Positions 1 through 64,000 of a DNA stretch of 64,000 nucleotides are shown here, one piece after another. Position 1 is the first letter of the stretch, and each line of letters begins with the position of its first letter. The DNA comes from Patiria pectinifera (lineage: Eukaryota; Echinodermata; Asteroidea; Valvatida; Asterinidae), in NCBI GenBank assembly GCA_029964075.1, contig CM057148.1:23925916-23989915 (forward strand), written 5' to 3'. A model generated the notes under the pieces. It was not told the origin of the DNA. It made no database searches and worked only from the letters and a program-made list of their open reading frames with translations. A program made the translations under genes and the position numbers.

Positions 1-126
1 CCTTTAGTGACTTAGCCCTAGCTTGAGTAACTCCAGCTGACATGCTCATAATCTTTTGTAAGAAATTGTTGCATAAGGATATAATACCGAGTGTCCTTCA
101 TACTGCATTTTTCTTAAATCATATTA

Positions 127-630
127 CATTCATTCTGTGGTGGATCCTGTCAAGATTCTAGATTTTCGTGTGAAATACTATGACGAAGTATTACAGGAAA
201 TTTTATTGCAATACAAAGTGTTTATCTTGAGTTCCAAATTTCACAATAACTGTGTTGACATGACGAGAAAATACAGAGTGTCTTTTGTACTTCAATTTCC
301 CTTAAATTATGTTACATTCATTCTTCGGTGGATCCTGTCAAGATTCTAGATTTTCGTGTCAAATACCATGACGAAATATTACAGGAAATTACATTGCAAT
401 ACAATGTGTTTATCTTGAGTTCCCAATTTCACAATAACTGTGTTGACATGACGAGAATACGGAGTTTCTTTTGTACTGCAATTTCCTTCAATTATATTAC
501 ATTCATTCTTCTGTGGTTCCTGTCAAGATTCTAGATTTTCGTGTGAAATACCATGACGAAATATTACAGAATATTTCATTGCAATACAATGTGTTTATCT
601 TGAGTTCCCAATTTCACAAAAACTGTGTTT
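127..630. repeat. ~190-bp tandem repeat, three units (unit 1)
   Basis: Three successive units each begin attcattctg/attcattctt..ggatcctgtcaagattctag and contain gtgtttatcttgagttcc. Small open frames within it are by-products of the repeat. Confidence 0.85.
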
Positions 631-1671
631 TAGGGCCTATTTAGAATTTTCAATGTTTGAAAATTTTGACTATTTTTCCAAATGGGTGGGTCATGCTAAA
701 TATTTGAAAATCAAACTTCACTTTTCATGGAAAAAAAAGAACAACAAAAAAGAAGAAGATCGTTTGACTTGCCTGAACTACGCGCATGCGTTCCGATATT
801 GAGATGCGTGTTTATTTTCCAACCTCGTCCCCTGCATGTTCTGAACAGGCCCGCCAGTGGATGGGATGTACATGTTTTGTTTTTTAATACTGCGTAACAA
901 ATCAGTTGTTTATTAATCGAAATTAGAGGATGGGTGGGTGGGTCAAAATAATTTGGAAAAAAAGTCGATATTATAAAAACAGTGAAAATTCTGAATTGCC
1001 CCTAATATACTTTGCTCTGAAATACTATTCAACTACATAAGGTTACACATGAAACTATATACACACAATATGTGCAGGCCTACCAAACTGACATGTCAAT
1101 ATGCGCAAAAAAAATTCACATGGAGTAGCTTTGTTTCCCCAAACGGCAGAGGGCGCTCGACCAAAGTGCCGAAGGAATCTCAACAATTATTATGGTCTAT
1201 AAAAGTCCTTGGCAGCCTAATGCGGAAGCGTGGAGCAATGCTTCTCTATATTATTTATGTATATTATTCCTGCAATAGGCACAATGCAAGAAGTCGTCTT
1301 AGTGCATAATGATCTCCACTTAGAAAAAAAAAAACTTTCGACTTTTGAATAGACAAGACAACTTCCTTAATACCGTATACATGTACATGCAGTATATACA
1401 CCAATCTGAGCACGCTGTCAATTCTATCACGAAGGCCCCCTTCAATGGCGGAAACACTGAGCATGCTAACTAATGTTTAGATAATCTGTTACATGGCAGT
1501 TGCCTTGTATGACTCATGAGCGTACAAGTGATCACGTGCCCAGATTCATCTCCAGCCCTACTTCGTCCGATCTCTGTTGGGGGCGCTAGTCAGAAACCTG
1601 ACATTCCGAAGGGCAGGTTCAAAAATCAACCCTTTCTTCGGTTATCTTTAGTAAACCACAAGGTATACTGA
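631..1671. other. 3' flank of copy 1 gene, no gene seen
   Basis: AT-rich flank downstream of the minus-strand stop codon. It shows low-complexity purine runs (aaaaaaaagaacaac) and GGGTGGGTGGG, but no convincing exon. The same sequence flanks copy 2 (8246-9305). Confidence 0.6.
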
Positions 1672-2434
1672 CTAGTTATTCCTTGATATTTCTCGTTCAA
1701 TTATATGGTCAATCCATCCGACATGCTGGGTGAGATCAATGAACACACTCTGACCTTTGTCTATTCGAGTGCCTAAACCTACTAAAACCCAATCGCCACG
1801 CCCCCTTTTCATAACCAGAGCCCCGCCCATATTTCCATCGATTGAATATTCAATGGACTTTCCTCTTGCCCTGACCCCACATAACATTCCCTCATTGATG
1901 ACGTCATTGGCCATGCCACAGTGTCCAAGTGACATCCGGGAGCTTTGCAGGGCTACCTTACGTGGAGTCCCCTTCCGTTTTTGGCCCCACCCTAGGGCAA
2001 TCGCACTCTGAACTTTGACTGAAGAATCTGCAATGCATGCTGGGAAGACCTGCTCAGTCAGAGCTGCTAAGGAACCAAACTGGAGCAGAACGGGCCGGTC
2101 TAAACCGGCTCCGCGGTCGTTGGCAGGTATGTGAATATTCATGATCCCGTAGGCCTGTTCGTCAGCTTCAAACTCGCCCATGTGTTTGCGCTTACCGAGT
2201 CGGGCTACCAGACCTGGCGGTGCCATGAGCAGACTGTCTTGTTCCCGCCTCACAATGTCTCTGAAGATGTTCGGCACGGAGCTGGATAAGTCGTACTGTA
2301 TCTGCTCCAGACAGCGAAGTGTCGTGACTGCCCAGTCCACGCCGATGAGGGCGGCATTGCAAAGCGCTGACTTGTTCTTTGCGTTCCACACAACGGCGTA
2401 CATCGGCCACGTGTTGTTAGCTTTAGACACACTT
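1672..2434 (-). CDS. Copy 1 pseudoprotease exon (S1 fold, inactive)
   Basis: The S1 serine protease fold is recognisable: TWPMYAVVW (for WPWQVSL), CNAALIGVDWAVTTLRC (for CGGSLI..WVLTAAHC), NDRGAGLDRPV (for NDIALLKL..P), VFPACI, ALGWG, LGHC, MLCG, GNMGGALV (for GDSGGPLV) and VGWIDHII (for the C-terminal helix). His57 is Arg (about residue 781), Ser195 is Met (about 943) and Asp194 is Asn; Asp102 appears kept (about 847). The IVGG N-terminus is absent. The domain therefore should not hydrolyse peptides by the usual triad. Inactive S1 homologues are known in immunity and clotting, but this combination with LRRs is not one I can name. Confidence 0.85.
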
Positions 2435-5400
2435 CTGGAGGTAAATGAGAAGCATTAGCATATCCATTTAGCTAAAAAATATTTTTAGCATACCTAAAAC
2501 TGTGACACGTAAGCAATTTTGCACCTCTATATGCTCTACTGCCATCACAAAAATGCTACACGGTTACCAATACCGCGCGACTGTGCAGTGAACGTTGCAC
2601 TGGACTTGACATTGACTCACCGAACATTGTGCAGAAACTTAAAGTGAAATAACTTTATTTTTAACATAAATACTCTGTCTATGCAATGTGATTTTAATAT
2701 TCATGAAAGTTTAGTATTTTTCAAAGTTTGGTTATATTTTTTTTTAAGTGCTTTAAAGACTGCGCACGCCCTATGCCCTTTGAGGAGTCCTGAATAATTC
2801 ATATTGGCTGCGCCCTCAAGCGGCCGAAGATGGTCTTTCTATAAGTGTTTGCAGGGTGACTGATCACATTAACATAAAATCAACAACTTACAAAGCATGT
2901 TTCTTGCAGTGAGACTTTCCTTGTGCTGTCTTGCTCGACTTGACCAGTCCGTCGCTTTGCGAGAGGGCAGGAAGCTCCTGCAGACCACAGAGGGTGCTGT
3001 CTTCATGAACTGCAGTCATCAACTCCTGCATTCAGGTGATCAGGGAAAATGGACATAAAACTTGTAGCTTTGAAATAAGGCTAGAGTCAATTCCACCATT
3101 AAAAAAAATCAAGCAATTCGTCAGAAGTAAAGGATATGATTCTCCTGTCTTTAACAAACAATGGATCTGGGGTTCCATACCTGTTGTTTAGTTTCTTGTC
3201 CCGGGATTCTGCAAAGTGTTTCATCCACATTCTCTAGCTGAGTGCCCTCTGACGTCATCTCTCTTACGTCAGACACCAGTGCGCAGTCACAGAGCCAAGG
3301 ATTGCCAGAGAGATCCACTGAGCTCCCAGGGGCCAAGATGACCGGTAGCCCGCCCTCAATTGTCTGGAGATTGTTATCTGCGATGTCCAGGCGGGAGAGC
3401 CTCCTCGTGCGGTCGTGCTCGGGAATGCGGAACGTGTCCAAAATGTTCTGCTTCAGAGAAAGCTGAGTCAAGTCTGGTAGGGAGGTTAGCAGCGCAGCCG
3501 GCACACGCGCGAAGCGATTCCCTCTCAGATTCAGCACGTTGAGTGACGTCAGAACATCCAGCCAATCACAGGTGGTCTCGTCCAACTCGTTGTCCGCCAT
3601 GTTGAGTTCGAGGAGTGAGTTGAATCCCAGGAAGGCGCCATAATCAACCTGATGGAGAAAGTTTCCACTCAGATCTAAGCTCTGGACATTAGATGCGTCT
3701 GAGAATGCTCTCTCCTGTAGGCTTGCGAGTCTGTTTCCGTGTAAAGACAGGGCTACTAATCTTCTCAATCCTCTTATAAAAGAAGCTTGGATGACAGAAA
3801 TCTCATTTTCTGCCAGATTCAGCATCTTCACAAAGGGTGCTCCCTTAAACATATCAGGTGTCAATTCCCTCAGATGATTACCCCTCAGGAATAACCAGGT
3901 TAGTTTCGACATGCTGTAAGCTGGACCGACGCTGAAGGCACCTGGTTCAATCTCTGAGATTTCATTATTGTCAAGCCGCAGCGAGGTCAAACTCTCGAGT
4001 CCGTAGAACGTGTGGGCTTGGAGGCGCCGCAATGCATTGTTGGTAAGATCTAGAATCTCCAGGCCTGTCAGACCACGTAAAGAACCTGGAGGCAATACTG
4101 ATATTTCGTTACCGTCCAGGACGAGTTCTTGAAGAGAGGGGAGCTGGCCAAAAGTATTGCCTGTAATTTCACTCAGCTTATTAGAGCTGGCGATCAGTAT
4201 TCTGAGATCGGTGCAGTTCTCGAATGTCTCCTTATTCAGCTCTGTCAGGGAATTGTGGGATACGTTCAAGTACTGTAGAACAGATACTGGTGAGAACATT
4301 GATTCGCCCAGCGCGATCAGGTTATTACCGGATAGATCCAGCTCCAACAGCTTCTTCAGGTAGATAAAGACCGACTGAGGAAGCTGTTGCAGTCTGTTGT
4401 TCTTCAGTGAAACAACTTTGAGGTTGGAGTTCATTGCAAAGAAATTTTCAGGAAGACTTTCAACTTTGTTGTCGTCAAGAATCAGCTGTTGGAGCCCTAC
4501 TAGGTCAACCAAGAGTTCTTCAGGAAGATGGTCCAGACGATTGTGAGACATATTCAGAAAGCGAAGATGAGAGAGGTCTTTCAGCGATCTCGACGAGAGA
4601 GACTCCAGCAAATTGGCACCAAGGTCCAAGTCCAGCAAGTTGGTGTTGTTGATGAAGCTTCCTTCTGGCAAAGTTCGGATGTGATTGCCTGATAGGTACA
4701 GTCTCATGAGACTCTGTACATTGTGCAGAGCGTCTTGAGGTAGCGCTCTCAATCGGTTAGCCTTAATGGAGAGTATCTCCAGATCTTCTAATCCCACGAA
4801 GCTATCGGGCTCGAGGTCTGTGATCTTATTGCCGCGTATGTCTAGATGCACTAGCCCCGCCCCATTCGCGAATGTCCCAGGCGGGATTCGTTTGATGCGT
4901 GATTCCTCTTCACCGTCTGGTTCTACAGTCGTCTCTCCAAAGCTAGTCATGTCATAATCAATAATGTCCATTCGCGAATCGTCCCCGATCAAGAGCAGAT
5001 ATCTGACTCCTGCAGCAGAGAAAACAGTAAAGGACACCATGATTAAGTCACTTTGAGAATTGACGTTTCTTTCGATCTTCGTGACCTTTACAGTTTACCC
5101 AATAGTTTAATTCTACCGCCCCTCCCCAGCCTTTCTGAAGCAGGATCGGGAAAACCAGCTTAGTTTCCTCGTGTACTTGATAATTTAACCTCCCAAAAAA
5201 GAGAAGAAGTGTGTTTCAATCGGCTTCTTTACGCCATATGTAATTTGGTTCAATTATTCACAATAGCCTCTGGCGCATGCCGTTACGTATAGCAGTCCTA
5301 TTCAAATTGACATGTTACATTTGCCATTGCTTTGCTTAATCGGCAAAATAGGAGTCAGTAAATTGAGGCATCATTAGGAAGTCATTTATTCAACCTTTTG

Positions 5401-5838
5401 TCGGTTTTCAAGACATTTGAATTGTTGACAGGCGATTTAAAATGTTGCTTCGAATCTGAGGCCCAACGTTTGAACTCGAGCCCGAACGCATCTTCGAACT
5501 GCCAAATCGGCGGCAATATTGTGGGGAGGAGCTTATCTACCCCCATCCCCGAATTGTCTCCAATAAAATTAATTAATACCTGAGAGGATCTCTGTGGGTA
5601 CCTCCCTCTTCCCCCAACACACAGCTGCCCCCGCCCCCTCCTTCCAGTCAAACATCGCCGCGTAATTTTGCAGCCGACGGGACACGGCGAGTAGGCGCTT
5701 GGACACCGTGACGCAGCGGCACTTCATGGGGCAGCTGCGGGGTTGGGCCCCGGGGAGAGGGCGGCTCTGGGCACGCTGGGTGAGACTGATGACGGAGAAC
5801 ACGAAGCACAAGAAGGTTGCTGATGTGGTGATACGCAT
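1672..5838 (-). CDS. LRR-trypsin-fold pseudoprotease fusion, copy 1
   Basis: Coding exons, read on the minus strand: 5838-5580, 5009-3181, 3025-2892 and 2434-1672. Every junction has GT/AG and the phases match (1, 0, 2), giving 994 codons plus stop. Order: signal peptide (residues 1-25, core TFLCFVFSVISL), LRRNT cap (CPMKCRC onward), about 21 LRRs (about 139-650), LRRCT cap (NPWLCDC onward), a linker exon, then a trypsin-like domain (about 741-994) lacking catalytic His and Ser. No transmembrane segment is visible after the signal peptide, so it is predicted to be secreted. The start ATG at 5838-5836 precedes the signal peptide. A good acceptor (ttctcatacag) ends at 5863, so a 5'-UTR intron lies upstream; the first exon and poly(A) signal were not found. 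LRR ectodomains and inactive serine protease homologues both usually bind ligands, so recognition, adhesion or matrix assembly is plausible. No specific family name is recognised. Confidence 0.85.
2892..3025 (-). CDS. Copy 1 linker exon with chymotrypsin-like Cys1
   Basis: This 134-base exon lies between acceptor ctgaatgcag and donor gcttt|gtaagt, phase 0 in and 2 out. It encodes about 44 residues including STLCGLQELPAL, which resembles the CGxP... start of the chymotrypsinogen propeptide. It is followed by a Lys/Ser-rich stretch with one more cysteine pair candidate (SHCKKHAL). No IVGG-type activation site follows, so cleavage activation as in true zymogens is not expected. The exon has the same length and splice phases in the second gene copy. 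Confidence 0.75.
3181..5009 (-). CDS. Copy 1 LRR exon (about 21 repeats plus LRRCT)
   Basis: A single 1829-base exon encodes the whole solenoid. Typical repeat cores are LVHLDIRGNKI, LRFLNMSHNRL, LQYLNVSHNSL and VQSLDLSGNFL, spaced about 24 residues apart, as in extracellular typical-type LRRs. The first ~50 residues (GVRYLLLIGDD onward) are acidic and not LRR-like. The C-terminal cap has NPWLCDC and one later cysteine (LCRIPG); a fourth LRRCT cysteine is not obvious. The acceptor is tttctctgctgcag and the donor cag|gtatgg. Keeping all repeats in one exon fits capture of the solenoid as a block. Confidence 0.88.
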
Positions 5839-5862
5839 TGCTGCACTAGATTCGCGATAATC
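5580..5862 (-). CDS. Copy 1 exon with signal peptide and LRRNT
   Basis: The exon runs from acceptor AG (5864-5863) to donor GT (5579-5578). It holds 24 bases of 5' UTR, then the ATG at 5838. After the signal peptide comes the LRRNT signature CPMKCRC, with a later C in AVCWGKREVPTEI. About 30 residues separate the CxC pair from that cysteine, more than usual for an LRRNT cap. The exon ends in phase 1 after the LSG of the VPTEILSG segment. Confidence 0.8.
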
Positions 5863-5946
5863 CTGTATGAGAACAAAAATTAAGGAAGAAAGAACATAAC
5901 AGAAAGATGAACACATAAAAGGAGTTCCAAGTTACATCACATATAT

Positions 5947-6078
5947 ACACTGCAAAAACTGTAGTGTTAATTTAACACCATTCGGTATCTATATAGGACA
6001 ACACCAGTAAAGTTTAACACCAGATGGTCTTTTCTAGATACCAATGGTGTAGATTTAACACTCCAGTTTTTGCAGTGT
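5947..6078. mobile_element. 132-bp MITE, ACACTGCAAAAACTG termini
   Basis: Terminal inverted repeats: acactgcaaaaactg..agtgttaatttaacacc at the left and its complement at the right, ending cagtttttgcagtgt. Non-coding foldback element, also present at the matching place in unit 2, so it was inserted before the duplication. Confidence 0.85.
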
Positions 6079-6087
6079 GCAGTGATG

Positions 6088-6532
6088 TACATTGAAACGC
6101 CGCTATAACGAACATCGTGGGATCCACAGAAAGTGTTCGTAATAACGATCGTTCGGTAAGGTGAATTTTAAACCGCCGGCTCATCCCTCTTTTGACCATT
6201 TCCCACATCCCGCGGCCGCACGAGGAGTAGTCACAAAACTTAAGCAATGGTTTTCCCTTTTATTCCTTGGGGAAATAGTAGCCATCTTTCGCTGTTCAAC
6301 ATTTCAAAAAAGATGTAACTATGGGTCGTTTGATGTTCGGGAATTAAAAGTGGCCCAAATAGTGTTTTATACATGTACATTGTACAACTGGTAGATTTTT
6401 GGTTAATCTGTTGACTTTTTTCAAGAACTATGTTCGGTACGTTTTGTACATTAAAACCGGGAGCCAAGGATGATGTTCGGTATAGCCGAATGTTCCGTAA
6501 AGCGGTGTTCAGTATAGCAGCGTTCCACTGTA
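6088..6532. mobile_element. ~445-bp MITE, CCGCTATAACGAACA type
   Basis: Left end tacattgaaacgccgctata is inverted at the right end as tatagcagcgttccactgta, with further internal inverted motifs (gttcggta, tagccgaa). A third copy at 60948-61360 has clearer TACAGTGGAA / TTCCATTGTA ends. TA at both ends fits a Tc1/mariner-type target. There is no coding capacity. Confidence 0.8.
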
Positions 6533-6731
6533 TCAATTGATATTGTAAAAACCCAGCGATCAAGTGTATTGTACATGTAGACTATTTTTCTTGCTGCAGA
6601 TCTGAGGACGGGTGACTGGTCGTGGGTTCGAGTCCCATCCAAGACAAATTGGGATTGCTGTATTGTGTGCAAGCCCCGCCCTCACAGCGTGTGACCACCC
6701 CCCCCCCCCACTTATGGGAGGGGCCAAGTAT

Positions 6732-7231
6732 NNNNNNNNNNNNNNNNNNNNNNNNNNNNNNNNNNNNNNNNNNNNNNNNNNNNNNNNNNNNNNNNNNNNN
6801 NNNNNNNNNNNNNNNNNNNNNNNNNNNNNNNNNNNNNNNNNNNNNNNNNNNNNNNNNNNNNNNNNNNNNNNNNNNNNNNNNNNNNNNNNNNNNNNNNNNN
6901 NNNNNNNNNNNNNNNNNNNNNNNNNNNNNNNNNNNNNNNNNNNNNNNNNNNNNNNNNNNNNNNNNNNNNNNNNNNNNNNNNNNNNNNNNNNNNNNNNNNN
7001 NNNNNNNNNNNNNNNNNNNNNNNNNNNNNNNNNNNNNNNNNNNNNNNNNNNNNNNNNNNNNNNNNNNNNNNNNNNNNNNNNNNNNNNNNNNNNNNNNNNN
7101 NNNNNNNNNNNNNNNNNNNNNNNNNNNNNNNNNNNNNNNNNNNNNNNNNNNNNNNNNNNNNNNNNNNNNNNNNNNNNNNNNNNNNNNNNNNNNNNNNNNN
7201 NNNNNNNNNNNNNNNNNNNNNNNNNNNNNNN
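6732..7231. other. Assembly gap of 500 N
   Basis: Exactly 500 unknown bases, a conventional scaffold-gap size, so the true length is unknown. It lies at the right end of duplication unit 1, next to a poly-C run. Open frames drawn through it are meaningless. Confidence 0.99.
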
Positions 7232-7802
7232 AGTTTTGGATTCAGTTAGATAAGGAAAAAATAAAATAAAAAATAGCCTATCCGAAACGAAATAATGTGG
7301 TTTAAAAAAACACGGCCTCATCAAAATTTATCTAGAGGGCGCTGTTCACACAAACATTCTGCTGTGCTGATTTTTGACAACTGTTGCACGCACGAGGTCC
7401 TTGCTTAAAAACCGAGCTGTGCGTGAGCTAATAGAGTGTTATGTTGACATTGACAGCAAGAGAGATTGTAATATACACTGCCGTTAAAAAGAGAAAACTG
7501 CTCTGGTTTTGACTCATGGTCAGCTGAAACGGTAGTGTCGCAAGTGTACGCAATCCTGGACTGAGGGTGTGATGGATGGTAGCCGCAAAAGGGGGAGACA
7601 GCAGCAGAAAATGTGGGCAGACAACATCGAGGAGTTACTCAAGACCGAAGCAAGGCCACTGCGTACGGCCGTAACGCTACGGGAAGGAAGGAATGCACGT
7701 GGTGAGTCCTGTGACATTAAAGATGAGCTCAATTATTGTGTTGTTGTCGAAATGACCCAAGTACTGGGGATGGAAAGATTCCCATATCTGGCCATCACTA
7801 AT
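7232..7802. other. Spacer between duplicated units
   Basis: The first ~330 bases are AT-rich, with no gene seen. The rest holds the LINE fragment. It has no counterpart to the right of unit 2 that I can see. Confidence 0.6.
7569..7720 (+). pseudogene. LINE reverse transcriptase C-terminal fragment
   Basis: Translation includes GSRKRGRQQQKMWADNIEE followed by a basic stretch. This is the KRGRQ..KWxDNI motif that closes the reverse transcriptase ORF of many non-LTR retrotransposons. Only the 3' tip is present, and no start or upstream RT domains are seen. It lies just left of duplication unit 2. Confidence 0.55.
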
Positions 7803-7930
7803 CCCTTTAGTGACTTAGCCCTAGCTTGAGTAACTCCAGCTGACATGCTCATAATCTTTTGTAAGAAATTGTTGCATAAGGATATAATACCGAGTGTCCT
7901 TCATACTGCATGTTTCTTAAATCATATTAC

Positions 7931-8245
7931 ATTCATTCTGTGGCGGATCCTGTCAAGATTCTAGATTTTCGTGTGAAATACTATGACAAAATATAACACG
8001 AAATTTCATTGCAATACAATGTGTTTATCTTGAGTTCCCAATTTCACAATAACTGTGTTGACACGACGAGAAAATACGGAGTTTCTTTTGTACTGCAATT
8101 TCCTTAAATTATATTACATTCATTCTTCGGCGGTTCCTGTCAAGATTCTAGATTTTCGTGTCAAATACCATGACGAAATATTACAGAATATTTCATTGCA
8201 ATACAATGTGTTTATCTTGAGTTCCCAATTTCACAAAAACTGTGT
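7931..8245. repeat. ~190-bp tandem repeat, two units (unit 2)
   Basis: Same repeat as at 127-630, with two units instead of three. This accounts for most of the length difference between the duplicated segments. Confidence 0.85.
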
Positions 8246-9305
8246 TTAGGGCCTATTTAGAATTTGCAATGTTTTAAAATTTTGACTATTTTTCCAAATG
8301 GGTGGGTCATGCTAAATATTTGGAAATCAAACTTCACTTTTCATGGAAAAAAAGAACAACAAAAAAGAAGAAGATCGTTTGACTTGCTGAACTACGCGCA
8401 AGCGTTCTGATATTGAGATACGTGTTTATTTTCCAACCTCGTCCCCTACATGTACTGAACAGGCCCGCCAGTGGGATGTAATGATGTACATGCAAGTGCA
8501 TGCACATGTACATGTTTTGTTTTTTAATGCTGCGTAACAGATCAGTTGTTTATTAATCGAAATTAGAGGATGGGTGGGTGGGTCAAAATAATTTTGAAAA
8601 AAAGTCGAGATTTTAAAACAGTGAAAATTCTGAATTGCCCCTAATATACTTTGCTCTGAAATACTATTCAACTACATAAGGTTACACATGAAACTATATA
8701 CATACAATATGTGCAGGCCTACCAAACTGACATGTCAATATGCGCAAAAAAAATTCACATGGAGTAGCTTTGTTTCCCCAAACGGCAGAGGGCGCTCGAC
8801 CAAAGTGCCGAAGGAATCTCAACAATTATTATGGTCTATAAAAGTCCTTGGCAGCCTAATGCGGAAGCGTGGAGCAATGCTTCTCTATATTATTTATGTA
8901 TATTATTCCTGCAATAGGCACAATGCAAGAAGTCGTCTTAGTGCATAATGATCTCCACTTAAAAAAAAAAAACTTTCGACTTTTGAATAGACAAGACAAC
9001 TTCCTAAATACCGTATACATGCAGTATATACACCAATCTGAGCACGCTGTCAATTCTATCACGAAGGCCCCCTTCAATGGCGAAAACACTGAGCATATGC
9101 TAACTAATGTTTAGATAATCTGTTACATGGCAGTTGCCTTGTATGACTCATTAGCGTACAAGTGATCACGTGCCCAGATTCATCTCCAGCCCTACTTCGT
9201 CCGATCTCTGTTGGGGGCGCTAGTCAGAAACCTGACATACCGAAGGGCAGGTTCAAAAATCAACCCTTTCTTCGGTTATCTTTAGTAAACCACAAGGTAT
9301 ACTGA

Positions 9306-10068
9306 CTAGTTATTCCTTGATCTTTCCTGTTCAATTATATGGTCAATCCATCCGACATGCTGGGTGAGATCAATGAACACACTCTGACCTTTGTCTATTC
9401 GAGTGCCTAAACCTACTAAAACCCAATCGCCACGCCCCCTTTTCATAACCAGAGCCCCGCCCATATTTCCATCGATTGAATATTCAATGGACTTTCCTCT
9501 TGCCCTGACCCCACATAACATTCCCTCATTGATGACGGCATTGGCTATGCCACAGTGTCCAAGTGACATCCGGGAGCTTTGCAGGGCTACCTTACGTGGA
9601 GTCCCCTTCCGTTTCTGGCCCCACCCTAGGGCAATCGCACTCTGAACTTTGACTGAAGAATCTGCAATGCATGCTGGGAAGACCTGCTCAGTCAGAGCTG
9701 CTAAGGAACCAAACTGGAGCAGAACGGGCCGGTCTAAACCGGCTCCGCGGTCGTTGGCAGGTATGTGAATATTCATGATCCCGTAGGCCTGTTCGTCAGC
9801 TTCAAACTCGCCCATGTGTTTGCGCTTACCGAGTCGGGCTACCAGACCTGGCGGTGCCATGAGCAGACTGTCTTGTTCCCGCCTCACAATGTCTCTGAAG
9901 ATGTTCGGCACGGAGCTGGATAAGTCGTGCTGTATCTGCTCCAGACAGCGAAGTGTCGTGACTGCCCAGTCCACGCCGATGAGGGCGGCATTGCAAAGCG
10001 CTGACTTGTTCTTTGCGTTCCACACAACGGCGTACATCGGCCACGTGTTGTTAGCTTTAGACACACTT
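9306..10068 (-). CDS. Copy 2 pseudoprotease exon
   Basis: Equivalent of the copy 1 protease-like exon, with the same TLRC and GNMGGALV replacements and no IVGG start. Substitutions against copy 1 are few: QIQHDL for QIQYDL, GIANAV for GMANDV, and IIEQERSRNN for IIEREISRNN at the end. The acceptor is kept (tttacccccag). Confidence 0.85.
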
Positions 10069-13000
10069 CTGGGGGTAAATGAGAAGCATTAGCATGTCCA
10101 TTTAGCTAAACAAATATTTTAAGCATACCTAAAACTGTGACACGTAAGTAATTTTGCACCTCTAGGCTCTACTGCCATCACAAACATGCTACACGGTTAC
10201 CTATACCGCGCGACTGTGCAGTGAACGTTGCACTGGACTTGACATTGACTCACCGAACATTGTGCAGAAACGTAAAGTGAAATAACTTTATTTTTAACAT
10301 AAATACTCTGTCTATGCAGTCTGATTTTAATATTCATGAAAGTTTAGTAATTTTCAAAGTTTGGTTATATTTTATTTAAGTGCTTCAAAGACTGTGCATG
10401 CCCTGTGCCGTTTGAGGAGTCCTGAATAATTCATATTGGCTGCGCCCTCAAGCGGCCGTAGATGGTCTTTCTACATGTTTGCAGGGTGACTGATCACATG
10501 AACATAAAATCAACAACTTACAAAGCATGTTTCTTGCAGTGAGACTTTCCTTGTGCTGTCTTGCTCGACTTGACCAGTCCGTCGCTTTGCGAGAGGGCAG
10601 GAAGCTCCTGCAGACCACAGAGGGTGCTGTCTTCATGAACTGCAGTCATCAACTCCTGCATTCAGGTGATCAGGGAAAATAGACATAAAACTTATAGCTT
10701 TGAAATAAGGCTAGAGTCAATTCCACCATTAAAAAAATCAAGCAATTCGTCAGAAGTAAAGGATATGATTCTCCTGTCTTTAACAAACAATGGATCTGGG
10801 GTTCCATACCTGTGGATTAGCTTCTTGTCCCGGGATTCTGCAAAGCGTTTCATCCACATTCTCTAGCTGAGTGCCCTCTGACGTCATCTCTCTTACGTCA
10901 GACACCAGTGCGCAGTCACAGAGCCAAGGATTGCCAGAGAGATCCACTGAGCTCCCAGGGGCCAAGATGACCGGTAGCCCGCCCTCAATTGTCTGGAGAT
11001 TGTTATCTGCGATGTCCAGGCGGGAGAGCCTCCTCGTGCGGTCGTGCTCGGGAATGCGGAACGTGTCCAAAATGTTCCGCTTCAGAGAAAGCTGAGTCAA
11101 GTCTGGTAGGGAGGTTAGCAGGGCAGCCGGCACACGCGCAAAGCGATTCCCTCTCAGATTCAGCACGTTGAGTGACGTCAGAACATCCAGCCAATCACAG
11201 GTGGTCTCGTCCAGCTCGTTGTCCGCCATGTTGAGTTCGAGGAGTGAGTCGAATCCCAGGAAGGCGCCATAATCAACCTGATGGAGAAAGTTTCCACTCA
11301 GATCTAAGCTCTGGACGTTAGATGCGTCTGAGAATGCTCTCTCCTGTAGGCTTGCGAGTCTGTTTCCGTGTAAAGACAGGGCTACTAATCTTCTCAATCC
11401 TCTTAGAAAAGAAGCTTGGATGACAGAAATCTCATTTTCTGCCAGATTCAGCATCTTCACAAAGGGTGCTCCCTTAAACATATCAGGTGTCAATTCCCTC
11501 AGATGATTACCCCTCAGGAATAACCAGGTTAGTTTCGACATGCTGTAAGCTGGACCGACGCTGAAGGCACCTGGTTCAATCTCTGAGATTTCATTATTGT
11601 CAAGCCGCAGCGAGGTCAAACTCTCGAGTCCGCAGAACGTGTGTGCTTGGAGGCGCCGCAATGCATTGTTGGTAAGATCTAGAATCTCCAGGCCTGTCAA
11701 ACCACGTAAAGAACCTGGAGGCAATACTGATATTTCGTTACCGTCCAGGACGAGTTCTTGAAGAGAGGGGAGCTGGCCAAAAGTATTACCTGTAATTTCA
11801 CTCAGCTTATTAGAGCTGGCGATCAGTATTCTGAGATCGGTGCAGTTCTCGAATGTCTCCTTATTCAGCTCTGTCAGGGAATTGTGGGATACGTTCAAGT
11901 ACTGTAGAACAGATACTGGTGAGAACATGGATTCGCCCAGCGCGATCAGGTTATTACCGGATAGATCCAGCTCCAACAGGTTCGTCAGGTAGATAAAGAC
12001 CGACTGAGGAAGCTGTTGCATTCTGTTGTTCTTCAGTGAAACAACTTTGAGGTTGGAGTTCATTGCAAAGAAATTTTCAGGAAGACTTTCAACTTTGTTG
12101 TCGTCAAGAATCAGCTGTTGGAGCCCTACTAGGTCAACCAAGAGTTCTTCGGGAAGATGGTCCAGACGATTGTGAGACATATTCAGGAAGCGAAGATGAG
12201 AGAGACCTTTCAGCGATCTCGGCGAGAGAGACTCCAGCAAATTGGCACCAAGGTCCAAGTCCAGCATGTTGGTGTTGTTGATGAAGCTTCCTTCTGGCAA
12301 AGTTCGGATGTGATTGCCTGATAGGTACAATCTCATGAGACTCTGTACATTGTGCAGAGCGTCTTGAGGTAGCGCTCTCAATCGGTTAGCCTTAATGGAG
12401 AGTATCTCCAGATCTTCTAATCCCACGAAGCTACCGGGCTCGAGGTCTGTGATCTTATTGCCGCGTATGTCCAGATGCACCAGCCCCGCCCCATTCGCGA
12501 ATGTCCCAGGCGGGATTCGTTTGATGCGTGATTCCTCTTCACCGTCTGGTTCTACAGTCGTCTCTCCAAAGCTAGTCATGTCATAATCAATAATGTCCAT
12601 TCGCGAATCGTCCCCGATCAAGAGCAGATATCTGACTCCTGCAGCAGAGAAAACAGGAAAGGACACCATGATTAAGTCACTTTGAGAATTGACGTTTCTT
12701 TCGATCTTCGTGACCTTTACCCAACAGTTTAATTCTACCGCCCTTCCCAGCCTTTATGAAGCAGGATCGGGAAAAACCAGCTTAGTTTCCTTGTGTACTT
12801 GATAATTTAACCCCAAAACAAAGAGAAGAAGTGTGTTTCAATCGGCTTCTTTACCCCATATGTAATTTGGTTCAATTATTCACAATAGCCTCTGGCGCAT
12901 GCTGTTACGTTTAGCAGTCCTATTCAAATTGACATGTTACATTTGCCATTGCTTTGCTTACCAGGCAAAATTGGAGTCAGTAAATTGAGGCATCATTAGG

Positions 13001-13459
13001 AAGTCATTTATTCAACCTTTTGTCGGTTTTCAAGACAATTGAATTGTTGACAGGCGATTTAAAATGTTGCTTCGAATCTGAGGCCCAAGGTTTGAACTTG
13101 AGCCCGAACGCATCTTCGAACTGCCAAATCGGCGGCAATATAGGGGGGAGGAACTTATCTACCCCATCCCCGAATTGTCACCAATAAAATAAATTAATAC
13201 CTGACAGCAGCTCTGTGGGTACCTCCCTCTTCCCCCAACACACCGCTGCCCCCGCCCCCTCCTTCCAGTCAAACATCGCCGCGTAATTCTGCAGCCGACG
13301 GGACACGGCGAGTAGGCGCTTGGACACCGTGACGCAGCGGCACTTCATGGGGCAGCTGCGGGGTTGGGCCCCGGGGAGAGGGCGGCTCTGGGCACGCTGG
13401 GTGAGACTGATGACGGAGAGCACGAAACACAAAAAGGTTGCTGATGTGGTGATACGCAT
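9306..13459 (-). CDS. LRR-trypsin-fold pseudoprotease fusion, copy 2
   Basis: Tandem paralogue of the gene upstream. Coding exons, minus strand: 13459-13201, 12638-10810, 10655-10522 and 10068-9306. Each has exactly the same length as in copy 1 (259, 1829, 134, 763), giving 994 residues. Differences are scattered substitutions. In the LRR exon they include EPGSF for EPDSF, SPRSLKG for SSRSLKD, YLTNLL for YLKKLL and TFCGLE for TFYGLE, plus QEANPQ for QETKQQ at the exon end. In the protease-like exon they include CGIANAV for CGMANDV. The inactivating changes (TLRC, GNMGGALV) are shared, so inactivation came before the duplication. Equal exon lengths, intact splice sites and no stops argue that both copies are functional rather than one being a pseudogene. 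Confidence 0.85.
10810..12638 (-). CDS. Copy 2 LRR exon
   Basis: Same 1829-base length as the copy 1 LRR exon and the same ~21-repeat solenoid with LRRCT (NPWLCDC). The donor context is changed (ccacag|gtatgg), altering the last residues to ANPQ, but the GT is kept. Substitutions include Leu/Ile swaps at solenoid positions and a new cysteine (TFCGLES for TFYGLES). That cysteine is not obviously paired and could be exposed. Confidence 0.87.
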
Positions 13460-13563
13460 TGCTGCACCAGATTCGTGATAATCCTGTATGAAAACCAAAA
13501 ATAAGGAAGAAAGAACATAACAGAAATATGAACACATAAAAGGAGTTCCAAGTTACATCACAT

Positions 13564-13695
13564 ACACTGCAAAAACTGCAGTGTTAATTTAACACCATTC
13601 GGTATCTATATAGGACAACACCAGTGAAGTTTAACACCAGATGGTCTTTTATGGATACCAATGGTGTAAATTTAACACTCCAGTTTTTGCAGTGT
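13564..13695. mobile_element. 132-bp MITE, copy in unit 2
   Basis: Orthologous insertion of the element at 5947-6078, with the same termini and length and a few substitutions (ctgcagtg for ctgtagtg). Confidence 0.85.
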
Positions 13696-13704
13696 GCAGT
13701 GATG

Positions 13705-14148
13705 TGCATTGAAACGCCGCTATAACGAACATCGTGGGATCCACAGAAAGTGTTCGTAATAACGATCGTTCGGTAAAGTGAATTTTAAACCGCCGGATCA
13801 TCCCTCTTTTGACCATTTCCCACATCCCGCGGCCGCACGAGGAGTCGTCACGAAACTTAAGCAATGGTTTTCCCTTTTATTCCTTGGGGAAATAGTAGCC
13901 ATCTTTCGCTGTTCAACATTTCAAAAAAGATGTAACTATGGGTCGTTTGATGTTCGGGAATTAAAAGTGGCCCAAATAGTGTTTAATACATGTACATGTA
14001 CAACCGGTAGATTTTTTGGTATCTGTTGCCTTTTTTTCAACAACGATGTTCGGTACGTGTTGTACATTAAAATCGGGAGCCAAGGATGATGTTCGGTATA
14101 GCCGAATGTTCCGTATGACGGTGTTCGGTATAGCAGCGTTCCACTGTA
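13705..14148. mobile_element. ~445-bp MITE, copy in unit 2
   Basis: Orthologous copy of the element at 6088-6532, with the same ends (gccgctataacgaacatc and tagcagcgttccactgta). Confidence 0.8.
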
Positions 14149-14335
14149 TCAATTGATATTGTAAAAACCCAGAGAGTGTATTGCAGACTATTTTTCTTGC
14201 CGCAGATCTGAGGACGGAAACTGGTCGTAGGTTCGAGTCCCATCCAAGACAAATTGGGATTGCTGTCTTGTGTGCAAGCCCCGCCCTCACAGCGTGTGAC
14301 CACCCCCCCCCCTCCCATGGGAGGGGCCAGGTATC

Positions 14336-16480
14336 TCGAAAACACATTAAATGCCGATTACCACTCCCAAAAGCAATATGGTGATACAATCGGTACAAGC
14401 CGTGGATAACAAAATCATTCCAGAATGTAATGACTTCATAATTGGTTAATAATAAATGGATAATCAGCTTTATCTTAATCCGCGACACCTGATAATATTC
14501 TATAAGTGCATCGTAATCCATAATTTATTAATCGGCAATGTGTAATAATTAGACCATCACATCGAGTCATCAACTCATCATCATGAACATAAAGTTTCAC
14601 TTGTCTCAATGTTTTGTAAATACATGTATTTCATATCTGTCAAGTTTTTTTAATGGAAAATCACCCTTAGCAAGGCTATAAAACCCCCTCTTGACAGAGG
14701 GCTAGAAAGAAGAACGAATATGATGAAAAGAAAAATGATAATCAGGAAAGCTGGAGGTAGGAATTGATATTCCTCTCATAAGAGGCTAGATCATAGAATG
14801 GAAGGAAACAGCGACTATAGTGAAGAAGGCCCAAAGAGATACAAAACATGGGAAAGGCTATTAGAGTAGTTCTTTGTTCTACATCTCGGCACAGCTAGAG
14901 TGTAAGGGGGAGAGGAAGCAGAGAGCCTGGTTGCACGCTCACAGTGACCGAGAAGGAACCAAGTCAAACAAAGTACATGTAGAATATGTTTAGTTTCTAT
15001 GTATACTCCTTCAGAGATTACTGTCAGTGAAAGAAAACCAAGACAAGGCAAGCCTGTAGTAAAGTTGGTCCCAGAGCGAACAAAATTGTATTCCGTTGAT
15101 TCAGAATGGCTTTCACTGGAAGTGTTTCCATGCATGTGATCTACACAAATTTAGCCCATTCATTGGCTGTGCGGTAATCCTATTGCAGACTTTTGAACCA
15201 AAGTGAGACTTAAGCTAGTCTCATTCGGGGAGACAGACAGTCAGTCAGTTAGTCAGTCAGTGAGTCAGGCTGCATCCGAATCAACTGTCTAGAGCTACAG
15301 TCCTGGCCAAATCTCGCTGGGCCCCCAACCCCCCGGCCCCCGCCCAATGTTGTCTCTCATTGCGCGGTGTGTGCTCTATCAGCTGAAGAGAACAACATTG
15401 GCCGCGGGAGCGGGGGAATTGGTGACCGTGGCAGGCTCAGGAAGTGTCCCAACCATTTTGGCCGGGATTGTAGGTCTAGGTCCGCGCCCATTGAAAATAC
15501 GCGGGGACGCGCTGACAACTGACGTAAAGCTGTAGCTCTGGAAGCCTGTTTTGGACACGGCCTCAGTCAAGTGCAAAGACGTGGGATATACGTCCCCTCT
15601 TGCATCAGTAAAAATCAAAGCCAGCTCTGATTATTGTATCCAGAGAAGCTTATTGTTCACGTAATGAGTTTTGCAAATAAATTTGCCTAGCCTGCATGTC
15701 TTTTTGTAGAGCTCGTATCAGCAGCTCTACACTGTAGAACATGTTAATTACCTGTGACGTCACGCCGACAGGCATCAGCTAGGCAACCCAAATATTTAAG
15801 TATTTTTGGCATGTTGTTTGGCCCATTTTAAACAGATGAATCAATATTGTTAAACCATTCATATTTCAAGAGATACTCATGCAGTGCAGAAGGGAACAGT
15901 TTGCTGAACATTGACATCACCATAATGACCACAACATCCAACTTTGCACTAAGTCATTATGTGTGAACAGCGGTGACTTTGCAACTTCATGTATACGTGC
16001 ATTCCCTCTACCTCACGATAAGAAACTTCCTGAATGAGCTAGATCTACTTCCGAGGCAATCTCTAATCTCTTTATTAGTCAGAACCCGATGTGTTCATCT
16101 CCGATTCACATTTACTGGATTGAATTCTACTTTCCAACTTGAAAGGTTTCTTTCTCCCTGCACGGGCGCCTGTTTATTCACCGAAGGATTAACTGAACAG
16201 TGAAAGTCCTTCAATTGTTGCATGAATAAACATTTCCATTGACACACAATTTGCACAGGTAGTTCTTGGATTACTGGAAGTCACACAGTGAAGGGGTGAT
16301 GTGACTTGCAGTCGGACAAGTCGAGAGGTTGCAGCAATCATGGTGAGTTTTTTGTTCCAAGATGACTTGATTCGATGGATTTTGAATTGGGATGAGGGAC
16401 AGCCTTTAGCAAATGTGATTATGTGGCTCCAACGGTCCTGTATTCCATAGCATACTGTTACTTGTTTATTCCAAAGTCTC
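14336..16480. other. Intergenic stretch
   Basis: No exon recognised. It contains a GTCA/GTCAGT microsatellite at about 15228-15270. A ~110-bp segment near 15060-15175 recurs at 22430-22520 (ttccgttgattcagaatggc and tttagcccattcatt). Confidence 0.6.
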
Positions 16481-16490
16481 TTCATGATGC

Positions 16491-16827
16491 AGCCCCATAA
16501 ATGTGGCCAATTTACTGGACTGCCTCCGTAAATAAAGGCCACACTCCTACCATGTACAAAAACATGTCGATGATTCGTTTGCGCACGTTTGTGTATCAAA
16601 ATTTTAACATGAAATTTCACGAAAATTACACATCTGAAAAAAAAACAGCATTTTCTTATTAGCCTATAAAGAGGGTGAGTATGCTTCTAAAGCAAAAATT
16701 AACTACAAACTAAGCCTAACTGTGAAAATCAAAATTTGACAAAGTTCGACATGTTTTTGTACATGGTGGAAGTGTGGCCTTTATTTACGGAGGTATAGTC
16801 CAGTAAATTGGCCACATTTATGGAGCT
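16491..16827. mobile_element. 337-bp MITE with ~80-bp inverted termini
   Basis: Left end agccccataaatgtggccaa...ccatgtacaaaaacatgtcg is inverted at the right, ending ggccacatttatggagct. A shorter copy lies in DDB1 intron 1 at 42002-42149. Confidence 0.85.
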
Positions 16828-17390
16828 ACATAATGTAGTAGTAAGTCTATTTAAAAAAAAAAAATAGAATAACATGCAATGGCCGCCATTTTGAAAATTT
16901 TGAAAATGTCTTGTTACCCTATGACATTTTGTGCAAAGGACAAAATAATCTGCGATGGCCCTAAGATTGTGACCGGCTCCACAAAAAGGGTATTAAGTCG
17001 CGCTGGCCCGCTCAACATTAAGAGGGTGAACATTTGTCCAAATGTGACTTTCATTTTTTATCATGAATGACATCTTACCTACAGTTTAAGGTTTCATTCA
17101 CAGCATTTCATGTCTTTATCATCAAACTGACCAATCTAATCACCGATCTGCAGCAGTACCAGTAACTTTTCCCTTCAAGTCGGTTGAATCATGGAGCTAT
17201 AAAAAGATAGCTCCATGGTTGAATTGGACATTGCTCACCGACGTATTTTAGACCTGGCGTTAATTCATTCATGCTTTACTGCTGGCTTGATGTGCTTGCA
17301 AAAATTATGTTGGTAACGACTGTGATACTATGAGATACAATTTAAATTTTCGTAAACTCATCAGCAGATGGGAGTAGTAGATAGAAGGTT

Positions 17391-17682
17391 AAAATAAAAT
17401 AAATCTAACGTACGTACGTAACTGTAATTAAAACGTAGACGAATTATTACTAATTCGTACGATTTACTAATTCGTACGTACGAATTACTTACTCGTACGT
17501 ACGACCGTTAAATTAAAAACCGTACGTACGAATTACACCGTACGTACGAAATACTAAACCGTACGTACACGAATTACGCAATGAAACGTAAGTAATTAAT
17601 TAGTAATTCGTACGTACGCTGAAGTAGTATTTATATAGTAATAAGTACGTACGAACGTACGAACTAGATTTATTTATTTTTA
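17391..17682. mobile_element. Foldback element rich in CGTACG
   Basis: About 290 bp starting aaaataaaatctaacgtacg-like and ending in the inverse (gaactagatttatttatttt). The interior has at least ten copies of the self-complementary gtacgtac, so nearly every sub-segment can fold back. Confidence 0.7.
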
Positions 17683-17960
17683 CACACCCACAGATGTCCT
17701 GGCAATTAACCAATAATATCTGGTGACAGAAATCTGATCCAAACTCAACCAGGAAATGAGTTGACATGTTTTTGATCCCGGATTCATTTGATGAAGAGTC
17801 CAAGTTCTTTACGAATTCCGGTGTGACAGCAGGAATTGGAAAGGCCGTATAGATTATTTGCATTTATCCTTAAAGTAACCTGCCGAATTATCATCAAAAA
17901 CCTTACTTGATATTAAGACCGTACTGGTTCTAAATACCCCTTGAAATTATTCCGTCTGGC
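17683..17960. other. Intergenic, unrecognised minus-strand frame
   Basis: A minus-strand open frame of ~87 codons (17863-17600) runs into the foldback element. It resembles nothing known to me and has no convincing splice context. Probably not a gene. Confidence 0.4.
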
Positions 17961-18200
17961 TTTCAATTCAATTCAATTCAAGAAAACATTTATTCCATAC
18001 TCCTTTAGAGAATACATCCAGCAATAAAAAAGAAATCTGGTAAATAACAAGATAACAAAATCAATAAATATGTCAAAAAAGAAAAGAAAATTAATACCAG
18101 TAAGATACGCTATGAAGAAATGTTAAACTTATTTCGATTTATGTACAAAAGATACTAAGGAGTAGGCTTGCTGTCATGTAGGCCTGGAAGAAATCAAGAA
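17961..18200 (-). repeat. LINE-type 3' tail, minus strand
   Basis: The + strand shows (ATTCA)n at about 17966-17986, then agaaaacatttattccatac. Read on the minus strand this is a short UTR ending AATAAATGTTTTCT followed by TTGAAT repeats, the usual 3' end of CR1-like LINEs. No RT coding is attached. Confidence 0.45.
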
Positions 18201-18769
18201 AGGTGATTTCAACGTTCAGTCGATGACTGGTCCATGGAAATAAAGATTTCTGTAGACCGATGCATGTTTAGTGATCCAAATTAAGGTTGTGCGTGGTTTT
18301 TTACTGTGTTCTCGAAAAGTGTAATATCCACTGAGCTGAAACTTGAACAGGTTCGGTTCTGAACATTCTTCTGTGGATTTTGAGAGGTGTTATTATTGGA
18401 AACGAACAAAATGCATTAGGAGCAACTTAGATTAGTTTTTGTGCCTTTAAGTGTGCAATTCCGTGTACCATCGGCGCACGGTTTCAACTTGAAGTTCAAT
18501 TCAATATTTCAGTACGGACTATGCACGATATTTACTTTTTCATATTCGGAATAACTGGAATACCAAACATTCTTCATTGCTGACATCCGTACTGCGATAT
18601 ATGGGATTTCCGAGCTTGGTATACGAGCGTGAAAGAGTCGAGTCGGCGAAATGAATGTGAGCACATCAAGAAAATACAATATGTTTTGAAATGGCTGGGT
18701 GTTGGATAAAAGTGGAGGCACATGACACAATCTAAATCCTTGCTCAAATTATTCATTTCGTTTTAACAG

Positions 18770-21683
18770 AGTAATGGTTTCTCAGAAGACCAGTTTTCAG
18801 GTATGTAACAATTGAAAAGTAACCACAACATTTTTTCATAATGCACAATGGGTCCGTTTTTTCATTGTTGTTTATACGCAACCATCCCGCCAGCCACGGT
18901 CAATCATGACAAACATGGCTGGTGGGTAATCAAAAATCACATGAAAAGAACAACAGGCAAGGAGCACGCATAGCAGCATTAATAGGATTTTGAACAAACA
19001 AAGCCTAGAAACGTGCTTGGGCTAATCATAAACATGAAGCCGGGGACTATGTGTGGCCAATCGGAAGACGGTGCATGGCCTCCTTAAAACACTGAGCCCC
19101 CTCCTCTGAAGGCTGCCCGATGACATCGGGGGAGGCCAATTCCAGATGTTTACAGCGACTGGTTCCTACCAGTCTTAATCCAGCAGGGTCTGGGCTCTTC
19201 AAAAGCCAGGAGGCAGGGGATGCCGTAGGGAGAAGGCAATGGTTTTAAAGTAAATTTTATACTAAGTCTTGTTTCGCCTGACCATTTCCCCAAAGTAGTT
19301 TTTAACAACATGGTGCACGATTTCATCTTTTACTGTGTGTCTTCCGTTCCGGGTCAGAGTTCAAGGCTGCGTTCTCGCTCTTCGACAAAGATGGCGACGG
19401 GACAGTGACCAGCGATGAACTGGCGGTGGTGCTGAGGTCAATTGGCCTCAACCCGTCGAAGAGGGAGCTAGACAAGATCATCAAAGAGGCTGACGCAGAC
19501 GGTTCGAACATTTTATTATGGCTCGTTTGTTTTGATTTACCGGTGACCCAAGGTCACGCGTGCGCATGAAATTGGATCTACAATGATAATTTCAGTAAGC
19601 TACCAACAATGCGCTTTGCGTTTCCTTCCTTCACAACGTTTCGTGAAAGGGATTATATAGCAGTCAACGGGCAATGGTTCGCTCGTACCCCCCCCCCCCG
19701 CCCCCGCCCTGCAAACAGGAAGCTGGGAAGGGCTAACGAATTAATGCTCTGATTGGATAGATTTTGCGTGACCTGTGACCTGCAAGTCATCACGACCACG
19801 ACCCTGCAAGGTTTGCGGCGCCCTTTTTTGGTTGAAAAAGCATTACAATGTAGGAAAATCTGTTAAATGTATCTGTTTTGAAAGTTTTTCAACTCCCATC
19901 AGTTGCTCAGGCCCCGTTTCGAATTCACGAAGGGTCGAAATGCATATGATTCGACATTTAAAATTTGTCCACATGGTCCGCAATGAAAAAGAAGTCACCT
20001 CCGGTATGGTGTGTATGCATTTCTATGGCAAACTTTTCTGATAGTATTTGCGCGCATAACCGCGGTCTGCAGCTGCAGCCGCAGCCAGATGCTTTATACA
20101 TAGGTCATGATAAAGTACCTAGAATGCCATCCCAACTTCCTTCACAAGATTCTGAGAACTCATTTGCCCTTCCCAGCGCCCTGTTTGCAGGGCGGGGGAT
20201 ACGAGCTAAACGGAATGGTTCTTGGACTTAATTTCCTTTAAAAAAAAATGATCGTGAGTCATGCATCAGAAAAAACAAGTGGAATTAATGTCATCAGTCA
20301 ACAGAACTTGATTAAACATAATTTAGGGAAGAAAATGCACTTCTGGGGGAAAAAAATAAAGAATAACGTAATTATTTTAGCAAAATGAACCCCTTACATG
20401 GCAACATTGTGACCACTGGCCCAACGTAGCAGGCCACAATGCTGCGACGATCTTCGCTGGAAATCTAAACTTATGGCAAATACAAAGTCATTTGAAATCA
20501 CACGATAATTCAATCACGTGATATGCTTCACGCATGCACATTGAGGTAAATAGCTTTACTAGCCTGCTGAAGAAAATAAAGTCCCCAGGCACACATCATG
20601 GAAGGACGGTGGGGGCCTGAGTTAGTGATATATTTTGGAGTCCTTGGTCCACGTGACTCTAGGCTGAGCATGCGCATTACTGTTAAGAAAGTAAATAACA
20701 ATTGAAGTGGTAAAACCTGTACAATGTTTATGACTTGTGCACATTACCGATTGATGCTACATTAAGTGATCTTTGATCTTTGGTTTCCTAGGTAACAACA
20801 CGATCGAGCTGAATGAGTTCCTCGCAACCATAAGTCAAAAGATGGTGCAAGAGGAGAAAGGTCGAGCCGATGACGTCATCATGACGGAACAGGAAATCAA
20901 GAAAACCTACGATATTTTCGACAGCAATGGGAATGGTTTCATAAGGTTAGACTACAGAAAAGCTGCTGGTGAAATTCGGAACAAGTATAATATTAACATC
21001 GTTTCATGAGAGTTGTTCACGTGTAATCATCCAAACCACCGCCATTTTGATTGAGCGGGTATTGTCTATTCCTATCTTGAGGGCGCACTATTATAGCTAC
21101 TTTTACTGTAGAGAACTCTAAAATGGCTCCTTCAGCTATTGTTGAATTTAAATCACAATTAATTACTTATTATTCGCAATTGTGTACGTTTTGTTTTACT
21201 TTCCTTTCAGCGCCAGTGATATCCGTCGGGTTGGGGCCCTCTACGGTGAGTGTTTCACAGACGAAGTGGCCAATCAGATGATCGGAGAGGCCGACACAGA
21301 TGCCGATGGGCGTGTCACGTATCGAGGTAGGCGTTTTTTCAATAACAACTGATTTAATATTCATGAAGTTTATAATAATTTAGTAACAAAATGATTTAAT
21401 ATTCACGAAGTTTATATTTGTTTTGTAAAATTAGAAGTTCATGTTTTTGAAGTTAATTTGATGTGTGGGCCTGGGACGATTACGTTTTTGACATCATGAA
21501 AAAATGCGGTCTTTTTTTAAAACATCTTACAAAATTTACAGTGACTTATAAATACAGGTTTCTAATCTGACACAAAATATCCATAAATCATTTATCGAAT
21601 TAGTTTGCAAAGGAAACAAATACATATGTTTTTATTTTCCCCATATTGGCCTAGACTTCCTGAAAATGATGAGGTCAACGTAG
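18770..21683 (+). CDS. Calmodulin-like four EF-hand protein (5' end missing)
   Basis: Coding exons: 18770-18800, 19358-19501, 20792-20945, 21211-21326 and 21655-21683, with GT/AG and matching phases. They give 157 residues plus stop TAG. The N-terminal part [16 protein letters not shown] matches the LTEEQIAEFKEAFSLF start of calmodulin. An in-frame TAA precedes the 18769 acceptor and no in-frame ATG occurs before EF1, so the initiator codon must be in an upstream exon not identified here. EF loops: [36 protein letters not shown] and [12 protein letters not shown]. The first two end in Glu; the last two end in Asp, which usually weakens Ca2+ preference. The C-terminus is [10 protein letters not shown]. 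Expected role: cytosolic Ca2+ sensor that binds target helices. It is clearly diverged from true calmodulin, which is almost invariant in animals. Confidence 0.82.
19678..20209. mobile_element. ~530-bp foldback element in calmodulin-like intron
   Basis: Left arm gctcgtaccccc...gccctgcaaacagg..gctgggaagggc is inverted at the right: gcccttcccagc..cctgtttgcagggcgggggatacgagc. It lies wholly in the intron between EF1 and EF2 exons. The interior has no coding signal. Confidence 0.75.
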
Positions 21684-22230
21684 AGCGGAATACATCTAGC
21701 ACTGTCCCCAAGGGAGGAAACGGCAATACTACATGTCTCAAATAGACCTGTTTTGGTTGCAGGAAACTGAACCACATGTATTATATAGAACTGATTGTAT
21801 ATTTCTAGAAGTTGTACAGTTAATGTGAAACATAGATTAGACATTTTAACGAACTCATATTTATTTTATTCTATAAAGTTCTTAATAATGATGACGATTA
21901 GAGGGTCACTTTATGGTATTTGTATAAAGACATCAGAGTTTTTAGAAACGTGTTAAGGATATTTTTTTCTAACGGCAACTCCTCTAGGATAATTAGTATT
22001 TTTGTATTGATGAAAAAGTGTGTATATTGGTAAACTAACGAATACAATAATTGGAACGGTGCTTACAATTAAAATTAGCGAGTGTAACGAAAATTGTCTT
22101 CAATGCTAGTCTTTTAATACTGTAATTTTAAATTCTGAAAAAACAAACCAAAACACTTATTTATGAAAGTGACGACGTACCATTTCTTAAAGGAACAGAT
22201 TCACCAATTCAACTCGATCAGTTGGCAAGC
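21684..22230. other. Intergenic, 3' flank of calmodulin-like gene
   Basis: AT-rich. No further exon seen. No clear AATAAA was singled out as the polyadenylation signal. Confidence 0.5.
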
Positions 22231-22234
22231 CAAG

Positions 22235-22426
22235 TACAGTCGAACCCTGATAAGAAGAGCAGCTGTTAATACAACATCCTGCTTATAACAAGGAAAATGT
22301 TAGGTCCCAAGTCGTTGCTTTTCTTTGTTTTCCTTTGTTTTCCATTACTGGTAATACAAGGTACCTGTTATAACAAAAGTAATTTGTAAAGTCCCAAGGA
22401 CCTTGTTATAAAGGTGTTCGACTGTA
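22235..22426. mobile_element. 192-bp MITE, TACAGTCGAAC termini (Tc1/mariner-pogo type)
   Basis: Begins tacagtcgaaccctgataa and ends ttataaaggtgttcgactgta. The TA at each end and the CAGTCGAAC terminus are typical of Tigger/pogo-like non-autonomous elements. Confidence 0.8.
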
Positions 22427-22518
22427 TAATGCTTGTAACAGAGCGCAAGGAATTTTATTCCATCGACTCAGAGTGGCTATAGATTTACTGCATGGACTAC
22501 AGGGATTTAGCCCATTCA

Positions 22519-22709
22519 TTAAAACAGATTGGTTTAACATAACCAACCGCTTGGTTGAAATAACCATGGAGGTAGAATTAATTCTACCTCCATGAAATAA
22601 CCAACAAATGGTTAATATGTGTCCAACCAATCGGTTGGTTGGACACATATTAACCAATTGATGGTTATTTTAACCAATGATTGGTTAAGTTAACCAATCT
22701 TGTTTTTAG
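22519..22709. mobile_element. ~190-bp near-perfect palindromic MITE
   Basis: Repeated ttggtt/aaccaa motifs arranged as a long inverted repeat (aaaacagattggtttaac at the left, gttaaccaatcttgttttt at the right). A second palindrome sits inside (ggaggtagaattaattctac). It is inserted in a repeat whose uninterrupted form is seen at about 15150-15175. Confidence 0.8.
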
Positions 22710-22879
22710 AGTGCAGGGTAAACCTAATTCAAACTTTTGGGCTGACGTGAGACTTCTAAGCAAGTCTAATTCACAAGTCACAGTAAGTACGTCAATTGGG
22801 TATAAAGAGGATAATGCTGGCCGCTCTTCTGTGATCAGCATTTTTTTCTCGTATACATGAAAGTTTTGTTTATCCACTG

Positions 22880-24690
22880 AGCTTTTATAGGTCTATGACA
22901 TACCCAGACAGGATGACACTAGCGGGGACACACGGTGATACAGCAGGCAGAGAGGCGGGCAACATGGGTGGCTTAGCTCTAGTTTCGATCTATCAATGCC
23001 CGCTATTGTATTAGGAGAAGAACCTGATGGTAGAATAATGCGACAGTTGTGCAGCAGTTAGCGCGGGATCACAGGCGTTTATTGACATGTCAACAAGCTG
23101 TGGCAGGCTGGGTGCTTTACTTCTACTTCAAGGTAAATGGAAAGACAACTTCCTTTGGTTTTATGACCGCGAGTCGGACAAGAATCCTGTTTTTATGGAA
23201 AGGACATTTTAATCTACGCTTTGCCCATAAATACATATGGTTTTCTGGTGAGCTGTTTGGCATGCGAACGAGATTTGCACTTTGCACTACCGGACCTGCA
23301 TGCATGCCTTGCTCTCAGTCTCAGTGCTTACCGTTTATGGTGCGTTGAGTAAAGGGGGTGCGGCGGGGGTGTACTAGGTCAGTGCCCAACCCACTTAGAA
23401 TTTGAAGAAGGAAAATAAGCTTTCGATTGTTAAATTCGCATAGTGCCCCTCCAAAAATGAGCCTCCAAGTTCTCCCCCTCCTGCAAATTGGGCCCCGCGC
23501 CACTGTCAATCACCTATTTTTGCCACAGTCATTAATTTTCAAACTGGGAGAGAATCGAAAAAGGTGCAAAAAGTACACGAACATTGTTGTGTACGCTGAA
23601 GAATTGTGGGCTATATATATGTTTTTTTAGAGACGATGGTAAGCATATATATATAGGCCCATAATTAATTATAAATTAACATTCGATGGAACGGCAGTAT
23701 TCTTCCTTCATGAGAGCAAGCCTCAATTTTTTCAAACGTAGCATTTTTTTTTTAGACAGATAGAAGAATGATGGGTAATTGCATTTTTACTTTTTGGCCG
23801 CCAGCAGCGGAATTGTAGAAAACTCACGTTAACACAGAACAATATTCTTTACATCAACAAAGTCAAACTACAAATTAACACATGAATAATGAACAGCTAT
23901 GGATTTAACTAATTCATCTTCGAATCACATGTTTTTCCTTAATGTTTTTACGAAGTAAAATGATACACTGAAAGATGCTTGTTCTGCACAATACTGCATC
24001 ATTTCCGCACCATGAGTCCCTTTGCCAACCCAAACCATGAATTTGGGGAACTTTCTGCAGAGTACATGTGTACACATTCAAGAGACCATAAGAATTCAAA
24101 TGCATGCAAAGAAACTTACCTTCTTGTGGAAAAGTTTCAAACACTGTCTCGCCTTGCAGAACAACTCGAGGAAGATGTGCTTCCTTAATTCATAGAGCAA
24201 GTAATTCCAACTGAGGTGCGAAGACAGTCGAAGACAACTACGGAATCTCCTGCTGTGACTCGTAGTCCCAGAAAACTAGACAATGCTGTCAGTGTTCGAG
24301 TTGTTTGACGGGGTGCGGTGTACGGGTGGGAAGCAACTTGTTTTCCCGCGACTCTTCCGGCAACGAGACCACCAGTAAAACTGATGATGCGCCCGAGCCC
24401 AAGATACGTCCGATACGTAAGTGAGAATACAAAGTTGTCAAGCTCGTTTAAAGGACTAGCTTGTTTGTATCGGAAATGTAATTTGGAACACATTGCGCCC
24501 ATCAAGGACCTTATGTGGTTCCCGACATTAATTTTGGTATCCCATTAAATTGTTTTTGGTTTGTTTTGTGGAGGGATACACACGAACCATAACAAACTAA
24601 CAAACACCCATCTATAACTCGTGATACGAAACCTGAAACTTTCTGAAAGGAAAAAAGATGTAATTGTAAGTCAATGTTGAAAAAGTGATC
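22880..24690. other. Intergenic stretch, no gene seen
   Basis: Only short, unsupported frames occur. There is a short ATATAT microsatellite near 23640-23660. No recognisable domains or repeats were identified with confidence. Confidence 0.5.
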
Positions 24691-24714
24691 TTATTGAGAC
24701 ATTCAAATCCTGAA

Positions 24715-24955
24715 TGGGCTAGAACAGACCAAGACAGATTTTTCAAGCTGGCATCCACAGACACAAGTAAAGAGGAAACAGTCTTAAGTTGTTCAAACCA
24801 AGGCTATGTAAAGCACTAAGATGTAGGCCTAGACAGGATTTCTCTCACAAAGAGTAGTCAATGCATGGGAAACAGTCTCCCACCTGATGTCACAAACGTC
24901 AAGAATGTAAATTCATTCAAGTCGAAGCTAGATAGACAGGCATTGGAAATATAAT
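24715..24955 (+). pseudogene. Broken LINE reverse transcriptase C-terminus
   Basis: In three frames it reads GNSLKLFKPRLCKALRCRP, then QRVVNAW, then NSLPPDVTNVKNVNSFKSKL. This is the conserved end of CR1/Jockey-type reverse transcriptases (RVVNxWNxLP..V..v.sFK..LD). An in-frame stop and two single-base shifts show it is dead. Confidence 0.7.
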
Positions 24956-24959
24956 TTGG

Positions 24960-26480
24960 GTTTCAAAAGGCCGAGGCCTAATTTACTGCCCATCAAACTG
25001 TAAGTGTATAAGACTAGTGTAAGTGTAAGTGAAAAATAATAAATATAGGCCTAAACTAAATTCTAACAAAACAATTAAATTAGTTTAATCATAAGCATAC
25101 GAAAAAAAAAACCTACGGGAACATGGAACCTAGGCTCCGTATAATGGGAATAAGCTGGTATTTTTCATGTTCCCATCAGAGGGGCCAGCCTATAGTCTGC
25201 TTTGTACCAGACTAACTGACTTGCCGCCTGATTCACTGACTGTCACTTGTGAATTAGACTTGCTAAATAAGTCTCTCCGGTGTTTTTTTGGCCCAAAAGT
25301 TTAGATTACCCGTATAACGTGATTAAATCCGGCCCATTGTATAGACCACATGCACGAATTGACTTCCAGTCTGTAATATCCATTCTTAATCGATCGGGGG
25401 GAAAATGTGCACGCTGGGACAAGCTTTTCTAGGCTTGCAGTTGTCTTCTTTGACATATTTATTTGTTATGGGTAGATGCTCTATTTTATAATATAAACAC
25501 GTGGAATTGGGCCTATGACAGCTCGGGGAAAATAAAGTTGCATTATGCAAACTAATGCCCGCGTGACGTCATTTAGTTATCGGTTCGAATTTCTTTCGAA
25601 AACACGGGGAGGACAATCTTACAAAAGGAGACTGTCATAATAATCCACGAGGGGTCGCTGTTCTGTGTGATGTGTGCAATTAAGAAAAAACCAGCCCGTG
25701 AGAAGACAGTGCCTTTAAAGCCCGCATTTGGGGGAAATGCATTTTAAATCGGTGAGATCCGATTGCAAAACCATCTGGTTCCTCCGTACTCCTAGATCTG
25801 GAAATACGGTCAGGATGCCAGACCAGCGACAGGGTTACATCCGGGTCACGCTCAAGGCTTGGTTACCAGACCAAAGGGATGTTAGAGTGCAAAATGTCAT
25901 TATTATTCTGTGACCCTGCAGCGATCCTTGTAGAATTTGACCCAGAAAATCAGGGGTTGAAGTTTGCTAAGGTTAAGGGGCGTGACTTGGGCTAGCTAGT
26001 GGAGGGGCGGGGATTGGCTAATATACAAAGTTCTACAATTTTGACGCCAAGTATGATCTGCTCATACACTTTGACATGGAACACTGAGTCTGAAGTCAAA
26101 CCAGAGTCATTTTCAAGGGATAACTGAGTCAACGATACTCATTCCAGGCGAGTCAATCCCCACTTGACTCGCTTATTAAGTTTCGGTGAGTCTGATGCGA
26201 CGCATGTGATTCCAAATTCGAGTCAAATTTAATACGACTCACGAAAATTGTCCAAAAGTGAGTCGCGCGACACAACAATTTGTGTGTCTAGATGCTTATA
26301 TCAATGTTCTGAGTTGTTCTCGTTGTCGATGATGAATCCTAACACCGCCAACAACAAAAAAGGGGTTGTTTCAGACAACCGGAACCCTGGAGAAAATGTT
26401 GCCGTGTGTACCGTACCACATGTCGATGTCCATTTCCCTATACTCCATCATCATTGGCCCCCTGGTCAGCTGTGATTCTT
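24960..26480. other. Intergenic stretch
   Basis: No gene recognised. A GAGTC/GACTC-rich segment at about 26090-26280 resembles the hAT-type family whose better copies are at 48479-49482 and 63370-63789. Confidence 0.5.
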
Positions 26481-26488
26481 GACCGGAC

Positions 26489-26494
26489 TTCGAC
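26489..26494. repeat. Left target-site duplication TTCGAC
   Basis: Direct copy of 39088-39093, immediately outside the TATGGCG terminus of the giant foldback element. Confidence 0.65.
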
Positions 26495-26985
26495 TATGGC
26501 GTGTCAAACGTTGCAATATTCAATATTTTGCAATATAGTATGTTGGATGTTCAATATGTGTTTGTTATCTTTTACATTTATGTGCGATGTTCAATATAAG
26601 TGTGCGATGTTTTTCATTATTTGCGCGATGTTTAATATATTTGTGCGATGTTTTACAATATATGTGCGATGTTCAATATATGTGTGCGATGTTTTACATT
26701 TATATGCGATTTTCAATTTATATGTGCGATGTTTTGACGATATACCTATATGTGCGATGTTTTCAATATTATGTTCGATTTTTTGCATTAAATGTGCGAT
26801 GTTTTTCGATGCAATTGTGTGTGTTGTTTTACAATATATTTGCGATATTCTCAAATATGTGAGCAATGTTTCACACATATGTTTGACATTTCGAGCTATT
26901 TGTTTTCGATGTTTCATCGGTATGTTTGCATTCGATCTTTTGCAATATGCATTTGATATTTCCCTTTTCATTCGATGTTTCTTTA
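26495..26985 (+). repeat. Outer left satellite, GTGCGATGTT monomers
   Basis: Degenerate ~21-bp repeat built on tgtgcgatgttttacaatat. It stays open in two + frames, which gives Cys/Met/Phe/Tyr-rich translations, but these are repeat artefacts. The first 371 bp are the inverse of the right terminus. Confidence 0.85.
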
Positions 26986-27111
26986 AGAGTCAAAGTCTGG
27001 TTACTAGACCGCGAAAGTCTGACTTTTTTTGCCTAAAGTCAGTGTATGAGACGTCAGGGGATCGCGTAAAGTGATTAGAGCCAGACCTAAACGGTAAAAA
27101 CGGAATTGAGG

Positions 27112-27623
27112 CAACCTCGTCCCCAGGGTGTCGAGCAGTACGCGCCCACCACTACCTGCTCTCACCCTGGTATTGGATCATTTGCATGTGCAAGATTTTT
27201 GCAGACGTATGCAAATGAGGAACAGTCTGGTGCCTGGATATGCGTTACACATTAGCGTTTGTTTTTGTATGCGGTGTCTGGGGTAAAAACAGAGTCAATT
27301 CGTAGCAGCGCGAGCACGGCGTGAGTTACGAAAACACGATTTTTGAAATCAAACTGTTACGATCTTATCAAGACAACAGGCAGTATCATATTTCATATTA
27401 ATATGAGCAAATTGGAAAGGAAATTAGTATTTTCGAGAAGGCGTGGACGAATGATCGCGAAAACACGTACTGCACGTTGTGAATATATAGCACCAAGTAC
27501 ACGATAAAAATCCATTACTAGCCAATTGCGGTATCCAATCAGGATACAGGAAGAAAGTTTCCTATCCAGGGTTTACTATTGGAAACGCGGTTGGAAATAA
27601 AGTAAGCACTGGGGACGAGGTTG
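27112..27623. mobile_element. ~510-bp element, CAACCTCGTCCCCAG termini
   Basis: The exact 15-bp terminus caacctcgtccccag at 27112-27126 is inverted at 27609-27623 (ctggggacgaggttg). No coding is seen. It is nested in the left-arm-only segment of the giant foldback element. Confidence 0.7.
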
Positions 27624-27929
27624 GAATTGAGGGTACTTCTTTGAAACCAGCACACACACGGAATCTGCAATGTCTTCAGAAATAATGATAGCATCATTTT
27701 AATAAAGTTTTATTGTTGCCAAATGTGCGTGGGTGTGGGTGTATGGGTTGTTGGCTGAGCGCATGGGAGCATTTTTATTTTGTTCGCTTGTTTTCTTTGA
27801 TTTTTTTTAAATTATTTAAATATTAAATTCCTTTGTGTGGGGTGGGCGTGGTTATGTTGAAAAGGGTGGGGAGGAAATGTTTCTTGGTCATTGAAGGTTT
27901 TACTTAGAAGGCTCATGTCTTTAAAGGAT

Positions 27930-28020
27930 ACCCCCATCCACCCCCACCCCATCCCCACCCCTAACCAACCACCCACACCGAGTACCCCCTTCAACAATAA
28001 CAACACCCCCCCACACCACC
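27930..28020. repeat. C-rich low-complexity tract
   Basis: Runs of cccca/ccacc with almost no G on the + strand. Simple sequence, not coding. Confidence 0.8.
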
Positions 28021-28030
28021 ACCACCACCA

Positions 28031-28225
28031 TTCCAGTGAGGGTTACGTTTCACAAAGGTTGCCCTCCGTTAGGGTTACGATCCGTTAGGGTTGCCTCCCG
28101 TTAGGGTTACGATCTGGTAGGGTTGCCTACCGTTAGGGTTACGGTCCGGTAGGGTTGCCTCCCGTTAGGTTACGATCCGGTAGGGTTGCCTCCCGTTAGG
28201 TTACGATCCGTTAAGGGTGCTCTCC
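28031..28225. repeat. Telomere-like minisatellite (GTTAGGGTT units)
   Basis: About six imperfect ~31-bp units alternate gttagggttacgatcc and gttagggttgcctcc. Each contains TTAGGG or TAGGG. An interstitial array, not a telomere. Confidence 0.75.
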
Positions 28226-29035
28226 ATTATTTTTATACCCCCCGGTAGGGTTGAAGTCGGCCTGAGCTAGGCTAATATTACTGTACCTCGTTAAGTCTGA
28301 ATATCATGTACATGTACATCAATAATGCACTTTGGATGAGGCTATGCCCTATCCAGGCCTTATATATTCTGTTCACAATCCAGAAAACTGTCTCCCAAAG
28401 CTAGTTTTTGTCTCTCTATCGACTTCTACGACGAACGTAAACAAAAAAAACTGTATTCAAGTCCCCCGCCCGCATGAGTACTGGAGGCCGCCATTTTGAA
28501 ATATATAGGGTCCACTGTACTAATTCAAGCCCCATTGAAAACAGTGTAAAATCAACAAAGTTCAGGGCCAAGTAACATGCAAGCCAACATCACTGGGGTT
28601 TCTGAAACAAAAATTTAATTATTGTCTTAATTGTCTTTCATCTTTTCATTTCTTTTCAATTTTACGTACCGTAGCCAATTACATTTTTAAATATTCACAC
28701 CCAAATAAAATCACCTGCCGAAAAGTGATAGTTCCCGAGCCTGCATGTAGCCATTTGAAGAGTGGCACCCTTCCACTTTCACAGGCAAATAGGACCCATT
28801 TCTTCGTCCGTGATTTTATCAAGCCTTCCCTCAGATGGAAGCCCCAAAACCAAGGAGTTGATCCTTGGGTATATTTAAACAATTCCACCGTTTTTAAAGC
28901 CAAACGGTCTCCGTTTTCAAAAGAAATTGTGGGGGCACTTTTTATGCTAATCAGCTGGCGTAGAAATTCTCGCTTGAATTAGGTCTGTGCACCCTATAAA
29001 CAGATTGATTTTTATTACCTGGCACAACATGAATA

Positions 29036-29315
29036 CATTACTGGACCAAGCCCAGTCTAATGTGGCTTTCTTAGCTGTTGGTAGCTTTCCAGCACTTAAC
29101 TAGCGCATCACTCATCACTCAAATCTGATGAGAGGCAGGCTGGCTCTAAACAACAGACGCATATACATTGGGGATAGCCTGAGTGCTTATCAAGAACATA
29201 TTTTATGGTCATCAACTGATTAAATAGCCATTATCTTAGTAGGGGGCTCATGAATACGAACCCGGGATTCACGGGTTCGCGAAAGCCACATTAGACTGGG
29301 CTTGGTCCAGTAATG
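29036..29315. mobile_element. ~280-bp MITE
   Basis: attactggaccaagcccagt at the left is inverted at the right (gactgggcttggtccagtaat), and the match continues inward (ctaatgtggctttc). It lies in the left-arm-only segment of the giant foldback element. Confidence 0.8.
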
Positions 29316-29519
29316 AATCATACGCAATGCGTTCATCATTGTTTGGGCAGTACCCCCAGCTGTGCCTGTACTACCCATAGTAGTGTTATGTGCATCATCT
29401 ATGCATTGAGGAGTGCATGACACATGGTCTGAGCTCCAAGGCCGATGTGCACCTGTCCCGTTTAATGATCCAGTTACCTGATAATTTGTTAGCATAAGCT
29501 GATAGGCAAAATTAGATGC

Positions 29520-30535
29520 TTATGAAAAAAATCAAATTGTAAGGGGTTAACCTTGCATTTTTTTTTAGCAAAATCGGGAAAAATCAGATGTTTCTGGAAA
29601 ATTGCAGATTGTATGGGGTTAGATGTTTATGAAATATTTCAAATTGTAAGGGGTGAACATTGCATATTTTAGCGAAATTGGGCAAAATCAGATGTTTCCG
29701 AAAAATTTCAGATGTAAGGCATTAAGGCCAAAAAAAGTCTCCGCTTTCTGGTATGCGCGCGCGTCGCCGTAGCCATGCGCGTCGGCAAAATGAAAAAGTT
29801 TTTTTTTTTTCAATGAACGATGATGTCTCAAAACCGCCAAACTCACTGGTTTGACTGGAATCGTGCTGCTGCAAAATTTTAACGTGTTTTTAGATGGGGT
29901 TATGATCGAGAATAAGCTTTATGTGGCCTCTCTGGTCTCCCATAATATTTGCACTAAGTTTAGTCGGGCACCATTTGCAGTCATCAGCCGACATTTGAAG
30001 CAAAAAAAAAACAGGTAAAAAAAAAAAAAAGCCGCGTCGCCGCACCACTTTTTGGGCAAGCTCCATACCAGAAACCGGAGACTTTTTTTTTGGCCTAACC
30101 TTGCTTTTTTAGTGAAATTTTGCAAAGTTAGATGTTACGAAAAATTTCAAATTGAAAGGGATTAACCTCACATTTTTTTAAAAGCGAAAATGGGAAAAAA
30201 TCAAATGTTTCTGGAAAATTCAAATTGTAAGGGGTTAACCTTGCATTTTTTTTTGCAAAATAGGACACAATCAGATGATTCTGGAAAATTGCAGATTGTT
30301 AGGGCTTAAACTTGTATTTCTAGCAAAATTGGGCAAAAAGAAATGTTTATGAAAAATTTTAAATTGTAAGAGGTGTACATTGTATATTTAGTAAAATATG
30401 GCCAAATCAGATTTGTATGAAAAATCTAAAATGGTAAGGGGTTAACCTTGCCTTTTTAGCAAAATTTGGAGCATATTAATTGTTACTAAAATTGGGCAAA
30501 TTCAGATGCTTCTAAAAAATCCAGATGTAAAGTTT
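29520..30535 (+). repeat. Left outer block of ~66-bp repeats
   Basis: Units of the form gtaaggggttaaccttgcat..agcaaaattgggcaaaatca. The block is interrupted by a MITE at 29722-30098. The last ~300 bp recur at about 36110-36405 and, inverted, at 38345-38690. Confidence 0.85.
29722..30098. mobile_element. 377-bp MITE nested in the 66-bp repeats
   Basis: Starts ttaaggccaaaaaaagtctc and ends gactttttttttggcctaa. It splits a 66-bp unit, so it is younger than the array. Its TTAAGGCC ends are shared with the element at 46042-46305. Confidence 0.8.
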
Positions 30536-32572
30536 CCGCAAAACTGAACAGCTGTTGAAAAAGAGCCCAATGTTGAACTTTACTGAGTCTGAGGTCTATC
30601 GAGGGGACGATCCTTATTTCAACTCCCGGAGATTCGCTGACAGTCTCTATTTTTCTTTTTAAGAAAGTCGAAATAGCTGAAGAGGGAGGTGAGTATCTAT
30701 ATGTGCCCAGATACAAAGAGTAGAAATCTACGCGTCTGCCTTTTGAAAATACACAATTGCGGTGTTCATTGTTGCGTAATGATCCGCCTAGCACACGACT
30801 GTTTTGCACATTAGGCTGTGTTATGCAGCTTCCTAACAAACCAAACACACTGGGCTCATTATATCGACTTGTTTTTACCCATTAAGGTAAAGCAAATGGA
30901 CCCAGTAATCTTCCTGGCGCCTTTGCTCACCTATAAAGACAACTTACTTTTCTCAGTTTAAGGAAAATTCTACCGTAACGAAATGGCCGAGTGGTTACGA
31001 TTCGTCGTCCACGGTTAGCGGGGTCCCGGGTTCGAATCCCGCTGGTGTCTTTTTTGGTTTTTAACGTATGAGTTCAATTATTTACTATAAGAGATTTAAT
31101 TTCCCGTCGTAAAGTACCAACGGTACCTTAGCTTAATCGGTAAGCACTGCTGCTGGTACTGTCCGCGAGTTCCAGGTTGGCGCCTTCGTACAGGTTCAGG
31201 GCATGTGGTCCACTCGGAGGATCAGGGCTTAGGGGCCGCCCTGTTCCTCCCTTAGCTCTTTGCTTTTACATGGTGCCTGGCCCTCCGGGGTTATATGGAT
31301 GGATAGGGAAGGAAGTGTGTATTGGTCGGGGACACCGAGACCCCGGAAGAGAACTAAGGGATCGGCTGGGGCATTGTTATGGCTCAGACCGATCCCTGAA
31401 AGCTTGACTAGCACATAACTTTTTGATTTTTTTTACCCTCTATCTTTTATACTTTGGTTTAGTTTGATATCTACAGCTGCTCGGCAGGTCTACGGGTAGT
31501 ATCAAAATTGAAACAAAGGTGTATGTCATAAATCAATGAATATTTTATAATTGACTATAATCAAAACGGAGTTTCGTTTGATCAATTTGACTATCATTAT
31601 TAAATTATACCAGGAAAGAATAAAGATGTACATTGTAATATAAATATTATTCATACATCTTTCAAATAACGTGTCTTTAATTGTGAGCATTCCAAACAAT
31701 ACAGTAATTCGCAATGGTATTAGAATGGTATGTGATAGCACGATCAATGCGTCTCTATTACATTTAAAAATATATAATTTAGGTCCCTATGTGTGACATT
31801 TTCTTTGATTGACTATGAACATTCCATACGAATGAGTTAATTCGCAAAATATAGCAACAGCAAATGAGAAAGGAAAAAGAGAAAATTCCTTTACCCTAAA
31901 AACTGGGAAAACAATGTGTTTAAAAAAAGTCAAATGGGACACTTCATGTATTGATTTAACAGTTTGCAAGGAGTTAGCCTTACATTTTAGCAAAATTGGG
32001 AAAACTCAGCTGTTTCTGGAAAATTGCAGCTTGTAAGGGGTTAACCTTGCATTTTTAGTAAAATTGAGATGTTTATGAAACATTTCAAATAGTAAGGGGT
32101 GAACCTTGCATTTTTTAGCGAAATTGGGCAAAATCAGATCTTTCTGGAAAATTTCAGATTGTAAGGGGTGGTAAATTTGGCAAAATAAGATGTGTATGAA
32201 AAATTTCAAATTTTAAGGGGTTAACCTTTCTTTTTTAGTAAAATTGGGAAAATTTAAATGTTTATGAAAAATTTCAAATTGTCAGTGGTTAACCTTGCAT
32301 TTTTTAGCTGAATTGGGCAAAATCAGATTTGTATGAAAAATCAAAAATTGTAAGAGGTTAACCTTGCCAAATTAGGGCAAAATCAGATGTTTCTGGAAAA
32401 TTGCAGATTGAAAGGGGTTAACCTTGCTTTTTTAAGCGAAACTGGGAAAAATCAGATGTTTCTTGAAAATTGAAGATTGTAAGGGGTTAACTTGGCATAT
32501 TTAGCTTAACTGGGCAATATCAGATTTATATGGAAAATCTCAAATTGTAAGGGGTGAACCTTGTATTTTTAG
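30230..32572 (+). repeat. Left palindrome arm (~2.3 kb)
   Basis: Matches the complement of 36418-38690 over its full length, including a ~1.4-kb non-tandem core at 30540-31950. A 76-codon open frame at 31177-31407 is identical in the other arm but has no coding hallmarks. Local indels separate the arms (for example, an extra ~40 bp at 37275-37310). Confidence 0.85.
30984..31040 (+). promoter_or_regulatory. tRNA-like A and B boxes (RNA polymerase III type)
   Basis: TGGCCGAGTGG at 30984-30994 and GGGTTCGAATCCC at 31028-31040 match the A and B boxes of Ser/Leu tRNAs. The flanking bases do not form a proper acceptor stem and the anticodon arm is poor, so this is not a working tRNA. A TTTTTT run follows shortly after. 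Confidence 0.55.
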
Positions 32573-35500
32573 CGAAATTGGGCAAAATCAGATCTTTCTG
32601 GACAATTTCAGATTGTAAGGGGTTAACCTTGCTTTTTTAGTGATATTTGGCAAAATAAGATGTGAATGAAAAATTTCAAATTGTAAGAGGTTAACCTTGC
32701 TTTTTGTAGTAAAATTGGGCAAATTTAAATGTTTATGAAAAATCTCAAATTGTAAGGGGTGAACCATGCATTTTTTTAGCAAAACTGGGCAATATCAGAT
32801 TTTTATGAAAAATCTCAAATTGTAAGGGGTGAACCTTGCATTTTTAGCAAAATTGGGCAAAATCAGATGTTTCTGAAAAAATTTCAGATGTAAGGGGGTT
32901 AACCTTGCTTTTTTAGTGCCCTAATTTGGCAAAGGTTAATGTGCATGAAAAATTTCAAATTGTTAGGGGTTAACCTTGCATTTTTTTAGCAAAATACGGC
33001 AAAACCAGGTGTTCATGAAAAATTTCAGATTGTAAAGGGTTCACTTTGCATTTTTAGCAAAATTGGGAAAAATCAGATTTGTATGAAAAATCAAAAATTG
33101 TAAGGGGTTAACCTTTGCCCAATTAGGGCAAAATCAGATGTTTCTTGAAAATTGCAGATTGAAAGGGGTTAACCTTGCATTTTGAGCAAAATTGGGCAAA
33201 ATGACATTTTTATGAAAAATCTCAAATTGTAAGGGGTGAACCTTGCATATATTAGCACAATTGGGAAAAATCAGATGTTTTGGAAAAAAATTCCGATGTA
33301 AGGAATTAACCTTACTTTTTTCTTTAGTGAAATTTGGTAAAATTTGGTGTTCATGAAAAATTTCAAATTGTAAGGGGTTGATTGCATTTTTTTTTTAGCA
33401 AAATAGGGCAAAATCAAATGTTTATGGAAAATATCAAATTGTAAGGGGTTAACCTTGCATTTTAGCAAAATTGGGCAAAATCAAATGTTTCTGGAAAATT
33501 TCAGCTGTAAGGGATTTTCCTTGCTTTTTTAGTGAAATTTGGCAAAGTTAGATGTTTATGAAAAATATCAAATTGTAAGGGGTGAACCTTGTATTTTTAG
33601 CGAAATTGGGCAAAATCAGATCTTTCTGGAAAATTTCAGATTTTAAGGGGTTAACCTTGCTTTTTTAGTGATATTTGGCAAAATAAGATGTGTATGAAAA
33701 ATCTCAAATTGTAAGGGGTGAACCTTGTATTTTTAGCGAAATTGGGCAAAATCAGATCTTTCTGAAAAAATTTCAAATTGTAAGGGGTTAACCTTGCTTT
33801 TTTAGTAAAATTGTGCAAATTTAAATGTTTATGAAAAATCTCAAATTGTAAGGGGTGAACCTTGCACTTTGTTTTACCAAATAGGGCAAAATCAGGTTTT
33901 TATGAAAAATGTCAGATTGTAAGGGGTTCACCTTTCTATTTTAGCAAAATTGGGAAAAATCAGATTTGTATGAAAGATCAAAAATTGTAAGAGGTTAACC
34001 TTTGCCCAATTAGGGCAAAATCAGATGTTTCTGGAAAGTTGCAGATTGAAAGGGGTTAACCTTGCACTTTTAGCAAAACTGGGCAATATCAGATTTTTAT
34101 GAAAAATCTCAAATTGTAAGGGGTGAACCTTGCATTTTTAGCAAAATTTGGCAAAATCAGATGTTTCTGAAAAAAATTCAGATGTAAGGGGGTTAACCTT
34201 GCTTTTTTAGTGCCCTAATTTGGCAAAGGTTAATGTGCATGAAAAATTTCAAATTGTTAGGGGTTAACCTTGCATTTTTTAGCAAAATACGGCAAAACCA
34301 GGTGTTCATGAAAAATTTCAGATTGTAAAGGGTTCACTTTGCATTTTTAGCAAAATTGGGAAAAATCAGATTTGTATGAAAAATCAAAAATTGTAAGGGG
34401 TTAACCTTTGCCCAATTAGGGCAAAATCAGATGTGTCTGGAAAATTGCAGATTGAAAGGGGTTAACCTTGCATTTTAAGCAAAATTGGGCAAAATGACAT
34501 TTTTATGAAAAATCTCAAATTGTAAGGGGTGAACCTTGCATATATTAGCAAAATTGGGAAAAATCAGATGTTTTTGAAAAAAAATCCGATGTAAGGAATT
34601 AACCTTACTTTTTTCTTTAGTGAAATTTGGTAAAATTTGGTGTTTATGAAAAATTTCAAATTGTAAGGGGATAAGATTGCATTTTTGTTAGCAAAATAGG
34701 GCAAAATCAGATGTTTATGGAAAATTTCAAATTGTAAGGGGTTAACCTTGCATTTTAGCAAAATTGGGCAAAATCAGATGTTTCTGGAAAATTTCAGCTG
34801 TAAGGGATTATCCTTGCTTTTTTAGTGAAATTTGGCAAAGTTAGATGTTTATGAAAAATCTCAAATTGTAAGGGGTGAACCTTGTATTTTTAGCGAAATT
34901 GGGCAAAATCAGATCTTTCTGGAAAATTTCAGATTTTAAGGGGTTAACCTTGCTTTTTTAGTGATATTTGGCAAAATAAGATGTGAATGAAAAATTTCAA
35001 ATTGTAAGGTGTTAACCTTGCTTTTTTAGTAAAATTGTGCAAATTTAAAGGTTTTTATGAAAAATGTCAGATTGTAAGGGGTTCACCTTGCATTTTTAGC
35101 AAAATTGGGAAAAATCAGAGTTGTATGAAAGATCAAAAATTGCAAGAGGTTAACCTTTGCCCAATTAGGGCAAAATCAGATGTTTCTGGAAAGTTGCAGA
35201 TTGAAAGGGGTTAACCTTGCATTTTTAGCAAAACTGGGCAATATCAGATTTTTATGAAAAATCTCAAATTGTAAAGGGTGAACCTTGCATTTTTAGCAAA
35301 ATTGGGCAAAATCAGATATTTCTGAAAAATTTCAGATGTAAGGGGGTTAACCTTGCTTTTTTAGCACAATTGGGAAAAATCAGATTTGTATAAAAAATCA
35401 AAAATTGTAAGGGGTTCACCTTTGCCAAATTAGGGCACTAAAAAAGCAAGGTTAACCCCCTTACATCTGAAATTTTCAGATGTAAGGGGGTTAACCTTGC

Positions 35501-36417
35501 TTTTTGTAGTAAAATTGGGCAAATTTTAATGTGCATGAAAAATTTGAAATTGTTAGCGGTTAACCTTGCATTTTTTAGCAAAATACGGCAAAACCAGGTG
35601 ATCATGAAAAATTTCAGATTGTAAAGGGTTCACCCTGCATTTTTAGCAAAATTGGGAAAAATCAGATTTGTATGAAAAATCTACGATTGTAAGGGGTTAA
35701 CCTTGCCAAATTAGGGCAAAATCAGATGTTTCTGGAAAATTGCAGATTGAAAGGGGTTAACCTTGCTTTTGTAGTAAAATTTGGCAAAATAAGATGTGTA
35801 TGAAAAATTTCAAATTGTAAGGTGTTAACCTTGCTTTTTTAGTAAAATTGGGAACATTTAAATGTTTATCAAAAATTTCAAATTGTCAGTGGTTAACCTT
35901 GCATTTGAAAAATCTACGATTGTAAGGGGTTAACCTTGCATTTTAAGCAAAATTGGGCAAAATGAGATATTTATGAAAAATCTCAAATTGTAAGGGGTGA
36001 ACCTTGCATATATTAGTAAAATTGGGCAAAATAAGATGTTTCTGAAAAAAATTCCTATGCAAGGAATTAACCTTACTTATTTTTTAGTGAAATTCGGTAA
36101 AAATCAGATGTTTATGGAAAATTTCAAATTGTTAGGGGTTAACCTTGCATTTTTTTAGCAAAATAGGACACAATCAGATGATTCTGGAAAATTGCAGATT
36201 GTTTGGGCTTAACCTTGTATTTCTAGCAAAATTGGGCAAAAAGAAATGTTATGAAAATGTTTAAACTGTAAGAGGTGTACCCTGTATATTTAGTAAAATT
36301 TGGCAAAATCAGATTTGTATGAAAAATCTAAAATGGTAAGGGGTTAACCTTGCTTTTTTAGCAAAATTTGGAGCATATTGTACTAAAATTGGGCAGAATC
36401 AGATGTAAAGTTTCCGC
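32573..36417 (+). repeat. Central spacer of ~66-bp repeats
   Basis: About 55-60 forward-orientation units. A ~1.29-kb higher-order duplication is visible: 33271-33468 and 34564-34761 and their surroundings align at an offset of 1293. A small local inversion occurs near 35425-35500. At about 36410 unit orientation reverses. Confidence 0.85.
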
Positions 36418-38690
36418 TAAAAATACAAGGTTCACCCCTTACAATTTGAGATTTTTCATATAAATCTGATATTGCCCAATTATGCTAAAAATGCCAAGTT
36501 AACCCCTTACAATCTTCAATTTTTAAGAAACATCTGATTTTTCCCAATTTCGCTTAAAAAAGCAAGGTTAACACCTTCGAATCTGCAATTTCCCAGAAAC
36601 ATCTGATTTTGCCCTAATTTGGCAAGGTTAACCCCTTACAATTTTTGATTTTTCATACAAATCTGATTTTGCCCAATTTTGCTAAAACTGCAAAGTTAAC
36701 CCCTTACAATCTGAAATTGTCCATAAACGCCTGATTTTGCCCTATTTTGCTAAAAAATGCAAGGTTAACCACTGACAATTTGAAATTTTTGATAAACATT
36801 TAAATGTTCCCAATTTTACTAAAAAAGCAAGGTTAACACCTTACAATTTGAAATTTTTCATACACATCTTATTTTGCCAAATTTTACTACAAAAGCAAGG
36901 TTAACCCCTTACAATCTGAAATTTTCCAGAAAGATCTGATTTTGCCCAATTTCGCTAAAAAATGCAAGGTTCACCCCTTACAATTTGAAATGTTTCATAA
37001 ACATCTCAATTTTACTAAAAATGCAAGGTTGTACCCCTTACAAGCTGCAATTTTCCAGAAACATCTGATTTTTTCCAATTTTGCTAAAATGTAAGGTTAA
37101 CCCCTTGCAAACTGTTAAATCAATACATGAAGTGTCCCATTTGACTTTTTTAAAACAAATTATTTTCCCAGTTTTTTAGGGTAAAGGAATTTTCTCTTTT
37201 TACGTTATTTGAAAGATGTATAAATAATATTTATATTACAATGTACATCTTTATTCTTTCCCGGTATAATTTATGGCGTTTCTTACGTCAATTGGCAATC
37301 GCGTCATTATATAATGATAGTCAAATTGATCAAACGAAACTCCGTTTTGATTATAGTCAATTATAAAATATTCATTGATTTATGACATACACCTTTGTTT
37401 CAATTTTGATACTACCCGTAGACCTGCCGAGCAGCTGTAGATATCAAACTAAACCAAAGTATAAAAGATAGAGGGTAAAAAAAATCAAAAAGTTATGTGC
37501 TAGTCAAGCTTTCAGGGATCGGTCTGAGCCATAACAATGCCCCAGCCGATCCCTTAGTTCTCTTCCGGGGTCTCGGTGTCCCCGACCAATACACACTTCC
37601 TTCCCTATCCATCCATATAACCCCGGAGGGCCAGGCACCATGTAAAAGCAAAGAGCTAAGGGAGGAACAGGGCGGCCCCTAAGCCCTGATCCTCCGAGTG
37701 GACCACATGCCCTGAACCTGTACGAAGGCGCCAACCTGGAACTCGCGGACAGTACCAGCAGCAGTGCTTACCGATTAAGCTAAGGTACTGTTGGTACTTT
37801 ACGACGGGAAATTAAATCTCTTATAGTGAATAATTGAACTCATACGTTAAAAACCAAAAAGACACCAGCGGGATTCGAACCCGGGACCCCGCTAACCGTG
37901 GACGACGAATCGTAACCACTCGGCCATTTCGTTACCTTGGAATTTTCCTTAAACTGAGAAAAGTTGTCTTTATAGGTGAGCAAAGGCGCCAGGAAGATTA
38001 CTGGGTCCATTTGCTTTACCTTAATGGGTAAAAACAAGTCGATATAATGAGCCCAGTGTGTTTGGTTTGTTAGGAAGCTGCATAACACAGCCTAATGTGC
38101 AAAACAGTCGTGTGCTAGGCGGATCATTACGCAACAGTGAACACCGCAATTGTGTATTTTCAAAGGCAGACGCGTAGATTTCTACTCTTTGTATCTGGGC
38201 ACATATAGATACTCACCTCCCTCTTCAGCTATTTCGACTTTCTTAAAAAGAAAAATAGAGACTGTCAGCGAATCTCCGGGAGTTGAAATAAGGATCGTCC
38301 CCTCGATAGACCTCAGACTCAGTAAAGTTCAACATTGGGCTCTTTTTCAACAGCTGTTTTTGTGGAAACTTTACATCTGGATTTTTTAGAAGCATCTGAT
38401 TTTGCCCAATTTTAGTAAAATATGCTCCAAATTTTGCTAAAAAAAGCAAGGTTAACCCCTTACCATTTTAGATTTTTCATACAAATCTGATTTTGCCAAA
38501 TGTTACTAAATATACAAGGTACACCTCTTACAATTTAAAATTTTTCATAAACATTTCTTTTTGCTCAATTTTGCTAGAAATACAGGGTTAAGCCCTATAA
38601 GAATCTGCAATTTTACAGAATCATCTGATTGTGTCCAATTTCGCTTAAAAAATGCAAGGTTAACCCCTTATCATTTGAAATTTCATAAAC
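36418..38690 (-). repeat. Right palindrome arm (~2.3 kb)
   Basis: Inverse of 30230-32572: reverse 66-bp units at 36418-37130, single-copy core at 37130-38345, and reverse units again at 38345-38690. The tRNA-like boxes appear inverted at 37870-37882 and 37916-37926. Confidence 0.85.
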
Positions 38691-38722
38691 ATTTCAAAAA
38701 CATTTCAAAACTTTCATAAAAA

Positions 38723-39087
38723 TGCTCACATATTTGAGAATATCGCAAATATATTGTAAAACAACACACACAATTGTATCGAAAAACATCGCACATTTAA
38801 TGCAAAAAATCGAACATAATATTGAAAACATCGCACATATATATCGTCAAAAACATCGCACATAAATTGAAAATTGCATATAAATGTAAAACATCGCACA
38901 CATATATTGAACATCGCACATATATTGTAAAACATCGCACCGATATATTAAACATCGCGCAAATAATGAAAAACATCGCACACTCATATTGAACATCGCA
39001 CATAAATGTAAAAGATAACAAACACATATTGAACATCCAACATATATATTGCAAAATATTGAATATTGCAACGTTTGACACGCCATA
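38723..39087 (-). repeat. Outer right satellite (inverse of left)
   Basis: Complement of 26495-26865 with few differences. It joins directly to 66-bp repeats at about 38720, unlike the left arm. Confidence 0.87.
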
Positions 39088-39093
39088 TTCGAC
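39088..39093. repeat. Right target-site duplication TTCGAC
   Basis: Direct copy of 26489-26494, immediately outside the inverted CGCCATA terminus. Confidence 0.65.
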
Positions 39094-39257
39094 CAGCTAA
39101 ACCACCCCCTAAGCCAAGGCAGCAGCTAAATACTAGGGCCGCACCCTTTCCGTTGATTCTTGTTGCGTCTGATGATTGAATTGTAAATCTCTTCATAAGC
39201 CTTTATGATGGGGAAAAAGCCGGGAGTGCCACTTTAAAGGCATTGGGGAGCATTGAC

Positions 39258-39530
39258 TACACTGAAAAATTGCCTGGGTTAATTTTACCAAAGAAAGGGT
39301 GAAAACTGGAACTACCCAAACTTGGGTTGTTCTATAACCATGTTTGGTTATAATTTATGTTAAATTCAACCAAAAGTTGTAGTCATACAAGACCAATTTA
39401 ACAAGTTTTGGTTGAATTTAGCTGAAATTCTAACCCAAACAATTGGTTATAGAACAATTAACCCAAGTTTGGGTAGTTCCAGTTTTCACCCTTTCTTTGG
39501 TAAAATTAACCCAGGCAATTTTTCAGTGTA
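39258..39530. mobile_element. 273-bp MITE, TACACTGAAAAATTGCC termini
   Basis: A nearly perfect hairpin: tacactgaaaaattgcctgg at the left, inverse at the right ending ggcaatttttcagtgta. TA sits at both ends. Confidence 0.88.
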
Positions 39531-39534
39531 ACAG

Positions 39535-41000
39535 ATTTTCACAACTATGTCCATTGCTTCACATGAAGTTTTTGCTATTTTAAGTTTAAAATAATTGTGG
39601 TCGACTCAAGGCCCTATGTTATAATTTATGTTCAAAATGTTGAACAGACTTGATTAACTATATTTGTTATAAACTTGCAATTTTTTTCAAGAATATAATT
39701 AGCATTATAAAATAGTTGTATTTTTCTTGAGTGGCCGGAATGTGCCCCCACCACTCACCAGTAGAAGTAGTATGATTGAGTTAAAAAAAAAAACAACATC
39801 TGCTTTTAGACTATTGGGCTATCGGTGTCTACTGGATGCATGTTGCATTTTCACAATTTGTCACTGATTGTTTTACCACATTTCCTCCGAATCATTCGAT
39901 GCTGCTGTCAGCAAGATGTTATGTCAAGAATGCAACTACAAGTTCCACTGCACATTTTTAGAAAGCCGCCGCAGTGATTATATTTCAGTCGTCGGTTTTT
40001 TGGCCATATTGTGGCATATCTCCAATAATAGAGTCTGAAAGTACGCCATTTTGTTTTTCTCTCATTTTGACCCTGCCGCATTTTACCGCGCGGGGTTTCC
40101 CTTTCTCGTGCTTTAATGTTTGACTCATTTCTAACCGTATAGAAGTCGTGTTGAATTTTATCTTGGCGTCGCGTTCCACAAGAAAAAAGGATGAGAAATC
40201 AGTTGGAGTCGATGGGTAACAACGAAAGTTACTTACGACCTGGCTTTCGCATCAATTTTTGAAGTCAATTTTTGGCACGATATTCTTTTTTTCACGTACG
40301 TCACGCGCATCTTTCACGTGCAGGTTCAATAAATTGCGATCCTAGTACAATTTTCCAAAGGCCTTTTCCGAGGGTGATTTTCTTAAGAAAGCATATTGTA
40401 AAGTTGGGAAAAAAACCTCCGACTTTTACACGCAATTTTTCCAAATCGAGGGGTAGTGGATGGCTGCTGAATGAAGACGATCTATAGAACCGAACTGCCT
40501 TCCATTTCATTTGTTTGGTTGTTTGTTTGTTTATTTACATTTGGCAGCAAAATATACAAAAAAAAACAGGACTTTATTTTTGTTTGTCACTTAAAATCAT
40601 ACAAAGCAAACGATGCCAAAAAGGCACGACCTACCTTCAATGTTTTTAATTTTCCATTCATACGTACAGAGCAAAGATTATATAAGTACTATTAGAATAA
40701 TTTAAATGACATACATTAAAATGATATATTGTACACATTGACTGGCGCCGCGGTGACATAATATATATTTTTTCACACAAAATCCGCTAGACAAACCCTT
40801 GTACTCAAATGCTACCATCGTGCATAACCCCCGCCCACTCAAACAAATAGTGCTCTGTCTTTATAAATCTTGCCGCTTGATAACAAAAATGATCTCACAA
40901 AACTTTCCAAGTATTTAGCAACTGAAAGTACGTCATTATGATGCCGATTTAGGTTTTGCTTGGTGGCGCCCTCCATTTATATTTTCGCGCCCTCATCAGG
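39535..41000. other. Intergenic, upstream of DDB1
   Basis: AT-rich, with several poly-A/T runs. No exon recognised. The last few hundred bases should contain the DDB1 promoter and 5' UTR, but no TATA box or initiator stands out. Confidence 0.5.
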
Positions 41001-41040
41001 TCAAAGGTTGAACATCACGCATATGCATGACCTTTGACAT
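40998..41040. promoter_or_regulatory. Two DR1-like nuclear receptor sites upstream of DDB1
   Basis: AGGTCAAAGGTT (40998-41009) and, inverted, TGACCTTTGACA (41028-41039) each resemble a direct repeat of AGGTCA with one-base spacing, as bound by HNF4, RXR or COUP-type receptors. They lie about 90-130 bases upstream of the DDB1 ATG. Function is inferred only. Confidence 0.35.
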
Positions 41041-41126
41041 ATTCCAGATTGTTGGAAAGTGTGGCGCACAAAAGCGCATTGATTGTGGACGTTTGAGGAT
41101 ACTTTGAGCTACAATTCACCTTCAAA

Positions 41127-44100
41127 ATGGCCTACAACTACGTAGTTACAGCGCATAAGCCTACATCTGTCAATGCGTGTGTTACAGGTAAGTGGGTTTT
41201 GGAAGAGATAATGTCCGGATTGGGAGTTATTCAAGCACGCATATGTCGACGGAAGTGCGTTTATTTCCGACATCACAAGATGTTCCTTTTTTTTCAAATT
41301 ATTTTGGCAGTGTATATTTTGCCGGAGACGGCAAACCTTTAGTAAACGAAGCGCCCTCTGTTGATATGGACTGCCGCCGGCAAACCTTTAGTAATCGTTA
41401 GTTTGCCGTCATTACCTCCGGCAAAATATCCACTATCAATTATTTTTAACATGTTTAATGTTAGAGATTTCGATTGACCTTTCTTGATGATTGTAATTTA
41501 TGCACCTATCAAATGTTGGAGTAGGCCCTAATTGCAGAATACCCCGCCACTCGGAAATACACCCCTAAAATATCTGGCTATGCGGTTGGAATCACACACA
41601 CTGGAAAAGAAACAATTCAAGTCCATTGCCAGCTACGCAGCAGCGCAGATATGCATATGGAGTGGGGGTCCATTATTTGAGAACGAAGAACACAAAAGGA
41701 ATGGGAGTTGCTGAAAAAATTCAAAAAGTCCAAACCAACCACCCTGTTGCCGGCTACGCTACGGAGTGGGAGTGCAGTGGAGCATGACGCATAGTAGCCT
41801 ACATACATGACATACATGTAGTGCTGAGAAGGTTTATTGAGGGCAATCAACCGTGACCTCGTAGCCGGCTACAAGGTGGATAGATTGAGTGGCGGGGTAT
41901 TCTGCAATTGTGCCCAAATGTTTTGGTCACTCAAATTATATTGTCATGATTGTTAACATGGCGTACTGCATGGAAAGGCAATCACTAGTGAGCCCCACGT
42001 TAGCCCCATAAATGTGGCCAATTTACTGGACTACCTCCGTAAATAAAGGCCACACTTCCACCGTGTACAAAAACATGTCGAACTTTGTCAAATTTTGATT
42101 TTCACATTTAGGCTTAGTTCAACATGTTTTTGTACATGGTGGAAGTGTGTACTCCTAGAACTATGAGGCTCAGAACCCCGCAAAATTGTTGTCAGCACAA
42201 AACACTAATAAAGTACAAAAACGTCCATCCCAACTAAGCTTTTTCCCACAGAACCACTGCACAGTTTGCCCCTAAACTCCGTACAATACCTCATGACATA
42301 CTCACGTTATGTGCACCCAACAAACATCGGTGGATTCTGTCTGTTTTCGGCAAAAATGATGAAAAATATGCCCTTTCCGCACTGAGCCAACCTAACACTT
42401 GAAACGAGCACGCGTGCAGAATGATCACAGTCATTTTCGGGTTCGATCGCTCGGAGCGCGCCGCGGGGGGTACGTACTTGCACTTGTACGCATGCGCATA
42501 CTATCGTTCCGCTCCTACACCATACCCCCCGCGGCGCGCTCCGAGCGATCGAACCGAAAATGACTGCGATCATTCTGCGCGCGTGCAGAATGAGAAAAGT
42601 TGGTCTGATCTTGTTTTGCATGTTTTGTGCACTCACGATCCCACTCTGATATACGCCATGCATGCATGTCCTATGGGGACATCGAAATCAATTTCAAAGT
42701 AAACCATTCCCGTGACAATATTTTTTTTCACCCAGGCAACTTCACATCACCGGATGATCTGAATCTGATCGTTGCTAAGAACACTCGTCTAGAGATCTAC
42801 GTAGTGACACCCGAGGGTCTGCGTCCTGTTAAAGAGATTGGCATCAATGGCCGGATTGAGGTTATGGAGCTCTTTAAACCTCAGGTACGTAAAACATCGA
42901 GATTTGTAAGAGTTGAAGAAATATGGCATCTTAAAACCCTAACCCTCCAGGGTATTTTGGTTAGAAACCCTGCCAAACGCAGGTTAAGTGCCTGGCTTAA
43001 GAGCACAAGTGTCCGCCGGCGGGCTCGAACCCATGTCACTGTTGCCTCTGACACATTAGAACGTGAGTCCGGTGTTCTTAACCGCTAGGTCATCACACTC
43101 CATAACCATTCGGTGACCTGTGGTCACCGAATACAGCAGGATACAACTGTGGCATTGTTCAATGGGACTAGCTCTCATTGTTTCAGAAGCGGCTGTTTAT
43201 ACACTGGTGTTGGTAGCTGAATGCATCAAAGTGCACCAGACTTCTACACCTGATGCGCTGTGTTGTGTTTGGCAGGGTACGGTTTTAAAGGCACATCCAG
43301 TACATGTAGAATCATTTGAATTGACCCCAACGTAGCCTACCAAAGAATGATCAAAAAGCTTACTTAGATTCAGATCGTGGTGGTGCATGTACCCTGTGAA
43401 ATTAGTCCGTCTGGCTTGCTGTCATTTATGTCAAGAAATAGGTACTATAGGTGATTTCCAATGATCCATCAATAGGAGACTTTTGAGACGTTGGTGGCAG
43501 CAAACACAACGGTCCTTTTTCCATTGTTTGTGTCATATTGAGCATGCGCGCTTTATCTTCAACATGACGTAAACAATTGAAAAGGACCGGTGTGTTTGCT
43601 GCCACCAACGTCTCAAAAGTCTCCCATTGATTGAATTTTGGAAGTAAAGAGTAATATAAACAAAATCCCTTCCTGCTATTTAAGCAGTCACAGAGAGTCA
43701 AAATTCATTTAACTAAGGCTAGTTACCAGCAGTCGGATCATAAGTCAGGCAAGCGCTGTGACTAGTCAAACTGGGTCAACAGACAAAGCCGGAGTCAAAG
43801 CATAGCTGTATCAAGTTACTTAAGCAGTCCAAGGCCGTCAATCCTACTTTATGTGGGCTGGGAATTCTTACGGGTTGAAAACAGTCACTTGATTGATTTT
43901 GACTGTAAGGACAACTTGGCACAGAATGTATCTTTGCATGCATGTTGGAGGGTTAGTGATCAAAAGGTTGTGCAAGGTTTTTCACGGTTTTCTTTAGAAA
44001 GTGTTATATCCACTGAGCTGAAACTGCAACAGGTTTATTTTTTAAACATTGATTGTGATTGTGTACAAAGTCCGTGGCAAGTAGTGATTATTTTCAAACA

Positions 44101-47100
44101 AAAGTGGAATGTTTCTCAATTCAAAGTTTTTGTTTTTTTTGCAACAAATTTGCAGTTACTGAGTAACACTGGGGTTACATACCATGAAGAAAGTGGCATC
44201 GGTATACTACAGGCTACCCAAATCATAGATTTGTGAATGGGAGTCATCATTTATTACATTACAATTATTCCTGTTTGTTCTTGCAATCGTAATTCCTTCA
44301 AGGGTCAAGATAAGTGCCTTCTCTTCATCTTGACGGCGCGATACAACGCCTGCATCCTGGAGTACGTGAAAGATGGCGACAATGAGGAAATTGTGACTAA
44401 AGCACATGGCAATGTACAGGTCAGTAGTATAAGAGGAGTGTCTGCCACCCCTCACTCCTCGCACTGTGAACTCTGAAATGTCTTGAAACGCTTGGGTTTG
44501 GGTAAAAAATGTCTGAAACTGTATCATGACAATGAAGAGAAATCACATGGCAATGTACAGGTCAGTAGTATAGGAGGAGTATCCGCAACCCCACACTCCT
44601 TACACCGTGAACCCTAAAATGTCTGGAAAACACTTGGTTTGAATCATGATTGTCAATTCCAGTTCTGCCAGTAAATGGGCACTAAACCCTAACCCTGCTA
44701 AATGCAACAGAAAGCAACAAAGGTAAAAAAGTTGTTGCATACTGTTGCACTTAGCAGGCAACTCAAGTCCCCATGCTGTGTTGCATCTTGTTGCATTTAG
44801 CAGGGTAACTTCTCATAGTGCCAAGGCGATACAACATAATCCACTGTTGCAGTTGGTTGTATTTAGCAGGGTAACTGCTTGGTGCCAAGGCTGGTACGCA
44901 GTGGGTTCACTGCACAATGCAACAGGTTCACTGCACAATGCAACAGAATCCACTGTTGCAATTTGTTGCATTTAGCAGGGTTCTAATTTCAGCCAAGTAG
45001 CATTCCGTTGCATTCGGCAGGGTGCCTAGAGAAAACCTGTCGGGGGTTACGCTAATGTGCAGATTTTAACGCTAACCCTGCTAAATGCAACAGAAGGCAA
45101 CAATGATAAAAAAAGGTGTTGCATACTGTTGCATTTAGCAGTCAAGTACCATGCTGCTTTGCATCTTGTTACATTTAGCAGGGTAACTGCTCAAAGTGCC
45201 AAAGCTACGACAAAATCCACTGTTGCAGTTTGTTGCCTTAACAAGGTTCACAGTGCAACTGTGTCTAATTTGTTGCAGTTAGCAGGGTTACCCATTTTTG
45301 TCCAAAATAGATTTCAGAATTGTGTCATAGTTTCTTCTTCACACATCTCATCAAACAAAATAGCTCACACTTGCCTTGTGCAATATTTCAATATTACCCT
45401 GCATGGACAATATTTCCTCTTTACCACGTTTCTTAATGTATTTTGATGACATAATACATGTAATAGTCAGCCCAGAAAAGTACATGTGCCTGATAATATT
45501 GAATACCGTAATATTTTTGTAACGTATAAACCTAGCCCACACCTTTCAACAACTTCAAATTCTCAAGGATATTTGTGATTTTGTCACTGACTGTTTATTT
45601 TGTCTAGGATCGTATTGGTCGACCATCAGAGACTGGTCTTATTGGCATCGTGGATCCTGAATGCCGCGTCATCGGTTTGCGTCTTTACGACGGCCTCTTC
45701 AAAGTGGTGCCACTCGACAGAGACAACAAAGAATTGAAAGCTTTCAATATCAGGTACTCATTCCTCCAAATTAGAGGATGTTTTTTGTTTTTACTTTATG
45801 TTCATATACCCACAAATTTGTTTTATTTAATAATAAATGCCCTGTTTTCTCACTTATAGACTGGAAGAGTTGAACGTAATTGACGTGCAGTTTCTTCATG
45901 GGTGCCAAGTACCAACCATTGTATTTGTCCATCAGGTAAGAATGCATTGGTTTTGCAGATTCATGGAAAAAAAAGGAACAATGCACAACTAAGTGCATGG
46001 TAGATCTGCTAAAAGAAGCCTTCGGTGAGCAGTGTTCAGCCATTAGGCCAAAATAAAAATATTTCTGCTTCCGATTACATGGCATTTATAAAAAGGGTAG
46101 GTAGGTAGGGATTTTTTTTTTGCAAATTTTTTTTTGTGTACGATCATATGGAGGCGTCTGTGTGTAGTCAAGGGTAAAAGGTAGCAATTGATGGTTTTGG
46201 GTGTTTTTTTCTCATTTTCCCAATGAAAAAATTAGGGTAGGGGCTGTCAGAATAGGGTAGGTAGGGAAACCGGAAGCAGAACTATTATTTTTGTTTGGCC
46301 TTAATAGACTTATATATTATTGCAGTTGTCCTCCAAGAGTGATTATGAATAGTAAACAACCTACGCAACAAATGAAAAAAAAAAGTTTTAAAAGTCATTT
46401 TAAAAGTCGTTCTTAAAAAAAGTTCATTCTTTGTGAAACGTCAGTGACAAATTGCAAAGTACAAAGGTGACAGGGACAGGAAAAATGTCAAAATATGAAC
46501 CCTAAATTTATAGAATGGCCTATATCGAATCCTGACCGTGGGAACATGGTGCTTGCGCTCCTGAGCAAGGCGCTTTACCATTATTGCTTCGTCCTTCGGA
46601 TGGGACGTGAAGCCGTAGGTCCCGTGTGTTGTGTAATGCACGTTAAAGAACCCAGTGACACTTATCGCTAAGAGAAGGGGTTTGCCCCGGTGTTTCTGGC
46701 AGTGGCTGCTTAATGCGCCGCAGCACCTTGTAAACCATTATAAAGGTGCTACATAATGGTTCTCATATTTCCCATGTACTTCATTTACCTGTCTCTAATA
46801 ATAGACATAATTTCCAGCGCCTTGAGTACCTAATTGTTGGTAGATACGTGCGCTATATAAGACTTCGGTATTATTATTATTATATTGCAGATGGTCTGAA
46901 GACACAAGCGTACACGCCCACGTTTGTTTATGGTGTAAATCAAGGATTTTCTATTGTTTCTCTTCCCTTTTCTTTTGTTTATACTCTAAAGTTTTTGCAA
47001 CAGCTCTCATTGGTTTTGCGCACGTTTTCTAATCGAGGTCGTCCTCAATTTGGTTCCTGTCCTCAATTCGTTGATGATGTTGCACGTGTGTGTCGTCCAT

Positions 47101-50100
47101 TTACACCATTAACACGCACAACTACACAGGCTTAAAGGGAAAATACAACATTTGCAAACATAAAAAAATAAAACTACCAAATCATTTTGAAATACCTTGC
47201 TGGACTGTTAGTGAATGACAGTGTAAAGCATCCTGTAAAATCATGGCACCTGGTATACTGTCATTTTCAAGAAAAGTCGTATTTTTGTATCAATTTCCAA
47301 CGCTGGTCGGCCGACCAGCGTTGGAAAAAAACTGGCTTTTTTTCAAATACTGGCCCCAGTTGACCATCGCACTTGTTTGCAATTGATTACACACCTATGA
47401 ATGGGTACAAGCCAGCTAGACTGGTTCCCTGACCTTACAATTCCCCAATGTATGTAAACTGCTCTGTTTCTTCTTATATGGAGTCAGGGAACCAGACTAC
47501 AGGAAAATGATTGTTTTTCTTGGCTTTTATAGCATTTTCGAACCCAAAACCTCAAATAAGTCAGTGTAACTATATTTGCTATATATTTCCAACCCCCCAA
47601 TTCCATCCATTTCTGATAATTACAGCAAAAGCAAATGATGTATATTCCCTTTAATAATATTTTGGGTGTAATGCCATTATTTTCCTAAAACAAAAGACCA
47701 ATTAGCATTCGGAATCAAGTTTGTCTTTCTTCTTTTCTTCCACTTTTTGTCCATGTTCCAGGACCCCCATGGCAGACATGTGAAAACCTATGAGATCAAC
47801 CTGAGAGAGAAGGAGTTCAACAAGGGGCCCTGGAAGCAGGATAATGTTGAGACAGAAGCCAGTATGGTAGTCACTGTGCCCAAACCGTGTGGTGGCGCCC
47901 TCATCATCGGACAAGAGTCCATCACCTACCACAATGGGGATAAATACGTCGCTATCGCACCACCGAGCATAAAGGTAAATTTGTGTGGAGTGCTGTGGCC
48001 TCGTGGTTAAGGGCATTGGATTCGTGGTCTGCGGGTAAAGCTGCAGGTTGTGGGTTCGAGTCCAGCCTGGGGTCATGGTGCGTGTGCCCTTGGGCAAGGC
48101 ACTTTGTCACTCATTGCTTCTCTCCACCCAGGAGTAAATGGGTACCTGTGAGGGCAGAGATGGTTATTGTGATTGAATTTATAGCTTCCTTGCGCTGAAC
48201 AGGCTGCATCGAGCTGTATACTCCACAGGGAGCTGAGATGGTATTTGGAATGTTTAAATGGCCCAATGATCAGGGGCAGTAATAATGTAAAGTGCTTTGA
48301 TCGTAGTTAAAAGCGCTATATAAGAACCCGTTATTATTATTATTATTATATTTCCATGAATGATAAAACCATCACATTTTGAGCACATCTTTCAACATAA
48401 GCTGGGGCTGCATAAAAATGCATACCCGTGTCTGAGGCATACTGGCAAAAGTAAAACAGAACTGGGCACAGGCCGTACCAGTGTTGTAGGACTTGAGTCC
48501 AGGACTCGGACTCGAGTCACATTTTTCGTGACTCGGACACGACACGAGTCGCATTGGAAAATGACTCAGATTCGGACTTGATCATTGGACTCGAGCTTGG
48601 TGACTTGTGACTCAAAAAAACCTAACGTATAGGGATGGGAAAGGCTCATTGAGGAATAATGTTTGGATGATAAAACATGGAGGGAAGGGATGGAGGAGGG
48701 TTTTAAAGGGATGGGAATTAAAAGCAAAACACATGTTGGGTCTAAAAATTAAATATGTACACACACAAAGTAAAGCTATATACATGTACACTGGGATTTA
48801 CTTAAAAGACAGAATGGATGATTGAACAATAATTTTAAAAAAATTTGATTAGTTTGGTGAACAACTAAGAACAAGTGACTCGTGACTCGGACTCGAGGCT
48901 TGTGACTTGAGACTCGGACTCGATGCTTATGACTCGAGACTCGGACTCGAGGCTTGTGACTCGAGACTCGGACTTGAGGCTTGTGACTTGTGACTCGGAC
49001 TCGAGGCTTGTGACTCGAGACTCGGACTCGAGGCTTGTGACTCGAGACTCGGACTCGAGGCTTGTGACTCGAGACTCGGACTCGAGGCTTGTGACTCGAG
49101 ACTCGGACTTGATGCTTGTGACTTGAGACTCGGACTTGATGCTTGTGACTCGAGACTCGGACTCGAGGCTTGTGACTCGAGACTCGGACTTGATGCTTGT
49201 GAATCGAGACTCGGACTCGATGCTTGTGACTCGAGACTCGGACTCGGACTCGAACTCGAGGCTTGTGACTCGAGACTCGGACTCGAGGCTTGTGACTCGA
49301 GACTCGGACTCGATGCTTGTGACTCGAGACTACTGGGACTCGGACTCGAGGCTTGTGACTGGAGACTCGGACTCGAGGCTTGTGACTCGAGACTCGGACT
49401 CGAGGCTTATGACTCGAGACTCGGACTTGAGGGTTGTGACTTGTGACTCGGACTTGACGTTGGTGACTCGACTACAACACTGGGTCGTAGTGAAGAAAAA
49501 TGCAAAAATCTAAAAAAAAAATGAATTAGTTTGGTTAACAACTAAGAGCAAGTGACTCGTGACTCGAGGCTTGTGACTGCAGACTCGCACTCAGACTTGA
49601 GGCTTGTGACTTGAGACTCGGACTCGGACTCGAGGCTATACCTGTGGTTCTTTTTAGAACCTTTCTCTTAGTTGAGAAATTATTCGCACATGGTGTTTCC
49701 GCAAACCTTTCATTATTCAAAAATCTAAAAGCAGACAACAATTGTTGGTTCATCTCAGGCAAGTACTCTGGTTTGCCACGGTCGGCTAGACTCGGACGGG
49801 TCTCGCTATCTCCTGGGTGACATGGCTGGAAGACTGTTCCTGTTGCATCTTGAGAAGGAAGAATCTATGGACGGGGTACTCATCGTCAAAGATCTCAAAG
49901 TGGAACTACTGGGAGAGGTAAGATGTAGTGATGGGACAGAAGTTCAAAATATAACTGTAATAGGGCGTAGCCAAATATATACAGAATGTTTTAATATTCT
50001 ATCATCCATTGAATATCCGAATAGCATGTTTTGATTCAAATTTTGGAGGATTTTAAAGAATGCAACCGAAGATGTATGATGTGGCTGATGACATACTTTA

Positions 50101-53100
50101 CTATGTAATTGTGAGAATGAAATTGTGTGGAATTCAAATTCAGGTATCATTTGCTTTTCAATTGTAACAGTTTTCATTTTAATCTGTTGATCATAAGTTT
50201 GTTTGATTGATTGATTGTTTTTTTTCTTTTTTCAACCAGACATCCATTGCAGAGTGCCTGACGTATCTTGATAACGGCGTGATATTCATTGGTTCGAGGC
50301 TCGGAGACTCACAGCTAGTCAGGGTAAATATTCTCAAACTTGGTTTCTGACGGTTCGAAGATGGTTTGGGTATATGTTGTGGTTGAGTAAAAATACACAG
50401 ATCCATCAGGTAACCCTCCTGCTGTTTGAAAAGCCACAGACAATAAAAAAATCAGTTCTCTTCCCCTGCCATGCCCGTTACTCAGGCCGGTCAATAACAG
50501 TCAGATTATATTTGGAGCAAGCACTCTGACTAGTTAAATTCAACAGCTTTGGCCGAATTGCTGCCTTAATTGCTCTCAACTTCTAAAGACGGCTCCGATT
50601 GGCTTGGCATGCTGGTTTGAATAAAACTACTTGCACAGACATAACAGACATTTTGTACTTTGGCTCTGATCCTCCGACTAATTCAAACTATGCCCTTCTT
50701 CTGAACTGTTCATTTGTGATTTGAATCCTGTGATCTTATTACTTTGCAGTTGACTGTAGATCCAGATGAGCATGGCTGCTACGTCCAGCCCATGGAGACA
50801 TTTACAAATCTTGGCCCCATCGTAGACATGGCGGTGGTTGACCTAGACAGACAGGGTCAAGGACAGGTAGGCTACGACCCCCTCCTCCCCAAACAACCCC
50901 ACCCAGCGAGACCCACCCACCTGGCAACACCTGTTGCAAGACTAAGAGGTCCCCCTAAAAGCATCTGCCGAGATGATTGTGCTCTAAAACAAACTCTGTT
51001 TTGCTTAATTGTATAGTTTAATACTCTGACTTTTTTTCAGTCTAAACATGTCATATTTCACAAGTTCCTCATTCAAACATAGCGAAAGTTGATAATAAGC
51101 AGGACAAGTTCTTGTCAGAACTAAATATCTACTGAGCGACAGTTAACAATTGTTGACTACTGTGATGTGGGATATGACATTTTGAACACCCTCTAGGGAT
51201 CTTGACTAGGAGGTCACGGGAGGTGTCGGGCACCTGGTCTCGGTCATGATGTGGTTGAAGTAGTTGTCCCTAAAAAGGTCTTATAAAAAAAGTCGGTGAT
51301 GTGTTGGGGCAGGTCATTCCATAATTTGTTTGTCCTTGGAAAAATGAGTTCTTAAATGCACAGTTTGAGATGTTTGCTATGTGTTTTTTTTGTTGTTTTC
51401 CCCTGATCTCTCTGTGTTTTTGGTTGAAGATAGTCTGTAGCATCAATGTCAATGGTGTGAGTGATGATCTTGTAGAGTTGAGTCATCTGGTGGGTTTCCC
51501 TCCTATCAGTTAACTTCTCCCATCCAAGAGACGATAACATCCGGGAGACACTACTCTGTCTGGTGTAATCTCCATGAACGAAGCGTGCAGCACTGCGCTG
51601 AATTTTCTCAATCACAGACTGATGACTTGTTTTATATAAAGAGTATGCGGCCCAAGGGTGTTCAAAACGTCATATCCCACATCACAGCAGTCAACAATTG
51701 TTTTGTTATACCTCTGCCTTGGATTCTTTTGATTTTGACGTGAAAATCACGAAAACAAACGGCAGTAAACACAACAATCAAGACAATCGAACGTCAACTC
51801 ACATTGCATGTCACGTGCTCCAAACAGCTGATCGTCTGCTAGTTCGCTGCTCCCACTCATGTGTGAAAACATAGTGAAAATAGCGTGGGTACCAACGATA
51901 CAAGCGTTTCACACCGTACGTGCCGTATACGTACAAAGTCGTAGCACAGTCCCTGTGGGATATCACGTATGTGATATCCCACAGGGAGTGTGCCATGACT
52001 TTTTATAAACTTAACATGTGATCATTCTAGGCCAATGAAAATACAGTATTCAAGACAGAGGTGTATATACTATTATTATCACATGGCGTTATCGCAAACC
52101 AAAACGATAGCGTTCTACTCTATTTTTGTTTTCTTCCCATATTCCCTCTTGAAGCTCGTAACCTGTTCCGGTTCGTACAAAGAGGGCAGTCTTCGCATCA
52201 TCAGGAATGGGATTGGCATCCATGAGCATGCTAGCATTGATCTGCCCGGTATCAAGGGTTTATGGCCGCTCAGGGTGGACCAAGGATCGCAGTTTGATGA
52301 CACGCTGGTGCTTTCGTTCGTCGGACAGACAAGGTTTGTACTTGGATTTTGTTTTTTAAAGTGTTACTTACGTAACAAAGGACAGACAGTAAGATAAAGT
52401 CACAAAGTAAGCATCATATTGAATGATCCCCTAATGTCTGATTCAAGAAGATGTACCCTGGAGGAATGCCATTGTTCAAAACCTAAAAACTTGGAGTCAA
52501 TGTGAAGAATTATTTGATATTTTATAATCAGGGGCCAATTTCATAGAGCTGCTTAAAGCACAAAATTTGCTGAAGCACAAAAAAAGTCTTGCTTAATAAA
52601 ATATGTTACCGGCCAAAACTCCACTCGATTATCATGCTAAGTAAACAACAGCTAAATATCAGTCACAAGCAATGTACATTGCATGGAGTTTTGGCCGGTA
52701 ACCTGATTTTACTAAGCAATGTTTTTTCGTGCTTAAGCAAATTTTGTACTTAAGCAGCTTTATGAAATTGGGCCCAGGATTTATACGTACAAAAAGACTG
52801 GACATTCATCACAAAATGTCTGTCTTTGTTCGTATGTAACCCTAATCACATCATAACTTTGAAGCCAGTGCAAAAACTGTTATATTTTCGGTTGATAGCA
52901 ATGTGAATGGGTTGATAATGTCAAATGAAAGTGCCTATAAGAAACTGAATTTGTCCTAAGCACCCTTTTCCTTGCAGTGTTTCCGTCCATGTTACGTACA
53001 TATAACACAGAAAAAGACCTGATATTTTCTCAAATAAAAGAAAGATATCATCTCTTGTATTTTCTTGTATAGTCACTTTCAACTTAGAGCAAGGTATAGG

Positions 53101-56100
53101 AAAATAATGAAGAAAACACTAGCTCAACTTTTACCGTTTATATGCAAAATTCATGAACTTATGGAATTGGCCCATTAGTGTGGAATAGCCCAACTACCGA
53201 TTTTGATAGTGAGAAAAAAAATGCTCATAGTGAAGAAAGAACAAGTGTTTACTGTTTGTTACTGTGTTTGTTACTTTGTAAATGTGCTCATGTCTAAGTT
53301 ATTCAACCTTCTGGAAATTTTGAGCAATTTCATAGTTTTAAGCAGGAAAAGGCCCCAAAACAAATGATCCTTGTTAGAGGAACCTTTGTTTCAAAGTACA
53401 AGAGGCCTTGCAGATGCTTGTACAATTTTTATTGTGATGCAGTCGGTTATTCTTACTTTTACCTGTTTTCTTCTTTCAGGGTGTTGATGCTGAATGGCGA
53501 GGAAGTTGAAGAGACAGAGATGCCGGGAATTGACGGTGATCAACAAACGTTCTACTGCGGGAATGTCTACAATAACCAACTCATCCAGGTAGGAAGATGT
53601 CAGTGACACGCTTTAAGAAGGCAGCTTTTCAGCTATACCCAGAATTCTGGCTTTTTTTTTATTGGACAAAACTCCATCATTCCATCCCTTGGAGAAAAAC
53701 CAAAGAGTTTGTCGTTAAGCCAACAGGAAAGTCCATTACGCAGTGTCAGATGGTCGCTCATGAGCCATTACAAAATTGGTTGTAGCACTAATCGGCCATC
53801 AGCCTGGGGGTTTGGTCAGTATCAAATCAGGGCATAAATGATTATAGTGCGCATGCGCAAGGTATACAGCCCCTAGAGTGGCAACAAGCATTTTGATGGA
53901 CATTTTGAAGGGAAAAAAAGGTGATAACACCCAAAAAGCTGCCACCGCTGCAATGCTATCACATATCTTCCAACTCTGGAGGTGTATACCTTGCCAAAAA
54001 TCGCTATGACGATTATTCCCTAACATTTGATACCGGTGGCCAAAATTTTCGACCAAGGCTGATGGCCTATACGTGTTTCAGTATACTTACCAAATTATCT
54101 ATCAAACCTTATTTGTCTGCAATGTCGCCCGCGACGTTATGCTGCTCAGTTGCCGAGGTTGAAAGTAGACTCTGGGAACAACTTCTTTTTTAAGATACAT
54201 TGCATACTTAACTTTACTTTAACCTTTGTGCACTGACTATCGTCCATCATGATTTCCCTAGATCACTGCAGCGTCCGTGCGTCTGGTTAACGCCGTCACC
54301 AAACGCATGGTTAGCGAGTGGCGCTCTCCATCCAGTAAGAACATAAGTGTAGCATCCTGCAACACACGGCAAGCAGTGTGTGCTGTGGGGAAGGATATCT
54401 TTTACATAGAAATCCACGAAGGTGAACTCAGACAGATCAGGTAGGTAAACTGCATCGGGAACAAGAGATCCATGCAAAATCATTTATAAAATGTTATTGA
54501 GCAATTATTAAAGGGAATATTTCAAATTTGCTTTTGCTGTAATTTTCAGAAATGGATGGATTTGGGGGTTTAATATTTTAAAGTAAAAATTGTTACACTG
54601 ACTTGTTTGAAGTTTTGTGTTCGTAGATGCTGGAAAAACCAAGAAAACAATCATGTTCCTGTAGTCTGGTTCCCTGACCCCACTTGAGATAGAACAATTT
54701 ATAGATGTCGGGGAATTGTAAGGTCAGGGAACCAGTCTAGCTGGTTTGCACCTGTTTATAGTTGTGTAATCGATTGTAAACAAAATGCAGACTAAGTAAA
54801 TATGGTAAATTGGGGGCAGTATTTGAAAAAAGCCAGTTTTTCCCAACTTTTGTCGGCCAACCAGCGTTGGAAATAGATGGAAAAATACCACTTTTCTAGA
54901 AAATGACAGCAAACCAGGTGCCATGATTTTACAGAATGCTTTAGACTGTCATTCACTAACTGCGTGTCCAGTAAGGTATTTTATAATAATTTGGTAGTTT
55001 TGTTTTTTGATGTTGCAAATGTTGTATATTCCCTTTAAGCGTCTTGGGCAGCTACTAGGCCAAGGAATAAACCTGAACATTTTCTAGATTGCCATGGTCC
55101 AGTGGTTTTGGTAGATTGGTACATGTATGTAGGTTTCGAAATGTAGACAGGGCTTCATTGTGCTTGTGTTCTTGGGCAAGGCACTTTACTACATTTGCCC
55201 CTCTCCACCATGGTAGACACCAGATTGCTTTTGTGAGCTGATGCATTGTAACTAATCTCATGGCCTGATGAACAGGGTAATAACTCTTAAACGATATTTT
55301 TGTATAATAATGCACTTATTTAAAGTTTAATGTGATGTGTTCTGGCGAAATGAGACGGAACTGGGCACAGGCAGTAGTGGAGAAAAATCCCCCCCCCCCC
55401 CAAATAAAAAAATTAACAATTTTCAGATTTATTGGTATTTGTTATGTGTGATATGTCTATTGCACATGCTTGAAAGAAACAGTATAAAATCATGGAATAA
55501 AAGTGTTTTTAAGATAAACAATTGGCATCTTTCATTTTCACGAATACACAACTGGAAACCTAAAAGGCCTTTTTCAGAGTATTTTACTTTTTTTGACATG
55601 TGAATGAATTGTGAACTTTAAACAGCCATAACCTGTTAACGGAATGTCCGATTGATGTGAAACAAACAGTATTGTAAGGAGAACACTATTCCCTTTCCTA
55701 ATACCCACAAACCCTCATTTCAAACTCTGCCAAGTTCTGTCTCATTTTGACCGAATGCCTCTCAATTTTGGTTTGATGTTGCAGTACTGTGACTATGGAG
55801 CATGAGGTGGCATGTCTGGACATAACGCCCCTCAATGAAGGCTCGGACATCGCTGAGCTCTGCGCTGTGGGTCTGTGGACGGACATCTCGGCAAGGATAC
55901 TCAAAATCCCCAGCTTGGAATCAATGCACATTGAGATGCTGGGAGGAGGTAAGAGTGTAGAACATCGCTGAACACTTTGACCCCCCTCCCCTCTAGGGTA
56001 TTTTGGCTAGAAACCCTGCCAAACGCAGCAACTTGCAACACTTGTCTAAAAGTGACAAGCCTGCCCAGTGTAGCAAGATTCATTAGGCCAAAAGTCTCAA

Positions 56101-59100
56101 GGCCAAACTGCCTCAGAGTCTCTGCTCACCGAATGCAGCAGGATACAACTGTGGTGTTGTTCAATGGGGCTAGCTCTCATTGTTTCAGAAGCGGCCGTTT
56201 ATGAACTGGAGTCGGTAGCTGAATGCATCAAAGTGCACCAGACTTTTCCACCTGATGCGCTGTGTTGCGTCTGGCAGGGTTAGAGTTAAGATCACTCAAA
56301 ATTGATTCGTTTATTTAGCAGCAAACAGATTTGTACACACATGCTGGAATTTGTATCCTTGTGGAGTCATTTCTTTGTTCTTGTGTACATGTACTACATA
56401 CACCCGAGGACCGACACACAAAGCGAGAACAACAGATTCTTTGTGTCCGCAGGCGTGGAGTCTTTTGTTGGAGTTCCTCGATTGTGCATTCATGTGCTTA
56501 GTCTATGGGAGACTGTTATATTACAGGGACAAGGGGAAACACAAAGCATTGTCCTCGAGAGTATAGTAAAACACGGCTCTGAAATGCTCAAGGCAATTTG
56601 GATTGCTGCAGGAGGGTGGGGGGGGGGGTAATTTTGGGTGTCAAACCCGTATTAATTGTTTGCTGTTGCGACTAGTGGCACCATTTGTCTGATATGGTGC
56701 AAGATTGTCTGCTTTGAACAGCGCCACAGTAGTCAGAAGATGTCAACCTCCTCCGTCCCCCAACTTTTGATTTTACAGCGGCCGTCTGACCGGATACCTT
56801 TCAGCACAGAGGCTCCTTTGGGCAAATTGTTTGTCTTACTTGGTGTGGGGTTGGGGCTTTATCATTGTCCATTCCAACATACTCGGATGATTAACCCTCC
56901 TGCTGTCTGAACAGTCACAGAAAATCCTCTTCCACTGCCCTGCCTTTTACACAGGCTAGTCACCAACAGTCAGGGGCCAATTTCATAGAGCTGCTTAAGC
57001 CCAAAATTTGCTTAAGCACAAAAAGTCTTGCTTAATAAAATCAGGTTACCGGCCAAAACTCCATGCGATTGTTATGCTAAGTAAACAACAGCTAAATACC
57101 AGTCACAAGCAATGTACATCACATGGAGTTTTGGCTGGTAACCTAATTTTACTAAGCAATGTTTTTTCGTGCTTAAGCAAATTTTCTGCTTAAGCAGCTC
57201 TATGAAATTGGGCCCAGATCATATTTCAAGCAGGCACTATGACTAGTCAAACGACAGAAGCGGGCCAGTGGTAAGCACAGTCAAAGCATAGCTGTATCAA
57301 GTGACATAACAGTCACAGCCAGTCAATCCAGCATTATGTAGGCTGGGTGCTCTTAACTGTTAAAAACAGTCACGTGACTGATTTGGACTGAATGGACAAC
57401 TCTGCGCAGAGCGCATGCTTGCATAGGAGGGTTACACTTTCTTTTTGATGTTCTCCATACCTTAACTTGAATGGTTATGCTTCAGGAGTTAATTTGAAGT
57501 TGATGGCTATTTGTTACTTTCGTTTTTGTTTTTTTTAGAAATCATCCCACGTTCTGTCTTGCTGAGCGTGTTTGAGGGGAAGTGCTATGTGTTGTGTGCT
57601 TTGGGAGATGGGTCTCTCTTCTACTTTCAACTGAACACAGAGACAGGTAAAGCTGGTGTTCCTGTTAGGTGGGGGAAGGGGTGGTCAATGGGTAAGGTTT
57701 ATGACTCACGATCGGAGGGTCAGGGGTTTGAATCCAACTGCTGGTTATATAATGTGTCCTTGGGCAAGCCACTTTACCTCTACTTGCCTCTCTCCACCAA
57801 GTGGTATAAATGAGGGACAAAATGTTGCATCTTAACGCCACTTCCGCGATTGTGTACAAAGTCTATGGAGAGTCACGACAATTTTCTAAGTATTTCCTAA
57901 CAAAATTGGAAATGTTTCTCAGTCCCAGATTCATGTCTTATCAAATGGCATAAATGCAAAATGCGTAAAAGGTCGTATGTGGATTAAAATAACCCGGATG
58001 TACACGCAAAGTCAATGGACGCCGGACGACACGTTGGTTTGTATATGCGTATATAGGATACCACTTTGTTGCAGAATGGACATACGACCTTGTTGCACTG
58101 ACACGACGTTATCATCATTTTTGCAATGTATGACCTTTATTGACATGATATATGAAAAAAAAAGTTGCGTCAGGTTGCAACATTTTATTCCCTTAATGAG
58201 TACTGGCATTCCAGTCCATCAACTGAACGGTGATAAAGAAATTCCTTTGCTCATCCATTGTTACTTCATGACCAGACTTGTGAACTGATCTGCAACATTG
58301 GTTTAGTGGTTTTATGTAATGTAAATTGCCAGTGGAAGCTGAATTTCTATGCTTTTTAGCGTGGATAATAAACTTGAATTTGAATTTAGACTGGTAATAG
58401 ACTCCACTTCAACACATGTAGATGCAATTGTTCTAATGTAATGGCCACTATGCTTCAAGGTAGGGTAGATCATTTGTCTTTTGTGCATTTTTATTTTGTT
58501 TGAAGCAACAAAATGCTCAAAATCTAAAGACGGGTGCTTAACAACTAACCTGATGAAGTTTATCCTCTGTGAATGCTGTATATTCTGAGAAAACAATATT
58601 CTAGGATCTTGGTTTCAGTTCAAAAGTTGCCAAGTCATGTTTGAATCGTGCCCGAAATCAGCATCTGGGACACGTTTTCCGTCAAACGATTGCAGCTACG
58701 CGATGTCACGCACTGATCTGACGAATGATAGCAACCGCGTTCGCATGAGCGTTGTGTCAAGGCTTGTGCGCCGCACCCTTTCACAGATTGGCTGAATTAC
58801 AAACCAACTACTAATGGAAATTTTCAACAGTGTCACTTGACGCATTTTTAGAAATGGTCTTCTTTTATTGTTTTCTTCAAAATGACAGCATGCCAGAAAG
58901 AATAATTTCAAAGGGAGTTTAGTACCATTACCATATTTAAACCAAGTAAACATTTCAACGATAATTTTGTCAGTTACTTTTTGGATTGCTGCAAATGATC
59001 CACTCTACCTTTAACATGTTCTCTTCAGTCCAAGGGAATCACTTTCATTCCTGAACTAGCTAATTATAAGGTCCTTTTTTTACGTGCAGGTTTCATGAGG

Positions 59101-62100
59101 GATCGTAAGAAGGTCATTCTTGGCACCCAGCCAACTGTTCTCAAGACCTTCAAGTCCCACGCTACGGTCAACGTCTTTGCTTGCTCCGACCGGCCTACGG
59201 TCATCTACAGCAGCAATCACAAACTGGTCTTCTCCAACGTCAACTTGAAGGAGGTCAGCTACATGTGCCCTTTGAACTCTGAAGGGTACCAGGACAGGTT
59301 GGTTCCCAGTAGTTCCTATGGATCCGTTCTGCCCGTCAAACAGTATACAAATATAACATGGTTTGAGGATGGACAGTTGATTTTCGCTCCCCGAGGTATT
59401 GGAAGTTGACAAAGCCGGGGGAACTAGTTTGTCAACTTCCAACACTGAGGGGAGCTAATATCGACTGTCCACTCGAAATAAACCATGTTATATTTGTTTA
59501 CTATACCTCATACATATTCAGTTGCCAAATTTTCCCGGTGCAGTATGCACCTCGCGGGCATAAAATCTTCGGAGAAACTTGTCCAGCTCACCAGACGAAT
59601 AATATTGCTCAACAATGAAAAGTTCAGTTCGTTTGCAATACAGTAACTACGGTTGTAAATACAATTGTTTGTGGACAACTTTTTTTTAGTACGGGAGGCA
59701 TCTTTATTGTACATAAATATTCTCCAATTTGGCATCATTGAACTCGAGATGAGAAATCATTGAGCTCGGATGAGAAAACGCTAATTATAATTTACTTGTG
59801 CAACCATCTTTTCATGTGTAGCTATAGCTGTATTATTATAATTATGGTAGATGTCAGCCATGGATGTCCACGTAACTTATCAGTCTCGTTTTCCTCGCTA
59901 CCTAGTCTTGCTTTGGCCAATGACACCACTCTCATGATCGGCACCATCGACGAGATCCAGAAACTCCACATCCGCACCGTTCCCCTCGGGGAATCGCCCC
60001 ACCGCATCGCCTACCAAGAAGCCACGCAGACCTTTGGTGTCATCACGACGCGCACGGAGCTTAAAGACGCTACGGGTCACGGAACGATGCAAGTACGGCA
60101 GTCTGCCAGCACGACGGCACTGAATATGTCTAGCAGTACCAACAGTAAGAGCATGCCTGGCCAGAGCGGGGCTGAGGGATCACACTTCGGTGAAGAAATT
60201 GATCTTCATTCGCTGCTTATCATTGACCAGCATACATTTGAAGGTAAGTTCCTGAAACACAAACTGTCACAAAAAACCCAGATTTTAAGCTATTAGTTCT
60301 TGTACCACACCAAACCTCCCTGCCTGTTACTCCCCGTTCCACCCCACACCTCCCTGCCTGTTACTCCCTGTACTGCTGCAGACCGTTCTGCCTGTTACTC
60401 CCTGTACTGCTGCAGACCGTTCTGCCTGTTACTCCCTGTACTGCTGCAGACCGTTCTGCCTGTTACTCCCTGTACTGCTGCAGACCGTTCTGCCTGTTAC
60501 TCCCTGTACTGCTGCAGACCGTTCTGCCTGTTACTCCCTGTACTGCTGCAGACCGTTCTGCCTGTTACTCCCTGTACTGCTGCAGACCGTTCTGCCTGTT
60601 ACTCCCTGTACTGCCCCAAACCACCTTCGCACTTTTTTTATGGATTCATAAAAAGTTAAGACCAACTTTTGGTCTGTATACTTCTGTATCAGGAATGCCG
60701 AGTTGCTAAAACAATCGAAATCTTGTCACTGCAGTAGCTTGAGAAATACTTTTCTCAGGAACTTCAATTTTGGTTTGTGGGTGGGTTGCTCTTGAAAGTC
60801 ACTATTGCTAAAACTATAGAAATCTTGTCAGTGTGGTAGCTTGGGAAATACTTTACTTAGGAACTTTAAATTTGGGTTTTGGGTTGCTCTTGGTAGTCTT
60901 AAGAAGCCTATTGCTTTTGGGGCCAACAGGGCAAAGGTCAAGGTCACTACAGTGGAATGCCGCTATAACGAACATCGCAGAATCCGCAGAAAACGTTAGT
61001 AATAGTGATCGTTCGGTAAAGCGATTTTAAGCTGCCGGTGCTCCAGTACTCACTTTTCAATAAATAGCGCCCTTCAGAACTTCACCCTGCATGCCCTGGT
61101 AGTTACTGAAAGATGACTTCGAACACGTGCCGACTATTGAATTATGTAATTACACAGTTTTGAGCTTACTACCAACATCGATGGGTGGCTTTCCCCTTCT
61201 ATGCCTGGGGGAAATAATAGCCACTTGTCAATCTTCTGTTGACGGTTTTAAACAACAATGTTCGGTTGGTTTTGTACACAAAAATCAGGAGCCAAGGACG
61301 ATGTTCGGTATAGCCGAATGTTTGGTATAGCGGTGTTCGGTGTAGCGACGTTCCATTGTATTGCTCAAACAATAGAAATCTTGTTAGTGCGGTAACTTCA
61401 AAATACTTTACTTTTAGGAACTTCAAATTTGGTTTGTGGGTTGCTCTTGGTAGTCTTAAGAAGCCTATTGCTTTTGGGGCCGACAGGTCAAAGGTCAAGG
61501 TCACTATTGCTCAAACAATAGAAATCTTCCATTTTAGTTAGGTACATGTACACTGACAAGTGCCGGTCTAATAAACTGACTGTATAAAAACTGCCAGCAG
61601 GCCAGGGGGATTGGGCAAGTTTAATTTGCAGTATTTTTGAATTTATATTTTGATGGTAAAAATCGTTTCTCCTTTTCCCTGTTTCATTTTTACATTCTTT
61701 GACAGTTCTTCATGCGCATCACTTTGTTCCCTATGAGTACGCTACCAGCATCGTATCCAGTAAACTTGGCAACGACCCCACGACCTATTACATTATCGGC
61801 ACCGCCATGGTCTACCCAGAGGAGGCGGAGCCTAAAAAGGGGCGGATTGTGGTGTTCCAGTACAGCGATGGTATGTTACCTTGAAATACTGTAAAATTGT
61901 GACATGTGTGCAACACTGAAGTTGCCTTCAGTAGTTCAATCGCTTTGTCAGTGTCATCATTCCTTTTGGCAAATTCATCATTCCATTCGGCAAATTTATC
62001 TTTCCATGTGGCAAATTCATCAATCCGTTTGGCAAATTCATCTTTCCTTTTGGCAAATTCATCAATCTGTTTGGCAAATACATCATTCCAATCCGTCTGT

Positions 62101-62905
62101 TTGGCAAATTCACCTTTCCATGTGGCAAATTCATCTGTCCATGTGGCAAATTCAGCATTCCATTCGGCAAATTCATCATTCCATTCGGCAAATTCATCAT
62201 TCCATTCGGCAAATTCATTTTTCCATGTAGTATTCCTTTTGGCAAATTCATCATTCCAATCGGCAAATTCATCTATCTTATTGGCAAATTCATATTTCCA
62301 TTTGGCAAATTCAGCATTCCTTTTTGGCAAATTCATTCTTCCTTTCGGCAAATTCATCAGTCCAATATGTAAATTCATCATTCCAATATGCAAATTCATC
62401 ATTCCTATATCCAAATTCATCATTCCAGTATCCAAATTCATCAATCTGTTTGGCAAACCATCCTTCCTTTTGGCAAATTTATCTTTCCATGTGGCAAATT
62501 CAGCATTGCTTTCGGCAAATCAATCAGCCTACATAAAGCAGGATAGACTGGCTTTGACTTTTTATGTAACTTGATACAGCTATGCTTTGACTGTAGGTGA
62601 TTGATGAGCCAGCTGTGCCTACCGGTACCACTTGCCTACTTTTGACTGTCGACTGAGCTTGACTAGTCACAGTGCTTGCTTGAAATATCCAATTGTTGGT
62701 GACTAGCCTAAAAGGCATGGCAGGGGAAGAGGATTGATTTTTTTGACTGTCTGCGACTGTTCAGACAGCAGGAGGGTTAATCTTTTGAATTCTGATTCTT
62801 TACCTCCTAGGAAAACTGCAAGAAGTGACAGAGAAAGAAATCAAGGGTGCAGCGTACTCCATACTGGAGTTTAACGGCAAGCTTCTGACTTCCATCAACA
62901 GTGTG
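41127..62905 (+). CDS. DDB1: DNA damage-binding protein 1 (3' end outside window)
   Basis: Eighteen coding exons: 41127-41187, 42736-42884, 44303-44419, 45608-45753, 45860-45935, 47762-47974, 49759-49917, 50240-50323, 50750-50866, 52155-52333, 53480-53588, 54262-54440, 55785-55948, 57539-57646, 59090-59297, 59906-60243, 61706-61870, 62811-62905. All have GT/AG and phases join exactly: 889 codons of a family of about 1140. The start is [16 protein letters not shown], in a good ATG context (aaaATGG). Landmarks: [60 protein letters not shown]. The protein is an adaptor of CUL4-RBX1 ubiquitin ligases, made of three beta-propellers (BPA, BPB, BPC). BPB docks the cullin; BPA and BPC hold DCAF receptors such as DDB2. 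It acts in nucleotide-excision repair and replication licensing. The window covers BPA, BPB and part of BPC; the C-terminal helical domain lies beyond the edge. Confidence 0.97.
41311..41429. mobile_element. ~120-bp palindromic MITE in DDB1 intron 1
   Basis: atattttgccggagacggca at the left and its approximate inverse (tgccgtcattacctccggca..aatat) at the right. Confidence 0.6.
41530..41909. mobile_element. 380-bp element, AATTGCAGAATACCCCGCC termini
   Basis: A 23-bp terminus (aattgcagaataccccgcca and three more bases) is perfectly inverted at 41887-41909. Non-coding; DDB1 intron 1. Confidence 0.85.
42002..42149. mobile_element. Truncated copy of the 16491 MITE
   Basis: Carries the left arm (agccccataaatgtggccaa), a shortened middle, and only the inner part of the right arm (aacatgtttttgtacatggt). 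Confidence 0.85.
42405..42595. mobile_element. GC-rich hairpin element in DDB1 intron 1
   Basis: ggttcgatcgctcggagcgc at 42439 onward is inverted at about 42534-42557. Arms of about 60 bp include gcgcgccgcggggggta. Very GC-rich against an AT-rich intron. Possibly a MITE bounded by cgcgtgcagaatga. Confidence 0.65.
42966..43278. mobile_element. Element with AACCCTGCCAAACGCAG termini (intron 2)
   Basis: Left aaccctgccaaacgcag, right gtgttgtgtttggcagggt. A tRNA-like SINE head is embedded at 42995-43096 and is absent from the related copy at 56012-56281. Confidence 0.75.
42995..43096 (-). repeat. tRNA-derived SINE head, minus strand
   Basis: On the minus strand an A box (TGACCTAGCGGTTAAG, near 43094-43078) precedes a B box (GGGTTCGAGCCC, 43032-43021). 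The stem match is too poor for a functional tRNA. Confidence 0.6.
43468..43631. mobile_element. 164-bp MITE in DDB1 intron 2
   Basis: atcaataggagacttttgag...gtggcagcaaacac at the left; gtgtttgctgccac...ctcaaaagtctcccattgat at the right. Arms of about 45 bp. Confidence 0.85.
43667..43955. mobile_element. TAACCCTCC/GGAGGGTTA family member (intron 2)
   Basis: Right end ttggagggtta is clear; the left end (ccttcctgctatttaagcag) is diverged. Internal segments (gtgactagtcaaac, tcaaagcatagctgtatcaa) recur at 50411, 56891 and 62548. Confidence 0.65.
44543..44640 (+). repeat. Partial duplicate of exon 3 end with donor site
   Basis: tcacatggcaatgtacag|gtcagtagta repeats the last 18 coding bases of DDB1 exon 3 and its donor (44402-44500), shifted by 141 bases. 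Reading from the true exon into this copy meets a stop near 44474, so it is not an extra coding exon in that frame. Confidence 0.8.
44690..45295. repeat. Cluster of ACCCTGCTAAATGCAACA repeats (intron 3)
   Basis: Two neighbouring elements (about 44690-45030 and 45071-45290) start aaccctgctaaatgcaacag and end in gcagggt. Many internal inverse motifs (gttgcatttagcagg) occur. They share their terminal core with the 42966 and 56012 elements. Confidence 0.65.
46042..46305. mobile_element. 264-bp MITE, TTAAGGCCAAA termini (intron 5)
   Basis: attaggccaaaataaaaata..ctgcttccg at the left; cggaagcag..tatttttgtttggccttaat at the right. GGGTAGGTAGG lies inside each arm. Confidence 0.8.
46520..46884 (+). 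repeat. SINE with GCGCTATATAA tail (intron 5)
   Basis: Body includes gcacgttaaagaacccagtg and gaaggggtttgccccggtgt. The 3' part is gtgcgctatataagacttcg followed by TATTATTATTATT. A tRNA-like head is not clear, so it may be 5'-truncated. Confidence 0.7.
47132..47653. mobile_element. ~520-bp foldback element (intron 5)
   Basis: Begins ttaaagggaaaatacaacat and ends gatgtatattccctttaa. It contains a 30-bp perfect hairpin (ccaacgctggtcgg and its inverse) and inverted ggttccctga motifs. An opposite-orientation relative is at 54508-55038. Confidence 0.8.
47988..48350 (+). repeat. tRNA-derived SINE (intron 6)
   Basis: A box TGGCCTCGTGGTTAAGGGC, B box GTGGGTTCGAGTCCAG, body cccttgggcaaggcactttg, then agcgctatataagaacccg and (TTA)n. 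Nearly full-length, starting 14 bases after the exon 6 donor. Confidence 0.88.
48479..49482. mobile_element. hAT-type element with expanded 27-bp minisatellite (intron 6)
   Basis: Termini cagtgttgtaggacttgagt and gactcgactacaacactg. Flanking octamers ggccgtac and ggtcgtag match at 6 of 8 positions, as a decayed 8-bp target duplication. About twenty units of gactcgagactcggactcga.ggcttgt fill 48885-49450. A smaller partial repeat of the same kind follows at 49540-49640. Confidence 0.75.
50411..50575. repeat. Partial TAACCCTCC-family element (intron 8)
   Basis: Starts taaccctcctgctgtttgaa and shares internal sequence with 56891-57434. The right end is not clear. Confidence 0.6.
51147..51700 (-). 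pseudogene. LINE reverse transcriptase fragment flanked by 46-bp inverted repeats (intron 9)
   Basis: On the minus strand (51660-51220) it reads [20 protein letters not shown] and [20 protein letters not shown], then [11 protein letters not shown] and, frame-shifted, an NSFFxRTNxLWNDLP-like end. This is the C-terminal RT region of CR1/L2/Jockey-type LINEs. Segments 51147-51192 and 51655-51700 are inverse copies with 44 of 46 bases matching. A dead fragment. Confidence 0.75.
52531..52776. mobile_element. ~245-bp MITE, GGGCCAATTTCATAGAGCTG (intron 10)
   Basis: ggggccaatttcatagagct at the left; the inverse ends gcagctttatgaaattgggccc. Arms of about 100 bp; a second copy at 56973-57216. Confidence 0.9.
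53794..54067. mobile_element. ~270-bp inverted-repeat element (intron 11)
   Basis: ggccatcagcctggggg at the left, ccaaggctgatggcc at the right, with inner matches (ttggtcagtatcaaat, atttgataccggtggccaa; aaggtatac, gtataccttg). Confidence 0.65.
54508..55038. mobile_element. ~530-bp foldback element, inverse of 47132 (intron 12)
   Basis: Ends ttaaagggaatatttcaaat and aaatgttgtatattccctttaa; contains ggttccctgacc twice inverted. Confidence 0.8.
55080..55270 (+). repeat. Degenerate SINE (intron 12)
   Basis: tgttcttgggcaaggcactt and cccctctccacc match the body of the SINE at 47988. The tRNA head is badly decayed. Confidence 0.5.
56012..56281. mobile_element. AACCCTGCCAAACGCAG element (intron 13)
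   Basis: aaccctgccaaacgcagcaa at the left, tgttgcgtctggcagggtt at the right. Aligns with 42966-43278 apart from the SINE head there. Confidence 0.75.
56891..57434. mobile_element. TAACCCTCC element with nested MITE (intron 13)
   Basis: ttaaccctcctgctgtctga at the left, cataggagggtta at the right. Interrupted at 56973-57216 by the GGGCCAATTTCATAG MITE. Confidence 0.75.
56973..57216. mobile_element. ~245-bp MITE nested in the element above
   Basis: Same family as 52531-52776, with nearly the same length and sequence. Confidence 0.9.
57660..57835 (+). repeat. 5' part of a tRNA-derived SINE (intron 14)
   Basis: A-box-like tggtcaatgggtaaggttta, B-box-like gggtttgaatcc, then gtccttgggcaagccacttt. 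It lacks the 3' tail. Confidence 0.6.
57836..59080. other. Rest of DDB1 intron 14
   Basis: No gene or clear repeat identified. A short LINE/SINE-like tail (aataaacttgaatttgaatt) occurs near 58366-58385. Confidence 0.45.
59341..59511. mobile_element. ~170-bp hairpin MITE (intron 15)
   Basis: gtatacaaatataacatggt at the left and its inverse (accatgttatatttgttta) at the right, ~75-bp arms. Starts about 45 bases after the exon 15 donor. Confidence 0.85.
60325..60620 (+). repeat. 34-bp minisatellite (intron 16)
   Basis: About eight nearly identical units of ctgttactccctgtactgct + gcagaccgttctgc. The unit length is not a multiple of three, and all three + frames stay open through it, giving a repetitive artefact frame. 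Confidence 0.9.
60680..61530 (+). repeat. ~140-160-bp tandem repeat split by a MITE (intron 16)
   Basis: Units share gctaaaactatagaaatctt, ggttgctcttggtagtctta and gcctattgcttttggggcc. Two and a half units lie left and one and a fraction right of the element at 60948-61360. Confidence 0.8.
60948..61360. mobile_element. 413-bp MITE, third copy of the 6088 family
   Basis: tacagtggaatgccgctata at the left; gtgtagcgacgttccattgta at the right; TA at both ends. Confidence 0.85.
61955..62520. repeat. 21-bp minisatellite GGCAAATTCATCATTCCATTC (intron 17)
   Basis: About 25 variable units. Seven codons per unit keeps frames open on both strands (for example EFAEWND heptads on minus), but codon bias and context argue against coding. 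Confidence 0.88.
62548..62780 (-). repeat. TAACCCTCC-family element, inverse (intron 17)
   Basis: Ends gacagcaggagggttaa at 62764-62780 and shares inverse internal sequence (ttgactagtcacagtgcttg) with 43667 and 56891. Confidence 0.65.
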
Positions 62906-63056
62906 GTAAATAACACTCAGGTTCAGCTTCAGAGATTTTACAGAGACGGCAGCCAAATGACTTGGCTGTGGCTTGCAAATTACCCATGTGCTATGGGAGC
63001 AGCGGAATCCACTTCCCATAGGACATGTGTGTTATGGTCAGTCATAGCCAAGTAAA

Positions 63057-63934
63057 CAGGGTTCCCACATTCACTGATCATTCCTGGAAAATCCTGGGAA
63101 AAAGCTATCATGGAAAGTTCTAAAAAAAAGTCCAGGAAAAGTCATGGAATAAGGAGTATTGAGAGTTGATATTCAAAGAAACAGTAATGGAATCCTGCAA
63201 AACCCAAACATGATGATGCAAAATATTTGGCCATGGGAGTTTGCATTCCAGTTTACTATACTTCCTCTTTGTGTATGTATGCGCTATACTTGTTAACATG
63301 TCCAATGCACCATTTTGATGCTTTTGTGGTGCTCAGTGGTCTTGTGCCAAACTGGAAGGCTGAAAGTGACAGAGTTGTAACGAGTCACTGATTTTTGTGA
63401 CTCAAGTCGAGTTGGGTCATTTTAAAGAAGTGACTCGAGTCGAGTCATTAGGTCAAGAAGGTCGAGTCGAGTCACAGTGTGTAGTTGAGTCGATTCGAGT
63501 CAAGTAAAATATTTAGCTTGAGTGAATTCGAGTCACGAATAACGAACAAAAGCGAGAGAAAGTCATTTGTATCACTATAACAGTTAATAAGAAGTGAAAC
63601 TGCAGTCTTTTATGCTGGTTTGGCTTCGGGTCTAGAATATTTCCACTGATCGCTGACAACATCAAGTGAAGTTGAGACATTTCCTCGAAGTGACTCGAGT
63701 CGAGTCAAGTCATTTACCCATAGGGACTCGAGTCGAGTCACCAAAAATTGTGTCTCGAGTCGGACTTGAGTCGAGTCATTACAACTCTGGAAAGTGAGTG
63801 GCATCCCTTGCCTCTAGAGCAACAGGCTCCTAAGATGCCAAACAGCATAGGAAGTTGGTCTCGGAAGCCTTAACTTTGTCCTGGAAACGTTTTGAAATTT
63901 CGTTTTAAGATTTCTACAATGTATGGGAACCCTG
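63057..63934. mobile_element. CAGGGTTCCCA element carrying a nested hAT MITE (intron 18)
   Basis: cagggttcccaca at the left and tgggaaccctg at the right. The 5' part reads tcctggaaaatcctgggaaa. The middle is interrupted at 63370-63789. Confidence 0.65.
63370..63789. mobile_element. 420-bp hAT-type MITE with 8-bp target duplication
   Basis: cagagttgtaacgagtca at the left and cgagtcattacaactctg at the right. The flanking octamer GAAAGTGA is exact on both sides (63362-63369 and 63790-63797). The interior is rich in gagtcgagtca. Confidence 0.88.
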
Positions 63935-64000
63935 TGTCATTTGTATAATGGTAGAAATAAAACATAAAAGGTATTTTGCAAGATAAAATGAAACATCTGT

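Follow-up and report, generated by a model that had tools for sequence, protein, structure and literature searches.

The locus considered here raises the question of whether a long mirror-image structure, lying in a 64-kb stretch of the genome of the starfish Patiria pectinifera (assembly GCA_029964075.1, contig CM057148.1; this whole stretch is called the window below), was brought there by transposition and, if so, by what kind of transposon. The structure occupies positions 26495-39087 of the window, 12.6 kb in all, and its mirror-image ends are made of short-repeat arrays. The preliminary description regarded it as a very large, apparently non-autonomous foldback mobile element with a 6-bp target duplication, a view that is supported here and that nothing found contradicts. 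The structure is best read as a single insertion of a large non-autonomous cut-and-paste foldback transposon, most likely of the IS3EU/GingerRoot superfamily, a reading to which we give a probability of roughly 70%.

The sequence TTCGAC, earlier noted on both outer sides of the element, is indeed present in direct orientation as exact copies at positions 26489-26494 and 39088-39093. The flank match is restricted to these 6 bp, the left flank reading ccggacTTCGAC and the right one TTCGACcagcta. Two 6-mers at the spacing of the element were identical by chance at 22 of the 50872 positions tested. A screen of maximal inverted pairs of at least 12 bp, less than 15 kb apart, yielded 1297 pairs in the window. 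The present pair alone is bordered by exact direct repeats of 6 bp; the chance expectation over the whole set is about 0.5 cases. The evidence for a target site duplication is strong for this particular pair (P ~4e-4), not as a stand-alone window-wide search. Under the insertion reading the empty site is expected to be ccggacTTCGACcagc, with a single TTCGAC.

The inward termini had been described as identical, and this identity was found to extend over 43 bp, the left tip (26495-26537, + strand) starting with TATGGCGTGTCAAACG. In the whole window this sequence occurs without mismatch only twice, at 26495-26510 (+) and 39072-39087 (-); when up to three mismatches are allowed there are four matches, with a chance mean of 0.52, and four or more were reached in 0 of 100 shuffles. 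The end sequence usable as a genome query is TATGGCGTGTCAAACGTTGCAATATT. Inverse satellite arms of ~370 bp were also confirmed: the left outer arm (26495-26865, +), built of ~20-bp tandem repeats with the core ATGTGCGATGTT, is 96.5% identical over 372 columns to the right outer arm (38723-39087, -), which includes the right terminal inverted repeat. Realignment with cheaper gaps left 5 substitutions in 364 positions (1.37%) and 8 gap columns in 4 runs. Counted with up to two mismatches, outer-motif matches keep a single orientation per arm, + for all 13 on the left and - for all 12 on the right. On the left only, a degenerate extension of the outer repeat (26866-26990, +) holds five matches to the 10-bp core with up to three mismatches (shuffle mean 1.28), a number reached by 12 of 2000 mononucleotide shuffles. 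Repeats of 17 bp resembling the outer motif, at 6472, 14088 and 61299, were set aside, as BLAST did not link them to the element; a BLAST comparison of the element with the remaining window gave nothing beyond chance (best E 0.16).

Much of the remaining element is taken up by inner inverted arms and a 68-bp satellite. The inner inverse arms, reported as 2.3 kb long, are real but composite, being made of two aligned block pairs, 30203-31672 with 37202-38694 (94.4% over 1510 columns) and 31874-32640 with 36417-37201 (84% over 794 columns). The left inner arm (30203-31672, +) comprises 68-bp satellite at 30203-30539 and 1.13 kb of unique DNA at 30540-31672, and the right inner arm (37202-38694, -) was delimited by its alignment to it. 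The unique part differs between arms by 8 substitutions in 1120 positions (0.7%), with 51 gap columns in 6 runs. Between the aligned blocks, ~200 bp (31673-31873, +) are present in the left arm only. The main 68-bp satellite array follows at 31874-36418 (+), with a higher-order period of ~1.26 kb (82.5% over 3.2 kb); direct repeats of at least 200 bp at 93% identity were looked for in this array and not found, and the segment 36150-36405 repeats 30247-30508 at 92%. Satellite orientation turns at about 36410-36420, and the inverted block beyond (36412-37201, -) pairs with 31874-32640. Divergence between arms is higher in the 68-bp blocks (K2P 0.04-0.08) than in the remaining parts, and the arms may therefore have more than one history.

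The left arm also carries a stretch without right-arm counterpart (26991-29500), in which six frames gave no Pfam match. Three small inserts were recognized on this side. The first (27112-27623) has 15-bp inverted ends, CAACCTCGTCCCCAG, and 9-bp direct flanks, GAATTGAGG, at 27103-27111 and 27624-27632; by the length of this duplication we take it to be Mutator-like. The second (29036-29315) has 35-bp inverted ends, and the third (29726-30095) has GGCCAAAAAAAGTCTCCG inverted ends with TAA as 3-bp direct flanks. The third resembles PIF/Harbinger transposons in duplication length, that of Harbinger being 3 bp (PMC12730594). Some 2-3 kb kept in the left arm have apparently been lost from the right one, because the outer repeats continue to ~26990 on the left only and because all three inserts sit within the left-only block. 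The putative deletion site is the right-arm junction (38695-38722, -), at which the 68-bp satellite abuts the outer repeats.

This layered build makes it conceivable, though improbable, that a smaller inverted-repeat element with the 370-bp arms came first and that a 68-bp satellite palindrome of separate origin (or some other element) was later inserted or grew within it. Outer and inner repeats are unlike in sequence, inner and outer arms form separate blocks, and the passage from outer repeat to 68-bp satellite is direct on the right and spans ~2.5 kb on the left, all of which would suit such a nested history. Against it, inspection by eye of the inner block edges disclosed no second ends with a target duplication, and divergence is similarly low in the outer arms (1.4%) and in the unique inner arms (0.7%). 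Nesting is compatible with the explanation preferred here for the outer element and would alter its inner history only.

The element holds 92 open reading frames of at least 45 amino acids. Ten of them, chosen for a Pfam scan, matched no family at the cut-off; below it, two hits (E 0.23 and 0.36) were to families other than transposases. The six stop-masked frames of 26866-30202 likewise gave no family. The Pfam scan was confined to these ten reading frames, some of which represent the unique inner arm, and to 26866-30202. The absence of a transposase match in the scanned parts is as expected of a non-autonomous copy, and it leaves the superfamily assignment without support from the interior of the element. 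Two reading frames of the element compared with 5.8 billion proteins had no match (4 and 1 candidates). Rfam recorded no family at gathering score anywhere in the window; at E up to 0.5 the element had 20 matches, all under gathering score, 11 of them to microRNA models and mostly in satellite hairpins. The segment 30979-31050, which by eye resembled the head of a tRNA-derived SINE, is not put forward as one, since neither ARAGORN nor Rfam supported a tRNA. The unique inner arm had no match in a phage collection, and the 20-bp end had 0 exact matches in viral contigs, a result with no bearing on the starfish genome.

Assignment to a superfamily depends on the tips and on the duplication. Complete IS3EU families are described as always having TA..TA termini and usually 6-bp duplications, and GingerRoot as having 6-bp duplications and mostly TA..TA termini (PMC10045372); fungal IS3EU elements are reported with 6-bp duplications, inverted ends longer than 30 bp and termini TAYGG..CCRTA (PMC12730594). 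The tips of the starfish element, TATGG..CCATA, match both the TA..TA and the fungal pattern, the TAYGG signature being a fungal one and the superfamily-wide description giving TA..TA only. TTCGAC, the duplication of this one insertion, has the same 6-bp length. The window contains 81 TAYGG and 75 CCRTA sites. Among their pairings at distances of 60 bp to 20 kb, three have 6-bp flanks in common, and matching 12-bp ends occur only in the pair that bounds the element (0 mismatches vs 5 and 3). The superfamily call is based on about five terminal bases and the duplication length of one copy. With IS3EU/GingerRoot as described in the work consulted the element shares the 6-bp duplication, TA..TA termini and inverted ends of more than 30 bp (PMC10045372, PMC12730594); it departs from these descriptions in its ~370-bp tandem-repeat arms, its long inner palindromic arms and its starfish host, and no transposase was found in its scanned parts. 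In the literature consulted, IS3EU and foldback elements were mentioned together only in work on oyster satellites, where the Repbase match listed for CgiSat35 and CgiSat47 is IS3EU (PMC8268682), a precedent for a satellite that matches this superfamily.

A foldback element of some other, perhaps undescribed, superfamily making 6-bp duplications, with a coincidental fit of TATGG to IS3EU, is an unlikely source. Long inverted arms of tandem repeats are the structural mark of foldback elements, and the element has them. Among foldback elements, TU of sea urchin, also an echinoderm, and FB of the fly have arms of short tandem repeats like those seen here, and their target duplications are 8-9 bp, unlike the 6 bp of the element. 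That no transposase was seen in the scanned parts would suit another superfamily as well. Foldbacks appear for the most part to be Mutator elements, Galileo of the P superfamily being among the exceptions (PMC4079207), and 6-bp duplications are also made by some hAT families (PMC12730594). However, TAYGG occurs at 81 + strand sites per 64 kb, which puts a chance fit at the exact end at about 1 in 800, and a Mutator-type foldback was rejected, as it would require a duplication of 8-10 bp. Tetris of Drosophila virilis is similar in being non-autonomous and satellite-linked and in having inverted arms of tandem repeats, but it makes 8-10 bp duplications, has ~220-bp repeats and is placed in Mutator by its authors (PMC4079207). 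Galileo, a P superfamily element of Drosophila, has comparably long, internally repetitive inverted ends, unlike the present element in its association with a P-type transposase (PMC3688188).

The preliminary description named Polintons as known makers of 6-bp duplications, with genes and other ends. They are not the only candidates, since IS3EU/GingerRoot elements also make 6-bp duplications and have TA..TA ends. Polinton/Maverick elements resemble the element in their 6-bp duplications and in inverted ends of similar length, and differ from it, in vertebrates, in carrying many genes (PMC8097293). They were discarded on their ends, reported in vertebrates as AG or AGT motifs (PMC8097293), vs TATGG..CCATA here; Polinton core genes (polymerase, integrase, capsid) were lacking in the Pfam-scanned parts, although a gene-less derivative would lack them too. 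Dada was also discarded: it inserts with a 6-7 bp duplication inside small RNA genes, where its copies with defined ends lie, and Dada-U6 and Dada-U1 are described without terminal inverted repeats (PMC3706591), which are long here, and the window has no Rfam small RNA at gathering score.

The structure could also be immobile, namely a satellite region that became palindromic or was duplicated locally in inverse orientation, with a fortuitous 6-bp flank match, which we regard as very unlikely. Inverted duplications arise readily in DNA rich in satellites, and about 0.5 fortuitous flank matches of 6 bp would be expected over the 1297 inverted pairs. Yet the match lies exactly at the outermost ends, 43 terminal bp are identical with tips matching a known terminal signature, and the remaining window holds no match to the element beyond chance. 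An assembly artefact, in the form of an unsplit hairpin read or a collapsed repeat, can practically be dismissed, for although a 500-base N stretch near 6.7-7.2 kb of the window marks the assembly as imperfect there, a read error would yield near-identical arms without direct flanks, whereas here substitutions and indels are scattered between the arms, and three inserts, two of them flanked by target duplications, are specific to one arm.

If the insertion is of the IS3EU/GingerRoot type, an IS3EU-type transposase encoded elsewhere would recognise the TATGG tips together with the ~20-bp repeats. In Galileo, repeats within the long inverted ends serve as transposase-binding sites (PMC3688188), and the ~20-bp repeats, spaced about two DNA turns apart and in one orientation per end, are candidate stacked binding sites. 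The transposase would pair both ends, excise the element and join it to target DNA cut with a 6-bp stagger, and gap filling after insertion would duplicate TTCGAC. The 68-bp satellite may have been carried by the element and have grown inside it via unequal exchange or replication slippage. The arms were probably copied or homogenised fairly recently, because substitutions between them amount to only 0.7-1.4%, and later losses of 2-3 kb and 0.2 kb from the right arm may have produced the asymmetric palindrome.

We know of no foldback form of IS3EU. The element had been suggested to represent a new foldback class; its foldback build stands, but provided that the assignment from TATGG..CCATA and 6 bp holds, it is better described as a known transposase superfamily in foldback form. 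It probably adds a variant to a known kind of transposon rather than founding a new class. Foldback is a shape and not a lineage, with known affinities mainly to Mutator, and to P in the case of Galileo (PMC4079207), and an IS3EU-ended foldback would show that this shape has also arisen in the IS3/integrase-like branch. Should no further copies exist, the locus would be one curious insertion. The ends, the duplication length and the candidate binding arrays provide a concrete handle for finding the driving transposase. More tentatively, an IS3EU-ended foldback lineage may exist in which 20-bp binding arrays move a gene-less palindrome of at least 12 kb, which would act as carrier and nursery seeding the 68-bp satellite in the starfish. 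If this is true, satellite arrays would be seeded through IS3EU transposition, and a satellite would be linked with a mobile element that carries it, in a phylum, the echinoderms, to which the TU elements also belong.

The putative foldback element spans 26495-39087, and both of its ends carry TATGGCGTGTCAAACG, at 26495 on the forward strand and at 39087 on the reverse strand, these being the sole two exact copies in the whole window. Inverted identity extends over 43 bp counted from the tip, bearing out the matching inverted termini that the preliminary description had given for the element it placed at 26489-39093, and the inverse outer arms of about 370 bp that it reported (26495-26865 and 38723-39087) were recovered by BLAST at 96.5% identity; an alignment with cheaper gaps gave 364 aligned positions with 5 substitutions and 4 gap runs. 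The TTCGAC it had noted on both outer sides is likewise present, immediately outside each end and in direct, not inverted, orientation, as would be expected of a target site duplication. Equal 6-mers at this spacing occur at 22 of 50,872 window positions (P ~4e-4 for the TTCGAC pair). Direct 6-bp flanks were found in exactly one of the window's 1297 maximal inverted pairs, the end pair of the element, with a chance expectation of about 0.5 over all of these pairs. The duplication is convincing because it is located at the ends of exactly this structure; a blind search of the window would not single it out. The locus, one copy being known, is very likely a transposon insertion. A MITE-like insert recognized by eye (39260-39528; inverted ends CACTGAAAAATTGCC, TA flanks) sits about 170 bp outside the right end.

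IS3EU is a transposase superfamily with 6-bp duplications and TAY ends. The class of the element was taken from its ends and the duplication, since scans of parts of it revealed no coding match. In complete IS3EU families the termini are described as always TA..TA and the duplications as usually 6 bp long; GingerRoot is described as having 6-bp duplications and mostly TA..TA ends (PMC10045372, excerpt). An excerpted account of fungal IS3EU gives 6-bp duplications and inverted ends of >30 bp with the consensus TAYGG..CCRTA (PMC12730594); the termini here are TATGG..CCATA, although that consensus is fungal and the host a starfish. TAYGG has 81 sites on the forward strand of the window, so a chance fit at the exact end has a probability of about 1 in 800. 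Judged from the ends and duplication length of this one copy, the element likely belongs to IS3EU. A Mutator-type foldback is rejected on duplication length, the duplications excerpted for Tetris being 8-10 bp (PMC4079207) versus 6 bp here. Dada-U6 and Dada-U1 are described, in the portion available, as being without the terminal inverted repeats that the element has, and Dada copies with defined ends as residing in small RNA genes (PMC3706591). A Polinton is dismissed on its ends, (AG)3 or (AGT)2 in the vertebrate examples excerpted (PMC8097293) versus TATGG..CCATA. No description of an IS3EU foldback was found among the matches listed in the literature searched, whose coverage was partial.

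The outer arms are built of tandem repeats of about 20 bp with the core ATGTGCGATGTT, which has 32 matches in the window at up to 2 mismatches: 13 in the left arm (all forward), 12 in the right arm (all reverse), one in the rest of the element and six outside it. A block present only on the left (26866-30202) begins with a degenerate outer-repeat tail reaching about 26990 (5 motif matches, a number reached in 12 of 2000 mononucleotide shuffles), followed by sequence whose GC content is 44% (26991-29500), compared with 42-43% in the window's flanks. The block also holds a portion of 68-bp satellite and three small inserts, of which two have clean target duplications: a Mutator-like one at 27112-27623 (9 bp, GAATTGAGG) and another at 29726-30095 (3 bp, TAA). 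The inverted inner arms (30203-31672 and 37202-38694) contain 1.13 kb of unique sequence lying between 68-bp satellite blocks; the unique parts differ by 8 substitutions over 1120 positions compared, plus 51 gap columns. The 21-bp satellite core (up to 5 mismatches) has 84 matches in the window, 83 of them within the element (69 forward, 14 reverse). Orientation switches at about 36410-36420, and the segment just before the switch (36150-36405) repeats at 92% the block preceding the unique part of the left inner arm (30247-30508). One reversed unit forms a near-perfect short hairpin at 35437-35510, in the main array (31874-36418).

With substitutions of just 1.4% between the outer arms and 0.7% between the unique inner parts, both appear to have been copied or homogenized fairly recently. 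The 68-bp blocks align less well between arms (K2P 0.04-0.08) and may have a separate history of exchange. The remainder of the outer repeat and all three inserts fall within the left-only block, and on the right the outer repeat is joined straight to 68-bp satellite at 38695-38722; a single right-arm deletion would therefore be a simpler account than separate gains on the left. Its size would be about 3.3 kb if the inserts preceded it, or about 2.2 kb if the left arm acquired them afterwards.

Elsewhere in the window, a gene fusing leucine-rich repeats and a trypsin-like domain is tandemly duplicated at 1672-14524 (period about 7.6 kb). The leucine-rich repeat parts of both copies are 97% (592/611) identical to 'protein artichoke-like [Patiria miniata]', which carries both domains; this architecture is probably unusual. 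That identity places the origin of the window in Patiria miniata or a close relative of it. Tandem arrays include a perfect 34-bp one at 60354-60614 (7.7 copies, 100%), which is likely polymorphic and directly follows exons of a DDB1/RSE1/CPSF1-type gene, a 27-bp one at 48875-49471 (22 copies) with several open frames on both strands, and a 21-bp one at 61954-62520 (27 copies), which is open in either direction.

The tips of the element and its 20-bp arrays, each of one orientation, would be bound by an IS3EU-type transposase provided in trans, the arrays being proposed as candidate binding sites. According to an excerpt (PMC3688188), tandem repeats of this kind were shown to contain transposase-binding sites in the foldback-like P element Galileo. 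The 68-bp satellite may have grown inside the element, which is compatible with the higher-order period of 1.26 kb in the main array. A link between satellites and IS3EU would have a precedent, since two oyster satellites are given an IS3EU match in Repbase in the part of the report available (PMC8268682).
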